A stretch of DNA of 64,000 bases from Panax quinquefolius (Eukaryota > Streptophyta > Magnoliopsida > Apiales > Araliaceae). A program made the translations under genes and the position numbers. Below, one piece after another: positions 1 through 64,000 of this stretch; the stretch's first letter is position 1, and every line of letters begins with the position of its first letter. The stretch covers positions 14,856,980-14,920,979 of the forward strand of contig CM035170.1 of the NCBI GenBank assembly GCA_020205615.1. Direction: 5' to 3'. The notes beneath the pieces were generated by a model, which did no database searches, had not been told where the DNA came from, and worked only from the letters and a program-made list of their open reading frames with translations.

Positions 1-610
1 GACAACCCGAATTTTTGAAAATTATTAAAATAAGAATTTAATAAATAAAATTCTTATTAGGATATGAGAGAGTAATTTATGTTACATATAAATGTATATG
101 TTAATATGTTATCATTGTGAGATCGTAAATAATTAAAATATTTATCAAGTAAAATAAGTATTTTAGTTGAAATATTTATGGATTAAAATAAATATTCAAT
201 GGAAATTATTATGGAATAATTTATTTAACTATGATGATATTAAATTAATTGATGATAAATAATTTTATAATTTGTACATATTTATTACGTTAATGTGTTG
301 GTGATTTTCTAATTTAATTAAGTAATTAAATTAGAGGATTAATGATTGTTAAATAAAATTATAATTATATTGGCTAAATAGAAGCTATAATTTTATTAGT
401 AAGGTTTAATTGGATTTATTAATGAATTGAGATTAATTCAATACAAATAGTTAATGGGTGTGACAAGGGTATCATATGATAAGAAGGATTGTAAAAAAAA
501 TTAAATTAAAAAGGATATTTTGGGTGCTAGCCAAACATGGCCTAGTGACCCTTTGTTATTATAACTGATAGGCCATAATGTATACGCATTATGTTTATAT
601 CAGTTATATG
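1..610 (+). mobile_element. Left part of a chromovirus-type LTR, interrupted
   Basis: AT-rich, non-coding sequence starting with GACAACCCGAATTTTTG, which resembles the second base onwards of a gypsy LTR start (TGTGACAACCC). It stops at the target duplication of the inserted Tat/Ogre element and appears to continue at 21458, where TE-like non-coding sequence runs on to a chromovirus coding remnant. The true left terminus lies outside the window, so the LTR assignment is inference from position and context. No ORF of interest is present. Confidence 0.45.
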
Positions 611-615
611 AAGGT
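611..615. repeat. Left target-site duplication AAGGT
   Basis: AAGGT lies directly before the TG terminus of the left LTR and is repeated exactly at 21453-21457 directly after the CA terminus of the right LTR. A 5-bp duplication is what Ty3/gypsy integrases generate. It shows that 616-21452 inserted as one unit. Confidence 0.9.
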
Positions 616-1659
616 TGTCGACGTTGGGATTTTTGGGTGTCCCTTTCCGTTACTTGTTCTTTGGTGTTCTCATTTTAGGTGAGATTTGTTTGAAAAAGAC
701 AAGTGAAAAAGGCTCGACATGTATAATGTCGATGATGGGACTGTTAAGAGTCGCTAGTTGGTTTTTTAAATGGTTGTACAAACACAGCCGAGAAATGGTT
801 TGCACATTGACCCAGTGATGTGACACTGATATACGGGTCGGCGAAACCGAGATTCATTTAGGATCCGTGGACTTGGTTATGCGGGGGGAAGGTGTTAGGC
901 ACCCCCCGACATCCGTGTTACCACGGTGACCGCCTCTTTTCAAGAAACTATTATATGAGTGTGTGTGTGTGTGTGTGTGTGTGTGGGTCAATGTGTTGTT
1001 ATATGAAAGTTGCGCGAGGCCTCGTTCGAACCTATATACATAGGGTTTGAATTTATGTAAAAATTTAATTTTTAGCAAGATATGGCAATGATGTTTTATA
1101 AAAGAGGCTTTTCAAACCCTAATGCTCAATAGGAATTGAGACCTTTTACACCTCCATTTTTATTAAGTGAGCGGCTGGATTGATTTTATTTGACGGATGC
1201 AAAGCATCCGTATGAAAAATAATACATCCAAAAATAATGCCGACTTCCTCGTGGGTATGGAAACCATCTGAGGAAATACAAACATCCCAGAATAATTTAC
1301 AAGCTGCTTACAGCTGAAAATGTCCATCAAGGGAACCGAATCTAGATCCAATGAGATGAATCTGTGATCACATGATTCCTAGGCGCACAGAATATTGCAA
1401 TTTGTATAAAAGCAATAAGCAGGTATATATATAAAAGTGGTAAATATATATACAGACAGGATCACCAACCACGAAGCACCTCTATGGGGGATCAGAAATG
1501 AAAATAAAGTTGTGAATACGGTCAACCGCCATGAAGGAAACTCCAGGCGGGACAGAATGTAAATAAAGCTGTAAATGCGGTCAACTGCCACGAAGTAAAC
1601 TCCAGGCAGGACTAAATGTAAAGAAAGTAAAAATCGATCAATATCACGAAGGGAACTCG

Positions 1660-1670
1660 AGCGAGACAAA

Positions 1671-1709
<39 letters not shown>

Positions 1710-1867
1710 CAATAAACGCATTCTGGATGTAAAATCCGTGCTCATCGAACATAGTTCGACCACAGTTCATATATATATAAGTATATATATATAAAAGCGA
1801 GTAAACGCACTGCATCAAGTCTAGGCTCATCATGAACAAAGTTCACTTATACGATTAATATATATAA

Positions 1868-1908
<41 letters not shown>

Positions 1909-1961
1909 GAATAAACGCACTGCATCAAGTTCAGGCTCATCGACCAAAGTCCAACACACGT

Positions 1962-2005
<44 letters not shown>

Positions 2006-2051
2006 GCACTGGGCATCAAGTCTAGGCTCATCGAACAAAGTTCGATAGATA

Positions 2052-2098
<47 letters not shown>

Positions 2099-2215
2099 GC
2101 AATAAATGCTCCGCATCAAGTCTAGGCTCAATCGAGGCATAACTCGATAATGTTAGTCAATATATATATAAATATATATATATATATAATATATATATAT
2201 ATATACAGACCAGAA
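1660..2215. repeat. LTR-internal TA-rich minisatellite
   Basis: About six degenerate units of roughly 80-100 bp. Each combines a (TA)n run with a conserved block around AATAAACGCACTGCATCAAG, followed by TCTAGGCTCATCGAACAAAG. The matching array in the other LTR is at 19640-20240 with different (TA)n lengths, so it is a fast-changing tandem repeat. Tyrosine/isoleucine-rich ORFs here are translations of (TA)n. Confidence 0.85.
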
Positions 2216-2517
2216 TGAAACCACGGACCGAAGTCCGGGCAAAAGCAAGCAACACGACTCTCAACGTGTAGAAGGGTGTGTGTAAAGATGAAGAGAAAGA
2301 CTCTAAAGTGTGTGAGAAGGCTTATAGCTGACTGATAAAAAGGGCTTCTATATCTTTAGAGTGGGTAAACACTGGACTTTTGTGGGTACAAAAGAGGCTA
2401 TATATGAGCTCACAGGTGTTTGAAAGTGAGAAAATACAACTTTGTGTGGCAAGTGCAGAGAAAAATTGTGCGGGGTTTCCCCTCTTTTTTCTCTTAAAAT
2501 CAGCACCCCAAGCCTCT

Positions 2518-2525
2518 TATTTATA
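2518..2525 (-). promoter_or_regulatory. TATA box of the 3' LTR (minus strand)
   Basis: The + strand TATTTATA reads TATAAATA on the element's sense strand, in the context GCCTATAAATAAGAGGC. The equivalent site is at 20545-20552. Its place in mid-LTR fits a U3/R boundary promoter. The start site is not visible. Confidence 0.6.
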
Positions 2526-3117
2526 GGCAAAAGGTGCCCAGGTGTACACAATGGCTCGTGCCGCAGTGTACCCGTAGACGTGTCGGGTCGGCCGGGATTA
2601 CATTGGGTTGGGTCGTCTCGAAGTCGTGCATCACTCGAGCAATCAGTAATGTCCCCACGGATTTTGAGAAGTGCAATCCGAGCATCCGTTTTGTGGTATT
2701 CAGGACCTATTTCGGACCGCCGTTGTCGAGAGTTGTACGATGGCATGGGATTAGAGTTTGTACGAGGTCTTTGAAGATGGGACGATGCCCTCTGGTCTTC
2801 AAGCTTCAACTTTCATCCGTTACCCCGTACAATAGTCACTCGGGATTGGTTAGCCTTGTGGGACGTTGTTGCGTAGAGACGAGACGTGGCATCATGTCGG
2901 ACGAGATGGCGATGTTGCCCTCACAATGGTTATTCTTTGGATTGGTAGATAAGCGACGTTGCTCGAACTTCACCGAGATTGAATTGCTGCAGCATTTGTT
3001 GAAGGTCCTCATTGTCATCTTTGAGGTGTGCCTGTCTTCCCGATGTTATTGCCGTGTTGGCACAGTGTTACTCGTTGTGAGTGCCGAGATTAAAGCTGAT
3101 GACATTTGAAACAAGCA

Positions 3118-3288
3118 TTTCCGGGGTTATCTCTGAAACTGCATTCCTTGGGGTTATCACCAAGGTTGGTGGCTATTCCCATGGTTGGGATGAGAGATCG
3201 GATACCTCGGGGTTATCTCCAGATTAATCGATCTTCTCCGGTGTGTGTTCGGTATTGTATCTGCAAGTCTCGGGGTTAGATCCGAGGT
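3118..3288. repeat. Stem-loop cluster with constant GGTTATCN loop
   Basis: Four short hairpins: 3118-3138, 3146-3165 (CCTTGG / CCAAGG stem, loop GGTTATCA), 3205-3224 (CTCGG stem, partner damaged here) and 3269-3286 (CTCGG / CCGAG). The loop sequence stays near GGTTATCN while stem bases change together. The same cluster is at 21122-21293, where the third hairpin is intact, and in copy 2 near 58984-59160. It lies near the LTR end, next to the PPT. Function unknown. Confidence 0.7.
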
Positions 3289-3449
3289 TGAAACCGTTAC
3301 TCCTCCAGTTACGATCCGGGGTTGATCTTTGAACTTCCTGTAGTATCGGTATGGATTTGGATTGTCTTTCGTGGTTCTCTCTTAAAAGACGAATCATCCT
3401 CCCGCAATGTTAATGAATGATGAGTCTGAAAAATTTTGAGTGTCTACAG

Positions 3450-3462
3450 ATGCCCCTCTTTA
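3450..3462 (-). promoter_or_regulatory. Polypurine tract (PPT)
   Basis: Directly inside the 3' LTR. The minus strand reads GATAAAGAGGGGCATC and then the LTR start TGTAGACA. A purine run abutting the 3' LTR is the plus-strand priming site of LTR retrotransposons, and it confirms the minus-strand orientation. Copy 2 has the slightly altered equivalent near 59311-59323. Confidence 0.8.
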
Positions 3463-5439
3463 TCATACTCATGCATGGCGATGCATGGGTAGGATAAAGA
3501 ATCCTAGACACTTGAAATGCAGCAAGATAAACATGGTACTATAGATAGTAACATGATACAAATGTATGATGCATGTGTACGGGGTTGTGGCCCAACATGC
3601 TGGGGATGATTATTGGTTCCCTGTTGCTCCAACTGGGGATTGGCAATACCGACCAGATCTGATATTCAAGCCGAATCTGTTAGGATGTTGGTGTTGGAGT
3701 TATCACCAAATTCCTGTGTTCTTGATAACGACTTGATACTGAAGGGGTATCTCTTATGCGTAAGAGATCTGTGGGGATAAAGCTTGATCTATTTTAGGAT
3801 GTGTATAACATATTCCATCATCTATCCTCATTGATAATGTTGACCTCTCCTGGTTAGTATCACCAGAATATGTCATGATTCTGTTGGATTTACTGCCAAG
3901 CGCAAATGCTGTTAGGGATGCCTGACCTTTATTGACGTATGAATCAACGGCTGAAACATCCTGTGGGATATACTATCAAGGTTGCTTGACCTTCGCTGAC
4001 GTGAATCAATTGCTGAAACTCTGTGAGGAGATCGTCAAGGTTACTTTACCTTCGCTGATGTGTAGATCAACGGAGCATTGCGTTGTGACCCCCGCCGGGG
4101 ATCCGCTGGGGAATATGAGCAGCTGGGTATGAGAACCTCGAACAACTCTATAGCTCTGATAGGTTTAAATGCTATCGGCTGAAATGACGTCAAGGCTGCT
4201 TGACCTTCGTTGACGGACATGGCAACGTATGAACGTGTTGTAACCCCCCACCGGGGATCTACGTTGTAACCCCCGTCAGAGAATCACATTGTAACCCACA
4301 TTGGGGACTCACATTGTAACCGCCGTCGGGGACTCACGTTGTAACCCCTGTCGGGGACTCACGTTGTAACCCCCGTCGGGGACTCACGTAGGGTAACGAC
4401 CTGGAGTCTGCGGCATCGGACCTATATAAGGTATTGCCGTATGTGATTTGTGACAACTGAGGTCATCGGCAGAGTATACCTTGTGTTCAGGTGACTACCA
4501 ATGAGTGATGTACAGATTCAAAGTCTCATCTGAGAAGACCAGGATTGGAGTGTATGCTATTTTGCTCAATCGCGTGGCATTTTTATTCCCGATTTGACCT
4601 TTCTAGCCTGTAAGAACTCCGTTTTAACTCAAATTGGACCGAGCCAGAGGGGTGGGGCCCACATAGAGAGCCAGCAGTGCACTGCTATGACCCAGCGTGT
4701 GAGCTGCTGCCAGCGTGGATGATAAATCCCAGCAGCCTGCCTTCACAAGTCACTTTCAACTTGTTTCTCTCTAGAAAAAACCGTGAGCCACTTCCAGATT
4801 TGTTGAGTTTGGGCTACTTTCTGCAAATTCTGTCACCGTACAAGTGTTCTACACTATCCTGGTAATGTATGCATGTATTTTTCCAGTTTCTGTCCGTTAG
4901 ATTGTGAGATATTGCACGAAATGCATCTAAACACATAGTAGTGATTATGTATGCACAAATGACTTGATAAAAAATATTCAACATAGTAAATGTTAGTATT
5001 AAACCATGCTGAACATAATGATGTGAAAAAATTTGACTTCTGAGACAGTCAAATTGGCACCTTTTTCTGCTATTTTTTGTCCTATTTGAGGTCCAATGAG
5101 CAAAAGGTAGAAAGGCAAAATACTCCTAGCATTGAGGTTGGCCTTATGCATGATAATTGTGATTTTTAATCCATATATTCTGTATATGACTTTGGGGTAG
5201 GTGTGCTACAGAATGGCCACCTAGACATGCCTGTGCGCATGTGGATAGTCCTATTTTCAAAGGGGACTATGGCGAAATTTTTCCAAATATAGGCATTGGG
5301 TAGTCTTGCATTCTAACTCTATTATATGTTAAAGTAAATGAATGCATGCATATAGTCATATAATGCATTTTAGAAAGCTCCAGGTAAGGCAATACCACAC
5401 CCTTTCTGAGGTGATTTGGAGATTTGTTGTCCAGATATT
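3463..5439. other. Non-coding 3' region between LTR and antisense gene
   Basis: No credible ORF. It holds further short inverted repeats (for example CTGGTTAGTATCACCAG near 3852-3868 and GTCAAGGTTGCTTGAC-like units near 3976 and 4190), the 25-bp tandem array at 4233-4390, and about 800 bp of A/T-rich sequence well conserved in copy 2 (60700-61311). Being directly upstream of the + strand PMD gene, the 4600-5440 part is the likely place for its promoter, but I can point to no certain core element. Confidence 0.55.
4233..4390. repeat. 25-bp tandem repeat, six units
   Basis: Six direct copies built on GTTGTAACCCCCGTCGGGG plus ACTCAC; the last two differ at a single base. The CCCC/GGGG halves can pair. 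A stray unit lies near 4080. Copy 2 has the same array at about 60116-60270 with more divergence. Confidence 0.85.
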
Positions 5440-5729
5440 ATGGATCCGGATCAATAGAGCGATTCTTATAGGACCATTTCGGCGTCTGGCGGAGGGCTTC
5501 AAGTGCCTCGTCCCTGCTCGCCGCAGACTGACCTCGTTGGTTGGTGGAGGCTGTGATTCATCCCGTCCAGGCAGAGGTTCCAGACGTCGAGAACGAGGAG
5601 GTGGATATTGAGGATCCCGCTCCTGCTGTACATATCCCTCGCAAGGAGCTTCCGAGCATTCAGGTGGTGAACCCAGAGTTGCTAGGTGATTTGGGTAGAC
5701 ACCCATCGATGTACTTGCATGCTAACGAG

Positions 5730-5811
5730 GTATGACGTTAGACTTTATCTTCCTTCTTTCCTATTGATGAGGATTAAAAGGGTTCTGATGTTGATCTGTG
5801 CTTCATGCAAG
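5730..5811 (+). other. Predicted intron 1 of the PMD gene
   Basis: The donor is GAG|GTATGA. The acceptor region reads TGCAAG|TTCC here and TGCGGG|TTCC in copy 2, and both are explained by an ancestral TGCAG|GTTCC. Removing it joins NEV to PGFTQPRG in frame. The intron is 82 bp, inside the plant size range. Confidence 0.55.
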
Positions 5812-6460
5812 TTCCAGGTTTTACACAGCCTCGGGGGAACTGGTTTAGCATCCACTCCATGTACCAAGCACTTCATCCTGATTATAGAGCAGTAGTACAT
5901 GAGTGGGGATTTGGGGCATTTTTCTCCAACCTTCCCCGTCGTTGTCCCTGGGGTTACCTCAGGGCATTGTCTGAGCGATGGTTTCATCAGACTCAGTCAC
6001 TCCACCTGCTAGATGCGAGGTGCTGATGACGCCTATGGATTGGCGATTTATCACAGGTATGGAGTTTGGAGGGGAGCCAGTGCCTTGCATGGCGAATATT
6101 ACCCCTACTGCCGTCCGGTCCTTGTTAGGAGTTCCGGCGGGTGCGCTCAAAGGTAGGACTGTCTGTTCAGGTCCTTTGAGCGTAGATGTTATGAGCGGGC
6201 TATTGAGTGAGCCCATGCCTGATGATGTCAGGATCAGGGATCGCGTTTTGAGGCGATTGTTCCTGATGATCATTCGAGGCTGCTTCATAGCAGATAACTC
6301 TTCCACGGTATCTTTTGCTTTGTTCAGCACCACACGCGATGTGGACCGTATAGGAGAGTACGATTGGGGCTCTTACACCTTTTCCTATTTCCTCCGGGGC
6401 ATGCATCTGCGCTCACAGGGTTTGACCGAGGCTTGGCTAGGATTTTACCCATTTCTGCTG

Positions 6461-6540
6461 GTGAGTATTTCTCTTATCTTTTTCCTTTCACAGGTTAAGA
6501 GTGTTTACTGACAGCAGATGTTTTGCCATTGTGCTGGCAG
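6461..6540 (+). other. Predicted intron 2 of the PMD gene
   Basis: The donor is CTG|GTGAGT, followed by a pyrimidine-rich stretch, and the acceptor is GTGCTGGCAG|TTTTGG. The length is 80 bp. Splicing here gives PFLL|FWAYERLP in frame, which restores the conserved W-x-W/Y-E-R-x-P part of the domain. A nearer CAG at 6491-6493 would leave only 33 bp, too short for a plant intron. Confidence 0.65.
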
Positions 6541-7305
6541 TTTTGGGCCTATGAGAGGCTTCCATGTTTGCGTCCTGTGAGTGTGTTAGGCTTAGATACC
6601 TATCCACGAGGATGACGATGGCACCATTCAATATCTGAGGGCTTCGCTCATTGCCGTATGCAGCTGGAGCTACTGACGGCTGACGCCATTACATGGATTC
6701 CATACTCAGGGGATCATTTGATCATCGGTTTTGAGGATGGACACCCTACTGGAGTAGAGTATTTGATTTACACCCGGAGATTTCCTCTTTTCACAGATGG
6801 AGGCTGGGAGCTCTATTTAGGAGAGCGTGCTATTAGGAGCACCACAGGGGAGATTCAGATACCGATCTTGCCTCTTGTCGAGCGTCATTAGCTTTATATC
6901 ACAGTCACCCGCCATTGATATTGCATTGTTGGGAGTTAACGGTTTTGATTTATCCGAGAGTCCATGTACTCAGGAGATATTCCAAGCCGGTGGCTCCTTC
7001 AAGCCTATTGGGGCCCGATCCGCGCCACGAGTTTATGGGGACATGGTTCTGGATCATTGATGATGACGGATTGGGTAGCTTGTGTTCGAGCTCCGACCCG
7101 TATGACCCAGATTGATAGCTTGACCAGGCAGTTGGATCGGGCACAGATATTTATTCGGCATTTGGGCAGAGATCCAGCAGAGGTGGAGACATTTGTTCCT
7201 TCCAGCTCAGGTGTTGGCCCCTCAGATGACCCATTTGGTTTTGCCCGCGCAGATCCTCCCCTTTATAGGCCTGACATCCCTGTTGATAGAGATCCAGTAA
7301 CTTAG

Positions 7306-7979
7306 GAGGAGTTATATCAGGTGGACAGGATTGAGGATGTGGACATCGAGACCATTGTCTTCTTCTGATGTGTATTCTCGCTATATCTTTAGATAGACCT
7401 CTGTTAGATATTGGGTGGTTATTCCCCATTCTCGCTATATCTTTAGATAGGCCTCTGTTAGTAGTAGGGCGTTTGTGCCCCATTTTCATGTACTTGTAGC
7501 TGTACAGAGCTGATGTATTAGATGATGATATATTTAGGAATGTATGCACCATTTTTTCATTCCCTATATCATATTTCCATCCATTATCATGTTATGCATG
7601 TATCATGTTATGCATATGTATGTATGTCCGAGAGATACTCAGTATTGACCCTGGATGGTCTTATGACACGGCCGCATGATGTCTTCTTCGACGCTTAGCC
7701 ATATAGATCATACCCCACCGTCGGTGGTGGCATTGGGTATCTTGCTCGTGGTATGATAACATGTCACCACCGGATAGGGTGATTTGTAGATCTGTTATTA
7801 CAGATATACCATGACCCTTTTGGCATTTCGAGTTCCTCGCAGGATTTGTAGATGGGATGCTAGAGCATTGGCAATAGGATAGGCGGTGTATTTCGCTTTG
7901 GTACCCATAAGTTGACTCCTACTACGGAGGAGTATGCGTTTTGACGATCTTTGCCCTAAACCGACCTTACGTGCACATG
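7306..7979. other. Spacer between the two PMD-like modules
   Basis: No conserved ORF. It contains a 50-bp direct repeat (CATTCTCGCTATATCTTTAG and flanks, near 7370 and 7430) and T-rich sequence that could be the 3' end of the upstream gene. The same stretch in copy 2 (63179-63840) keeps the repeat. Confidence 0.5.
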
Positions 7980-7988
7980 GCTTTGGGA

Positions 7989-9441
7989 GACATGAGTAGA
8001 CGATTCATGACTCTCACCGGATTGAGGCGCAGTGGTGCGGGATGAGTGACATCCGCCACGTGATCTCTCGGCATTTTCTCGTGTGTGATGATTTGGTGCG
8101 GAGGATAGCTACTCACGACATTCGGGGATTTCACCGTGTGTCGGGAGGATCATTGGCGTTTGGCGAGAGTTGATGTCTTGATACTATGTGTCTTTCGTCA
8201 TACGTATACATGCCGCGAGTACATGGATGAGATAGATATAGGCGTTATCATGGGGGGTGAGAGCTCTCGGGGGGTCGTACCATTGTACCTATGATCGTGG
8301 CGAGACCTTGCGATCGGCGTCTCTCCCCAACGTACTTACCCGTCAGATGTGTTTACTGGGAGTTCGGTCATGCTGTATGTGTGGTTTATGTCACACTTGC
8401 GACCGGTTGGTACCTTTAGATGGCACGGGTATTGTTTCTCCCATGAGGTGGCTATGTCGTATTCCTTTTAGCCATCGGAGTGTGTAGATGCTCAGTCCTG
8501 GTCCGTATTTTTGGCAGATATCCGAGATCCATTTAGCATATTGTTGTGCTCGGGGCTTTGCTCACCATACAGCTTCATTACTCATGCTCCGGGCATGGAT
8601 TTTCTCCCTTTGGCTGGCTTGAGGGGCGTGACGACTTATCATCCATTGGCCGTGATGTCGCAGTTTGATAAGTTCCAGGATTTTCATTATTTCGAGGGGG
8701 CGGCAGTTCAGCACTCAGCTTCTCGATACCTCTCAGCCGAGGACCGATCTCGTGTATACGCTTGTTGGGATCAGCGTGAGCTAGCTGTTTTTCCTGCCAG
8801 TCGTCCCGGTTATTCCGCAGAGTACTCCGCATGGATGGAGACGAAGGTTTTATCGGCTGCAGCAGTATTTGCTGTACCGGAGATTAAGTTAGACGATGTA
8901 GAGCCTATAGAGGACATTAATACCTACATCGAGGAGGATACCGTTGTTGGGTTGCCAACATTTCTTCTGGATTCTCCTAGTACCAGTACTTTTGTGATCC
9001 AGCACTCGGCACAGTATTTAGAGCAGAGTCTTCATCTGATGACCTTTGAGAGAGATCAGATCCGATCTATGATATTGATTGCTCTGGATGTGAGGGACGC
9101 TGCCCTATTAGAGAGAGACGAGGCATTAGCTCATAGAGATGCCGCTGTGGTTGAGCGGGATGAGGCCAGGTCAGACAGAGATGCAGTGATAGTTGAGCGG
9201 GATAGTGCTATATCTGCCCGGGATGTGGTCATCACGAGATAATCTCGCAATGAGGTCCCTTACCACTGCTATGATCGCAGAGATGAGCACTTATATCGAT
9301 GAGCATATGGTCATCATGCAGATGGCTACAGATCTATTGGGTCGTGTGGATATTCTTATCCAGGAGACTACAGCTTTACCTCCTTCATCTGAGAGGGATG
9401 CCATGTTGATTTTGTTAGCTCGCATGTACCCTGATTCGTAG
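7989..9441 (+). pseudogene. Second PMD-like module with coiled-coil tail
   Basis: Broken + strand coding region. An ATG near 7989 opens MALGDMSRRF; a second frame from 8043 reads MSDIRHVISRHFLVCDDLV. The middle (8170-8510) is too damaged to read. The best part is 8511-9242: TYHPLAVMSQFDKFQDFHYF and a following W-x-Q-R / PGYSAEYSAWM pattern match the arginine/QF and Y-x-x-W tail of PMD proteins. It is followed by a charged heptad-like coiled coil (ERDEALAHRDAAVVERD) at residues 200-243. A frameshift near 9238 moves the reading to 9239-9441, ending in LARMYPDS and TAG. It is either a second PMD gene or the displaced end of one. The coiled coil looks like BPC/GAGA-binding proteins only in composition. 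Confidence 0.5.
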
Positions 9442-10592
9442 ATGAGCTTGTATTTACCTTAACAGACTAGCTTAGCCATTTTGTCATGTGCAGTTCACAT
9501 TGTATATATACCAAACAGCATTATATATGATAGGGAAATATATTTTTAGATCACTTCCCTTTTAGATATGCCTTGCTATTTGCTTGATATTTTTACTGCA
9601 CGCTTTGAGGCTTTGTGATCTTGATGAATTTTGAATTCTTCCTTGGTGGATGGACATTGAGTTGTCTCTGGATAGTTCAGAATGGATCATCGATCTATGT
9701 ATATCCCTACCATCTTTGGTGTCTTGGGACTTGTTTCTGTATAGAAATGTGGAGAGGAGTGTGGCTTTCCTCACTGAGATTGACCGCACCACAGATGGTC
9801 GCCAGTACTTTTGTTTAGGAGAAGCCTAGTTAATTCCACCTCTTATGGTTTAGTATTGCTCTTCGAGGTATGACCGCAGCTTAGATGGTCGCCGAATCTC
9901 CTATTTGGGAGGAGTTTAGGCAATTCCATCCCTTAGGTCTGAAGCCGAATGACATATAATGGATTGAAAGGGAATCCCAACACCCGTTGATAATGGTTTG
10001 TGTTTTGGTAGGGGGTGAGACCGCACCATGAATGGCTGCCTACGTACTCTTATTGAAGAGGAGATCAGGTCTGCGTTTGTTCGAACCTAGTCTAAGAGGT
10101 TCAACGTTGTATATGGCTGATATGGTGTAGGAATGTTTTTGGTTGTTTTTGTTTTTGTAAGGAGAAGAGGGTAGAAATGTTTTTGTTGTTTTTGTTTTAT
10201 TGCGACCAGGCCATATGAAATGGTTGCCTACGTACTCCTATTGAAGAGGAGATCAGGTCGACGTAGTTCACCCCTCAGGGCGAGAAGAAAAGCGTAATCC
10301 CATGTGCAGGTCAGAGTGCGGGGAGGAGAAAGTTTAATCCTATGTTGAGGATAAAATGCAGGCAGGAGAAGTTTGATCCCATGTATAGGTAGCCAAACTG
10401 CAAACGCAAGAGGTTCAATCCACGGTGGGATGACCTAAGTTGTATGAGCACAAAGGAGAAAGCCAGGCTGCTGGCTTGAAGAGTATGTTTCCCTGAGGGG
10501 CAAAGTGTAGAAAAGTTGTAGGTGGTAAAGGGTTAAAGAACCGGAATGACTGGTGACCTGATGATTATGCTCCAGGGTGTTTGCTGGTTACT
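9442..10592. other. Non-coding region between antisense modules and the integrase end
   Basis: No convincing ORF on either strand. The centre is the four-unit repeat array at 9777-10285. The rest (10290-10590) is purine-rich on the + strand. Confidence 0.5.
9777..10285. repeat. Four-unit hairpin-bearing repeat 3' of pol
   Basis: Units near 9777-9862, 9869-9945, 10015-10100 and 10201-10285 share GACCGCACCA...ATGGTCGCC, where GACC can pair with GGTC. This is followed by TACGTACTCTTATTGAAGAG or a variant whose CTCCT...AGGAG halves also pair. The two right-hand units are closest and keep TGCCTACGTACTC. Similar TGCCTACGTA sequence is, from memory, common 3' of pol in Tat/Ogre elements. Role unknown. 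Confidence 0.65.
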
Positions 10593-11785
10593 TCAGACAT
10601 AATACCGTTTCACGATGTCTGAGTTGATGAGTTTTGGAAATTCATCGCCATCCATTTCTTGTAATCTAAGAGCGCCTCCTGTCAATACTTCTTTGACAAT
10701 AAACGGGCCTTCCCAGTTAGGAGCGAATTTTCCTTTTGATTTTAATTGTCAAGAATCTTCTTCAGAACCAAGTCATGTTGTTTAAATTATCAGTAATGCG
10801 GGACTTTTTGTTGTAGGATCTGGCGATCCTTTCTTGATATAAATGACCATGGAAGATAGCCGCGCGGTTTCGCCTTTCGTCTATCGAGAGATAATTGGTG
10901 ATACCTATCTTGTACCCATTGGTTTTCATCCAGCTGAGCGTCGATCAACACTCTGAGAGATTCCATCTCAACTTCTATGGGGAGCACTGCTTCCATCCCA
11001 TAGGTTAAAGCGTAGGGGGTTACCCCAGTTGAAGTAAGCATTGAAGTTCTGTAGGCTAACAGAGTAAAAGGCAACAGGTTAGGCCAATCTTTGTGGTTGG
11101 CTGACATCTTTTGCATAATCTTCTTGATACTTTTGTTAGCCGCTTCAACAGCACTGTTCATATTCGGACGATAGATGACAGAGTTAAGATGTTTGATGTG
11201 GAATCTACTGTATAATTCCTCCATCATTTTGTTGTTGAGGTTTTTGGCATTGTCTGACACAATCACCTTTGGTTGTCCATATCGACAAATGACATTGTTT
11301 CTGATGAAAGCAATGATGACTTCTTTAGTGACCCTGGGGAAGGAGGCTGTTCCTACCCACTTGGTGAAGTAGTCGATCATGGTGAAGATAAATCGGTGAC
11401 CATTACTGGCTTTAGGCTCAATGGGCCCAATAACGTCCATTCCCCACATTGAGAAGGACCAAGGCGAACTCATATTGTGGAGCTCCCGTGGAGGGGCGTG
11501 TATAGCATTCCCATAAATCTGGCACTGATAGCATCTTCTGACGTGGTCGTTGCAATCAGCTTTGAGAGACAGCCAGTAATGTCCCGTCCTGAGGACTTTC
11601 TTGACAATGAGGGGGCCACTCATGTGGGGGCCACAGACTCCGCCATGGATTTCATCCATAAGCCTTTGGGCTTGATCTTTGTCTAGACACCTGAGAAGAC
11701 CTAGTCCTGCATCTCTTTTATAGAGCGCATCTCCACTCAGGAACAACTTCATAGCAAGTCGATGGATCCGCCTTTTCTCAGTCAT
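10593..11785 (-). CDS. Integrase (INT), Tat/Ogre element
   Basis: Last domain of Pol; inserts element cDNA into chromatin. Counting from 11785, the zinc-binding HHCC domain uses H47, H54, C85 and C88. The catalytic triad is complete: D117 (GMDVIGP), D178 (VSDNA) and E214 (SAVEAANK), with the Tat-typical spacing and AVEAANK context. The open frame runs to 10790; a frameshift between about 10790 and 10870 then leads to the C-terminal part at 10593-10740 (FAPNWEGPFIVKEVL and SDIVKRYYV, stop at 10593-10595). One of the best preserved parts of the element. It shares its frame with the RNase H segments upstream. Confidence 0.88.
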
Positions 11786-12118
11786 GCTCGCCTCAGTGGG
11801 TGTAGATCCATCTTGCAGATATTCCTTGATATGCTAATACCAATGAGGTTGGATGGGAGGTAGCTCACCCGATACTTCTCCAACGTAATTCCCATAGGCT
11901 GGGGCCTTGTGTAGGGAAATTGTGACGCTTGGCAAGTGTTCCTTGTCTGATATGCGAATCAAGGAGGCCAAAGTTGCTAATCGTCCATGAAATCATTCCT
12001 ATTATGAGGAATGTGTAGAAAGGAGATTCCTTGAACTCAAAAGCCATCTCCAAAACTCTGCCGATGGTAAGGCGGCAAATGTAGTTCCTTGGTTTGATAG
12101 ACTCGGTGGATTATGCGA
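11786..12118 (-). pseudogene. Pol linker between aRNH and INT, decayed
   Basis: Reads in the same frame as the flanking domains but with stops. The short ORF at 11865-12053 has no clear motif. Tat elements normally have a linker of this kind leading to integrase. Nothing else is visible. Confidence 0.5.
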
Positions 12119-12350
12119 TTACCAACTCAAATCTCCAAGGGCGATTAATCGCTTGATGCCCATTGAACGGGAAAGTTTTAGTCCCATGAGACGACCTTCA
12201 TACTCGGTAGTATTGTTAGTCTTGACAAAACCGTAATTTGACAACAGCGGATACTGCTCCCGTGTCGATATTAGAATTGCTCCACTCGGAACCTTCCATA
12301 TTAATGACTCCATCAAAATACATCCTCCATGATTGGCGGCGTATCGTCTT
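12119..12350 (-). pseudogene. Second (archaeal-type) RNase H, aRNH
   Basis: A second RNase H downstream of the retroviral one is a hallmark of the Tat lineage. WRMYFDGVINMEG is readable near 12350-12310 in one frame; GAILIS, then TNNTTEYEGRLMGLKL and GIKRLIALGD follow in the frame of 12119-12316. This matches the usual order FDGA / GAGVIL / TNNxAEYEAxxxGL / GDS. The frame change near 12310 breaks it. The last acidic motif is GDLS instead of GDS. Confidence 0.75.
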
Positions 12351-12502
12351 GATGGTGTTCTTTGTCTTTGTCATTACTCCATCATCGAGAAATATGTTTC
12401 AAGGGTTTGAAATCCCACGAAGGTGCGGCGACGGTTGATCTACGATTCCTTGACCTTTGATGGACTTTTGAGTCACATATACGATGTCAAATTGTTGTAG
12501 GA

Positions 12503-12769
12503 TCAACTCGCCATCCGGACGACCGAATTCAATTCAACATGGGTTTGTTGAACACGTATTTTGAGAGGATCCACGCGGGATATGAGGTGGGTTGTGTGAC
12601 CATGGAGGTAATGCAAGAACCTCATGGAGACCCATGCTAAAGCACAACACGTCTTCTCGATCAAAGTGTAATTGTGTTCACTTCTTCTTTGAACCTTTTC
12701 TTTGAGGTAATAGATAGCTCGTTCTTGGCCTCTATCGTCTTTCTGTCCCAAAGCCCATGGCATTGTCAC
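12503..12769 (-). pseudogene. Retroviral-type RNase H (RNH)
   Basis: Degrades the RNA strand of the RNA:DNA hybrid. Visible motifs are AIYYLKEKV, then YTLIEKTCCALAW and HTTHLISRVDPLK, the typical Tat RNH order. The segment starts late: the first catalytic region lies upstream in another frame (12770-13090, with PLFMYLSVSDNAMGFG). There are frameshifts on both sides. Confidence 0.8.
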
Positions 12770-13097
12770 TTACGGACAGATACATGAACAGGGGAACATC
12801 ATCCCTGGGTGGTACCAAGACGGGAGCTTTGACTAGCTATTTCTTGATTGTAAGGAAGGCATTCTGGCACTCATCATTCCATTTCATGGAGGAGTTCTTC
12901 CTTAATAACTTTGAAGATTGGCTCACGCTGAGTTCTTTGTGAGTTGGGAGATAAACTTGCTTGATGAAGTTGATCCTTCCCAAAAATCCCGTATTTCCTT
13001 CTCTCGTCTCGAGGAATGGGCATTTCGTGATGGCTTAGATTTTGGCGGATCCACCAATCCTTTGTGGTGACTTAGAAATCCTAGCAACTTGCACGAT

Positions 13098-13662
13098 TTA
13101 ACGCCAAAGGCGCGCCAGTGGATTCAACTTCAAGTTGTACTTACGCAACCTGTTGAACAACTTTCTGAGATGGTCTAGATGGTCATCCTCCTTCCGGGAC
13201 TTGACAATGATGTCATCCACATAGATCTCAATCTCTTTATGCATTAAGTCGTGAAAAAGAGCCATCATAGCTCGTTGATAGGTAGCTTCGGCATTGATGA
13301 GGCCGAATGACAACCGTCTATAGCAAAATGTTCCCCAAGGAGTGATGAAAGCAGTCTTCTCACGATCTTCCTCGGCAACCATGATCTGATAGTACCCCGC
13401 AAAGTAATCAAAGAAAGGAGTACATATGTCGTATTGCTGCGATATTGTCAATGAGAATGTGGATAAATGGCACGGGAAAACTATCTTTTAAGAAAGCTTT
13501 GTTCAAGTCCCGGTAATCCACGCAAACTCGCACCTTCCCTCCAGGTTTAGGCACGGGTACAATGTTGGATATCCACTCAGGATATGTAGACACCATGATG
13601 ATGCCGGCTTGAAATTGTTTCACAATTTCTTCTTTCACCTTTAAACTCCATTCAGGTTTCAA
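13098..13662 (-). pseudogene. Reverse transcriptase (RT) core
   Basis: RT of the Tat lineage in two frames. The N-terminal half (13662-13408) has KPEWSLKVKEEIVKQF, VPVPKPGGKVRVCVDYRDLN and PFIHILIDNIA. After a +1 shift near 13440, the C-terminal half (13451-13098) has FFDYFAGYYQIMV, EKTAFITPWGTFCYRR, the fingers-palm FGLINAEATYQRAM, and the catalytic YVDDIIVKS. All three catalytic aspartates are present (FFD and YVDD). GLKNAGA-type sequence is altered to GLINAEA. Confidence 0.88.
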
Positions 13663-13677
13663 TCGCTTTGAGCTTTT

Positions 13678-14569
13678 TTAACTCGGCTTAAATCCCTCTT
13701 TAATGGGAAGGCGATGAAGGACAATGTCAGTGGATAAACCTACCATGTCTTCATGAGACCATGCAAACACATCCTGGAATTGGGTTAATAGCGTAACCAT
13801 GTCATTCCGTTGGTTTGGGGTAAGGTCTGAACCAATCTGGATTAACTTAGGGCTTTCTAAGGTTCCGAGATTGAAAGAAGTGGTTTGATCAAGGTTAGGT
13901 TTGGGTTTGTCTTTGACCCATTCTTGAATTTCTGGAGGCACCTCAATGTCATCCTGGAGATCCATCAAGGCTGAATTCATCTCTACATCAAAGGTACAAT
14001 CCTTGCGTAGGAGAGGCATCGTATCCGCAAAATCTGAGCACATCTAAATTCGAGTCCCGAAAAAAATATGCTTTCACTTAGTATATATAAAATGTTTGAT
14101 CATACAGTGTTAGCATATCTTGGCAAAATAAACCGCTAATACTGCATGTGCAAAAGTAAAATAAGCAGTTATTATATCTCTGAGGCGAGAAAAAGAATTT
14201 ACGCCCGCTTTACCCTTGTCGACCAAATCAAGGAATGTTGTTCCAATTGGTAAGGGTAAAGTCCAGGTGGACCGCAGTGATGGAGGGATTGTCATCATCC
14301 TCCTTGTCCCGAATGATGGCCATTACGTCAGGGCAATCATCGTCTGGGGTGTATCTGTTGGTATGTTCATCATGGACGATGATGCGCATGCCCGACATTA
14401 TTCGGACAACGTTTTCCTTGATTCTCCGCTCCTTTTCTTCGATTGCGGGATCTGGAATAACGATTTTCTTTTCCTCCACCGGTTTTGGCTTAGGAAATAA
14501 CATGGCCATGACATTGGCTGGCACCTTTACTGGAGGTTGTGCCGACTCGAGAGTTTGAGGCGAAGCCAA
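13678..14569 (-). pseudogene. Protease-RT linker and RT N-terminal extension
   Basis: 13678-14043 reads IEVPPEIQEWVKDKPKPNLD, FNLGTLESPKLIQIG and DVFAWSHEDMVGLS, the standard sequence before RT in Tat elements. It ends at an in-frame TAA (13678-13680) directly before RT. 14228-14569 is a lysine/glutamate-rich linker in another frame. In Ogre an intron is removed between PR and RT (from memory); I could not place splice sites here with confidence. Confidence 0.65.
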
Positions 14570-15008
14570 CGCGCCACATGGTTGAAGCTAAAGGAATCTG
14601 TTGATGCTTATGAGGATTCCTGTGACTAGAGCTGGCAGAATAGCCTAGTCTAGCTGTTCCAACTTGCTTGGTTAATCGAATGGGGTACTGGATACCCTGG
14701 CCATCTTTACCCAACCCTTGTACTGGCTTATGCCCCAACGACATCATTTCTTGAGTGGCTGACATTACCTCAGCAGAAATGTGGGGTTCGGGCAGTGGTG
14801 CTCCAATAGCATGGTATTGGGTGTTGCTTATTTCCAAAGCATGAAAACTTACTGGTTCTACATCTGCATTGGCATTAATGAACGGAATGTCCCCGTGCTG
14901 AGGAATCTCTGGTTCAGCGTTGACCGTGACCAGGCTCTTGTTGATAATGTACTTCAATTGTTGGTGAAGGGTGGAGGGATCGCCTTGCCATATGGGATCC
15001 ATGGTCAT
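14490..15008 (-). pseudogene. Segment downstream of protease
   Basis: Carries DPIWQGDPSTLHQQLKYI and LVTVNAEPEI, which correspond to the conserved block after the protease (…AGAVPSSLHQKLKF…VTVxxE) in Tat elements. It also has a G-patch-like GLGKDGQGI. It overlaps the protease end in a different frame, which implies a frameshift near 15010. Confidence 0.65.
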
Positions 15009-15265
15009 CCCAAGAGCAGGTTGTATCCCGAATCTATCTTGAGCACATGGAAGGATACGCAGAATGTATGAGGGCTAATTTCGATTGGCAGCTCAATTAC
15101 TCCAACCAAGTTACGGTGGGCTCCATCAAAAGCTTTGATGATAGTATGGCTACTCTGAATTCGGTTGAGATTGATATTCATCTTCACCAAGGTGGCATAT
15201 GGGCAGATATTCAAAGAGGAACCTCCATCTATTAAGACTCCAGCCACCATATATCCGGAGGACAA
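15005..15265 (-). pseudogene. Aspartic protease (PR)
   Basis: Matures the Gag-Pol polyprotein. The active-site motif is VLIDGGSSLNICP, which has G where most have T, S or N, followed by IIKAFDGAHR, GVIELPIEI and YNLLLG. It is in frame with the preceding gag segment, separated by one TAG (15269-15271). DGGS may be weakly active or inactive. Confidence 0.78.
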
Positions 15266-15268
15266 AAC

Positions 15269-16228
15269 CTAAATGTGCAATGGTTTGCAATGACCGGTTC
15301 CTTCGGATGGTATGTCATCATCAGTGAAGGATATCACATTGTTGTTGAAAATGTGATCAACTATGTGTTGAAACTTTTCCGTATCCACTAATGTCGGGAG
15401 ATAGGCTTCTTCTAGAACCTTTAACAAGACCTTCAGGTGATTCTCAGAGGTTAGGACCAAGTCCAAAATTGATATTTGTGGTGGAGCTTCCTTCAAGCTT
15501 AAACCCACCGAGGCTTCGTTATAACCCACAGCGCGGAGGAATTTTTCAATCTTCTCCATGGGTATTTTCCCTTTTGATTTGGTGGTGGGGTTCATCATCC
15601 GATGGGGAAGATATAGTGGATTTTCCTTTGACACTGCAGCAGTGGTATGTGAGGTGGATCCTTCACCTTCTCCATAATTCCATGGAACCTTGCACAAGCT
15701 AACAATAGGATATTTTACTCTGCATGGCAAGTTGATTGGCTCGGGAGCGGCCACTTTCAAAGGACTGTTTCCTCCTCTGAGTTGAATTATTGGTGTTGTG
15801 AGCAAAGTATTAATCCCTTCAGCTTCAGTGGATATAACTGCTACCACACTTTTCCACTTAGTAGGGCCTGCATTCTCACTTGCACGTAACACAGTGTCGT
15901 TATCTGCCAAGCGCAGTACACCACTGTCGATTAGATTTTGAATAAGGTGGCGGAGTGCCCAACATTCTTCTGTGTTGTGACCGCGAGACTGGGAGTGGTA
16001 TTGACATACTCCATCAAAGTTGTACCATCCCGAACGGGGGTTGATTGGAGGTAGAAGGGAACTGATCCTTCCTTCATTGATTAACATGTGAAGGATTTCC
16101 TCCATGGGTTGTCCCAAATAGGTGAATTCCCGTTTGTTGGCGAAATCCCGACGGGCTTTGGAATTTGCTCTCTTCGTCACTTTGTCTTTCAGCATTTCAT
16201 TTTCTGAAAGGGACGAGGGAATATTCAT
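15269..16228 (-). pseudogene. Gag C-terminal segment with second zinc knuckle
   Basis: 320 codons. A helical lead (GQPMEEILHMLINEGRIS) is followed by SGWYNFDGVCQYH and a Tat-type zinc knuckle CQYHSQSRGHNTEEC, then WALRHLIQNLIDSGVL. It repeats the module at 16309-17121 (ENILNLLTTQKKI, CVYHAGAPGHDTKDC, WALKHKIQDLIDNG), so Gag has two knuckle modules. It ends at an in-frame TAG followed at once by protease. Confidence 0.75.
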
Positions 16229-16308
16229 GATGATTGGCAGGAGACTGGCATGCTCCTGGCTGATTAATTGCCAAGTGACTTGATCTTTGATAAGTCACCG
16301 ATTCATGA

Positions 16309-17121
16309 TTACTCAATTTGTTTACAGAGAGCTTTCATCTTTCGTTCTATTGTGAACTGGAACTTAGCATAATACCATCTGTCATCATCGTCTTTGATGG
16401 TCTGGGGGGAATCACAGCTGAAGTTAGAACTCTGTCCACTGCTCCAATTAATCATGTTGACCTCTTCTTCTTTATGTTGAGGAAGAGGGTTGTCTTGTAC
16501 GCGAGGATGATCAGGTTTGGTGACTACGATCTCTCCATTATCTATTAGGTCCTGGATCTTGTGTTTCAAGGCCCAACAATCCTTAGTATCATGTCCAGGT
16601 GCCCCGGCATGATAAACACATTTCCTAGCAGCATTGAAACCCCATCCATTAGGGCTGGCTGGTAGAAGAAGATGTGTAATTTTCTTCTGTGTTGTCAGAA
16701 GATTAAGAATGTTCTCGAGGGTATCCCCTAAGGGTGTAAACACTCGATGGCGTTTGACTTCTCCACCTTTTGGTACTGGAGGGTTTGCAGACTGTGCTGG
16801 AAAGGGAGTGTAGTTTCTCCTTTGAATGGGCATACTTTGATTGCCTTTTTGCCCCTGTAGTATCAGGGAAACATCTTCCTCTTTCTTTTTATGGACCCTC
16901 CGGGGGTTGTTCCCATAATTTCCAGATTGGATGTTATCAACAACAGCTTTGAGTGCGGCTAGGTCTTGAATCTTTCCTGATTTAAACCCCATTTTAGCCA
17001 TCTCCCCATGCTTAACCATTTCAGAAAATGGTTTGCCGATGCCGGCTAAAACTCTCTCATAGAAGGGAGCTTCTTGTATGTCTATGAATGTCATGACCAT
17101 TTCTGGATTTGGACATGGCAT
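16309..17121 (-). pseudogene. Gag central segment with first zinc knuckle
   Basis: Nucleocapsid part of Gag. The capsid end reads FYERVLAGIGKPFSEMVKHG, then a basic linker and the knuckle CVYHAGAPGHDTKDC, then WALKHKIQDLIDNGEI. Upstream, 17122-17263 continues the capsid in another frame (NESFREYAQRWRRLA), so a frameshift separates it from the N-terminal part. Confidence 0.78.
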
Positions 17122-17263
17122 GACTAACTTGGCCGCCAGGCGTCTCCACCTTTGAGCATACTCTCTGAAAGACTCGTTAGACTGTTTCTTGATCTTGGTA
17201 ATCTAATCTGGGTCGAGGAGCCATTTGAGTTTGAAAAGCAGTATTGAGTGAGGAAGGCATGTG

Positions 17264-17911
17264 CTAGCTCTTCCCACTGGGATTTTGGAGTTGTCTAATC
17301 TTGTGTACCACACGCGGGCTTCTCCAGTTAGACTCTTTTGGAATAATTGCATTACGAGTTTTCATCCTCTGCATAGGATCCCGTTCTCCAATAAAGACTT
17401 TTAAATGTGTATAAGGATCCCCTAACCCGTCATATTTTTCAAAGTCAGGAGTTTTAAATTTTTCTGGATAGTGAACACCAGGAAAAATACATAGATCAGC
17501 ATATGAAACACTCCCGTGTGTTCCAATTCCTTTGATAGCGCAAAGGGTCTCTTCCATTTGGAGGACTTTCTTTTTGATGTCACCATTGTCTGGATCTTCA
17601 GTGGAATGGGCAGCATCATGCGTTTTGTTGGTCGTATCCAACTATGGTTCTGGTATGGTAATGACCGGAATTCCTCCTTGTGTGGAGGGCTCAGTATGTA
17701 CGGGTATTTTTTGACCCTGTGTAGACTGGTGTAATTCTTTTAATAGAACATCCAAATCTGTAATCTGTTTGCTTAACCCATCGAATTCTTTGCGAAAAAC
17801 TGGATTAAGTTCAGTCTGGTCGAATGACGACATGATTGACTGTAGGCATGTTGCCTTTTTTGACTTTGACCGGGTAGTAGGTCCGATTGACTCCCTGCAA
17901 AAGACTGGCAT
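17264..17911 (-). pseudogene. Gag N-terminal segment
   Basis: Starts MPVFCRESIGPTTRSKSKK. One in-frame TAG (17642-17644) splits it; the frame continues with DTTNKTHDAAHS and the conserved capsid start FKTPDFEKYDGLGDPYTHLK. It ends in frameshifted sequence before 17263. No ORF1 upstream of gag is visible in the 650 bp to the PBS, unlike classical Ogre. Confidence 0.75.
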
Positions 17912-18567
17912 AGTTTAGTCCTTAGGGAAGGTGTATAATGACATGCTATGTGATGTGTCCATTTTAGGAATTTTATCATGCAAAATGGGTGTCAGCTGTT
18001 CAGAGCATGTATGTGGACATATTGCTTCATATTTCTCATTACATGGAGATAGATATGGAATGAGTGTTTACAAGAAATTGAAATGAGAGCATGAAGAGAC
18101 TTTCCTTCATTTTGGGTTTATCAGAGGCTGACCTATCTTAGGTTACTCTCGCGGCTTTTTGGCAGGAAGGTTCCCAAATCATCGCAATCTACTAGGCGGG
18201 AAGTTAATCCGGTCTTTTCAACCGGAGCGAATTTGGGTGGTGCCTTTCTGAGCCTCGGAGAATTAGTCTTCTCACGAGTCCAGTGATCAAATCACCGACG
18301 GGATAGCCTCCTGGTGGAGGGACCACACAACATACATTCACATACATCGTGTCTCACCGTATGAAATGATGACATGTGCGAAGCACTAATATCATAAGCA
18401 GTTTATAGTACGAAGCACTAACATCACACGCAGATATGATCACGAAGCACTAAGCTCAAACAAGACATGCATTCGTACACATTCATCCAATGTAAATGCA
18501 ACATCCACACACAAGCAGATAACGGTTTTGAAAAGATTGTAGTAGCGGCTTAAGTCCTCTTCTTGAG
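17912..18567 (-). other. 5' untranslated leader of the Tat/Ogre element
   Basis: Between PBS and gag. No ORF. A short repeat, ACGAAGCACTAA, appears near 18378, 18413 and 18441. Nothing else is seen. Confidence 0.5.
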
Positions 18568-18585
18568 TCCCCATGAGAGTCGCCA
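18568..18585 (-). promoter_or_regulatory. Primer binding site (PBS)
   Basis: The minus strand reads TGGCGACTCTCATGGGGA, one base after the 5' LTR end. TGG at the LTR junction is the complement of the tRNA CCA tail. The sequence resembles the tRNA-Arg type PBS I remember for Ogre elements; the exact tRNA was not checked. Confidence 0.7.
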
Positions 18586-18918
18586 CTTTCGACGTCGGGA
18601 TTTTTGGTGTCCCTTTTCCATTACTTGTTCTTTGGTGTTCTCATTTTAGGTGAGATTTGTTTGAAAAAAAAAGTGAAAAGGTCCGACATGTATAATGTCG
18701 ACGATGGGACCTGATAAGAGTCGCCATTGGTTTTTAAATGGTTGTACCAACCAACCGAGAAAAGGTTTTGCACATTGACCCATGATGTGACAACGATATA
18801 CTGGTCGGTGAAAACGAGATTCATTTAGGATCCGGGGACTTGGTTATCGGGGGGAAGGTGTTAGGCACCCCAGACATCCGTGTTACCCCACGGTGGCCGC
18901 CTCTTTTCAAGAAACTAT

Positions 18919-18950
<32 letters not shown>

Positions 18951-19639
18951 GAGTCAATGTGTTTGTTATAAGAAAGTTGTGCGAGGCCTCGTTCGAACCT
19001 ATATACACAGGGGTTTGAATTTATATAAAAATTCAGTTTTTAGCAAGATATGGCAATGATGATTTATAAAGAGGTTTTTAAACCACGATGCTCAATAGGA
19101 ATTGAGACCTTTACACCTCCATTTTTATTAAGTGAGCTAATTTGGATTGATTTTATTTGACGGATCTGAGGCATCCGTATGAAAAATAATACATCCAAAA
19201 ATAATGCCGACTTCCTCGTGGGTATGGAAACCATCTGAGGAAATACAAGACATCGCAGAATAATTTACAAGCTGCTTACGGCTGAAAATGTCCATCACGG
19301 AAACCGAATCTAGATCCAATGAGATGAATCAGATCACATGATTCCTAAGCGCATGAAATATTATAATTTGTATAAAAAAGCAATAAGCGGTATATATATA
19401 AAAGCGGTAAATATATATATACTGAGACGGGATCACCAACCACGAAGCACCTCCATGGGGATCGAAATAAATAAATAAAGTTGTAAACACGATCAATATA
19501 CGAAGAAAACTCCAGTAGGGACGAAATGTAAATAAAGTCATAAATGCGGTTAATCGCCATGAAGTAAACTCGAGCGGGACTAAATGTAAAGAAAAGTCAG
19601 AAAAGCGATCAAGCGCCACGAAGGAACTCGAGGCGGAAT

Positions 19640-19825
19640 AAATAAATATAATATATATATATATATATATATATAAAGCAATAAACGCACCGGATGTAAA
19701 ATCCAGGCTCATCGAACATAGTTCGACCACAGTTCATATATATAAGTATATATATATATAAGCGATATAAATATATCAAACCGAAGTCTAGGCTCATCGA
19801 ACAACGTCCAGACATATATATAAGT

Positions 19826-19870
<45 letters not shown>

Positions 19871-19904
19871 GCACATGCAAAGTCAGGCTCATCGAACAAA
19901 AGTC

Positions 19905-19952
<48 letters not shown>

Positions 19953-20009
19953 CGAATAAACGCACTGCATCAAAGTCTAGGCTCATCGAACAAAGTCCAG
20001 ACACACGGT

Positions 20010-20053
<44 letters not shown>

Positions 20054-20194
20054 AACGCACTGCATCAAGTCTAGGCTCATCGAACAAAGTCCGACAGACA
20101 GCTTAATATATATATATATATATATATATAAAAGCGATAAACGCCAGCATCAAGTCTCAGGCTCAATCGAGGCATAACTCGATAATGTTAGTCA

Positions 20195-20239
<45 letters not shown>

Positions 20240-20240
20240 C
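19640..20240. repeat. LTR-internal TA-rich minisatellite, second LTR
   Basis: Counterpart of 1660-2215: six to seven units of (TA)n plus AAACGCACTGCATCAAG and GGCTCATCGAACAAAG. Unit lengths differ from the other LTR, as expected for slippage after insertion. Confidence 0.85.
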
Positions 20241-20544
20241 TAGAAAGAAACCACGGACCGAAGTCCGGGCAAAGCAAGCAACACGACTCTCAACGTGTAG
20301 AAGGGTGTGTGCAAAGATGAAGAGAAAGACTCTAAAGTGTGTGAGAAGGCTTACAGCTGACTGATAAAAAGGGCTTCTATATCTTTAGAGTGGGTAAACA
20401 CTAGGCTTTTGTGGGTACAAAAGAGGCTATATATGAGCTCACAGTGTGTTTGAAAGTCGAAAAAACACATTGTGTGTGAGTCTGAGAACAAATTGTGCGG
20501 GGTTTCCCCATCTTTTTCTCTTAAAATCAGCACCCCAAGCCTCT

Positions 20545-20552
20545 TATTTATA
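20545..20552 (-). promoter_or_regulatory. TATA box of the 5' LTR (minus strand)
   Basis: TATAAATA on the minus strand in the context GCCTATAAATAAGAGGC, identical to the other LTR. This is the copy that would drive element transcription. Confidence 0.65.
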
Positions 20553-21121
20553 GGCAAAAGGTGCCGCAGTGTGTACAGAGGCGGCCTGGGTGTGCGGCTT
20601 GGTTCAGTCGGGTTCGTGTCGTCTCGAAATCTCGTTCACTCAGTACGATAATGTCCACTCGGATTTTGAGAAGTGCAATCCGGGCATCCGTTTTGAGGTA
20701 TTCGGACCTATTTGGATGGCCGTTGTCGAGAGTTGTGCGATGGCATGGGATTAGAGTTTGTCTGAGGTCTTTGAAGATGGGACGATGCCCTCCGGTCTTG
20801 AAGCTTCAACTTTCATCCGTTACCCGCCACAATAGTCACTCGGGATTGGTTAGCCTTGTGGGATGTTGTTGCGTGAGAGGCGAGACGTGGCATCGTGTTG
20901 GACGAGATGGCGATGTTGCCCCTCACCGGTTATTCTTCATGGGATTGGGCCGATAAGCGACGCGTTGCTTTCGAGACTTGGCGAGATTGAACTACTGCAT
21001 TTGTTGAAGGTCCTCATTGTCATCTTTGAGGTGTGCCTGTCTTCACGATGTTATTGCCGTGTTGGTACAGTGTATCTCGTTGTGAGTGCCAAGATTGAAG
21101 CTAATGGCATTTGAAACAAGC

Positions 21122-21293
21122 ATTTTCGGGGTTATCTCCGAAACTGCATTCCTTGGGGTTATCACCAAGGTTGGTGGCTATTCCCATGGTTGGGACTGAG
21201 ACTGGATACCTCGGGGTTATCTCCGAGATTAATCAGTCTTCTCCGGTGTTTGTTCCGGTGTTGTATCTGCAGGTCTCGGGGTTAGATCCGAGG
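21122..21293. repeat. Stem-loop cluster, intact set
   Basis: TTCGG|GGTTATCT|CCGAA (21124-21142), CCTTGG|GGTTATCA|CCAAGG (21151-21170), CTCGG|GGTTATCT|CCGAG (21210-21227) and CTCGG|GGTTAGAT|CCGAG (21275-21292). A fifth inverted repeat, CCAGATT GC AATCTGG, follows at 21309-21324. All four stems are perfect here. Confidence 0.75.
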
Positions 21294-21452
21294 TTGAAAC
21301 CGTTACTCCCAGATTGCAATCTGGGGTTGATGCTGAACTTCCGGTAGTTTCCGGTATGGATTTGGATTGTCTTTCAGGGTTCTCTCTTAAAAGACGAATC
21401 TGTCCTCCTGCAATGTTAGTAACAGTAGTACAAAAAATTTCGAGTGTCTACA

Positions 21453-21457
21453 AAGGT
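21453..21457. repeat. Right target-site duplication AAGGT
   Basis: Exact match to 611-615, directly after the CA end of the 5' LTR. Confidence 0.9.
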
Positions 21458-21710
21458 TACGTGTTTTGTTCCTAAAGCCTAAGGCTAAAGCTAGAAGAGA
21501 AAATACAGAGGAAGAGAGAACTCTAGAGAGGAATTGGGAGGCAATTGGAAGAGAAATCCTTGAAAACAAGAAGGAAGTAGCAATTCTCTAACATCTCCTA
21601 ACAAAGCTAAACAAGAATTAAGAGGTAAATAACCTAGTTTCTTCTTAGTTTGGGTGTTCTTGAGTTATCCTTTAAATTTGAAACTTTAGTTGGATGAATT
21701 GCTACATATG

Positions 21711-21784
<74 letters not shown>

Positions 21785-21876
21785 GATGTTTATAATCGTT
21801 TAGTTGTTATCTAGAAATGATTTTCAGAAATCAAATCCATGAAAACATGATTTAGAATGAAGAAATTGAGTTTTAT

Positions 21877-21911
<35 letters not shown>

Positions 21912-23832
21912 GGCTTGTTTTGGAATCAAAATTTATGATGAAGTCATGATATAATATTAAATTGATGATATATGTTGTTAGTATGTTGAATTACGAAAAT
22001 AACGAAAGTTGAATGAATCGAAATGGTTGAGAAACGAATTCGTAGTGAACGAATTCGCTAAATTGTCAAAATATGAACAATTAGAATGAACATGAGTTGT
22101 AAATTTATATTAAGGTTAGTTAATGTTTATGTTAGTTGATGGGTATTAGGTATGTTGTAGTATTATGAGTTACAAACCAATAGAATCGAAAATGGACTGA
22201 ATTGGATGAGTATAACTCATGTTATGATCATTGGAAAAAGTAAGGGTCTGTGTAATTGTGAAGAGCAGAGCACGAGGGCTCGTTACGTGACTTGGGGCGC
22301 AATTGCTACTGGGCATCGATAATGAGCTTGGACCGCTTCCGACCGCTGCGCGATAAAATTAAGCATAACTTTTTTATACGAACTCCGATTAAGGCAATTC
22401 AAGATGATCCGGAACGTGAACGAATAGACCAACAACTTTTGGGCTTTAAGGATTTTAGTTTGAGGTCATTAGGAAGGGTCAAAATGCTCATCATTAGGAT
22501 CTGTTGTGTTTTGGAGAGGCAATCTGAGGCGCCGGGCATGCACGTATGCAAGTGTAGTGCTCTTGACGATAATAGATGTTGTTCTAAGTTATAGAACATG
22601 AATATTATGAAGTATAATGATGCTTAACATTAATAAATGATATATTAGATAAGTTGAATATGCATACTAAGCACACACAAGAGAGACAAATTGGGCGTGT
22701 GAAGAATAAACGTCAAAATGCCGTGATAAGTGATAATGAACGTAAAAAGTGTTTTAAATCAAATGAAATAAATATAATAAGATATTGAATAGTGTTAATA
22801 TAAAACCAATAATTAGTCCTAGCAAGATTTAAACACTTGAATGAATTTCGAATATGAAATACAGTGAGATATAAGTTGAAAGTTAACACAATAACATTGA
22901 ACATTATGTATATATAATAGGAAGGGTTATTAGGCATAGAGTAAAGTTTAAATTACAACTACTATGCATTGCTATGTGACTAATAGTTGATGTGCATGAT
23001 TATATAATTGTGTAGGGCACGTGAAGTGTAGATAACTGTAAGCTGTTAAACTGTTATTGGTAAACAACTATCAAGGCAAGTCTTTCAGTTCCTATTTGCT
23101 ATGTGAATTTGATTGTTTTAAATCTTTATTGCAAAGAGCATGATGTGTTATATATATGTTGAATGTATGAAATGTTAAAGTCAACTTATGACTACGTTGA
23201 TTGAGTAAAGCATGCTGGTTAAGTAAAGAACTCAATCTTTATACTTGTTATATGAACTGTAACATGTATGTTATGTTAGTCCAATGTTTATGAGATATAT
23301 GTTGAGCATGTTATTATGTGTTACGTGATGCATGAAAACTGTTAGATTTTGCTGGGCTGTCGAGCTCAATCTTGCAAATAACCATTTTTACAAAGGATTG
23401 AAGGTAAAACTACGTGCTACTTGAATGACGTGGATCAGAAATAATACATGAAGATTAATATTTTAGCTAAAGTTGTTATTTCTTTAAACCATGATTAAGA
23501 TTCATGAGATGTACTAAATGTTTTATTATGTATAGTTTTATATTGAGTTGTAAAGTTAAAGTTTGAGTTATCTGATATGCAAAGGTTAACGAATTAAAAT
23601 GTAAAATTTGATATAATAATTGTGATGAAGTGAATCATGGATTATATATGATTCAAAGACATGTAGATGATAAAGGTTTTGATTCAGTGGAATTAAAGTA
23701 AGAAGATAGAAAATTTTAAATTATTCCACATATTATTAAGTTTAACATCGAATAATGATGTAAAATCGGTTAGACGATATTATTAACGTAATCAAGTCGG
23801 TAATTGTATTGTATGAATTTTGAGGTCATTAC
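21458..23832 (+). mobile_element. Right part of the interrupted chromovirus-type LTR
   Basis: Continues the sequence broken at 615. It holds a purine-rich transcript-leader-like start, a (TA)n(GT)n microsatellite at 21716-21781, a second (TA)n at 21881-21909, and the block GCATAACTTTTTTATACGAA near 22362-22385 that recurs in plant gypsy LTRs. The LTR end is taken at GGTCATTACA (about 23832), directly before chromovirus coding sequence. The ORF at 22292-22594 lies in LTR sequence and is not called. Confidence 0.45.
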
Positions 23833-25870
23833 ATGCGGAGGGAAGGACACGTCACCAAAATCTGTGCGCTGGCAGCCTAAAACATGTTACAATTGTGGAT
23901 GAGAAGGTCACCTAGCTCAATTTTGTCGTGTAGTAAAGCCAAGTCCAGTTGGGATGGTGACACCAAATGCCGTCCCCGTAAAAGTCAAACACAGAGTTCG
24001 AGGGAGAGCGTTTGTCGTGACCTCCCGAAAGCAAGGAACCCGAACGAGGTCATCACGAGTAAGCTAATCGTAAACTCTTGGGAAGTCTATACCTTATTTG
24101 AAACCGGTTCTACCCATTCTTTTATTTCTTCTACTTGCGTTCAACATTTAAATTTAACTCCGGAGAAATTAGACTTTGACTTATCTCATTTAAAACTCAT
24201 TTGGAGAAACCTTCATTACATCCAATCGCTTATAAGTCTTGTTTGGTTTAAATCGACATACCCTCACATTACTTGTCAATCTTATTTCCTTAAAAATACT
24301 TACATTTGATGTGATTTTAGGGATTGATTGGTTAACTACTCATTATACAAAAATTGATTGTTTTCATAAGGTTGTTAGCTTTCATATTCCTAACCAACCT
24401 ATTATGCGAATTCAAGCAACCAAACCACTAAAAAGTCAATCACTATCATATCAAGCCATAAAGTTATTCGTTTATTGAAAAACGGATGTCAAGCTTTTTA
24501 GCCCATGTCACAATTTAAACAAAAATACGCCGATTTGAATGATATTTCTATTGTTAATAAATTTTCTAACGTATTCCCTGAAGAACTTCCTGGCCTACCC
24601 CCAGAGCGTGAAATTGAATTTTGTATCGACCTTGAACCCGGTACAAAACCCATTTCCAAAGCCACATATCGAATGGCTCCTATTGAACTTCAGGAGTTAA
24701 AAACCCAACTGTAGGAATTTTTAGACATCGGTTTCGTTCATCCTAGTACATCTCCTTGGGGTGCTTCTGTTCTATTCGTGAAAAAGAAAGATGGAAGTAT
24801 GCGACTTTGTATTGATTATCGGGAGTTAAATCATGTCACCATCAAAAATAGGTACCCATTATCTCGTATTGATGACCTATTTGACCAGTTAAAAGGAGCC
24901 AAATTCTTTTCAAAGATTGATCTTCGTTACGGATATCATCAGCTAAAGATTAAAATTGATGACATTCCAAAGATCGCTTTAAACTTCAGACGCGGGCATT
25001 ATGAATTCCTAGTCATATCTTTTAGATTGACTAATGCTCATCTTCGCTTCATGGATATGATGAACCGAGTATTCAAGGAATATTTGGATCACTTTGTGGT
25101 CGTCTTTTATTGATGACATCCTCATTTACTCCAAAAGCCGTGAAGATCATGAACATCACCTAAGGCTGATTCTCCAAAAGCTTCGTGAGAACAAGTTATT
25201 TGCCAAGTAAATGAAATGCGAGTTCAGGCTTGAGGAAGTTGCATTTCTTGGGCACGTGATATCAAATCATGGAATATCAGTTGACCCGGCAAAGATTGAA
25301 GCAATTCAAAGCTGGGAGCAACCTAAGTTAGTGACTAAAGTACGTAGCTTTCTTGGCTTAGCTGGTTATTATTGGAGATTCGTGGAAGGATTTTCTCGAA
25401 TCGCTACTCCATTAACTCAGCTAACTTGAAAAGATACAAAATTCGGTTGGAGGGAGGAATGTGAGAAGAGTTTTCAAGAACTCAAGAGAAGACTCATTTC
25501 AGCACCTATCCTGAATATACCATATGGCTCAGAGGGATTTGTCATCTACAGTGATGCTTCAGGTAAAGGGTTAAGATGCGTTCTCATGCAACATGGAAAA
25601 GTCATAGCCTATGCCTCTCGACAACTCAAAGAATATGAGAGGAATTATCCTACTCATGATCTAGAGTTGGCAAATGTTATTCTTCGCACTTAAAATTTGG
25701 AGACATTACTTATATGGGGAGAAAGTGGAGATCTATACGGATCATAAAAGTCTCAAATATTTCTTCACCCAAAAGGAACTCAATATGCGGCAACGACGTT
25801 GGCTTGAACTGTTGAAAGATTATGATCATTTCATTCAATACTATCCCGGAAAAGTGAACGTGGTAGCTGA
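23833..25870 (+). pseudogene. Chromovirus Gag-PR-RT-RNH remnant (Tekay/Del-like)
   Basis: Ty3/gypsy polyprotein relic. Zinc knuckle at about 23887-23930 (CYNCG-stop-EGHLAQFC). The protease has LFETGSTHSFIS (D to E at the catalytic aspartate) and VILGIDWL. The RT starts at [12 protein letters not shown] and has [29 protein letters not shown] and [16 protein letters not shown] has become FRLTNAH. RNase H has [21 protein letters not shown] and [11 protein letters not shown] and stops abruptly at KVNVVAD where the ladder LTR begins. Defects are a TGA in the knuckle, TAG at 24712-24714, a 1-nt insertion near 25105, TAA near 25207, TGA near 25427 and a shift near 25670. Integrase is absent. Confidence 0.88.
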
Positions 25871-26904
25871 TGTGACGCCCCCAAAATAGGTCCACACGAC
25901 CCATTCTGAGTCGCCAGATATCACACTACGAAAAATCAAATACAAACTTCATTTATACAACCGTTGAATCGTCAGCAAGAGTACAACAACACATAAGCTG
26001 TGAGTTTTAATACAAATATATGTAACTCTCATGGTGCCTCGACCACAACACCTTATACTGTTTTATCCCTATAACATCAATCAACAATTCATGTCCACAA
26101 TCATGTGAATAACTCATAATCATAATTACGGTTCTAAATTTCTCACATGTCTTTACCTGAAACGTCAAAGATCATGGTTATACCAAATCACAGTTCATGT
26201 TCATAATCATACTAATAAATTCATCTTTGCACTACGGGCCAAAGATATTCATTTACAGTTCATCCTTGCACTACAGGCCAAAGACATGCAACTGTATTTT
26301 AGAAGAGTCAATTAGAGCATGATATCTACTATCTTCTACGAATTAAAAGTTTATTATCAATATTTTATCGCTGAGACTCAGCACAATAAATAATCCACAT
26401 CACCGAATTATCCATGCACTACAGGCCAAGGATATTCATTAGTATCACGACCACGAATTATCCATGCACTACGGGCCAAGGATAATCGTGTTTTCATCAA
26501 TGGTCATGATCACGCCATAAAACAATTCATCTTTGCACCCTTGGCCGAAGAGAACCCATGGTCATGATCATACCAAAAACTGTCCATCAATACACAACGG
26601 GCCAATGAGGACTTTTACCGCATCATTTGCAACATTACTACCATGATTATACCGAATGATCCTCGGTCATAATCATACTAATCAATGATCCATCTATGCA
26701 CGTAAGCCAAAAGATGACTTTCATCACAATATAAGCATGAGGATGATAACAATGATATAAGCATTGAGTCAAACGAAATCAAGGATAAATATTAAAGACT
26801 TTAAATTTATCCAGAGTTTAAAAATATCCAAATTGTCAACATGATACAACTTTGTGGAGTAAAATTCAAGAATAATATTCATGTACCCAAAAAAATTTGG
26901 ACAG

Positions 26905-27147
26905 AAAAGAAATATATTTTTCGGGTGAATAGTACTCTGTGAATAGTACCCTGTGAATAGTACTTCGGGAATAGTACCTCGTGAATAGTACCCGGCATGA
27001 AAAGTTCCCCAAATACCCGAGTGAATAATATTCTAGTAAATAATAACCGGGTGAATAGTAACCCGTAAATAGTACTCCGGCACGAAAAGTGTCCCAAATA
27101 TCCGAGTGAATAATATTCGAGTGAATAGTAACACATAAATAGTGGGA
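26905..27147. repeat. GTGAATAGTA minisatellite, first block
   Basis: Degenerate 14-16-bp units, GTGAATAGTACCCC and variants, about 14 copies. It is duplicated at 27880-28110 on the far side of the 27148 insert, and recurs at 31080-31270 and 34136-34410 in the sister LTRs. Confidence 0.85.
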
Positions 27148-27862
27148 GAAGGGTCAAAAATACCCATGACTTTTATCGTGATGTCTACCGAGCACCCTAT
27201 ACTTTTTTTGTCCAAAAATACCCTTAACGTTACATTTTTTTGGTCATTCGTGCCCCTGCCATTAACAAATTTGCCAACTAGACTAACGGGGTTACAAAAT
27301 TGATTATGTGGCTGCCACATGGAAATGCTAAAAATACTAATTAAAAAATAATAAATACTAATTTAAAAAATACTAAAATACTAATTAAAAAATACTAAAA
27401 TACTAATTAAAAAAATACTAAAATACTAAAAAAATTAAATTAAAAAAATACTAATTAAATTATATTAAAATACTAATTTTTTTTCAAAATATTAAAATCC
27501 AAATTGTTTTATTAATTAATCAAAATAACTAATTAAATAAAAAGGCAAAGGTCCAAAATAACAAATTAAATTAAAATTAATCCTTTTTTCTTTTATCTTC
27601 CTCTTTCTCTCTCCCCATCTCCTTCCTCCATTTTCAAACATATTACGACTAAAGAACCAAAAACAAAGGCTCTTATTCTCCTCCTCTCATTCCCAAACCA
27701 CCATCCATTTTTGGGCTCCAAACCTGACCCTGCACCATCCTCCTTAAACCCCCTCTCCTCCTGATCCACGGGTTCGGTCCGCCTGCGCCAACAAGTCGTC
27801 TTTTTTGTCCACCCGTTCGATCTTTACATTTTTGATTTGGTGTTCTTCGACGACTCTGTGAA
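27148..27862. mobile_element. TIR-element fragment inserted in LTR A
   Basis: Begins GGGAGAAGGGTCAAAAATACCC, then sequence matching the ends of the element at 52072-54866 (AATACCCTTAACGTTA, then A/T-rich ACTAAAATACTAA repeats). The right end lacks a matching TIR. 27660-27850 is much more GC-rich and, on the minus strand, reads VVEEHQIKNVKIERVDKK, which may be a piece of a captured gene I cannot identify. Flanked by direct copies of the same 245-bp LTR block. Confidence 0.6.
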
Positions 27863-27879
27863 GAAAAGAAAAGAAATAT

Positions 27880-28110
27880 ATTTTTTGGGTGAATAGTAAT
27901 TCGTGAATAGTACCCCATGAATAGTACCCCATGAATAGTACCTCGTGAATAGTACCCCGACATGAAAAGTACCCCAAATACCCGAGTGAATAATATTCAA
28001 GTGAATAGTAATTTGGGTGAATAAGAACTTCGTGAATAGTACTCAAAGCCACGAAAAAGTGCCCTAATATACCCGAAAGTGAATAATACTAGAGTGAATA
28101 GTAACTCGTA
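27880..28110. repeat. GTGAATAGTA minisatellite, second block
   Basis: Repeats the order of 26905-27147, including the AAAGAAATATATTTTT lead and the CCCGAGTGAATAATATT blocks, with point differences. Confidence 0.8.
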
Positions 28111-28269
28111 AATAAAATGATATTTCATGACAAGTAGAAAAAAATGATATCTCATACAAGAATAATAGAATATACGAAACTGCAAATGGATTTTCACCAG
28201 TAAATGTCAGAAATCCACGTATGCAGATCATTTCCACAATTTAATAAGGAATAAATACAAAGGATCATT

Positions 28270-28600
28270 AACCATGCATGCGGTAGTCCACACAGACAGG
28301 TTATTCCAACAGAATTATAAAGAATGGAATAACAACAGAATTCACCAGGCATACGATAGACCACACAAACAGGTTATTCCAACAGAATAATAAAGAATGG
28401 AACCAGGTCATGCGTAATCCGCAGACAGGATATTCCAACAAAATAATAAAGAATGGAACAAGGTCATGCGTAATCTGCACAGCAGGATATTCCATTAGAA
28501 TAATAAAGAATGGAATAACAGAAGAATTTCACCATGTATGTGGTACTTCACATGGACAGGTTATTCCAACATGATAATAAAGAATGGAATAACAACCCTT
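28270..28600. repeat. 55-75-bp tandem repeat in LTR A
   Basis: About five units with CAGGTTATTCCAACAGAATA, ATAAAGAATGGAATAACA and CATGCGTAATCCGCA. The same array is at 34560-34960 and, inverted, at 56220-56610. It lies just upstream of the transcribed region on the minus strand. Confidence 0.8.
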
Positions 28601-28793
28601 ACGAGTATTGAAAGAATATAACTCTCTTCATGAATACGAAAAGAATAATACCCATTACCTCGTAGAAAGATCGATATCTTTGGAATAGTGAAGTAGCAGA
28701 CTTCGCTTCTTCTTGATCTCTATAGCTTCTATCTCTGTAATTTCTCTTGTAAGACTTAGTGAATTGGTGAGAATGAAGAAAGAATGAGCTTCT

Positions 28794-28801
28794 ATTTATA
28801 G
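28794..28801 (-). promoter_or_regulatory. TATA box of ladder LTR A
   Basis: TATAAATA on the minus strand (CCTATAAATAGAAGC). Equivalents are at 31535-31542 and 35164-35171 and, on the + strand, at 56021-56028 in the solo LTR. Confidence 0.6.
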
Positions 28802-29810
28802 GAAAATATAGTTTTGATAATTGCACGTTTTGGGGCTTAAAATATTACAGTATAATACCTTTCGCTTTTTCTTCATTTTTAATTTAGTCCTGCAAGTATT
28901 ATCAAACTTGCACCACCTCCCCTAATAGCATATCATGTAAATCAATAGTACAATCATGTGACTTAATAGTACAATCATGTGAAAAAAATAATTATAGTAT
29001 AGTACCTTCATCTATACCTCTATTTTTAATTTAGTCATGCAAATATTATCAATCTTGCACCACCTCCCCTAATAATACATTCATGTGAATCAATAGTACA
29101 CACATGTGAACAAATAGTTATAAGCATGTGAATTAATAGCAATTAATTGCTCATTTGTCCGATTAATTATCCGATTGGTCAGTATAACTTCCAGACATCA
29201 ATTAATATCGAAATAAATGTTGATTTCCACTAACACTAATAATTCTAACACAATGGAACTATCAATTTCATCTTTAATCAACACGAACTTATTCATCATT
29301 AATATTATAACTCATAATATTTAACAACCTATCGCTCCTGTGAAAGAGGGGCTTTCGATAAGGATTTTCCTTATCAGCGCCATGATTAGGTGACCAAACC
29401 TCTCCTCGATGTAACTTCTAGACATTGTCAATATTGCAAATAATAATATGAATAACTTTGTTGTCTCAATTATTAATTTAATAATATAACATATTATATG
29501 AGATGATAATTGTGACAACAATTGAATTAATAATGTGAGAGATATGATCACATTAATTATTTGTAGCAATAATTGAGTATAACGAGTGACTTCTTACATA
29601 AGCATCAATAATCAATACCGTGTGTACTACTATGCAACCACGCGTATTACTATACTTTTACTACCAGGTTATTTTATGACAACTTGCTTACTTTTAAAAA
29701 AATTCAAATATCACCCTTAACTTTAACCTTTTATCAATTTAACCATTTACTAAATAGAATAATTATAAGAAAATTGAATACTTTCATTTCATAAAATTTG
29801 GGGTCTCACA

Positions 29811-30137
29811 ATCTCCCCTCCTTATGAAATTTTGCCCTCAAAATTTACGTACCTAGTAGTTCGAAGAGATGAGAATACCTTATTTTTTTTTAGATTGTAC
29901 CTTCCCGATTATTTCCTCACTATCATGATTTTCCCATTTCTCACCTCCTGTATTTCAAATATCATTCTAGAACATAGTTTCAAAATAAGGGTTAATTGAC
30001 ATGCCACATATTATCCCTATACTCTGACCGACCAATTAAATACCAATTAACTTAGGTAGGTCATACTAGAGAAGGAATTCCCCGTCTCTCCCCTCCTAGT
30101 TCTTGTCTCACATCTCAGCCATGGATCATATCCCTAA
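29811..30137 (-). mobile_element. Internal remnant: PPT joined to PBS side
   Basis: On the minus strand the left end reads ATAAGGAGGGGAGAT and then the LTR start, a typical chromovirus PPT preceded by TTGAGGGCAAAATTTC. The right part (about 30000-30137) is leader sequence next to LTR B, homologous to 36038-36192. The whole coding region is deleted between them. It shows that LTR B was a 5' LTR and LTR A a 3' LTR of one element. Confidence 0.75.
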
Positions 30138-32827
30138 TGTGACGCCCCCAAAATAGGTCCAATCCAACCAACCTATTTTCAGTCGCCAAATACATGGTAC
30201 AGAAATAACTACAACTTCATTAATACAATTGTCGTGCAAAATATGACAACACATAAATCGTGAGTTTAAATACAAATATTGTCTTCTAGACAATATTCAC
30301 ACTCAAATAAAGTCCTCATTAAAATTATTGATACAAGATTTTACAAAATAGTGAGGACTACTAAAATAACATCTTAAACCATTACTCCACACCCCCAGAC
30401 TAGTTCATTATATTCTCGCCTCCTGGAGAAGAAAAATGGAACAAAAAGAAAAAGGGTGAGCTCAACTAGCCCAAGAAAGAATATTATGACTAAGATAATG
30501 TACAACAAATTATCCTTAGTCTTCAACAGGAAAAAATCGATGAAATACAATGACAACAAGTTTTAGATCAACAATCTGCAAGAAAAAACAACAATTCATT
30601 AGAAGAGTTAAGTAGAGAATGAAATCTACTATCATCTATGAATTTAAAAGTCCATCATCAATATTTTATCCTCAGTAACATCAATCAATATATATCTTGA
30701 ATCAAATAGTCATCTTTTGCCACTATAGGCCAAAGATATTCATCGATCATTCATGTTCATCTCAACACTGCTCATCTTTTGCACTACGCCAAAGATATTC
30801 ATCAAGAAATCATTCATCTTTACACTACAGGCCAAAGATATTCAGTAATATCATCATTTAGGACTGAGGATGATGAAAAATATATTTTAAAGAAAACGAA
30901 TCCAGTGAGACAAAAGAACAAATATTTGAGATTCATACTTCGGTTTATCCAAGTTCAAAAATACTCCATAATAAACTATTGTGGAGCAGAATTCAAAAAT
31001 AAAGATCAAAACATAGATCCAATCAAAGATAGAAACCATAACAGATAATCTTAGACATAGAAAAGAAAATTTAATTTTTTGTGAATAGTGTCGAGATTCG
31101 TGAATAATTAATAATATCGTGAATAGTAACTTTCAGACACTAAAAGGTAGAAATTCCACAAGAAAAATCATCATGCTTCGTGAATAATACTCGTGAATAG
31201 TAACTCGTGAATAGTAACTCATGAATAATAACTCGTGAATAGTAACTCATGAATAGTAACCCCGACATAAAAAGATCAGAATTTCACAAGAAAAATCTTA
31301 CCAATATTCCGGCATAATGATATTGAAAGAAATAATATCATTTTAAAAAATAATATCCCTTACCTCGAAAAAGACAATGATTGAATCGGAATAATCGGAT
31401 ATATAGTCTTTGAAGGAGTATAGCAACACTCAAAGTATCAAAATACTCACAAGAATAAGCTCGATAATATAAAGAGAGGAAGAGAGAGAAAACTTCAGTT
31501 TCTGGTGTGATTTTCAATTCTAACCTAAGCACCCTATTTATAGGAAAATGTTTAGAACACCTAAGCAGAAAATTTAATAAAATAATATTATAATTAAACA
31601 ATTTCAAGCCCACCTTAGACCAACTGAATTCAGCACATTTATATCATATGTGTAGCCCAAAAAAACGTTTTTCTTAAAATAATTATTTAAAACTTCCAAA
31701 AATCAATTATTTCAGAACTTCGAAACTTCAATAATTCATAATAAATAGCCCTTTTGTCAGAAAAATTCGAACCACATGTCCTTTCCATAGGAAATTTCAT
31801 TCTCTACAACTTTGTAAGTTTAAGTTTTTCCAAATTCCAAATGAAATTGATCAAATCCACAAATCCAAGCGATTTTACGGTATAATCAAATTTCGATCAA
31901 GAAATGGGGTTCACAAACAGAAAAAAACATGTGTTAATCATTTAATGCAACAAAAATACTTTTTCTCCTCATATATTCATATATTCCACATTCATTGTAA
32001 AATATCATCATTATTATATTATAATAATATAATAAAATATTATTTTATCGAGAAAAAGATAAAATATCGATTTTCAACAATTGTCACTCTAAAAATTTTT
32101 CTCCATCTATATCCACATAAAATGAATATTTTTCTCATCATATAAATCAATAATTAATTATTCATAAATAATATTACAAAATCACAATACTGACAACCAG
32201 GCAGTTCCCAGGAAAGAGGGGGCTTTCCAATAAGGATTTCTCCTTACTGGCGCGCCAATAATGTTATCTAATAATATTATTCAGATAATATGAAATATTG
32301 CTCTGATAATGAAAAATACTGTGTAGTTTTATGAAACAACAGTAATATAAAATATCAACGCAGCAATTATTGAATCAATAAAATAAAATACTGAACAGTA
32401 ATTACTGTAACAATTATTGAGTAGTGCCTTTTTACGTAAGAATCAATAATTGGTGCAATACCGTGTGCTACTGTGCAACAACGTGTATTACTGTGTTTTA
32501 ACTACTGGGTATTCCAACAGTATTAACGGTAACAACTACGCCGTTATTTATAAACAACTTATACTTGTCATTTTCTTCATCCAATCGCTTTCCGTTATGG
32601 GGCCCACAAAAGATCAAGCCATCGCATTTAATTTTCCCGACGTGAAGAATATTCCACGACCAAACGAATATTCCCCGACAACAATGAATATTTTATAACC
32701 ACTTGCTTATTTGGAATATTTGCGTAATTTACCCATAACTAACCACATTAATCAAATTAACCCTTACTATTTCAAAATAATGAATAGAGGAAATTTAATT
32801 TCATTAATAATAAGTTGGGGTCTTACA
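30138..32827 (-). mobile_element. Ladder LTR B (5' LTR position)
   Basis: From TGTGACGCCCCCAAAATAGG to GGGGTCTTACA, 2690 bp. It has the GCACTACAGGCCAAAGATAT repeat (30720-30860), GTGAATAGTA units (31080-31270) and a TATA box at 31535-31542. The 55-75-bp tandem repeat of LTR A is absent. Short ORFs here are not conserved in the sister LTRs. Confidence 0.8.
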
Positions 32828-32846
32828 CCTAAGCTTTGATACTAAC
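32828..32846 (-). promoter_or_regulatory. Isolated PBS between LTRs B and C
   Basis: Only 19 bp separate two LTRs. The minus strand reads GTTAGTATCAAAGCTTAGG, a decayed form of the initiator-Met tRNA PBS (TGGTATCAGAGC type). Confidence 0.65.
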
Positions 32847-35800
32847 TGTGAAGCCCCCAAAACAGGTATATATCACCCATCTTTAGTCACCAGATACATG
32901 GTACATAAATTCAAATACAACTTAATTATACAACAGTCGTGTAAAATACGACAAAACATAGCTGAGAGTTTAAACAAGAATATTATCATCTAGACAATAT
33001 CCACACTCAATGGAGTCCTCATTACAATTATTATCACATTATTCCGTAGAATAGTGAGGACTACTAAAGCCACTTATACTGGATCATCACTCCATTCCCA
33101 CTGTCTCAAATTTATATTCTCATTTCACAAGAGAACAATGAAAGAAAAGGGAGAGCTCAACTAGTCCAAGAAGAAATATTATGACTAAGATAATGCGAAT
33201 AAAATTATCGTTAGCCTTCAACAAAGATGTTAAACGATAAAATATAATAAATATCAAGTTTAATCTGCAACAGAATAAACAATCCATTAGAAGAGTCAAG
33301 TAGAGCGTGATATCTACTATCTTCTATGATTTAAAAAGTTTATCACCAATTTTATCAATGTAATACCCATTAAGAGTTCTTTGTTATACCTAAGACAAAG
33401 CGAACTTTAATCACCGTCTTCACCGAACCACCAAAGATTATAGTTAAATTCACAATTCATGTTTATAACAAAGTGAATCAATAGTAATTCCTTATCGCAA
33501 AGGCTTAATAGAATGTTCACTCAATATCCTTACCCCAAAGGCTAAAGATATTCAAATGTAATAAGAATGATCATACCAATCGGTTTGTCTACCTTTTGTA
33601 ATACGGGCCAAAGATATTCAACTATAAAAGCAATGGTCATGATCATACCAATCAATTGTCTGTCAGTGCACTACGGCCAAAGACATTCAACTGTTAACTA
33701 ATGGTCATGATCCTGCCAATCACATCATCGAATTATCCATGCACTACGGGCCAAGGATATTCGTTATTATCATCAACAGTTATGATCATTTCATACACAT
33801 GTCCATCTTTTCACGTAAGCCAAAGATATACAACTATAAAACCAATAATCAACAGTCCATCTTTGCACATAAGCCAAAAATATACAATCAGAAAACCAAT
33901 AATCAACGATCCATCTATGCGCGTAAGCTAAAGATGACTTTCAAAGACAATATAAGCATGAGGATGATGACAATGATATAAGCATTAATCAACGAAATCA
34001 ATGATAAATATTAAAGACTTTAAAATTTATCCGAGTTTTTAAAATATCCAAATTGTCAACACGATCTTTGTTTTTGTGGAGTAAAATTCAAGAATAATAT
34101 TCATGTACCAAAAAATAATTTGAACAAAAAGAAATATATTTTTCTAGTGAATAGTACTCCGTGAATAGTACCCCATGAATAGTACTTCGGGAATAGTACC
34201 TCGTGAATAGTACCCCGACATGAAAAGTATCCCAAATACCCGAGTGAATAATATTCTGGTGAATAGTAATTTGGGTGAATAGTAACCCGTGAATAGTAAC
34301 TTGTGAATAGTACTCTGACACGAAAAGTGCCCCGAATACCCGAGTGAATAATACTAGATTGAATAGTAATAGGGTGAATAGTAATCCGTGAATAGTAACT
34401 CGTAAATAAAATGATATTTCATGACGAGTACAAAAGAAATGATATCTCATACGAGTATAATAGAATATAAGAAACTGCAAATGGATTTTCACCCGCCATG
34501 CGGTAATCCACGTAGACAGATCATTTCCACAATTTAATAAGGAATGAATACAAAGGATCATTCACCATGCATGCGGTAGTCCACACAGACAGGTTATTCC
34601 AATAGAATAATAAATAATGGAATAACAACAAATTCACCGAGGCATGCGATAGACCGCATGATGAAGTTATTCCAACGTAATAATAAAGAATGGAACCAGT
34701 CATGCGTAATCCGCATTGCATGTGATATTCCAACGTAATAATAAAGAATGAAACCAGGTCATGCGTAATCCGCATGCATGTGATATTCCAACGTAATAAT
34801 AAAGAATGGAATAACAACAGAATTCCACAGGCATGTGATAGACCGCGCAGACAGGTTATTCCAATAGAATAATAAAGAATGGAATAACAAAAGAATTTCA
34901 CCATGTATATGCGGTACTTGGCATGAGATAGGTTATTCCAACATGATAATAAAGAATGGAATAACAACTCTTAAGAGTATTGAAAGAATATAACTCTCTT
35001 CATGAATACGAAAAGAATAATACCCCTTACCTCGTAAGAAGATCGGATATCGGAATAGTGAAGTAGCAGAACTTCGCTTCTTCTTTCTCTCTATAGCTTA
35101 TATCTCTATAATTGCCTTTGTGAGACTTAGTGAATTGGTGAGAATGAAGGAAGAATGAGCTTCTATTTATAGAAAAATATAGTTTTGATAATTACACGTT
35201 TTGGGGCTCGAAATTTTACAATATAATACCTTCCTCATTTTCTTCATTTTTAATTTGGTCCTGCAAGTATTATCAAACTTGCACCAACTCCCCTAATAGT
35301 ACATTTATGTGAATCAATAGTGCACACATGTGAATAAATAGTTATAAGCATGTGAATTAATAGAAATTAATTGCTCATTTATCCGATTAATTACCCAATT
35401 GGTCAATATAACTTCCAGACATCAATTAATATCGAAATAAATGTCAATTTTCACTAACACTAATAATTTCAACACAATGGAACTATCAATTTCATCTTTA
35501 ATCAACACGAACTTATTCATCATTAATATTATAACTCACAATATTTAACAACTAGGTCGTTCCCAGGAAAGAGGGGGCTTTCCGATAAGGATTTCTCCTT
35601 ATTGACGCGCAATTAGGTGACCAAACCTCTCCTTCACAGAACTTCTAGACATTGTCAATATTGCAAATAATAATATGAATAACTTTGTCGTCTCAATTAT
35701 TGATTTAATAATATAACATATTATACGATGATGATCTTTGTGACAACAATTGAATCAATAATATGAGAGATATGATGCAAAGAATTATCGTGAGCAATAA

Positions 35801-36037
35801 ATGAGTATAACTGGTGACTTCCTACGTAAGCATCAATAATCAATACCGTGTTCTACTATATAACCACGTGTATTACTGTACCTTTACTACTGGGTATTTT
35901 ATGACAACTTGTTTACTTTGAAAAAAAAATTCAAATATCACCTTTAACTTTAACCTTTTATCAATTTAACCATTTACTAAATAGAAAAATTATAAGAAAA
36001 TTGAATACTTTTATTTCATAAAATTTGGTGTCTCACA
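32847..36037 (-). mobile_element. Ladder LTR C
   Basis: From TGTGAAGCCCCCAAAACAGG to GGTGTCTCACA, 3191 bp. It contains the CTACGGGCCAAGGATAT repeat (33590-33930), GTGAATAGTA units (34136-34410), the 55-75-bp tandem repeat (34560-34960), a TATA box at 35164-35171, and the conserved GGAAAGAGGGGGCTTTCC inverted repeat near 35566-35583. Confidence 0.8.
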
Positions 36038-36192
36038 GACATGCCACATATTATCCCTATATTCTGACTAACCAATTAAATAACAAATAAGCTTAGGTAG
36101 GTCATACTAGCGAAGGATTTATCCGTCTCTCTTCTCCTAGTTCTAGCCTCACATCTCAGCCAGGGATCAAATCCCTAAGCTTTGATGCCAAC
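36038..36192 (-). mobile_element. Leader/PBS remnant between LTRs C and D
   Basis: On the minus strand, right after LTR D, it reads GTTGGCATCAAAGCTTAGGG, an initiator-Met-like PBS, then leader sequence matching 30000-30137. Confidence 0.7.
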
Positions 36193-37215
36193 TGTGACGC
36201 CCTCAAAATATGTGTACACAACTCATTCTGAGTCGTCAAATACATGTTACATAATTTAAATACAAACTTAATTATACAACAGTCGTGTAAAATACGACAA
36301 AACATAAGCTAAGAGTTTTAACATGAATATTGTCTCGTAGACAATATCCAAACTCAAATGGAGTCCTCATTACAATTATTATTACACTATTTTATAAATG
36401 AGGACTACTACAGCCACCATCTCGGACTGTCACTCCATTCTCCGACTAGTCCCGGCTATATTCTCATTTTCTAAAGAGAACAATGAAAGCAAAGGGTGAG
36501 CTCAACTGGTCCAGTAAATAATATTACGACTAAGATAACACATTTTTAATAATATTTATTCATCATTAATATTATAACTCACAATATTAAAAACTAGATC
36601 ATTCCCAGAAAAGAGGGGACTTTCCGATAAGGATTTTTCCTAATTGGCGCGCAATTAGGTGACCAAACCCCTTTTTTGACAGAACTTTTTAGACATTGTC
36701 AATAATACAAATAATAATATGAATAACTTTGTCGTCTCAATTATTGATTTAATAGTATAAAATATTGTGACAATAATTGAATCAATAATGTAAGATACTA
36801 TGCAGCAATTACTATGGCAATAATTGAATAAAATTGAGTGACTTCTCACGTAAGCATCAATAATCAAAGGTATTGTACAATACCGTGTGCTACTATGCAA
36901 CCACGCGTATTACTGTATTTTTATCACCAGGTATTTCAATAATTAACGGTAAAACTTTTGTCGTTATTTTTATAAAAAGTTATTTATGTCGTTTTCTAAC
37001 TCCGACAATAATTCCGTTATAAGGTCCACCAATGATTGTGTCGTCGTACGAATATTCTCCGACCAAACGAATATTTTATGACAATTTGCTTACTTTGCAA
37101 AATTTTTACATATCACCCTTGATTTTAACCTTTTATCAATTTAACCATTTACTAAATAGAATAATAATTATAAGAAAATTGAATACTTTCATTTCATAAA
37201 ATTCGGGGTCTTACA
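36193..37215 (-). mobile_element. Ladder LTR D, internally deleted
   Basis: From TGTGACGCCCTCAAAATATG to TCGGGGTCTTACA, 1023 bp. It keeps both ends but lacks the middle: sequence jumps near 36541 from the outer part straight to the block before GGAAAAGAGGGGAC. The minisatellites and TATA box are lost. Confidence 0.75.
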
Positions 37216-37402
37216 CCAATATAATATTGTAAAGAATATTAGATGATGTATTAGTAAAAGTCTTCGTACCTAGTAATAAAATGTAAGATTATGCAGAAGT
37301 TTTGTAAGATTAATATAATTATCTTTATGTTATAATGAGATGTATTGAATGAGTAACACTAAATTGCGGTTTTTAAGGAGACTCAGATTTGGGCGTGTTA
37401 CA
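37216..37402 (+). mobile_element. Possible LTR 3'-end fragment
   Basis: Ends TTTGGGCGTGTTACA, a common end of plant gypsy LTRs. Its start is lost at LTR D. No partner is found in the window. Confidence 0.3.
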
Positions 37403-39178
37403 GAAAATGATATACATATCGACAAATATTTGACGAAATTTAATTGTGACTAACGTGAAAGTGTATACGAAAAGATAAAATAAATTAAAGTTAGTCTCTT
37501 TTTAATTTCTACATATCATATATATGCACATATGTCGAAATTATAAATCGACTAAAAAACTTTCGCAATGTGTACAAGACTCTAATAATATTTCATATGT
37601 TGTCATTAACACTTCAGAATTTGTCAGTATTCTAAAACTAAGTTCTACGATATTGTAAAAAATTATCAATTTACAATTAGGATGTATAACAATACATGAC
37701 ATTATGTGAGATCATAAGATATGTCTACTATATTTACTCCCTCTCGCTCTCCCGGATAGACACAGCAAGCGGACCCCAAAGCCCGCTGAATTGACCGTCA
37801 AAATCCGGACTTTGGGCGCATTTTTAAGCCCTCGAAAACTCAAATATTTTGGCCCGATCCATGACTGACCTTTGGCTATGGCTTTTGTTTTTAAATAAAA
37901 TGTTACTACTTGTGAGACTTAAACACAAGACTTGTAAGTAAATAAATATTAGTTCAAACCAATTGAGCTACAACAACTATTTGTTTTAATGCAATCTTCA
38001 ATATATTTTAACTATAATTGAAAACTATAATTAAGATATGCAGTTAATGTAAGTAATTAATTTATCGTGTTTGTTTGTATTATTGTTTGTTATTAATTAT
38101 TTTATTATTTTTAATATTTATTATTACTACTATTTACGGTGTAGCAAAGAGTTTGCAAAAAAAAAAATATTAAAGGGAGAAGCACGTGGTAGTAAGCCTT
38201 AAACAGACCACTTGGCCTCATATTTCTACCCACCAAAACCTCCTGCCTTTTTGGCCCTTTACTACCCTTGCTTGCCGTTTAGTCTCTTGGGATAATTAAA
38301 GTATAATTTGCACACGTATTTAAAAAAAAAAAGCAAAAAAAAAAAATAAAAGTATCAAATTATATCTTTAATGGCCCCACATAATTATATAAAGTGTTGA
38401 GTACTTTTTTTTTCTATATTAATGGACCTCAGTAAATGATATATTTATCATTCAATTTATGTACTTTATCTCATCTTTTTGGAAGAAAAAAAAAGGTATA
38501 CCTTTAGTTATTATTTTAGGCACAAAGGGAGTATATATCAATTCTTATAACTAAAAGCATAATATTCAATTGACGTTCAATTGATTGAGTTAATTTGACT
38601 TGTCGAGTTGACTCAAACGTGTTGTTCTTTTTATTTCCTATTCCATTCAGTACTTCTTTTAACATCAAATTTTTTTTACTCCTTTCCTTTCTTATTAGAT
38701 AAAAAAATCAAAATTTTAAGAACTTTCAACTTTAATAGTATACATTGAATAAAAAATATAATCATTCATATTTTTAAATTCGTGTAATTGAATCTTTTCT
38801 TCTACACTCTTTATACATATTCACCACTACAAAATATGTATATATTCAATATTGAAACTCTTTGTATTATTCATAAATTTCATGACCAGTGCATGAATAG
38901 ATTAATTACAATATATATTACATATGTTTTAAAATTTATAATTATATTATTAAAATAAAATTTATACTAATATTCAAACAGACCTCTGTCTCGCAGGGAT
39001 TCACCTTCTAATACGATTAAAAATATTACCAAACTTGACTTGACATGGTCAAATTTATCTATAAATACAGTCAGTCACTCATTTATGTCATATTTGTCTT
39101 TCCATAATTTCATTAATGTCATATAAACACACATTTTACTAGTATTTTATAACTAAACACGTAAATTGTTTTGAGCCT
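37403..39178. other. Intergenic A/T-rich DNA
   Basis: No ORF with recognisable content on either strand. A more GC-rich patch at 37725-37880 and a promoter-like stretch near 38150-38290 have no adjacent gene. Poly(A)/poly(T) runs are frequent. Confidence 0.5.
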
Positions 39179-39187
39179 GATCTATAA

Positions 39188-39341
39188 GAGAGGCGATCCT
39201 CTGTCTTTATTTTTCTTATCCCTTTGTGTCTCTCCACTTAAATTTTGACACATAACCAATTAATTTTAAGAAGTTATGTGTCAAAATTTAAATTGAGATA
39301 CACAAGAAGATAGAGAAAATGGGGACAGATGATCTGCTCTC
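39188..39341. mobile_element. Small MITE with imperfect 9-bp target duplication
   Basis: 154 bp that fold on themselves: GAGAGGCGATCCTCTGTC at the left against GAGAGCAGATCATCTGTC on the complement of the right end, and ACTTAAATTTTGACACATAA against its inverted copy in the centre. The flanks GATCTATAA (39179-39187) and GATCTACAA (39342-39350) differ at one base. A 9-bp duplication points to a Mutator-like MITE; 8-bp (hAT) is also possible. Confidence 0.7.
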
Positions 39342-39350
39342 GATCTACAA

Positions 39351-39958
39351 TCAAATTTAGTTGCGACAAATCACGTATTTCCTTTTCCCTTGTAATAATA
39401 ACATAACTCGGATCCAATAAAGGGGGGAAATAATAGAAGAAAATAATTGGCATGAACTAAGAGCAAATTCAAAATAACGAAAAATGCTTTATTTTGTTTT
39501 CAAACTTGAATTAATACCTTATATATAATAGGCCGATAAAAAATTATAATTTAAAATGATTGTGAGTTGACTCGGATAGTCTTTGAGTTAATTCGATTTT
39601 AAATCTTTTTTAATAAATTTATTTATTGGAGTTGAGATTTTAGACCTTTTATATTCAACAATGCAAAACTTTTTTAGGCGTTATATGTACATGCACGTAC
39701 TAACTTTAAATTAATAGTGGCTTTTAATTATTCACATAAATGCAACGTATATACAATACCAAAAATTTACTATGCTTTGTATCTCTATTCTCTCCTTTCT
39801 TCTTCACCATATCCTTCAATTACTTTTATTTTCTGAATAACCTTTTGCGTAAGAAAAGTGAACAAAATAGAGAGGAAGAGTTGTTGTTAAGTAAGTATGT
39901 ATGTTTCAACAATTCCAATGATGACTATACAAGTGAAATTATATGCATTTAATATTTC
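39351..39958. other. A/T-rich DNA left of the first TACGAT solo LTR
   Basis: A 70-aa ORF at 39740-39952 has no recognisable motif and runs to the LTR edge; I do not call it. Target duplication ATTTC is at 39954-39958. Confidence 0.45.
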
Positions 39959-42860
39959 TGTTAATTTCCAGTAGACACACAATAGATCTAGAAGGGGGGT
40001 TGAATAGATCCTTTTTCGTTTCAAATATTTTCCTCGTTTATTTTGTATTGCTAATGATTTAGCATATGACAAACATAAGAATCTTTTCAAGCACAACGGA
40101 ATAAGTAAAAGATCTCCTTCATTGATATATTTATAATCATACATACATTGTTCTTAGAGTTAGTTAAGTTGTAAGCAGTTAATACATGCATAGCAGTTAT
40201 AGCAGTTAGGTACATAATGTAAATGACATAAAGTAAAAGACACAAGGGATTTTAAGTGGTTCAGAGACTCAAGCTCCTAATCCACTTCTTTGCTTTCAAC
40301 TAGCAGGATTTCCACTAAGTAAGGGCCAACAGCCTTAATTAGAACTTCAGTTCACTAAGAACTCTTCAAGGCCAGCAGCCTTGGGACTCCTCTAGTTCCC
40401 TAGGAACTCTTCAAGCCTAGCAGACTTGGAAACTTCATTTATTCTCTCCGGACAAGGACCCCTCAGGCCCTGACTTCTTGTTGTAGTTGTTGTTGTTGTT
40501 GGTGCTGAGCTGCTACTGTACTTAGTAGCTTGGCGTGGTCCTCTTTGTATTTTTCTTGATGCGGACTACATCTTCTTTGGTGCAAATGATCTTCATTCTA
40601 TTATGCTCATCTTTATACGATGCCAGTTGTGCACCATCACCATTTGGGTTTGCTAAGTGTTTAAGCTTTTGGTAGACTTCTTCTGGCACTTAGCATTCCC
40701 TGAATCCTTCTTGACTGGTTGGAAGACATGGTTCTGCACTTGTTCTGATTCAGCTTTAGGTTCATGATGATTCGTAAAGTGGCTCTCTGGATCTTTTTTA
40801 TGCTCTACCACTTTTCTGAATGCTATTTCTTTTCTTTCTCATTTCTTAGCTTAGTTGCCATCTTCAGTGGCATTCTCATCTTTGTTGAGTGAAGCTTTAG
40901 TCTGTTTGAGTCCTTCTTCAAAGCCGCTTCACTTCCACCTCTATAATCTCACAGTCACTGAGACTTGTTCTGTTTAGTTCTGGTGGAACTCGTAGAGTCA
41001 ACAATAGCATTCTAACAACTCAACGATCCTTCAACTCCGTAACATTCAGCAGCATTTGATCTTCGAAGCTCTTGTTGATTTATACTCCTTCATAACCTTT
41101 CCGTTGTAATGTAGCCGTTGGAAGCTATTTTAATTGTTTCACAGATCTCGAGTTATTTGGTGCAGACTGCTTGATGTGACGTGATGTACTCATTTATGAC
41201 TTTTATTGACACGATGATACTCTGCTACCTTACTTACCGCCTTAGAGTTGTCACCTTTCCATGTCGGTAGTAGTCTTCTTTATTTTCTCCTTCCGATTTC
41301 TAGATCGAGGTTGTCCTTTGCATCGATGCTCTCAATAAGCTCTGTTCAAATATCAATCTTCGATTGAACCGTTGTCAATGCTTCAATCTTCATTGATCAA
41401 CTCTACGATTCTCGATGCAAATGTTTCTAGGACCTAATCGTAGTGTCCTGTTGAATGTTGATCATTAACGATTTGATACAACACTACGATCCTCAAGAGT
41501 GTTCATCGAATCTTAAATGTAGAACACCTCTTCCTTTTCTTTGTTCAGCTTCAACACGCTCCGTGTTTTTCTTGGTGATCTTAGGAACCGATACTTGACT
41601 CCTTGTTACGCCTCTTCTCGAATATCAAGACACTTCAGATTTGTGGCATGTCCAAATTTCGCTTTATCCTTGTGATCTCCGCTCACTTATCATCAATGGA
41701 CCGATCCAATGCTTAATCACTTTAGCCTTGTTCTTCGTGTGACCAAAGATCTCTGTACACTTCATCGGTTCTCGCTTGTTTGTAAAACACTACGATCATG
41801 GTTACTTCCAAGATCGTTGTCTTCTGTTCACATGACAGCTACTACACTTGCTGACTTTCCTTAGTCAGTTTCTTTGATTGAAGTCTTCTTCTGATCAACT
41901 TATGGAAGACTTCATCTTGAATGGCTTCACAACTCAATCTGCATGTTGATTGGGTTGGTGCTTAGATCTTCTGTTAGCTTGCATGCCATTCGTTGAGTGC
42001 TCTCTAGTTTTCCTTAGGTGGAATATATCTTTGCAGATTAGACCGTAGGCTTCATACTTTGGATATTCTCGGGAGTGATCATTTGTTGAGAATCGTATTT
42101 GTTCTACGATTACGCCTTGCATCATGAGCACCTCTGCTGAGGCCTTTAGTTCTCACTCTGTGATTCAAATTTTCTATCAGACAGACACTATAACTCCGAG
42201 ATCGAGATCTTGACACTCTATAATTTTTGTCTTTATCTCGATCTTGCTCGACTACGATCTCTCGCCTCGATATGATCGAAGAGACTCTACGACTCGAGTG
42301 TAGTCTACGATTCTTGACTTAACCTTCGGCAGATGCTCACGACTTCGTAGAGACAGGTTGTCTCTACGATTCTGAACATGACTTCCTCAGCAGACTACGG
42401 CTCCGAGGAAGTTCTTTTCGACACACTACGATCCTTCCTCATCACTCCTGGCAGTCGACAAACTCCGAGATCTACTATCTTGCGGACTACGATTCCGCCT
42501 TTCGATAGCTCTTGAGTTTTTCTTGACTCTCCGGCGGCACTCACGATTTCTAGTGCAGAGCTCGACGATCAGACAAGCCTATCTATTACATTATAAGATC
42601 AACCTAACAAGCTTGATCTTTCTATACTTATAGTCCTTGTACATCATTTCTTTTTAAGGACTTTACAAAGTCATTTTGCTTATGTAGGATCAACCTAACA
42701 CATTTGATCAATTCATTCTAAGTCCTTGTACATATTTTCCTATTATTTATCATAGGACTTTACATCTTTTCTTGATGCAAGCATACTTGCATATTCATTC
42801 ATATATATCATAATCAAATCATGTATAAATAGGAATATCATTCACATGCTTATTCTAACA
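39959..42860. mobile_element. Solo LTR 1, TACGAT family
   Basis: 2902 bp, TGTTAATTTCC...TATTCTAACA, with perfect 5-bp duplications ATTTC at 39954-39958 and 42861-42865. It has near the left end AATAGATCTAGAAGGGGGG, a motif I know from large plant LTRs. The right half is a degenerate array of TACGAT / CTACGATTCT units. The same family is at 44695-47694 and, inverted, at 49479-50902. No coding sequence, so the superfamily cannot be fixed and the transcriptional strand is uncertain. Confidence 0.82.
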
Positions 42861-42865
42861 ATTTC

Positions 42866-43445
42866 CATATGTTATAAACGATATTTTCATATGAACAATT
42901 TTATCTTTATTAATTTTACTTAACCACATAAATACTTTGATCAAATATTATTGTTTTCAATATAAACAATTGTTAATAATCCAAGCAGGTGTACCCTCGC
43001 ACGACTATTATTACACTAGTATTCCTAAATCTCAATCATCTATATAAATATATAATAAGACAATTTAATTTTTTGGTCTTCGCTTTTTATCTTCGCTTTT
43101 GGTCTTTGATCTTTGGTATATGCCTAAAATTTAACTATAAGTAAAGTACTTTTTATGCTCTCATAATAATGTTAGGATTAATTTAACTAGAACTAAAGCT
43201 CTCTTTATATATGGTCCTACAAACTTTAATATTAACTTATTATTCGCAACAATTTTCTTTTTTATAAAAGTCTTTTTAGTTACTTAGTCATATAATAAAT
43301 TTTAACTTAAAAGCTATATTTAGGATTTCAATTTAAATTTCTACTCAACTTTAATGTCTAAATGACTATATACTAAAAATATTATATGTACATAATAATT
43401 AATATTGAAAATTATATTATTATATATATATATATATATGTGGGG
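42866..43445. other. A/T-rich DNA
   Basis: No ORF or structured element recognised. Parts resemble 48870-49330 and 51000-51330 (a shared old repeat is possible). It ends in (TA)n and a G9 run. Confidence 0.4.
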
Positions 43446-43809
43446 GGGGGAGAATGATCCATAGCATCTATATATTTGCTATAGAATATAAAGTGGCATA
43501 TAACATCTATATCATCCGTTTAATAAATGAAAGGCTGATATTTGATTTGGGAACACGTCGTCCGCTAGTATTACTAGCGGACATGATTAATGAAAAAAAG
43601 TCCCACTTTTGCCCACATATACGAACATTACATAGAATATAAGACTAGCGACGGACAAAATAGAATCCCAATACAACACTAATTCCTTCCTTTAATCCTT
43701 CCTGCACTGCAATTCCCAATACACAGCAACATCAATTCAATTCCAACACTGCACTGCAAAATCGACTACACCACAACATCAATTCAATTCCAACACGAAT
43801 TCATCGGAT

Positions 43810-43975
43810 GATCGAATTGCTATGCAGCGAGAGTTAGGTGCTAGTAAAGAAGAACTTCATCGGATGAATCTTGAAGCTGATCTTAGTGCTACCGAGCCTT
43901 TGAAAAATGAGGCTGCTCAACTCCGCGCAGAAGTTCAGAGGATATATAGGATTAGGCAGAAAGGATTTAATATAT
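43810..43975 (+). pseudogene. FLX-like (FLC expressor-like) gene fragment
   Basis: Reads [20 protein letters not shown], then [19 protein letters not shown] and [11 protein letters not shown]. This is the central coiled coil of plant FLX/FLX-like proteins, where the consensus runs ELAAAxEELxRMN, about 25 residues, then LEAELRATEPLKxExxQLRAEVQxL. Those ~25 residues are missing here, so a deletion or an exon skip separates the two halves. FLX proteins act in the nucleus with FRI in flowering control. After 43975 the frame runs into unrelated sequence. The direction relative to any promoter is unknown. The fragment lies wholly inside the TIR element. Confidence 0.7.
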
Positions 43976-44470
43976 ATGTAACACCCATTTCTTTTTCTTC
44001 TCCTTGCTTACTCTTTTTTTTTCCTTATCGGAGACGGTTGCTCTTTTGTTGCGGTGATGAAGGATTTGCGCATGACTGGTGGCATTTTGATTTCGGAAAA
44101 TGATGAAGGTATCAATCGACGATTGAGGTGAAAATAGGGGGATTAGGAGAGGGAGACGACGTTGAATGCGAGGGATTTCATGGGTTGTAGAAGAGGAATT
44201 TCATGAATGCGAAGGATTTCATGGTACAAATTTCCCAAAAAATTTATGGCTTTTTTAGGGTTTCTTATCCTTCCACTAGTTCATGGCTTTCTCTCTTTAA
44301 TTTCTATCATAATCATATCTTTAGGACAAAAGAAAAAATCTACTCAAGAATCCTTTTATGAATACGTGATGAAGATGAAATTGAATAAGAATCGTTGTGA
44401 GAAGAGGTGGAAGTCACTCATCATATACACGATTCTGTCTAGCAATAGCCATTTGACATGGTATCTCGCT
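43976..44470 (+). other. Unidentified cargo of the TIR element
   Basis: Two ORFs (43822-44103 continuing, and 44207-44554) contain no motif I recognise. One frame reads [18 protein letters not shown], which looks protein-like. It may come from a second gene. The 44207-44554 frame runs into the right arm and is unlikely to be a gene. Confidence 0.35.
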
Positions 44471-44659
44471 CTAGATGGATATGCATCCGCTAGTATTTGG
44501 GGGCATTTTTGTCTCAGAATTTCAATAACCCAGTCCGCTAGTACTTCTAGCTGACGACATATGTTAATATTAAATCCCAGCCCTTCATGTTTCTAATGGA
44601 TGGTTAAAATGTTATATGCTACTTTTTAATCCATAGCAAATAGATGCTATGGATCATTC

Positions 44660-44694
<35 letters not shown>

Positions 44695-44698
<4 letters not shown>

Positions 44699-47694
44699 AG
44701 TTCCCAGAGGGCACAATAGATCTAGAAGGGGGGTTGAATAGATCCTTTTTATTTCAAATACTTTTCTCTTTTATTTTGTATTGCTATTACATTAGCGGAT
44801 GACAAACAAAAGAATCTTTTCAAGCACATCTAATAAGTAAAAGATCCCTTCATTGATATATTCATAATCAAACATACATTGTTCGTAGAGTTAGTTTGGT
44901 TGTAAGTAGTTAAAACATACACAAGCAGCTTATAGTACATAATGTAAAAGACACAAGGGTTTTAAGTGGTTCGAGACTCAAGCTCCTAATCCACTCTTCT
45001 ACGCTTTCAACTAGCGGTGATTTCCACTAAGGAAGGCGCGCACCTTAATCACTAAGATTCCTTCAGGCCCGTGACTTTTGGGACTTCGATTCACTAAGAA
45101 CTCTTCAAGGCCAAAGACCTTGGGACTCCTCTAGTTCCCTAGGAACTCTTCAAGCCCAAAGAAGGCTTGAACTTCGCTTAGTCCTCCTATTACAAGGACC
45201 CTTAGGCCCCGGCTTGATTTAGTCCTTCTTGACAAAGAACCCTCGAGCCCTCGCTTCGCTGAGTTGTTTGTTTGTTTGTTGGAGTTGGTCTTTGAGATGC
45301 TAAGATGTCTTCATGCTCTTAACATCTTCTATACTTAGCGACTTTGTGTGATCATCCTTGAAGTGCAGTTGAGTGTTGCATGATGCTCAAATTCTTCGCC
45401 ATTCAACCACTTCGATGATCCTTGATAACCGCTTTAAAGATCTTTCCTCTTGATACATGATGGTCGCATATGATAGGTTTCCAAGATGACCGTAAGTTCT
45501 TCTGCTAGTACTTAGAAACTTTCTCATGCTTGCCACCATGTTGACGTTCAGGATCTCTTCTTGATACTTGATGCCTTCTCATGATGGACTTGCTAAGATG
45601 ACTGTGAGCTCTTCTCTATTGTATTTAGAGTCTTCCCATGATGGACACCAAGATGACATGATGCTCTTCTTTCTCTCAGCATTTCAGAACACTCTTCTTG
45701 TAGTGGAACTCTCACTTCTACTTCTTCTTTTGCGTGTATCTGAGTGTTCTTGGTGGATCGTAGAGTGAGCCTTCGGACTCACTATTTCACATGGTTGGAA
45801 CAGTCCACCTTCTCTCTAAACTCGGCAACTTCAGTAACCCTCGATCTTTGAAGCTCTTCCTTATTTATACTCCTTCCCAATCCTTCCGTTGGAAAGTAGC
45901 CGTTGAAGGCTATTCAAATATCTTCACAGATCTCGAGTTGAGAGAGGTAGACTGCTGATGTGACATGTTATACTTTATCTGACATTATAGTCTACTGTTT
46001 CACCTACCCCATCAGAGTTGTCACTTTAATATCTTGGGCAGGTCGAAGACTTTATTTCCTCCTTCTGATTTCTCGATCAGAGGTTTTCCTTTTGCATCGA
46101 TGCTCTCAATAAGCTCTTGTCCAAATATTTCCCTTCAGATTGAACCGTTGCCAATGCTTTAGTCTTCAGCTATCCGAACTCTACGATTCTGATGCATGTC
46201 TTCGAGGACCTGGTCGTAGTGTCATGTTGAGTGTTGCTCATTGACTGGTAGAGTTAACACTACGATCTTGAAGAATGTTGATTGGATCTTCATTGTAAAA
46301 CACCTCTTCCTTCTATTGTGCAGTGCTTCAACACTTCGCTTTGCTTCGATTTGTTCTCGTAGACCGATGGCTTGACTCCTTTGATCCGCCCCATTGAATA
46401 GCAAGACACACTTGATTTGTGGGCGTCCCCATTTCGCTTTCTCCCGGTGATCTCCGTTCACTTATCATCAATGGATGACCCTACACTTAATCACTTTAGC
46501 CTTGTTCTTCGTGAGGTCGGGTATCTCTCGCACGCCCATCGCTTCTTTTTTGTTTGGCAAACACTACGATCCTGGTAGCTTCCAAGATCGTTGTCTTCAT
46601 CTTCTTGACACCATCGCACTTCTTGACTTTCCTTAGTCGATTCATCAAGTCTTCTTCTGATCTCCTTGTGGAAGACTTCATCTCGAATGACTTCACAACT
46701 CAATCTTGATGCTGATTGGGTTGGTGCTTAGATCTTCTGTTTAGCTTGCATGTCATTCGTTGAGTGCTCTCTGGTTCCCTTCAAGTGAGATGTATCTTTG
46801 CAGTGCCAACTAGAGGCTTTGTTCCTTTGGATATTCGGGAGTGCTCGTTAGTTGAGAATCGTGACTTGCTTTCACGATTACGCCATGCATCAGGAGCACT
46901 TACTGCTGAGGTCGTGAGTTACGCACTCTACGATTCAAATTTCTACCGCAGAACACTCACGATCCCAAGATCGATCTTAACACTCTACGGTTTCGCTCTT
47001 GTGCTTGTTGTCTTCATCCGATCTTGCTCGACTACGATCTCTCGCATGTAATCAATAGACTTCTACGAACTCGTGAGTGTAGTCTACGATCCTTGACCTG
47101 GCTTCGGCATCAGTAGACTCTACGATCTCAAGTGTAGTCTATGATCCTTGACTTGGCTTTGGCGGATGATCTATCGGCTCGTGGCGGTCTCTCTCACGAT
47201 TCGAACACGACTTCCTCGACCTAATCGATCCCGAGGAGGCTTTTCTCGATATACCACGATCCTTCATCGTTTGTCCTGGCAGTCTACGAACTCCGAGTTC
47301 TACTATCTTACAGACTACGATTCTTCCTCGATAGCTCTCGAGTTAACCTCGACTCTCCCGGCGGATTCACGATCTCTTAGGCAAGACTCGGCGATCGAAT
47401 GATGCTTCTATCTATTACATCAATAGATCAACCTAACATGCTTGATCTTTCTATGTTTATAGTCCTTGTAAATCATTTCTTTTTAAGGACTTTACAAAGT
47501 TGTTTTTTGCTTATGTAGGATCAACCTAACATTCTTGATCAATTCATTTTAAGTCCTTGTACATGTATTTCTCATTATCTATCGAGGACTTTATGACTTT
47601 TCTTAATGCAAGCATACTTGCATATTCATTCATATATATATCATAATCAAATCATATGTAAATAGGAATATCATTCATATGTTTATTCTCGACA
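44695..47694. mobile_element. Solo LTR 2, TACGAT family
   Basis: 3000 bp, TGTTAGTTCCCAGAGGG...TTCTCGACA, co-linear with solo LTR 1. The flanks are ATATA on both sides (44690-44694, 47695-47699), but these lie in (TA)n tracts, so the duplication is weak evidence. The CTACGATCTCTCG / TCTACGATCC array spans 46140-47400. ORFs in it are not shared with LTR 1. Confidence 0.78.
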
Positions 47695-47712
47695 ATATAT
47701 ATATATATATAT

Positions 47713-48835
47713 GGGAAATGATCCGGGAATCGTTAGCTATTAACATTTTGTTTCACTAACGCTCATCTAGCAGTCCAAAATTAGAGTTAATGGTTTGGGA
47801 TGAATGCTTGACCCGCTAGAGGGAGTAATGACCAATAATAAATATTAAAATCCTCTCTGCTTTGGCCAGCCGCCAGAGGAGTAGCGAGCGATCAAAACAT
47901 CGTCGCTTTTAACTAGTCGTTACTCCCTCTAGTGGCCAAGAGAGAGAATTTTAAAATATTAGGGAATTTGGCCCAGCCGCTAGAGAGAGTAGCGGTCAAC
48001 AACAAAAATTTGGCTTAATTACTAATTATCCTAATTATCCTCATACATACTACTTATGAATTAGTAAAATAAAATAATAAAAAATTATAAGGATAATTAT
48101 AAGGATAATCAGTAATTATCTTTATACTTATCCTTATACTTATTAACAGATTATCCTTATACATATTACTTATTAATCAGTAAAATAAAATAATAAAAAA
48201 TTATAAGGATAATCAGTAATTATCTTTATACTTATCCTTATACTTATTAACAAAATAAGTATGTATAAGAATAATTACTAATTATCGTCTTATGATTTTA
48301 ATTATAAATAAGAAATAGTGATTGAGTTTATATATTTGAGTAGTAATATAATATAAATTCAATCACTATTTCCTATTTATAATTAAAAATCATAAGACGA
48401 TAATTATTAATTATTCTTATACATACTTATTTTATTAATAAGTATAAGGATAATTACTGATTATACTTATAATTTTTAATTATTTTATTTTACTAATTAA
48501 TAAGTAGTATGTATGAGGATAATTAAGATGATCAGTAATTAAGCCAAATTTTTTTTGTTGGCCACTACTCCTTCTAGCGGCTGGGCCAAATTCCCTAACA
48601 TTTTAAAATCATCTCTGCTGGCCGCTAGAGGGAGTAGCGGCCTGTCAAAACGATGACGTTTTGACTGCCTGCTACTCCTCTAACTACCAAAGAGAGAGGA
48701 TTTTAATATTTATTGTTGGTCACTACTCTCTAGCTATCAAGCATTCATATCACCATTAACTCTAATTTTGACGACTAAATGAGCGTTAGTTGAAAACAAA
48801 GGCTAATAGCTAACGTATTTTCCTGATCATTTTCC
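47713..48835. mobile_element. 1.1-kb foldback element
   Basis: Starts GGGAAATGATCCGGGAATCG and ends with the complement (CTGATCATTTTCC), between (TA)n tracts. Inverted similarity continues through most of its length: GTTAGCTATTA / TAATAGCTAAC, CTAGAGGGAGTA blocks, and a nearly perfect hairpin at 48245-48435 (AGTGATTGA ... TCAATCACT). Loop near 48340. The left arm has an extra ~95-bp direct repeat (48080-48245). No coding content. Confidence 0.8.
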
Positions 48836-49473
48836 TATATATATATATATATATAACTCATTTTAGTTACCAATTCTATTACATATAGGATACCTTTAGT
48901 TAATTAATATTACCAAACAATTCTAACTCATATATTAGTTATTAAAATTTAGTTATCTAGCTTTTTAAAACTAAAATCATATCGACAACTCATTATTTAC
49001 AACAATTATATTCATAAAAATATAAGAAAATATTATGAGCATATAATAATTTATATAAAAATTTGTAATGTAAATTACTAAATTTATTAACGATTAAAAT
49101 TTTGTAAACCACTTTATTCATAAAGAAGACCTTGAGTTAATTAATTTTTGTATAAAAATCTTGTAAAGTTTAATCATTAATATATTTTGTAATTATATTA
49201 CGCTTTTAATATTAATTATTATTTTCTAATAATATTTTCTTATATTGTTAATATATAGTTATTTAGGAATAAAATTGTTGTAGAATAATAGGTTGCCATT
49301 ATGACTTTTAGTTTTAAGAATTAAATAAATTATAACCACTAATATTTAAGTCGTAATTATTTTTAACATTATTAATTAAAAATGTCTCCATATAAAATAA
49401 AATTGATAACTAAAGTTTAATCATTAATATATTTGATAATATTTAATACGCTTTTTTAAATATTAACTATTAT
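48836..49473. other. A/T-rich DNA
   Basis: No feature supported. Shares short stretches such as TTAAAACTAAAATCATATCG with 51090-51110. Confidence 0.4.
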
Positions 49474-49478
49474 GTTAT

Positions 49479-50902
49479 TGTTAGATATTGCATTTTCTTA
49501 TTTGATGATGATGATATAATGCATATTTGTGTCAAGTAAGTTTTGTAAAATCCTTAAATAAAATTGATGTGCAAAGACTTGGAGTAGAAGATCAAACTTG
49601 TTAGATTGATCTATCGTGCGAATATATAGATGATAGGAAATGAAATACTCGTAGAGTTGATTGAATGATCGTAAAGCTGCTATGAGCAATCGTAAAACTT
49701 ATTTGAAGATCGTGAAGTCAGACTACCTATCATAGAGCATTCAGTTTAAGATCGCAGAGTCCGCCAAAAAATCGTAAAGTTAAATCAAGATCGTAGAGTC
49801 TTCTCTAAGATCGTAAGGCAAAACGCAAATCGCAGAGTCTGCTTAAAGATCGTAAGGCATAATGAAGATAGTAAAGCAAGCAGATCGTAGAGTCAATCAA
49901 GTCGTAAACTCTACAATCTCCATGAACATGAAGCTCTATAATCAGTTATAGTCGTAGAGTATGTCAAGTTTGATATTGGGCGGACAATGAGAAGACTCGT
50001 GGAGAGAAGATTTCGAGATAGTTGTTGATCATCCTAAGTTTAAATTGAAGATCTGATCGAGTTGTGTCTAATAGCTAGTTTGGCAATGTGACAAGATCCA
50101 CATGATTGTTGCTACAACAGTTCGATGTGACGACGTCGGTGAAAGTAAGCCGACACATTCACCCTAAAAGTTAACATCAAAGATCTTCTAAGATCGAAAC
50201 ATTAAATACACAACGACGACTTTTTCCAATGTAAAAAATGGAGGTCATCTATAAAAGAGGCACGAATATGCAATCAAACAAGATGAATTAATCAGAACAT
50301 CGTCGAATTGATGCCCAAACTATAAGAACACTATACTCTACTTAAAAAGGAACAACTTGTTCTCGCTACTAAGTCCTTTAAAAGCTGAAAAGCTGAGCTT
50401 AACGCAACTTAGTAGCACCTTGAAATCACCTCATCTCTTGTGATTCGCTGGTTTTAGTGACCTATTGTTACCACGTCTAAGTGCCTTAAAGAGTTCTTAG
50501 TGGTCTTAGTGACCCTCATGTCTTAGTGACAATTGTTAAATCTAAGTGACTTGAAAGAATCTTAGTGATTCAATGTTGTAATAGATCTTAGTGATCTGAT
50601 CTTGGTGATCACCCCATCATCCTTAATGGATTCCCTGCTCAAGAAGTAGAAGAGTGGACCAGGTGTTATTTGTGTTCTAAACCACTTAAAAATATTTTGT
50701 CTCATTTACTTTTCTACATTTAGAATTTTACATTTATTTTTAATTGCATGTAACTTAATTTAGGTTTTTCAAACTAATATTCTATTGTGCAAAATTAAAT
50801 TAACTATAATCATTTAATCTAGTAATACTTCTTTAAAAAAAAGAGTTGTAAATGATCTATTCAACGCCCTTCTAGATTTCCAAATGCATTTGGGAAACAA
50901 TA
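49479..50902. mobile_element. Solo LTR 3, TACGAT family, inverted and short
   Basis: 1424 bp in opposite orientation to LTRs 1 and 2. It starts TGTTAGATATTGCATTT and ends TTTGGGAAACAATA, which aligns with the TGTTAGTTCCC start of LTR 2 (inverted), with the terminal CA changed to TA. Target duplication GTTAT is at 49474-49478 and 50903-50907. It holds an array of about a dozen GATCGTAGAGTC-like units at 49620-49940 and the inverted AAATCTAGAAGGGCGTTG block near 50855-50878. Confidence 0.75.
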
Positions 50903-50907
50903 GTTAT

Positions 50908-52071
50908 CACACTATTTTTTATATACGCTTAATATTTAGTTATTTTGAGTCCAAATTTGAGTAAAATAAAATCCCAGACATATTTTTAAAGTTAAATCTA
51001 TTGTACAACTAATTAATTAAAGGACATTTTATTAAAAATAAATAAATCTTGACTTATATATTACCAATTAAAATTTAATTACCTTTTAAAATTAAAATCA
51101 TGATCATAACTGATTATTTTACATCAATTTTATTTTTTATAGAATTTAGTTAGTTAATAATTATATAATAGAGTATGACTTAAACACTACGCTTAGGTTT
51201 TTAAGTTTTCACTCAACTTTGAACTCTAATTAAAAATGCATATATAAATACAGATGATTAATTATAAAAACTAAATATTACATTTTAAAACTATATAAAA
51301 ATTTAATAATAAATTAAAAATAACAAAAAAAATCATATTAGTAAAACTTTTTTTGTTCTCACCTCTCGGTATCCTGCGACCATTAGGTCCCGACTAGGAA
51401 TCGAAATTCGACAATTATATGTGATATGTAATCATTCATTTTTTTGGCAAAATTTGTAGTCATTCTAATAATAACAATAAATTAAATTAAAATTTAAAAA
51501 ATATATTTTATAACCTTAAATTTAGAGGGAAATTTATTTAGTATTGACGTTTGCAATTTTGTTGAATCAAAATATATGACTGAAACGAGTGGAAACCGGC
51601 AAGAGCCTTAACAGGCTTGGCAATTGGCATGCATGCAATACATTATTCCTGCTCACCCGCGAAGCCACATGCCCACATATAGCATTGCGGGTCAATTGAT
51701 CCCATTGAAAAAAATAATTATTTTATAATATAAGATAATTTTTAAAATTTTGAAATATTATATATAAATTGACTCCATTAAAATTTTATAAATTTTCTAT
51801 TATACGGGGTCAAATTGAAATTTTATAACTTTGTCAATTAAATTTTAACCAATCGATATGACTCATATCCTCTCAATATATGTATATCTCTCTAAAATAT
51901 TTTAAACTAAATAATAATCTAATTTGTATTATTTCTAAAAATAATTAATGAATTAATTACTTATGAACAATTGTGATTAAAAAAAATCTATTATGAGTCA
52001 ATATAGTGTATATATACCATATATTATTACTTATTATATTGTCATTGTAATATATATATACACACACATAT
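50908..52071. other. A/T-rich DNA
   Basis: No ORF with a motif. A GC-richer island at 51585-51700 has no coding signal. Ends in (TA)n(CA)n. Confidence 0.4.
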
Positions 52072-52651
52072 GGGCAAAGGGTCAAAAAAGCCCCTGATGT
52101 TTACCCTGATGTCCCACTTGCACCTTAAACTAATTTTTTTTCCCAAAAGTACCCTTAACGTTATATTTTTTGGGTCGTTCATGCTCTCCGCCATTAATGT
52201 AAGACAAACGGGGTTAAAATGTGATGACGTAAGGTGCTTAAATATAAAATATATTCTAAATAAAACAATATATATCATTTAATCAAAATAAAAATAATAA
52301 AATTCAAATTAAAAAAAAAGCATAACATATTTACATCATTTTATCAAAATAATAAAATTCAAATTATTTTGTGAACTAATCAAAACAATTAATTAAATAA
52401 AATAAGTTGTATAACATATTTACATCATTTAATCAAAATACTAAAATTCAAAACATAACATATTTACATCAAATACTAAAATACTAATTTAAAAAATACT
52501 AAAATATCAAATTAAAAAATACTAAAATTCAAATTATTTTGTTAATTAATCAAAACAATAAAAATTCAAATTATTTCATTAAAATACTAAAATTATACTA
52601 CTAAATACTAATTTAAATTTTTTTATATCAATTAGTATTTAGTATTTAAGT

Positions 52652-52837
52652 ATGAAAACTGAGGTTAGCGAATGGCTTAGTGTCAGGGATAGTGAAATAT
52701 GAAATTTAGAACAAGTAGAAAGTGGTATTTTACCTGTTCTGAAATTGAGTTATGATTATTTGCCACCTTACTTGAAACAATGTTTTGCTATTTGTTCAAT
52801 GTTTGAGAAAGATTATGAATATAATGATACATTTGCG
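52652..52837 (+). pseudogene. NBS-LRR (NB-ARC) gene fragment
   Basis: From an ATG at 52652 it reads EVSEWLSVRDSEI-stop-NLEQ, then [20 protein letters not shown] and [13 protein letters not shown]. This is the ARC2 region of a CC-NBS-LRR disease-resistance protein, with the LKLSYDxLPxxLKxCF and FxKDYE motifs. The TGA at 52700-52702 replaces the usual tryptophan; P is replaced by E in CSMFPKDYEY. The P-loop, kinase 2 and LRR parts are absent. It is bounded by transposon arm sequence on both sides. Confidence 0.8.
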
Positions 52838-53255
52838 ATCTATCAAATTAAAAAAAATACTAAATTTCAAATTATTTTGTTAATTAATTAAAACAACAAA
52901 ATTCAAATTACATCATTAAAATATTAAAATCATAATACTAAATACTAATTTAAAATTTTTATATCAATTAGTATTTAGTATTTTAATGATGTAATTTGAA
53001 TTTTTGTTGTTTTGATTAATTAACAAAATAATTTGAATTTTAGTATTTTTTTTAATTTGATTTATTTTTGTATTTTTGTATTTTTTAATTAGTATTTTAG
53101 TATTTTTTTAATTAGTATTTGATGTAAATATTTTATGTTTTGAATTTTAGTATTTTGATTAAATGATGTAAATATGTTATACAACTTATTTTATTTAATT
53201 AGTTGTTTTGATTAGTTAACAAAATAATTTGAATTTTATTATTTTGATTAAATGA

Positions 53256-54600
53256 CACTACAAAAAATGGGGCTTCAAAGAATAAACCTAATTTCGTTGC
53301 TAAAGGTGCCAAATTTCGTTCTTAAAAGGGTTTTGGCAGCGACTTTTTTATCGTTGTTCGTCTTTTCGTTCAAGAATGAGCGTTGCTAATTGTTCAAAAC
53401 GAACGTATTTTTTTTTTCGCTGCCAAAAGTAATACATTTTACAACGAAATTTGGCTTTCGTCTGAGACATCGATCCTTTAGCAACAAAATGTATTGTTAC
53501 GTAATAATTAAAATTTCGTTGCTAAAAACCCCACTTCGTTGCAAATGTCCGCTAATTGGCAAATCTAATGAACTCTTTTTTTTGCAACGACCATGCATTT
53601 TCATTGTAGTAAATTATGAAAATTGTTGCCTAAGCTTGCTTTCGTTGTGGAATGTAAATTTTTTAGCAACGATTTTCGTTGCTGATTATATTATTTGGCA
53701 ACGACATTATGCTTTGAATCAAAGAACGAAAATGTTTGTTGATTATTTTTAATAGCAACGAAAGTCGTCGATTAGCAACGACATTATATATTGTCGTTTC
53801 TTTATATGTGCAGCGAAAGTTGATATGATTTGCAACGATAAAAAATATTTCTTTTTATTTTAGTATTAGCAACAATATCCTCTCCGTTGTTATTAGGTTA
53901 ATTTTTCGTTGCCAAATACTATATTTTTAATGCCATCAGCAACAAAAATTTCTTGCTAAATGTATAAAAAATTGTTGCTATATTAAAACTTGTTCAATGC
54001 TTTGGTAACGAATTATATTGTTGCCAAATCAAAATTTGACATTCTTTTTGTGTACCTGGCTGGCTCAATGTCCTCATAACAAATAATGACAAAAATACAA
54101 AAAACTAAAATATTATTAACTTAATAAAATCATCCACTACATAATCATTCATTATTTTTACAATTAACCATCTAAAGCTACTACAGTTCTTCAATCAAAG
54201 TATATATCTACATATATAGAGAGAGTACACTTCATAATTTCGTCTCTTGTCTTCCGTAACGAACGCAAAGAAAAAAATTCATCATTTAAAAGATGCAATG
54301 CAAGATTAAGGAGGTAGCTATTTCATGATCATCATCAACATCAACATGTAAGTATCAAACTCCGCAATTATGCTTCAAAAAAGTTGTTTAACTATAATAA
54401 AATTTTACTCTAAATATTTGAGTGCTAAACTTTGAAATCTATTACTTTGACTCAACTCCAACTTACGGGAAAAAGGGGTGGGGAGAAAGCATTAAAATAG
54501 AAGTTATAAGGTTTTAGAATTTCTTGGGCTAGAATGAGTCTTTAGTTGTGCCTTCCAATTGTTCATAAGGGACATAAATGTTGAATATAGCAAAATCTCA
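53256..54600. mobile_element. CACTA-like non-autonomous insertion
   Basis: Begins CACTACAAAAAATGG, the CACTA terminal motif, and is followed to about 53990 by more than 20 short subterminal repeats TTCGTTGC / GCAACGA in both directions, as in CACTA elements. The interrupted host arm resumes near 54602 with GATGTAAATATG. AATGA occurs at both junctions. No clean right-hand TAGTG terminus is found; TTTTTGTGTACC near 54041 may be a decayed one, so the exact right end and the origin of 54060-54600 are uncertain. Confidence 0.55.
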
Positions 54601-54904
54601 TTAATGATGTAAATATGTTATGCTTTTTTTATTTTTTATTTTAGTATTTTTGTTTTGATTAAATGATATATATTATTTTATTTAGAATATATTTTATATT
54701 TAAGCCCGCCACGTCATCACATTTTAACTCCGCTTTGTCTTTTGTTAATGCGCGAGGGCACGGCGACCCAAAAAATGTAGCGTTAAGGGTACTTTTAGAG
54801 AAAAAAATTAGTTTAGGGTGCAAGTGAGACATCGGGGTAAACATCGCTTTTTTTTTACCCTTTGCCTATATATATATATATATATACTCGTGTGTGTGTG
54901 TGTG

Positions 54905-57711
54905 TGTAAGACCCCAATTTTATGAATACTGATTAATTTTTCTCGGAATATATTTTTGAATATTATGGTGTGGATTTGATATAATGTTATAGTTGTGGGT
55001 ATTATTTACAAATTTTGTAAAGTAAGCAAGTGGTTATATAATATTCGATTGGTCGGGAAATATTCGTTTTGACAGTGAATATTTGTACGACGGTACAATC
55101 ATTGGTGGACCCCACAACGGATGTATTGTCGTAGTTAGAAAAAGACAGAATTGTCTTTTTATAAAAATAACTGCGAAAGTTTTTCCATTAAACTATTGAA
55201 CTACCCGGTGGTAAAAGTACATTAATATGCGTGGTTGCATAGTAGCACACGGTATTGATTATTGATGCTTACGTGAGAAGTCACTCAGTTATACTCAATT
55301 ATTGTCACAATATCATCTGCATAATATTTATTATTATTAAATCAATAATTGAGACGACAAAGTTATTCATATTATTATTTGCAATATTGACAATGTCTAG
55401 AAGTTATATCAAGGAGATGTTTGGTCACCAAATTGTGCGCCAATAAGGAGAAATCCTTATCGGAAAGCCCCCTTCTTTCCTGGGAACGACCTGGTTGTTA
55501 AATATTGTGAATTATAATATTAATGATGAATAAGTTCGTGTTGATTAAAGATGAAATTGATAGTTCCATTGTGTTGGGATTATTAGTGTTAGTGAAAATC
55601 GACATTTATTTCGATAATAATTGATGTCTGGAGGTTATATTGACCAATCGGATAATTAATTGGATAAATGAGCAATTAATTGCTATTATTTCACATGCTT
55701 ATAACTATTTGTTCACATGTGTGTACTATTGATTCACATTCATGTACTATTAGGGGAGGTTGTGCAAGATTGATAATACTTGCATGACTAAATTAAAAAT
55801 GGAGGTATAGATGAAGGTACTATACTGTAATTAGTTTTTTCACATGATTATACTATTAAGTCACATGAATGAACTATTAATTCACATTATTTACTATTAG
55901 GGAGGTGGTGTAAGTTTGATAATACTTGCAGGACTAAATTAAAAATGAGAAAAAAGAGGAATGTATTAAACTGTAATATTTCGAGCCCCAAAACGTGCAA
56001 TTATCGAAACTATATTTTCCTATAAATAGAAACTAATTCTTCTTTCATTCTCACCAATTCACTAAGTCTCACAAGAACAATTATTATAGAGAGAAATTAT
56101 AGAGAGAAAGAAGAAGAGAAGTATGCTACCTCACTATTCCAGTATCCAGTTTCTTCTAAGGTAAGGGGTATTATTTCTTTCGTACTCATGAAGAGAGTTA
56201 TTTCTTTCAATACTCGTAAGGGTTGTTATTTCATTCTTTATTATTATGTTGGAATAACATGTCTATGCGAAGTACCGCATATATGGTGAAAGTCTTCTGT
56301 TATTCCATTCTTTATTATTATGTTGAAATAACATGTCTGTGCGGTCTATCGCATGCCTAGTGAATTCTGTTGTTATTCCATTCTTTATTATACTGTTGGA
56401 ATATCCCGTCTGTGCAGATTACGCATGACCTTATTCCATTCTTTATTATTCTGTTGGAATATCCTGTCTGTGCGGATTACGCATGACCTGGTTCCATTCT
56501 TTATTATTCTGTTGGAATAACCTGTCTATGTGGATTACCGCATGCATGGTGAATGATCCTTCGTATTCATTCCTTATTAAATTATGGAAATGATATGTCT
56601 ACGTGGATTACCGCATGGCGGGCAAAAATCCATTTGCAGTTTCATATATTCTATTATACTCAGTTGGTTAAAGTTTTGGCTTCTATACTCCATGAAATTA
56701 GTGGAACATCCTTGATATTTGCGATTCATCCAGTATCATTTCATGGAAATATTCTTCTGAACATTCTTGAATTTTACTCCATAAAACAGTATCATGTTGA
56801 CAATTTGGATGTTATTGATTTCTGGATAAATTAAATTATAAATCTTTAAAAATTTATCCTTGAACTTGTTTTATTGAATTCTTATATCATTGTTATCATC
56901 CTCATGTTTATAATATGTTGAAAGTCATATGTGCCTGTAGTGCATAGATGGACTTGGTATGATTATGACTAGGGATTATACGGTATAATTATGACCGTAA
57001 TATTACAAATGATGTGGTAAAAGTAATCATTGGCCGTAGTGCATTGATGGACAGTTGTTGGCATGATCATGACCATTGATGAATACACGAATATCCTTGG
57101 CCCGTAGTGCATGGATAATTTGTGGTCGTGATACTAAAGAATATCCTTGGCCGTAGTTCAAGGGTGATTCGATGATGTGGAATATTTATTAAGTTTGAGT
57201 CTCAAATGATAAAAGTGATGAAAAACTTTTAAATCATAGAAGATAGTAGATTTTATTCTCTACTTGAATCTTCTAATGGATTGCTTGTTCATATGCGAGC
57301 TAAACTAGATGTTTGTTATATTTTATCGCTTTAACACTCATTGAAGGCTAACGATAAATTATTCGCATTATCTTAGTCATAATAATTTTTCTTGGGCTAG
57401 TTGAGCTCACCCTTTCTTTCATCGTTCTCTTCGTGAAATGAGAATATAGTCGGACGAGCCTGGGGAACCATTACTATCCGGATGGTTGTTTTAGTAGTCC
57501 TCACTATTCTATAAAATAGTGTGACAATAAATATAATGAAGACTCCATTGAGTGTGGATATTGTCTAGATGACAATATTCTTATTTAAACTCTTAGATTA
57601 TGTTTTGTCATATTTTACACAACGGTTGTATAATTAAGTTGTATTTGAATTTTGTACCATGTATTTGGCGACTCAAGATGGGAGAGGTATACCTATTTTG
57701 GGGGCGTCACA
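54905..57711 (+). mobile_element. Solo LTR of the ladder family, + orientation
   Basis: TGTAAGACCCCAATTTTATG to TTTTGGGGGCGTCACA, 2807 bp, flanked by GTGTG at 54900-54904 and 57712-57716 (left side within a GT repeat). It is the reverse complement of LTRs A-D: it has AAGCCCCCTTCTTTCCTGGG, a TATA box at 56021-56028, the 55-75-bp tandem array at 56220-56610 and the GGCCGTAGTGCAT repeats at 56930-57180. The GTGAATAGTA array is missing; 56663-56745 holds different sequence at that place. Confidence 0.85.
56021..56028 (+). promoter_or_regulatory. TATA box of the solo LTR
   Basis: TATAAATA in TTTTCCTATAAATAGAAAC, at the same place as in the minus-strand sisters. Confidence 0.6.
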
Positions 57712-57767
57712 GTGTGTGACCCGAAAGTATAAAAATATTTATTAAAATAAATTGACTCGGGGGCACT

Positions 57768-58389
57768 TGTAAGACCCCAACTTATTATAAATAAAATCGA
57801 ATTTCCTCTATTTTGAATAATAAGGTGTTAATTTGATATAATGCTTTAGTTATGGGTAAAATGTGCAAAATTTTCAATTTAAGCAAGTGGTTATAAAATA
57901 TTCATTGTGTCGGGGAATATTCGTTTGGTCGTGGAATATTCTTTCCGTTGGGAATATTCAGATGCGGCAAGCGCATCCATTTGTGGGCCCCATAACCTGA
58001 TAACCCGCTTGATGAAGAAAATGACAAGTTTGAGTTTTTATAAATAATCTACTTAGTTGTTACCGCTAACAATCATTGAATACCGGTGGTTAAAATACGA
58101 TGAATACGCTGTGGTGGCACAAGAAGTTATTACCAGTATTACACACATTGATTTTAATTATTGATTCTTTCGTAAAGAAGGCACTACTCAATAATTTTGT
58201 CAAGAATTACTGCTCAATATTTTATTTAATTGATTCAATAATTGTTTGCGTTGATATTTTATATTATTGTTGTTCAATAATTATCACTACACAAGATTCC
58301 ATTATCGATCAATAATTCATATTATTTGAATAATATTATTAGATAGCATTATTGGCAATGTCTAGAAAGTTCTGTCAAGGAGAGGTTTG
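57768..58389 (+). mobile_element. Partial second LTR of the ladder family
   Basis: Starts TGTAAGACCCCAACTTATTA, only 56 bp after the solo LTR, and follows LTR B more closely than the solo LTR does. Similarity stops near 58389 at TCAAGGAGAGGTTTG. Confidence 0.7.
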
Positions 58390-58774
58390 TGAAAGTAGTA
58401 TGCACACAAGCCAATCATGTTTGATGATAAAGCATATACTTTGTAACAATCTTATTCATTTATTAATAAAAAGTATTAATTTATTAAAGGCTTTAAATTA
58501 TCCACATGATGCTGTTTTATAATATGTGATAAACCCATAGTTTTAAGCAATGCTTTTAGAATAATGATGATGATCATTCTAATGAGATCTAAATTCTTAG
58601 AAAGCTTAAAACTAAAATAGTTCCCAATCATTGGATTACTAAATTGGGGATTAGTGAATCCGGATAGATTGGTACATACGTTGCTTGCTCATTGGATGAG
58701 GATGATTGATCTCATGATCATTTGTGTGGAGACACTAAAGCAAGTATGTAGGTGCTTATTAGAGAATAAGTTCA
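58390..58774. other. Unclassified repeat-like sequence before the gap
   Basis: Non-coding. Contains TTGCTTGCTCATTGGATGAG and GTGCTTATTAGAGAATAAG, phrases I associate with repeated plant sequence, but I cannot name the family. It ends in the assembly gap. Confidence 0.35.
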
Positions 58775-58874
58775 NNNNNNNNNNNNNNNNNNNNNNNNNN
58801 NNNNNNNNNNNNNNNNNNNNNNNNNNNNNNNNNNNNNNNNNNNNNNNNNNNNNNNNNNNNNNNNNNNNNNNNNN
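58775..58874. other. Assembly gap (100 N)
   Basis: Exactly 100 N, the usual placeholder for a gap of unknown size between contigs. Confidence 0.98.
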
Positions 58875-59308
58875 TCCTCATTGTCATCTTTGAGGTGTGC
58901 TGTCTTCCGATGTTATTCTTAGTGTTGGCACGGTGTTACTCGTTGTGAGTCTTAGAGATTAAAGTGATGACATTTGAAACAAGCATTTCGGGGTTATCTC
59001 TGAACTGCATTCCTTGGGGTTATCACCAGGTTGGTGGCTATTCCATGGTTGGGGCCGAGGCCCTGGATACCTTGGGGTTATCTCAGGATTAATCGATCTT
59101 CTCGGTGTGTGTTCGGTTATTGTATCTGCAAGTCTCGGGGTTAGATCAGAGGTTGAAACCGTTACTCCCAGTTACGATCCGGGGTTGATCTTTGAACTTC
59201 CGTGAGTATCGGTATGGATTTGGATTGTCTTTCGGGGTTCTCTCTTAAAAATAGATCATCCTCCTGCAATGTTAGTAATATAGTACTGAGAAAATTTTGA
59301 GTGTCTAC

Positions 59309-61311
59309 TGGATGCCCTCTTTATCATACTCATGCATGGCGATGCATGGGTAGGATAAAGAATCTAGGCTACTTGAAATGCATGCAAAAGATAAACATGG
59401 TACTATAGATAGTAACATGATCTGAATGTATGATGCGTGTATGCGGGGTTGTGGCCCAACATCTTTGGGGATGATTATTGGTTCCTGTTGCTTCATTTGG
59501 GGATTGGCAATCTGACCGGATCGATGTTCAAAGCCAGAATCTGTTAGGATGTTGGTGTTGGAGTTATCACCAAATTCACATGTTCTTGATAACGACTTGA
59601 TCTTTGAAGGGGTATCTCTTATGTAAAGAGATGCGTGGGGATAAAGCTTGATCTATTTTAGGATGTGTATAACATATTCCATCATCTATCCTCTTTGATA
59701 ATGTTGACCTCTCTGGTTAGTATCACGAATATATGTCGTGATTACATTGGATTTACTTGCTGACGACAAATCTTTTATCGAGGGATGCGACCTTTATTGG
59801 CGACGTATGAATCAGCAATGAAAACATCACATGGGATATCTTGTCGAGGTTGCTTGACCTTCGTTGACGTGTGAATCAATTCTTTGAAACTACTGTGAGG
59901 AGATCGTCGAGGTTACTTTACCTTCGGCGATGTGTAGATCAGCGGAGCATTGCGTTGTGACCCCGTAGGGGATCCATTTGGGGAATATGAAGCGGTGGGT
60001 ATGAGAACCTCGAACAACTCTATAGCTCGATAGGTTTAAATGCTATCGGTGAAATGATGCGTCAAGGCGTCTTGACCTTCGTTGATATATCGTTGACGTG
60101 TCGGCGTATGAGAACGTGTTATAACCCCCATGCGGGGGTCTCGTTATAACCCCGTCAGAGAATCACATTAAACCCACATTGGGGACTCACATTGTAACCC
60201 CGTCGAGGACTCACGTTGTAACCCAGCCGAGGACTCAGGACGTTATAACCCTCCGTCGAGGGACTCACGTGGGGTAACGACACGAGGTCTGCGGCATCGG
60301 ACCTATATAAGGTATTGCCGTATGTGATTTGTGACAAATGAGGTCATCGGCGAGTATACCTTGTGTTGGTGACTACCATGAGTGATGTCTGATTCAAAGT
60401 CTCATCTGAGAAGACCGAGGATTGTATCTTTGTTTTGCTCGATCGCGTGGCATTTTATTCTCGATTTGACCTTTCTAGCTTTGTAAGAACTCCGTTTTAA
60501 CTCAAATTGGGCCAGCGGCGGGGTGGGGGCCCACATAGAGGCCAGCGGTGCACTTTTCTGACCAGCATGGTGAGCTGCGACGAAGCGTGGATGATAAATC
60601 CCAGCTGACACTGCCTTCACAAGTCACTTTCAACTTGTTTCTCTCTAGAAAAATCATGTGAGCCACTTCGATTTGTTGAGTTTGGGCTACTTTCTACGCA
60701 AATTCATCATCACCGTCTGAGTGTTCTACACTATCCACAGTAATGTATGCATGTATTTTTCGGTTTACATCCAGTTAGATTGTGAGATATTGCACGAAAT
60801 GCATCTAAACACATAGTAGTGATTATGTATGCACAAATGACTTGATAAAAATATTCAACATAGTAAATGTTAGTATTAAACCATCTTGAACATAATGATG
60901 TGAAAAAATTTGACTTTTGAGACAGTCAAATTGGCACCTTTTACTGCTATTTTTTGTCCTATTTGAGGTCCAATGAGCAAAAGGTAGAAAGGCAAAATAC
61001 TCCTAGCATTGAGGTTGGCCTTATGCATGATAATTGTGATTTTTAATCCATATATTATGTATATGACTTTGGGGTAGGTGTCTTCTTGAATGGCCACCTA
61101 GACATGCACATGTGCATGTGGATAGTCCTATTTTCAAAGGGGACTATGGCAAAATTTTTCAAATATAGGCATTGGGTAGTCTTGCATTTTAACTCTATTA
61201 TATGTTAAAGTAAATGAATGCATGCATATAGTCATATAATGCATTTTAAAAGCTCGAATGAAAATACCACACCCTTTACGAGGTGATTTGGAGACTTGTT
61301 GTCCGGATATT
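59309..61311. other. Non-coding 3' region, copy 2
   Basis: Homologue of 3449-5439: PPT, small inverted repeats, the 25-bp array (60116-60270) and the conserved A/T-rich block before the PMD gene. No ORF. Confidence 0.6.
60116..60270. repeat. 25-bp tandem repeat, copy 2
   Basis: Units such as GTTGTAACCCAGCCGAGGAC and GTTATAACCCCGTCAGAG; more irregular than at 4233-4390. Confidence 0.75.
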
Positions 61312-63178
61312 ATGGATCCGGATCGGTAGAAGCGATTCTTATAGGACCATTTACGGCGTCTGGCGGAGGAGCTTCAAGTGCCTCGTCCAGATTACGTCGA
61401 ACTGACCTCGTCGGTTGGTGGAGGTAGTGATTCATCCGTCCGGTAGAGAGGTTCGGGGCGTCGAGAGCGAGGAGATATGGATATTGAGGATCCGCTCTGC
61501 TGCACATATCCCTCGCAAGGAGCTTAGAGCATTCGGGGTGAACCCGAGTTGCTTTAGTGATTTGGGTAGACACCCATCGATGTACTTGCATCTTAACGAG
61601 GTATGGCGTTAGACTTTATCTTCCTTCTTTCCTATTGATGAGGATTAAAGGGTTACGATGTTGATCGTGCTTTTCATGCGGGTTCCGGTTTTACCGACCT
61701 CGGGGAACTGGTTTAGCATCCACTCCATGTACGAAGCACTTCATCCCGATTATAGGCGATGATGCGTGAGTGGGGATTTGGGGCATTTTTCTCCATCCTT
61801 CCCGTCGTTGTCCACAGGGTTACCTCGGGGCATTATCGGCGATGGTTTCATCGGACTCGATCCTCCACTGCTTTGATTGCGAGTGATGATGGCGCCTATG
61901 GATTGGCGATTTATCACGGTATGGAGTTTGGAGGGGCGATGCCTTGCGTGGCGAATATTACCCCTACTGCCGTCCAGTCCTTGTTAGGAGTTCGGTGGTG
62001 CGCTTCAAAGGTAGGGGCTGTCCGTTCGGGTCCTTTGGCGTAGATGTTATGATGGCGGGCTATTGGTGAGCCCATGCACGATGATGTCGGGATCGGGGAT
62101 CGCGTTTTGCGGCGATTGTTCTGATGATCATTGAGATTTTCCATGTGATAACTCTTCCACGGTATCTTTTGCTTTGGTCGGCGCCACACGCGATGTGGGC
62201 CGTATAGGAGAAATATGATTGGGGCTCTTACACCTTTTCCTATTTCCTCCGGGGCGTCTGTGCTGCTCACGAGGGTTTGGCCAGAGAAGCTTGGCTAGGA
62301 TTTTACCATTTCTGTTTGGTGAGTATTTCTCTTATCTTTTCCTTTCACAGGAGTTAAGAGTGTTCTTGATAGCGAGATGTTTTGCCATTGTGTTGGCGGT
62401 TTGGGCTATGAGAGGCTTCCATGTTTGCGTCTGTGAGTGTGTTGGCTTAGATACCTATCCACGAGGATGACGATGGCACCATTCTATTTCTGAGGGGTCC
62501 TTGTATCATGAGGGCTTCACTCATTGGCCGTATCTGGTGGAGTTCTTGACGTGTGCCATCATCATGGATTCCATACTCGGGGATCATTTGATCATCGGTT
62601 TTGAGGATGGACACCCTCTTTGGAGTAAGTATTTGATTTCCACCGGAGATTTCCTCTTTTCACGGATGGAGGTGGGGAGCTCTATTTAGGAGGCGTCTTA
62701 TTAGGAGCACCACAGGGGAGATTCAGTATCTGATCTTGCCTCTGTCGTCGGCGTCGTTGGCACATATCACGATCACCCGCCATTGATATTCCATTGTTGG
62801 GGAGTTAACGGTTTTGATTTATCAGAGGTCCATGTACTCGGGAGATATTCCAGTGTTGGTGGCTCCTTACGCCTATTGGGCCCGATCCGTGCCACCTGTT
62901 TTATGGGGGACATGGTTCTGGATCATTGATGATGATGGATTGGGTAGCTTGTGTTGAAACTCAAACCATATGACCCAGATTGATAGCTTGACCGGCGGTT
63001 GGATCGAGACACGAGATATTTATTGGCATTTGGCGTTGGGCGAGATCCGGCGAGGTGGAGACATTTGTTCCTTCGGCTCGGTGTTGGCCCCTCGGATGAC
63101 CCATTTGGTTTTGCTTGGCGTATGAGATCCTCCCCTTTATAGGCACGACATCCTGTTGATAGAGATCCGATGACTTAG
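61312..63178 (+). pseudogene. PMD gene, second copy, antisense to the retrotransposon
   Basis: Aligned with 5440-7305 from the ATG in TATGGATCCGG to the TAG at 63176-63178. Readable blocks are HPSMYLHLNE, REWGFGAFFSILP, YHGMEFGGAMPCVANITPTA and WIPYSG-type sequence near 62570. Intron 2 keeps the donor GTGAGT (62319); intron 1 keeps GTATGG. Both acceptor AGs read GG (TGCGGG, TTGGCGG). Near 62490-62550 it has extra sequence (GGGTCCTTGTATCATGAGGG) that copy 1 lacks, so copy 1 has a deletion there. Many frameshifts. Confidence 0.65.
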
Positions 63179-64000
63179 GAGGAGTTACATCGGTGGGCGA
63201 GGATTGAGGATGTGGACATCGAGACCATTGTCTTCTTGATGTGTATTCTCGTTATATCTTTTGATAGGCCTCTGTTAGATATTGGGTGGTTATTCCCCAT
63301 TCTCGCTATATCTTTTGATAGGCCTCTGTTAGTAGTAGTAGGCGTTTGTGCCCCCATTTTCATGTATTTGTAGTGTGTATAGAGTGATGTATTAGATGAT
63401 GATATATTTAGGAATGTATGCACATTTTTTCATTCCTATATCATATTTCCATCCATTATATATTATGCATGTATCATGTTATGCATATGTATGTATGTCG
63501 GAGATACTCACGTATTGACCCTGGATGGTCTTATGACCGCGGCGCATGCGATGTCTTCTTGACGATTAGCCATATAGATCATACCCACCGTCGATGGTGG
63601 CATTGGGTATCTTGATCAGTAGTATGATAGCATGTCACCACCGAATAGGGTGGTTGTAGATCTGTTATTCTGACATACCATGACCCTTTTGGCATTTCGA
63701 GTTCTGCGAGGATTGTAGATGGGATCTTTAGAGCATTGGCTAGGCGATAGGCGGTATTTCGCTTTGGCACCCATGAGTTGACTCTACTACGAGAGGTATG
63801 CCGTTTGACGATCTTGCCTAAGGCCGGACCTTGCGTGCACATGGCTTTGGGAGACATGAGTAGGCGATTCATGACTCTCATCGGGATTGAGTAGCGAGTG
63901 TGTGCGGGATGGTGACATCTGCCGTATGATCTCTCGGCATTTTACGTGTGATGAGATTTGGCGCGGAGGATAGCTACTCACGACATTCGAGGATTTCACG
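63179..64000. other. Spacer and start of second PMD-like module, copy 2
   Basis: Homologue of 7306-8150. It keeps the TCTCGCTATATCTTTTGATA repeat and the ATGGCTTTGGGAGACATGAG start near 63841. The window ends inside the second module. ORFs on the minus strand here are shadows. Confidence 0.5.

What the first reader, a model, noticed from the sequence alone, without database searches (positions are those of the whole stretch)
5440..7305. Spliced plant-mobile-domain gene on the antisense strand of a Tat/Ogre retrotransposon
Seen: PMD motifs (SERWFHQTQ, DRIGEYDWGSY, FWAYERLP) on the + strand, while gag-pol is on the minus strand. Two introns (82 and 80 bp) have GT-AG ends only on the + strand, and splicing intron 2 restores FWAYERLP. 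Known, from memory: Tat elements can carry extra ORFs, some antisense and some with PMD. Inference: the gene has its own promoter and was kept through transposition, since two copies of the element carry it. Intron retention in a retroelement is possible only because the gene is antisense to the genomic RNA.
Basis: partly seen in the sequence, partly recalled or inferred. Interest (0 to 1): 0.8.

Follow-up and report, generated by a model that had tools for sequence, protein, structure and literature searches.

The report
Decayed antisense gene in plant retrotransposon
A large plant retrotransposon carries, on the strand opposite its own genes, the broken remains of an intron-bearing plant mobile domain gene, apparently with a second related gene beside it; genes of this kind are already known passengers of such elements, so it is mostly ordinary.

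Summary
The window carries a 20.8-kb Ty3/gypsy element (616-21452, minus strand, 2.8-kb LTRs, 5-bp target duplication). Between pol and the 3' LTR lies a plus-strand, i.e. antisense, plant mobile domain (PMD, PF10536) gene, 5440-7368. Single open pieces fail Pfam's cut-off; the joined read-through passes (E 8.6e-16). Intron 2 (6461-6540) is well supported: its removal raises the PMD score, and a 92%-identical relative reads into the same intron. Intron 1 as drawn (82 nt) breaks the frame. The gene is dead here: frame breaks and stops, at least three of them shared with the second copy, so 'two copies carry it' does not show selection. Copy 2 also looks rich in sequence errors at CAG/CTG. [quoted passage not shown] So: a new, decayed member of a known kind; its fresher points are the antisense intron seen in two sources and the apparent tandem pair.

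The parts
616..21452 (-). Ty3/gypsy LTR retrotransposon (copy 1), gag-pol on the minus strand
   Evidence: LTR pair and TSD; RVT_1, RNase H and rve on minus strand
611..615 (.). target-site duplication AAGGT, left
21453..21457 (.). target-site duplication AAGGT, right
616..3448 (-). 3' LTR (2.83 kb)
   Evidence: 93.1% identity to 5' LTR in ungapped columns
18587..21452 (-). 5' LTR (2.87 kb); inner end approximate to a base or two
16312..17202 (-). gag-like ORF
   Evidence: weak Retrotrans_gag match E 0.19, below cut-off
14493..15074 (-). ORF with G-patch domain between gag and RT
   Evidence: PF01585 E 5.5e-6, 26.7 bits, cut-off 22
13101..13487 (-). reverse transcriptase fragment
   Evidence: PF00078 E 1.8e-19
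12506..12769 (-). RNase H fragment
   Evidence: PF17917 E 2.2e-11
10793..11833 (-). integrase
   Evidence: PF00665 E 2.8e-9, PF17921 E 5.3e-6
5440..5729 (+). gene A (PMD), exon 1, broken (TAG at 5455, one frame break)
5829..6460 (+). gene A, exon 2 (PMD core; one frame break at about 6000-6030; 6026-6460 open and 92% identical to P0007)
6461..6540 (+). gene A, intron 2 (80 nt)
   Evidence: same intron read through in P0007
6541..7368 (+). gene A, exon 3 (end of PMD core and tail; stops at 6613, 6889, 6916, 6937, 6946, 7303 before the last at 7366)
   Evidence: relative P0001 from 6658 on
7977..9438 (+). gene B: second antisense gene, broken; its relatives match PMD/DUF7745; repetitive, coiled-coil-like tail (by eye); 5' end not defined
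   Evidence: relatives P0002-P0005; the window's own ORF 8475-9239 matches neither PMD nor DUF7745
58875..63999 (-). second, truncated copy of the element (3' LTR end to about copy-1 position 8134)
61312..63239 (+). gene A counterpart in copy 2, heavily broken and with apparent sequence errors

Best explanation
A decayed copy of a Tat-lineage, Ogre-like Ty3/gypsy retrotransposon that carries the lineage's usual accessory (extra) ORF: a plant mobile domain gene placed between pol and the 3' LTR in antisense, with at least one spliceosomal intron, followed by a second antisense gene apparently of the same broad family. In intact relatives the + strand would be transcribed from a promoter lying between the 3' LTR and 5440, spliced, and translated into a PMD protein; because gene and intron lie antisense to the genomic RNA, the intron is not spliced out during retrotransposition and is inherited with the element. 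The protein probably acts in the nucleus as a regulator, plausibly by interfering with or imitating host PMD proteins (MAIN/MAIL1) that silence transposons. Shown: position, orientation, PMD match, intron 2 in two sources (by sequence), lesions. Inferred: promoter, splicing, protein, function (this function perhaps 0.3-0.4 likely). In this copy the gene is dead.
For: Element with LTRs, TSD and minus-strand pol. PMD match of the read-through E 8.6e-16. Intron 2: frame, motif and score all restored by one consensus junction; relative P0007 (ENA contig of 1462 bases) matches 133 of 145 exon residues and then continues through the intron to the same in-frame stop, so an unspliced intron sits in another copy. 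Relative P0001 follows exon 3 from 6658 to the same C-terminus without copy 1's stops at 6889-7303. Gene B: relatives P0002-P0005; P0004 matches PMD (E 6.3e-6) and DUF7745 (E 1.4e-5), both below cut-off, P0005 DUF7745 (E 4.7e-6, 26.3 bits, cut-off 26). Literature: PMD in 57% of Ogre elements (PMC6317226); PMD-A1/A2 clades only in Gypsy elements (PMC5418596, passages); [quoted passage not shown] PMC11963269); element PMD as possible counter-silencing is a proposal in PMC8616336 (passages).
Against: No transcript, promoter or splice data. No intact copy of the whole gene was seen: the read-through found 1 relative among 4367 candidates at E up to 1e-3, exon 2 found 1 among 214 at E up to 10, both fragments from short contigs of unnamed organisms. 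Alone, P0007 matches PMD only at E 0.24 (and DUF1985 at 0.0041, below cut-off) and P0001 shows no PMD match. P0001 and P0004 are not detectably alike, so kinship of genes A and B rests on their separate profile matches; gene B's own ORF matches only GAGA_bind, E 0.0012, below cut-off. Intron 1 is ambiguous. The Ogre label rests on size, LTR length, domain order and PMD; no RT tree was made and the extra RNase H gave no Pfam match. Exon versus intron divergence between copy 1 and P0007 (12 of 145 vs 4 of 16 residues, Fisher p 0.057) only hints at selection.
Confidence: 0.8

Rival explanations
1. The PMD block is a host gene or a MULE-type DNA transposon that landed in this one element, not an accessory gene of the family.
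For: PMD genes also occur as host genes and in MULEs (PMC5418596, passages); the block has an intron and its own orientation like a host gene.
Against: Copy 2 has it at the same place with the flanking internal sequence, though copy 2 may be a duplicate of copy 1; PMD-A1/A2 clades are Gypsy-only and PMD is in 57% of Ogre elements in print; no inverted-repeat pair of 150 bases or more flanks the block, though short terminal repeats were not sought.
Confidence: 0.08
2. The gene is intact in the plant and its frame breaks are assembly errors.
For: Parts of this window carry an error-like signature: in copy 2 only 10 of 76 copy-1 CAGs are kept against 74% of all trinucleotides, and gap events (259) nearly equal mismatches (303); the two LTRs of copy 1 also keep only 9 of 28 CAGs of the 3' LTR, with 117 gap events to 188 mismatches.
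Against: The copy-1 PMD region shows no CAG/CTG depletion (observed/expected 1.06 and 0.96 for the two bins of 4001-8000); stops at 5455, 6613 and 7303 are in both copies.
Confidence: 0.1
3. The antisense unit matters as RNA, not protein: an antisense transcript that makes double-stranded RNA with the genomic RNA and regulates the element.
For: Proposed for such ORFs in PMC7264820 (passages); compatible with the dead frame here.
Against: Protein-level conservation: 133 of 145 residues with P0007 and a PMD match E 8.6e-16 imply a coding past.
Confidence: 0.1

Closest known systems
PMD-bearing extra ORFs of Ogre-clade (Tat) Ty3/gypsy elements; PMD-A clades
   Same: PF10536 domain carried inside a giant Ty3/gypsy element with long LTRs
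   Different: Here antisense, with an intron, broken, and followed by a second gene with PMD/DUF7745-type relatives; orientation and introns of the published PMD ORFs could not be checked, since the supplements could not be opened and Steinbauerova 2011 is not held
[quoted passage not shown] TRP28 domain)
   Same: Place and antisense orientation; a nuclear or regulatory role has been proposed for them
   Different: Those mostly carry Transposase_28 (PF04195), which no + strand piece scanned here matched; LTRs of 315-1194 bp (PMC11963269) against 2.8 kb here
Host PMD genes of the PMD-C family (MAIN, MAIL1, MAIL2, MAIL3)
   Same: PMD
   Different: Host genes, of which MAIN and MAIL1 act in transposon silencing (PMC7156037, PMC5418596, passages); this one lies inside an element and is broken. 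Which PMD clade it belongs to was not tested

Membership tests
LTR retrotransposon, Ty3/gypsy | LTR pair, short target duplication | tested here: met
   LTRs 616-3448 and 18587-21452, AAGGT on both sides
LTR retrotransposon, Ty3/gypsy | order RT-RNase H-integrase | tested here: met
   minus strand: RT 13101-13487, RNase H 12506-12769, integrase 10793-11833
Tat lineage, Ogre clade | additional RNase H (aRH) between RNase H and integrase | tested here: inconclusive
   minus-strand piece 12122-12370 lies there and looks like an RNase H segment by eye (recalled motif), but has no Pfam match; the stretch 12001-14000 is CAG/CTG-depleted
Tat lineage, Ogre clade | RT phylogeny | not tested
   no reference RT set was at hand
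Tat lineage, Ogre clade | tRNA-Arg primer binding site | not tested
   a TGGCGACTCT stretch follows the 5' LTR; no plant tRNA set to compare
Plant mobile domain family (PF10536) | score above Pfam gathering cut-off | tested here: met
   58.5 vs 34.9 bits for the joined read-through; none of five single open pieces passes
Plant mobile domain family (PF10536) | open reading frame | tested here: not met
   stops and frame breaks in both copies: a pseudogene of the family
Antisense aORF between pol and 3' LTR (aORF-3R) | position and orientation | tested here: met
   5440-7368 (+) between integrase from 10793 (-) and 3' LTR ending at 3448
Antisense aORF between pol and 3' LTR (aORF-3R) | antisense transcription | not testable with these tools
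   no RNA data

The most novel reading that the evidence does not exclude
This family carries an antisense accessory cassette of two diverged PMD-type genes in tandem (PMD, then a PMD/DUF7745-type protein with a coiled-coil-like tail), at least one with an intron that the antisense layout protects from loss; an element-encoded, spliced regulator of host PMD silencing.
Probability: 0.25. Interest if true: 0.5.

Novelty: new member of a known kind. Interest (0 to 1): 0.27.

Why it matters
An intron kept in an antisense accessory gene is a clean natural marker: it would show that the RNA that is reverse-transcribed is the sense RNA and that the accessory gene is expressed separately. A review of these ORFs asks that antisense and spliced transcripts be looked for (PMC7264820, passages). 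Two PMD-type genes side by side would bear on the open question whether host PMD silencing genes came from elements or the reverse (PMC5418596, passages). For this copy alone the value is small, since it is dead.

Tried and rejected
Pfam on five single gene A pieces: best PMD 12.6 bits, so the pieces alone do not prove the domain; a weak DUF1985 match (E 0.015-0.062, cut-off not reached) was not followed. dN/dS between copies 1 and 2: not attempted, because copy 2 looks unreliable and the relatives are known as protein only. Age order of the copies from three LTR pieces: pairwise alignments made copy 1's 5' LTR the long branch (mismatches 33, 18, 40), a three-way alignment gave private sites 44 in copy 2, 35 in copy 1's 5' LTR and 11 in its 3' LTR; left open. 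The 95% match of 4970-5269 to copy 2 as a sign of a conserved promoter: not claimed; the stretch is AT-rich (36% G+C) with 23 CAG/CTG per kb against 42 in gene A, which could explain it. Viral-contig scan with P0001: 6 pattern matches, none a relative. PDB by sequence with P0004: no match at E up to 1. No structure was predicted. Papers holding DUF7745: 0.

Full report
What is there. The window holds a 20.8-kb LTR retrotransposon on the minus strand, 616-21452, with LTRs of about 2.83 and 2.87 kb and the 5-bp duplication AAGGT on both sides. The LTRs differ at 187 of 2724 ungapped aligned sites; some of this may be sequence error, see below. Minus-strand pieces match reverse transcriptase (E 1.8e-19), RNase H (2.2e-11) and a G-patch domain (5.5e-6) and integrase (2.8e-9). 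The order RT-RNase H-integrase makes it Ty3/gypsy. Size, LTR length and the PMD gene fit the Ogre clade of Tat; the defining extra RNase H could not be confirmed (no match) and no RT tree was made.

Its pieces in three frames carry the motifs named. None of the five gene A pieces scanned alone passes the PMD cut-off, the best being 12.6 bits. The read-through with X at breaks scores 58.5 bits, E 8.6e-16, cut-off 34.9. Choosing the pieces by eye favours a match, but not by this much. As a control, 8 of the 13 minus-strand open stretches of 70 aa or more in the same region (counted) were scanned and match nothing at E up to 10; the other 5 were not scanned.

Introns. Intron 2 (6461-6540) stands. 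Of 8 GT-AG pairs tried, 6 give an open frame; only this one has both a consensus donor and the whole FWAYERLP. Adding exon 3 through it lifts the PMD score of the preceding exon piece from 12.4 to 31.8 bits. A protein predicted from another source, P0007 (ENA, contig of 1462 bases, organism not given), matches 133 of 145 residues of the exon and then runs on through the intron to the same stop: the intron is present, unspliced, in another copy. Residue differences are 12 of 145 in the exon and 4 of 16 in the intron (Fisher p 0.057), a hint and no more. In copy 2 the donor is kept but the acceptor AG is not, at a CAG, where copy 2 is unreliable.

State of the gene. Copy 1 has a TAG at 5455, a frame break in exon 1, another at about 6000-6030, and in the exon 3 frame stops at 6613, 6889, 6916, 6937, 6946 and 7303 before the last at 7366. 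Around 6890-7070 the true frame is uncertain, since relative P0001 there resembles another frame of copy 1, so the three stops at 6916-6946 may not count. Copy 2 has the stops of 5455, 6613, 6916, 6937, 6946 and 7303 and lacks that of 6889. The one at 6613 lies in the PMD core; at 7303 relative P0001 has Q; no relative covers 5455 or 6613. Shared stops mean the frame was most likely dead before the two copies parted.

Copy 2 and sequence quality. Copy 2 begins right after a 100-N gap (58775-58874) and runs off the window. Against copy 1 it keeps 10 of 76 CAG and 31 of 93 CTG, while 74% of all trinucleotides are kept; the commonest replacements of CAG are CGG (18) and CG (14). Gap events number 259 against 303 mismatches, but 5 against 63 in three other repeat pairs of the window. 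The two LTRs of copy 1 show a milder form: 9 of 28 CAG kept against 73% of all trinucleotides, 117 gap events to 188 mismatches. In 2-kb bins CAG+CTG fall to 0.42-0.57 of expectation at 12-14, 44-48, 54-56 and 60-64 kb, and to 0.58-0.59 at 24-26 and 50-52 kb. The simplest reading is systematic long-read error at methylated CHG sites, but it is my inference; natural mutation at such sites may contribute, and I found no paper that shows this pattern (one search, listing only). The copy-1 PMD region is not depleted (0.96 and 1.06).

ORF 8475-9239 has five protein relatives at E up to 0.01. P0002 (82% identity over 43% of the query) and P0003 cover its tail and show where it ends (9438); P0004 and P0005 cover the part from 7977. 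P0004 matches PMD (E 6.3e-6) and DUF7745 (1.4e-5), both below cut-off; P0005 matches DUF7745 (4.7e-6, 26.3 bits, cut-off 26). The fifth, P0006, is of another family and matches only the repetitive tail. The window's own ORF matches neither PMD nor DUF7745 at E up to 10, only GAGA_bind below cut-off, and P0001 (gene A) and P0004 (gene B) are not alike by BLASTP. So the kinship of the two genes is indirect. On this evidence the element seems to carry two PMD-type genes in tandem, both antisense.

How it likely works. In intact relatives an antisense promoter near the 3' LTR would drive a spliced mRNA for a nuclear PMD protein; the sense genomic RNA carries the introns as harmless antisense sequence, so they survive reverse transcription. 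An antisense promoter upstream of such an ORF is reported for maize Grande (PMC7264820, passages). Host PMD proteins MAIN and MAIL1 act in transposon silencing (PMC5418596, PMC7156037, passages), and a counter-silencing role for element PMDs has been proposed (PMC8616336, passages). All of this is inference for the present element.

What is known. PMD was found in 57% of Ogre elements (PMC6317226, section 13); it was the most frequent extra domain in a survey of 121 angiosperm genomes, in 10 species, 40 without the authors' filter (PMC9289625, section 12); the PMD-A1 and A2 clades are Gypsy-only (PMC5418596, passages). All recently active Retand clusters examined have antisense coding regions between pol and 3' LTR, 97% with TRP28 (PMC11963269, abstract, start of the text, sections 11 part 1 and 12). 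I saw no description of an intron in an antisense PMD ORF or of a PMD/DUF7745 pair in searches, of which I opened seven papers in parts only; the founding paper (Steinbauerova 2011) is not held and supplements could not be opened, so this is no proof of novelty.

Verdict. New, decayed member of a known kind.

Noticed in passing
58875-63999, also 12001-14000, 44001-48000 and 54001-56000: CAG/CTG triplets are depleted to roughly half of expectation (58001-60000: 0.65); in copy 2 CAG is often replaced by CGG or CG and one-base gaps abound, as if from systematic long-read error at methylated CHG sites. Frames in these stretches should not be trusted.
   Followed up: partly
7977-9438 (+): Second antisense gene, broken, whose relatives match PMD/DUF7745, with a repetitive tail (RDAALLERDEALAHRDAAVVERDEA...).
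   Followed up: partly
14493-15074 (-): G-patch domain in the gag-pol region (E 5.5e-6); G-patch in plant LTR elements is listed in PMC9289625.
   Followed up: no
47907-48650 and 52336-53255: Two inverted repeats, arms 191 nt (88%) 362 nt apart and 167 nt (92%) 586 nt apart; possibly small DNA transposons.
   Followed up: no
28212-29329, 34432-35724, 55321-56661: Three copies of another repeat family, two direct and one inverted, most listed pieces 86-94% alike.
   Followed up: no
1672-2205 and 19638-20236: Tandem, low-complexity array inside both LTRs (self-matches; IYIYIY runs).
   Followed up: no
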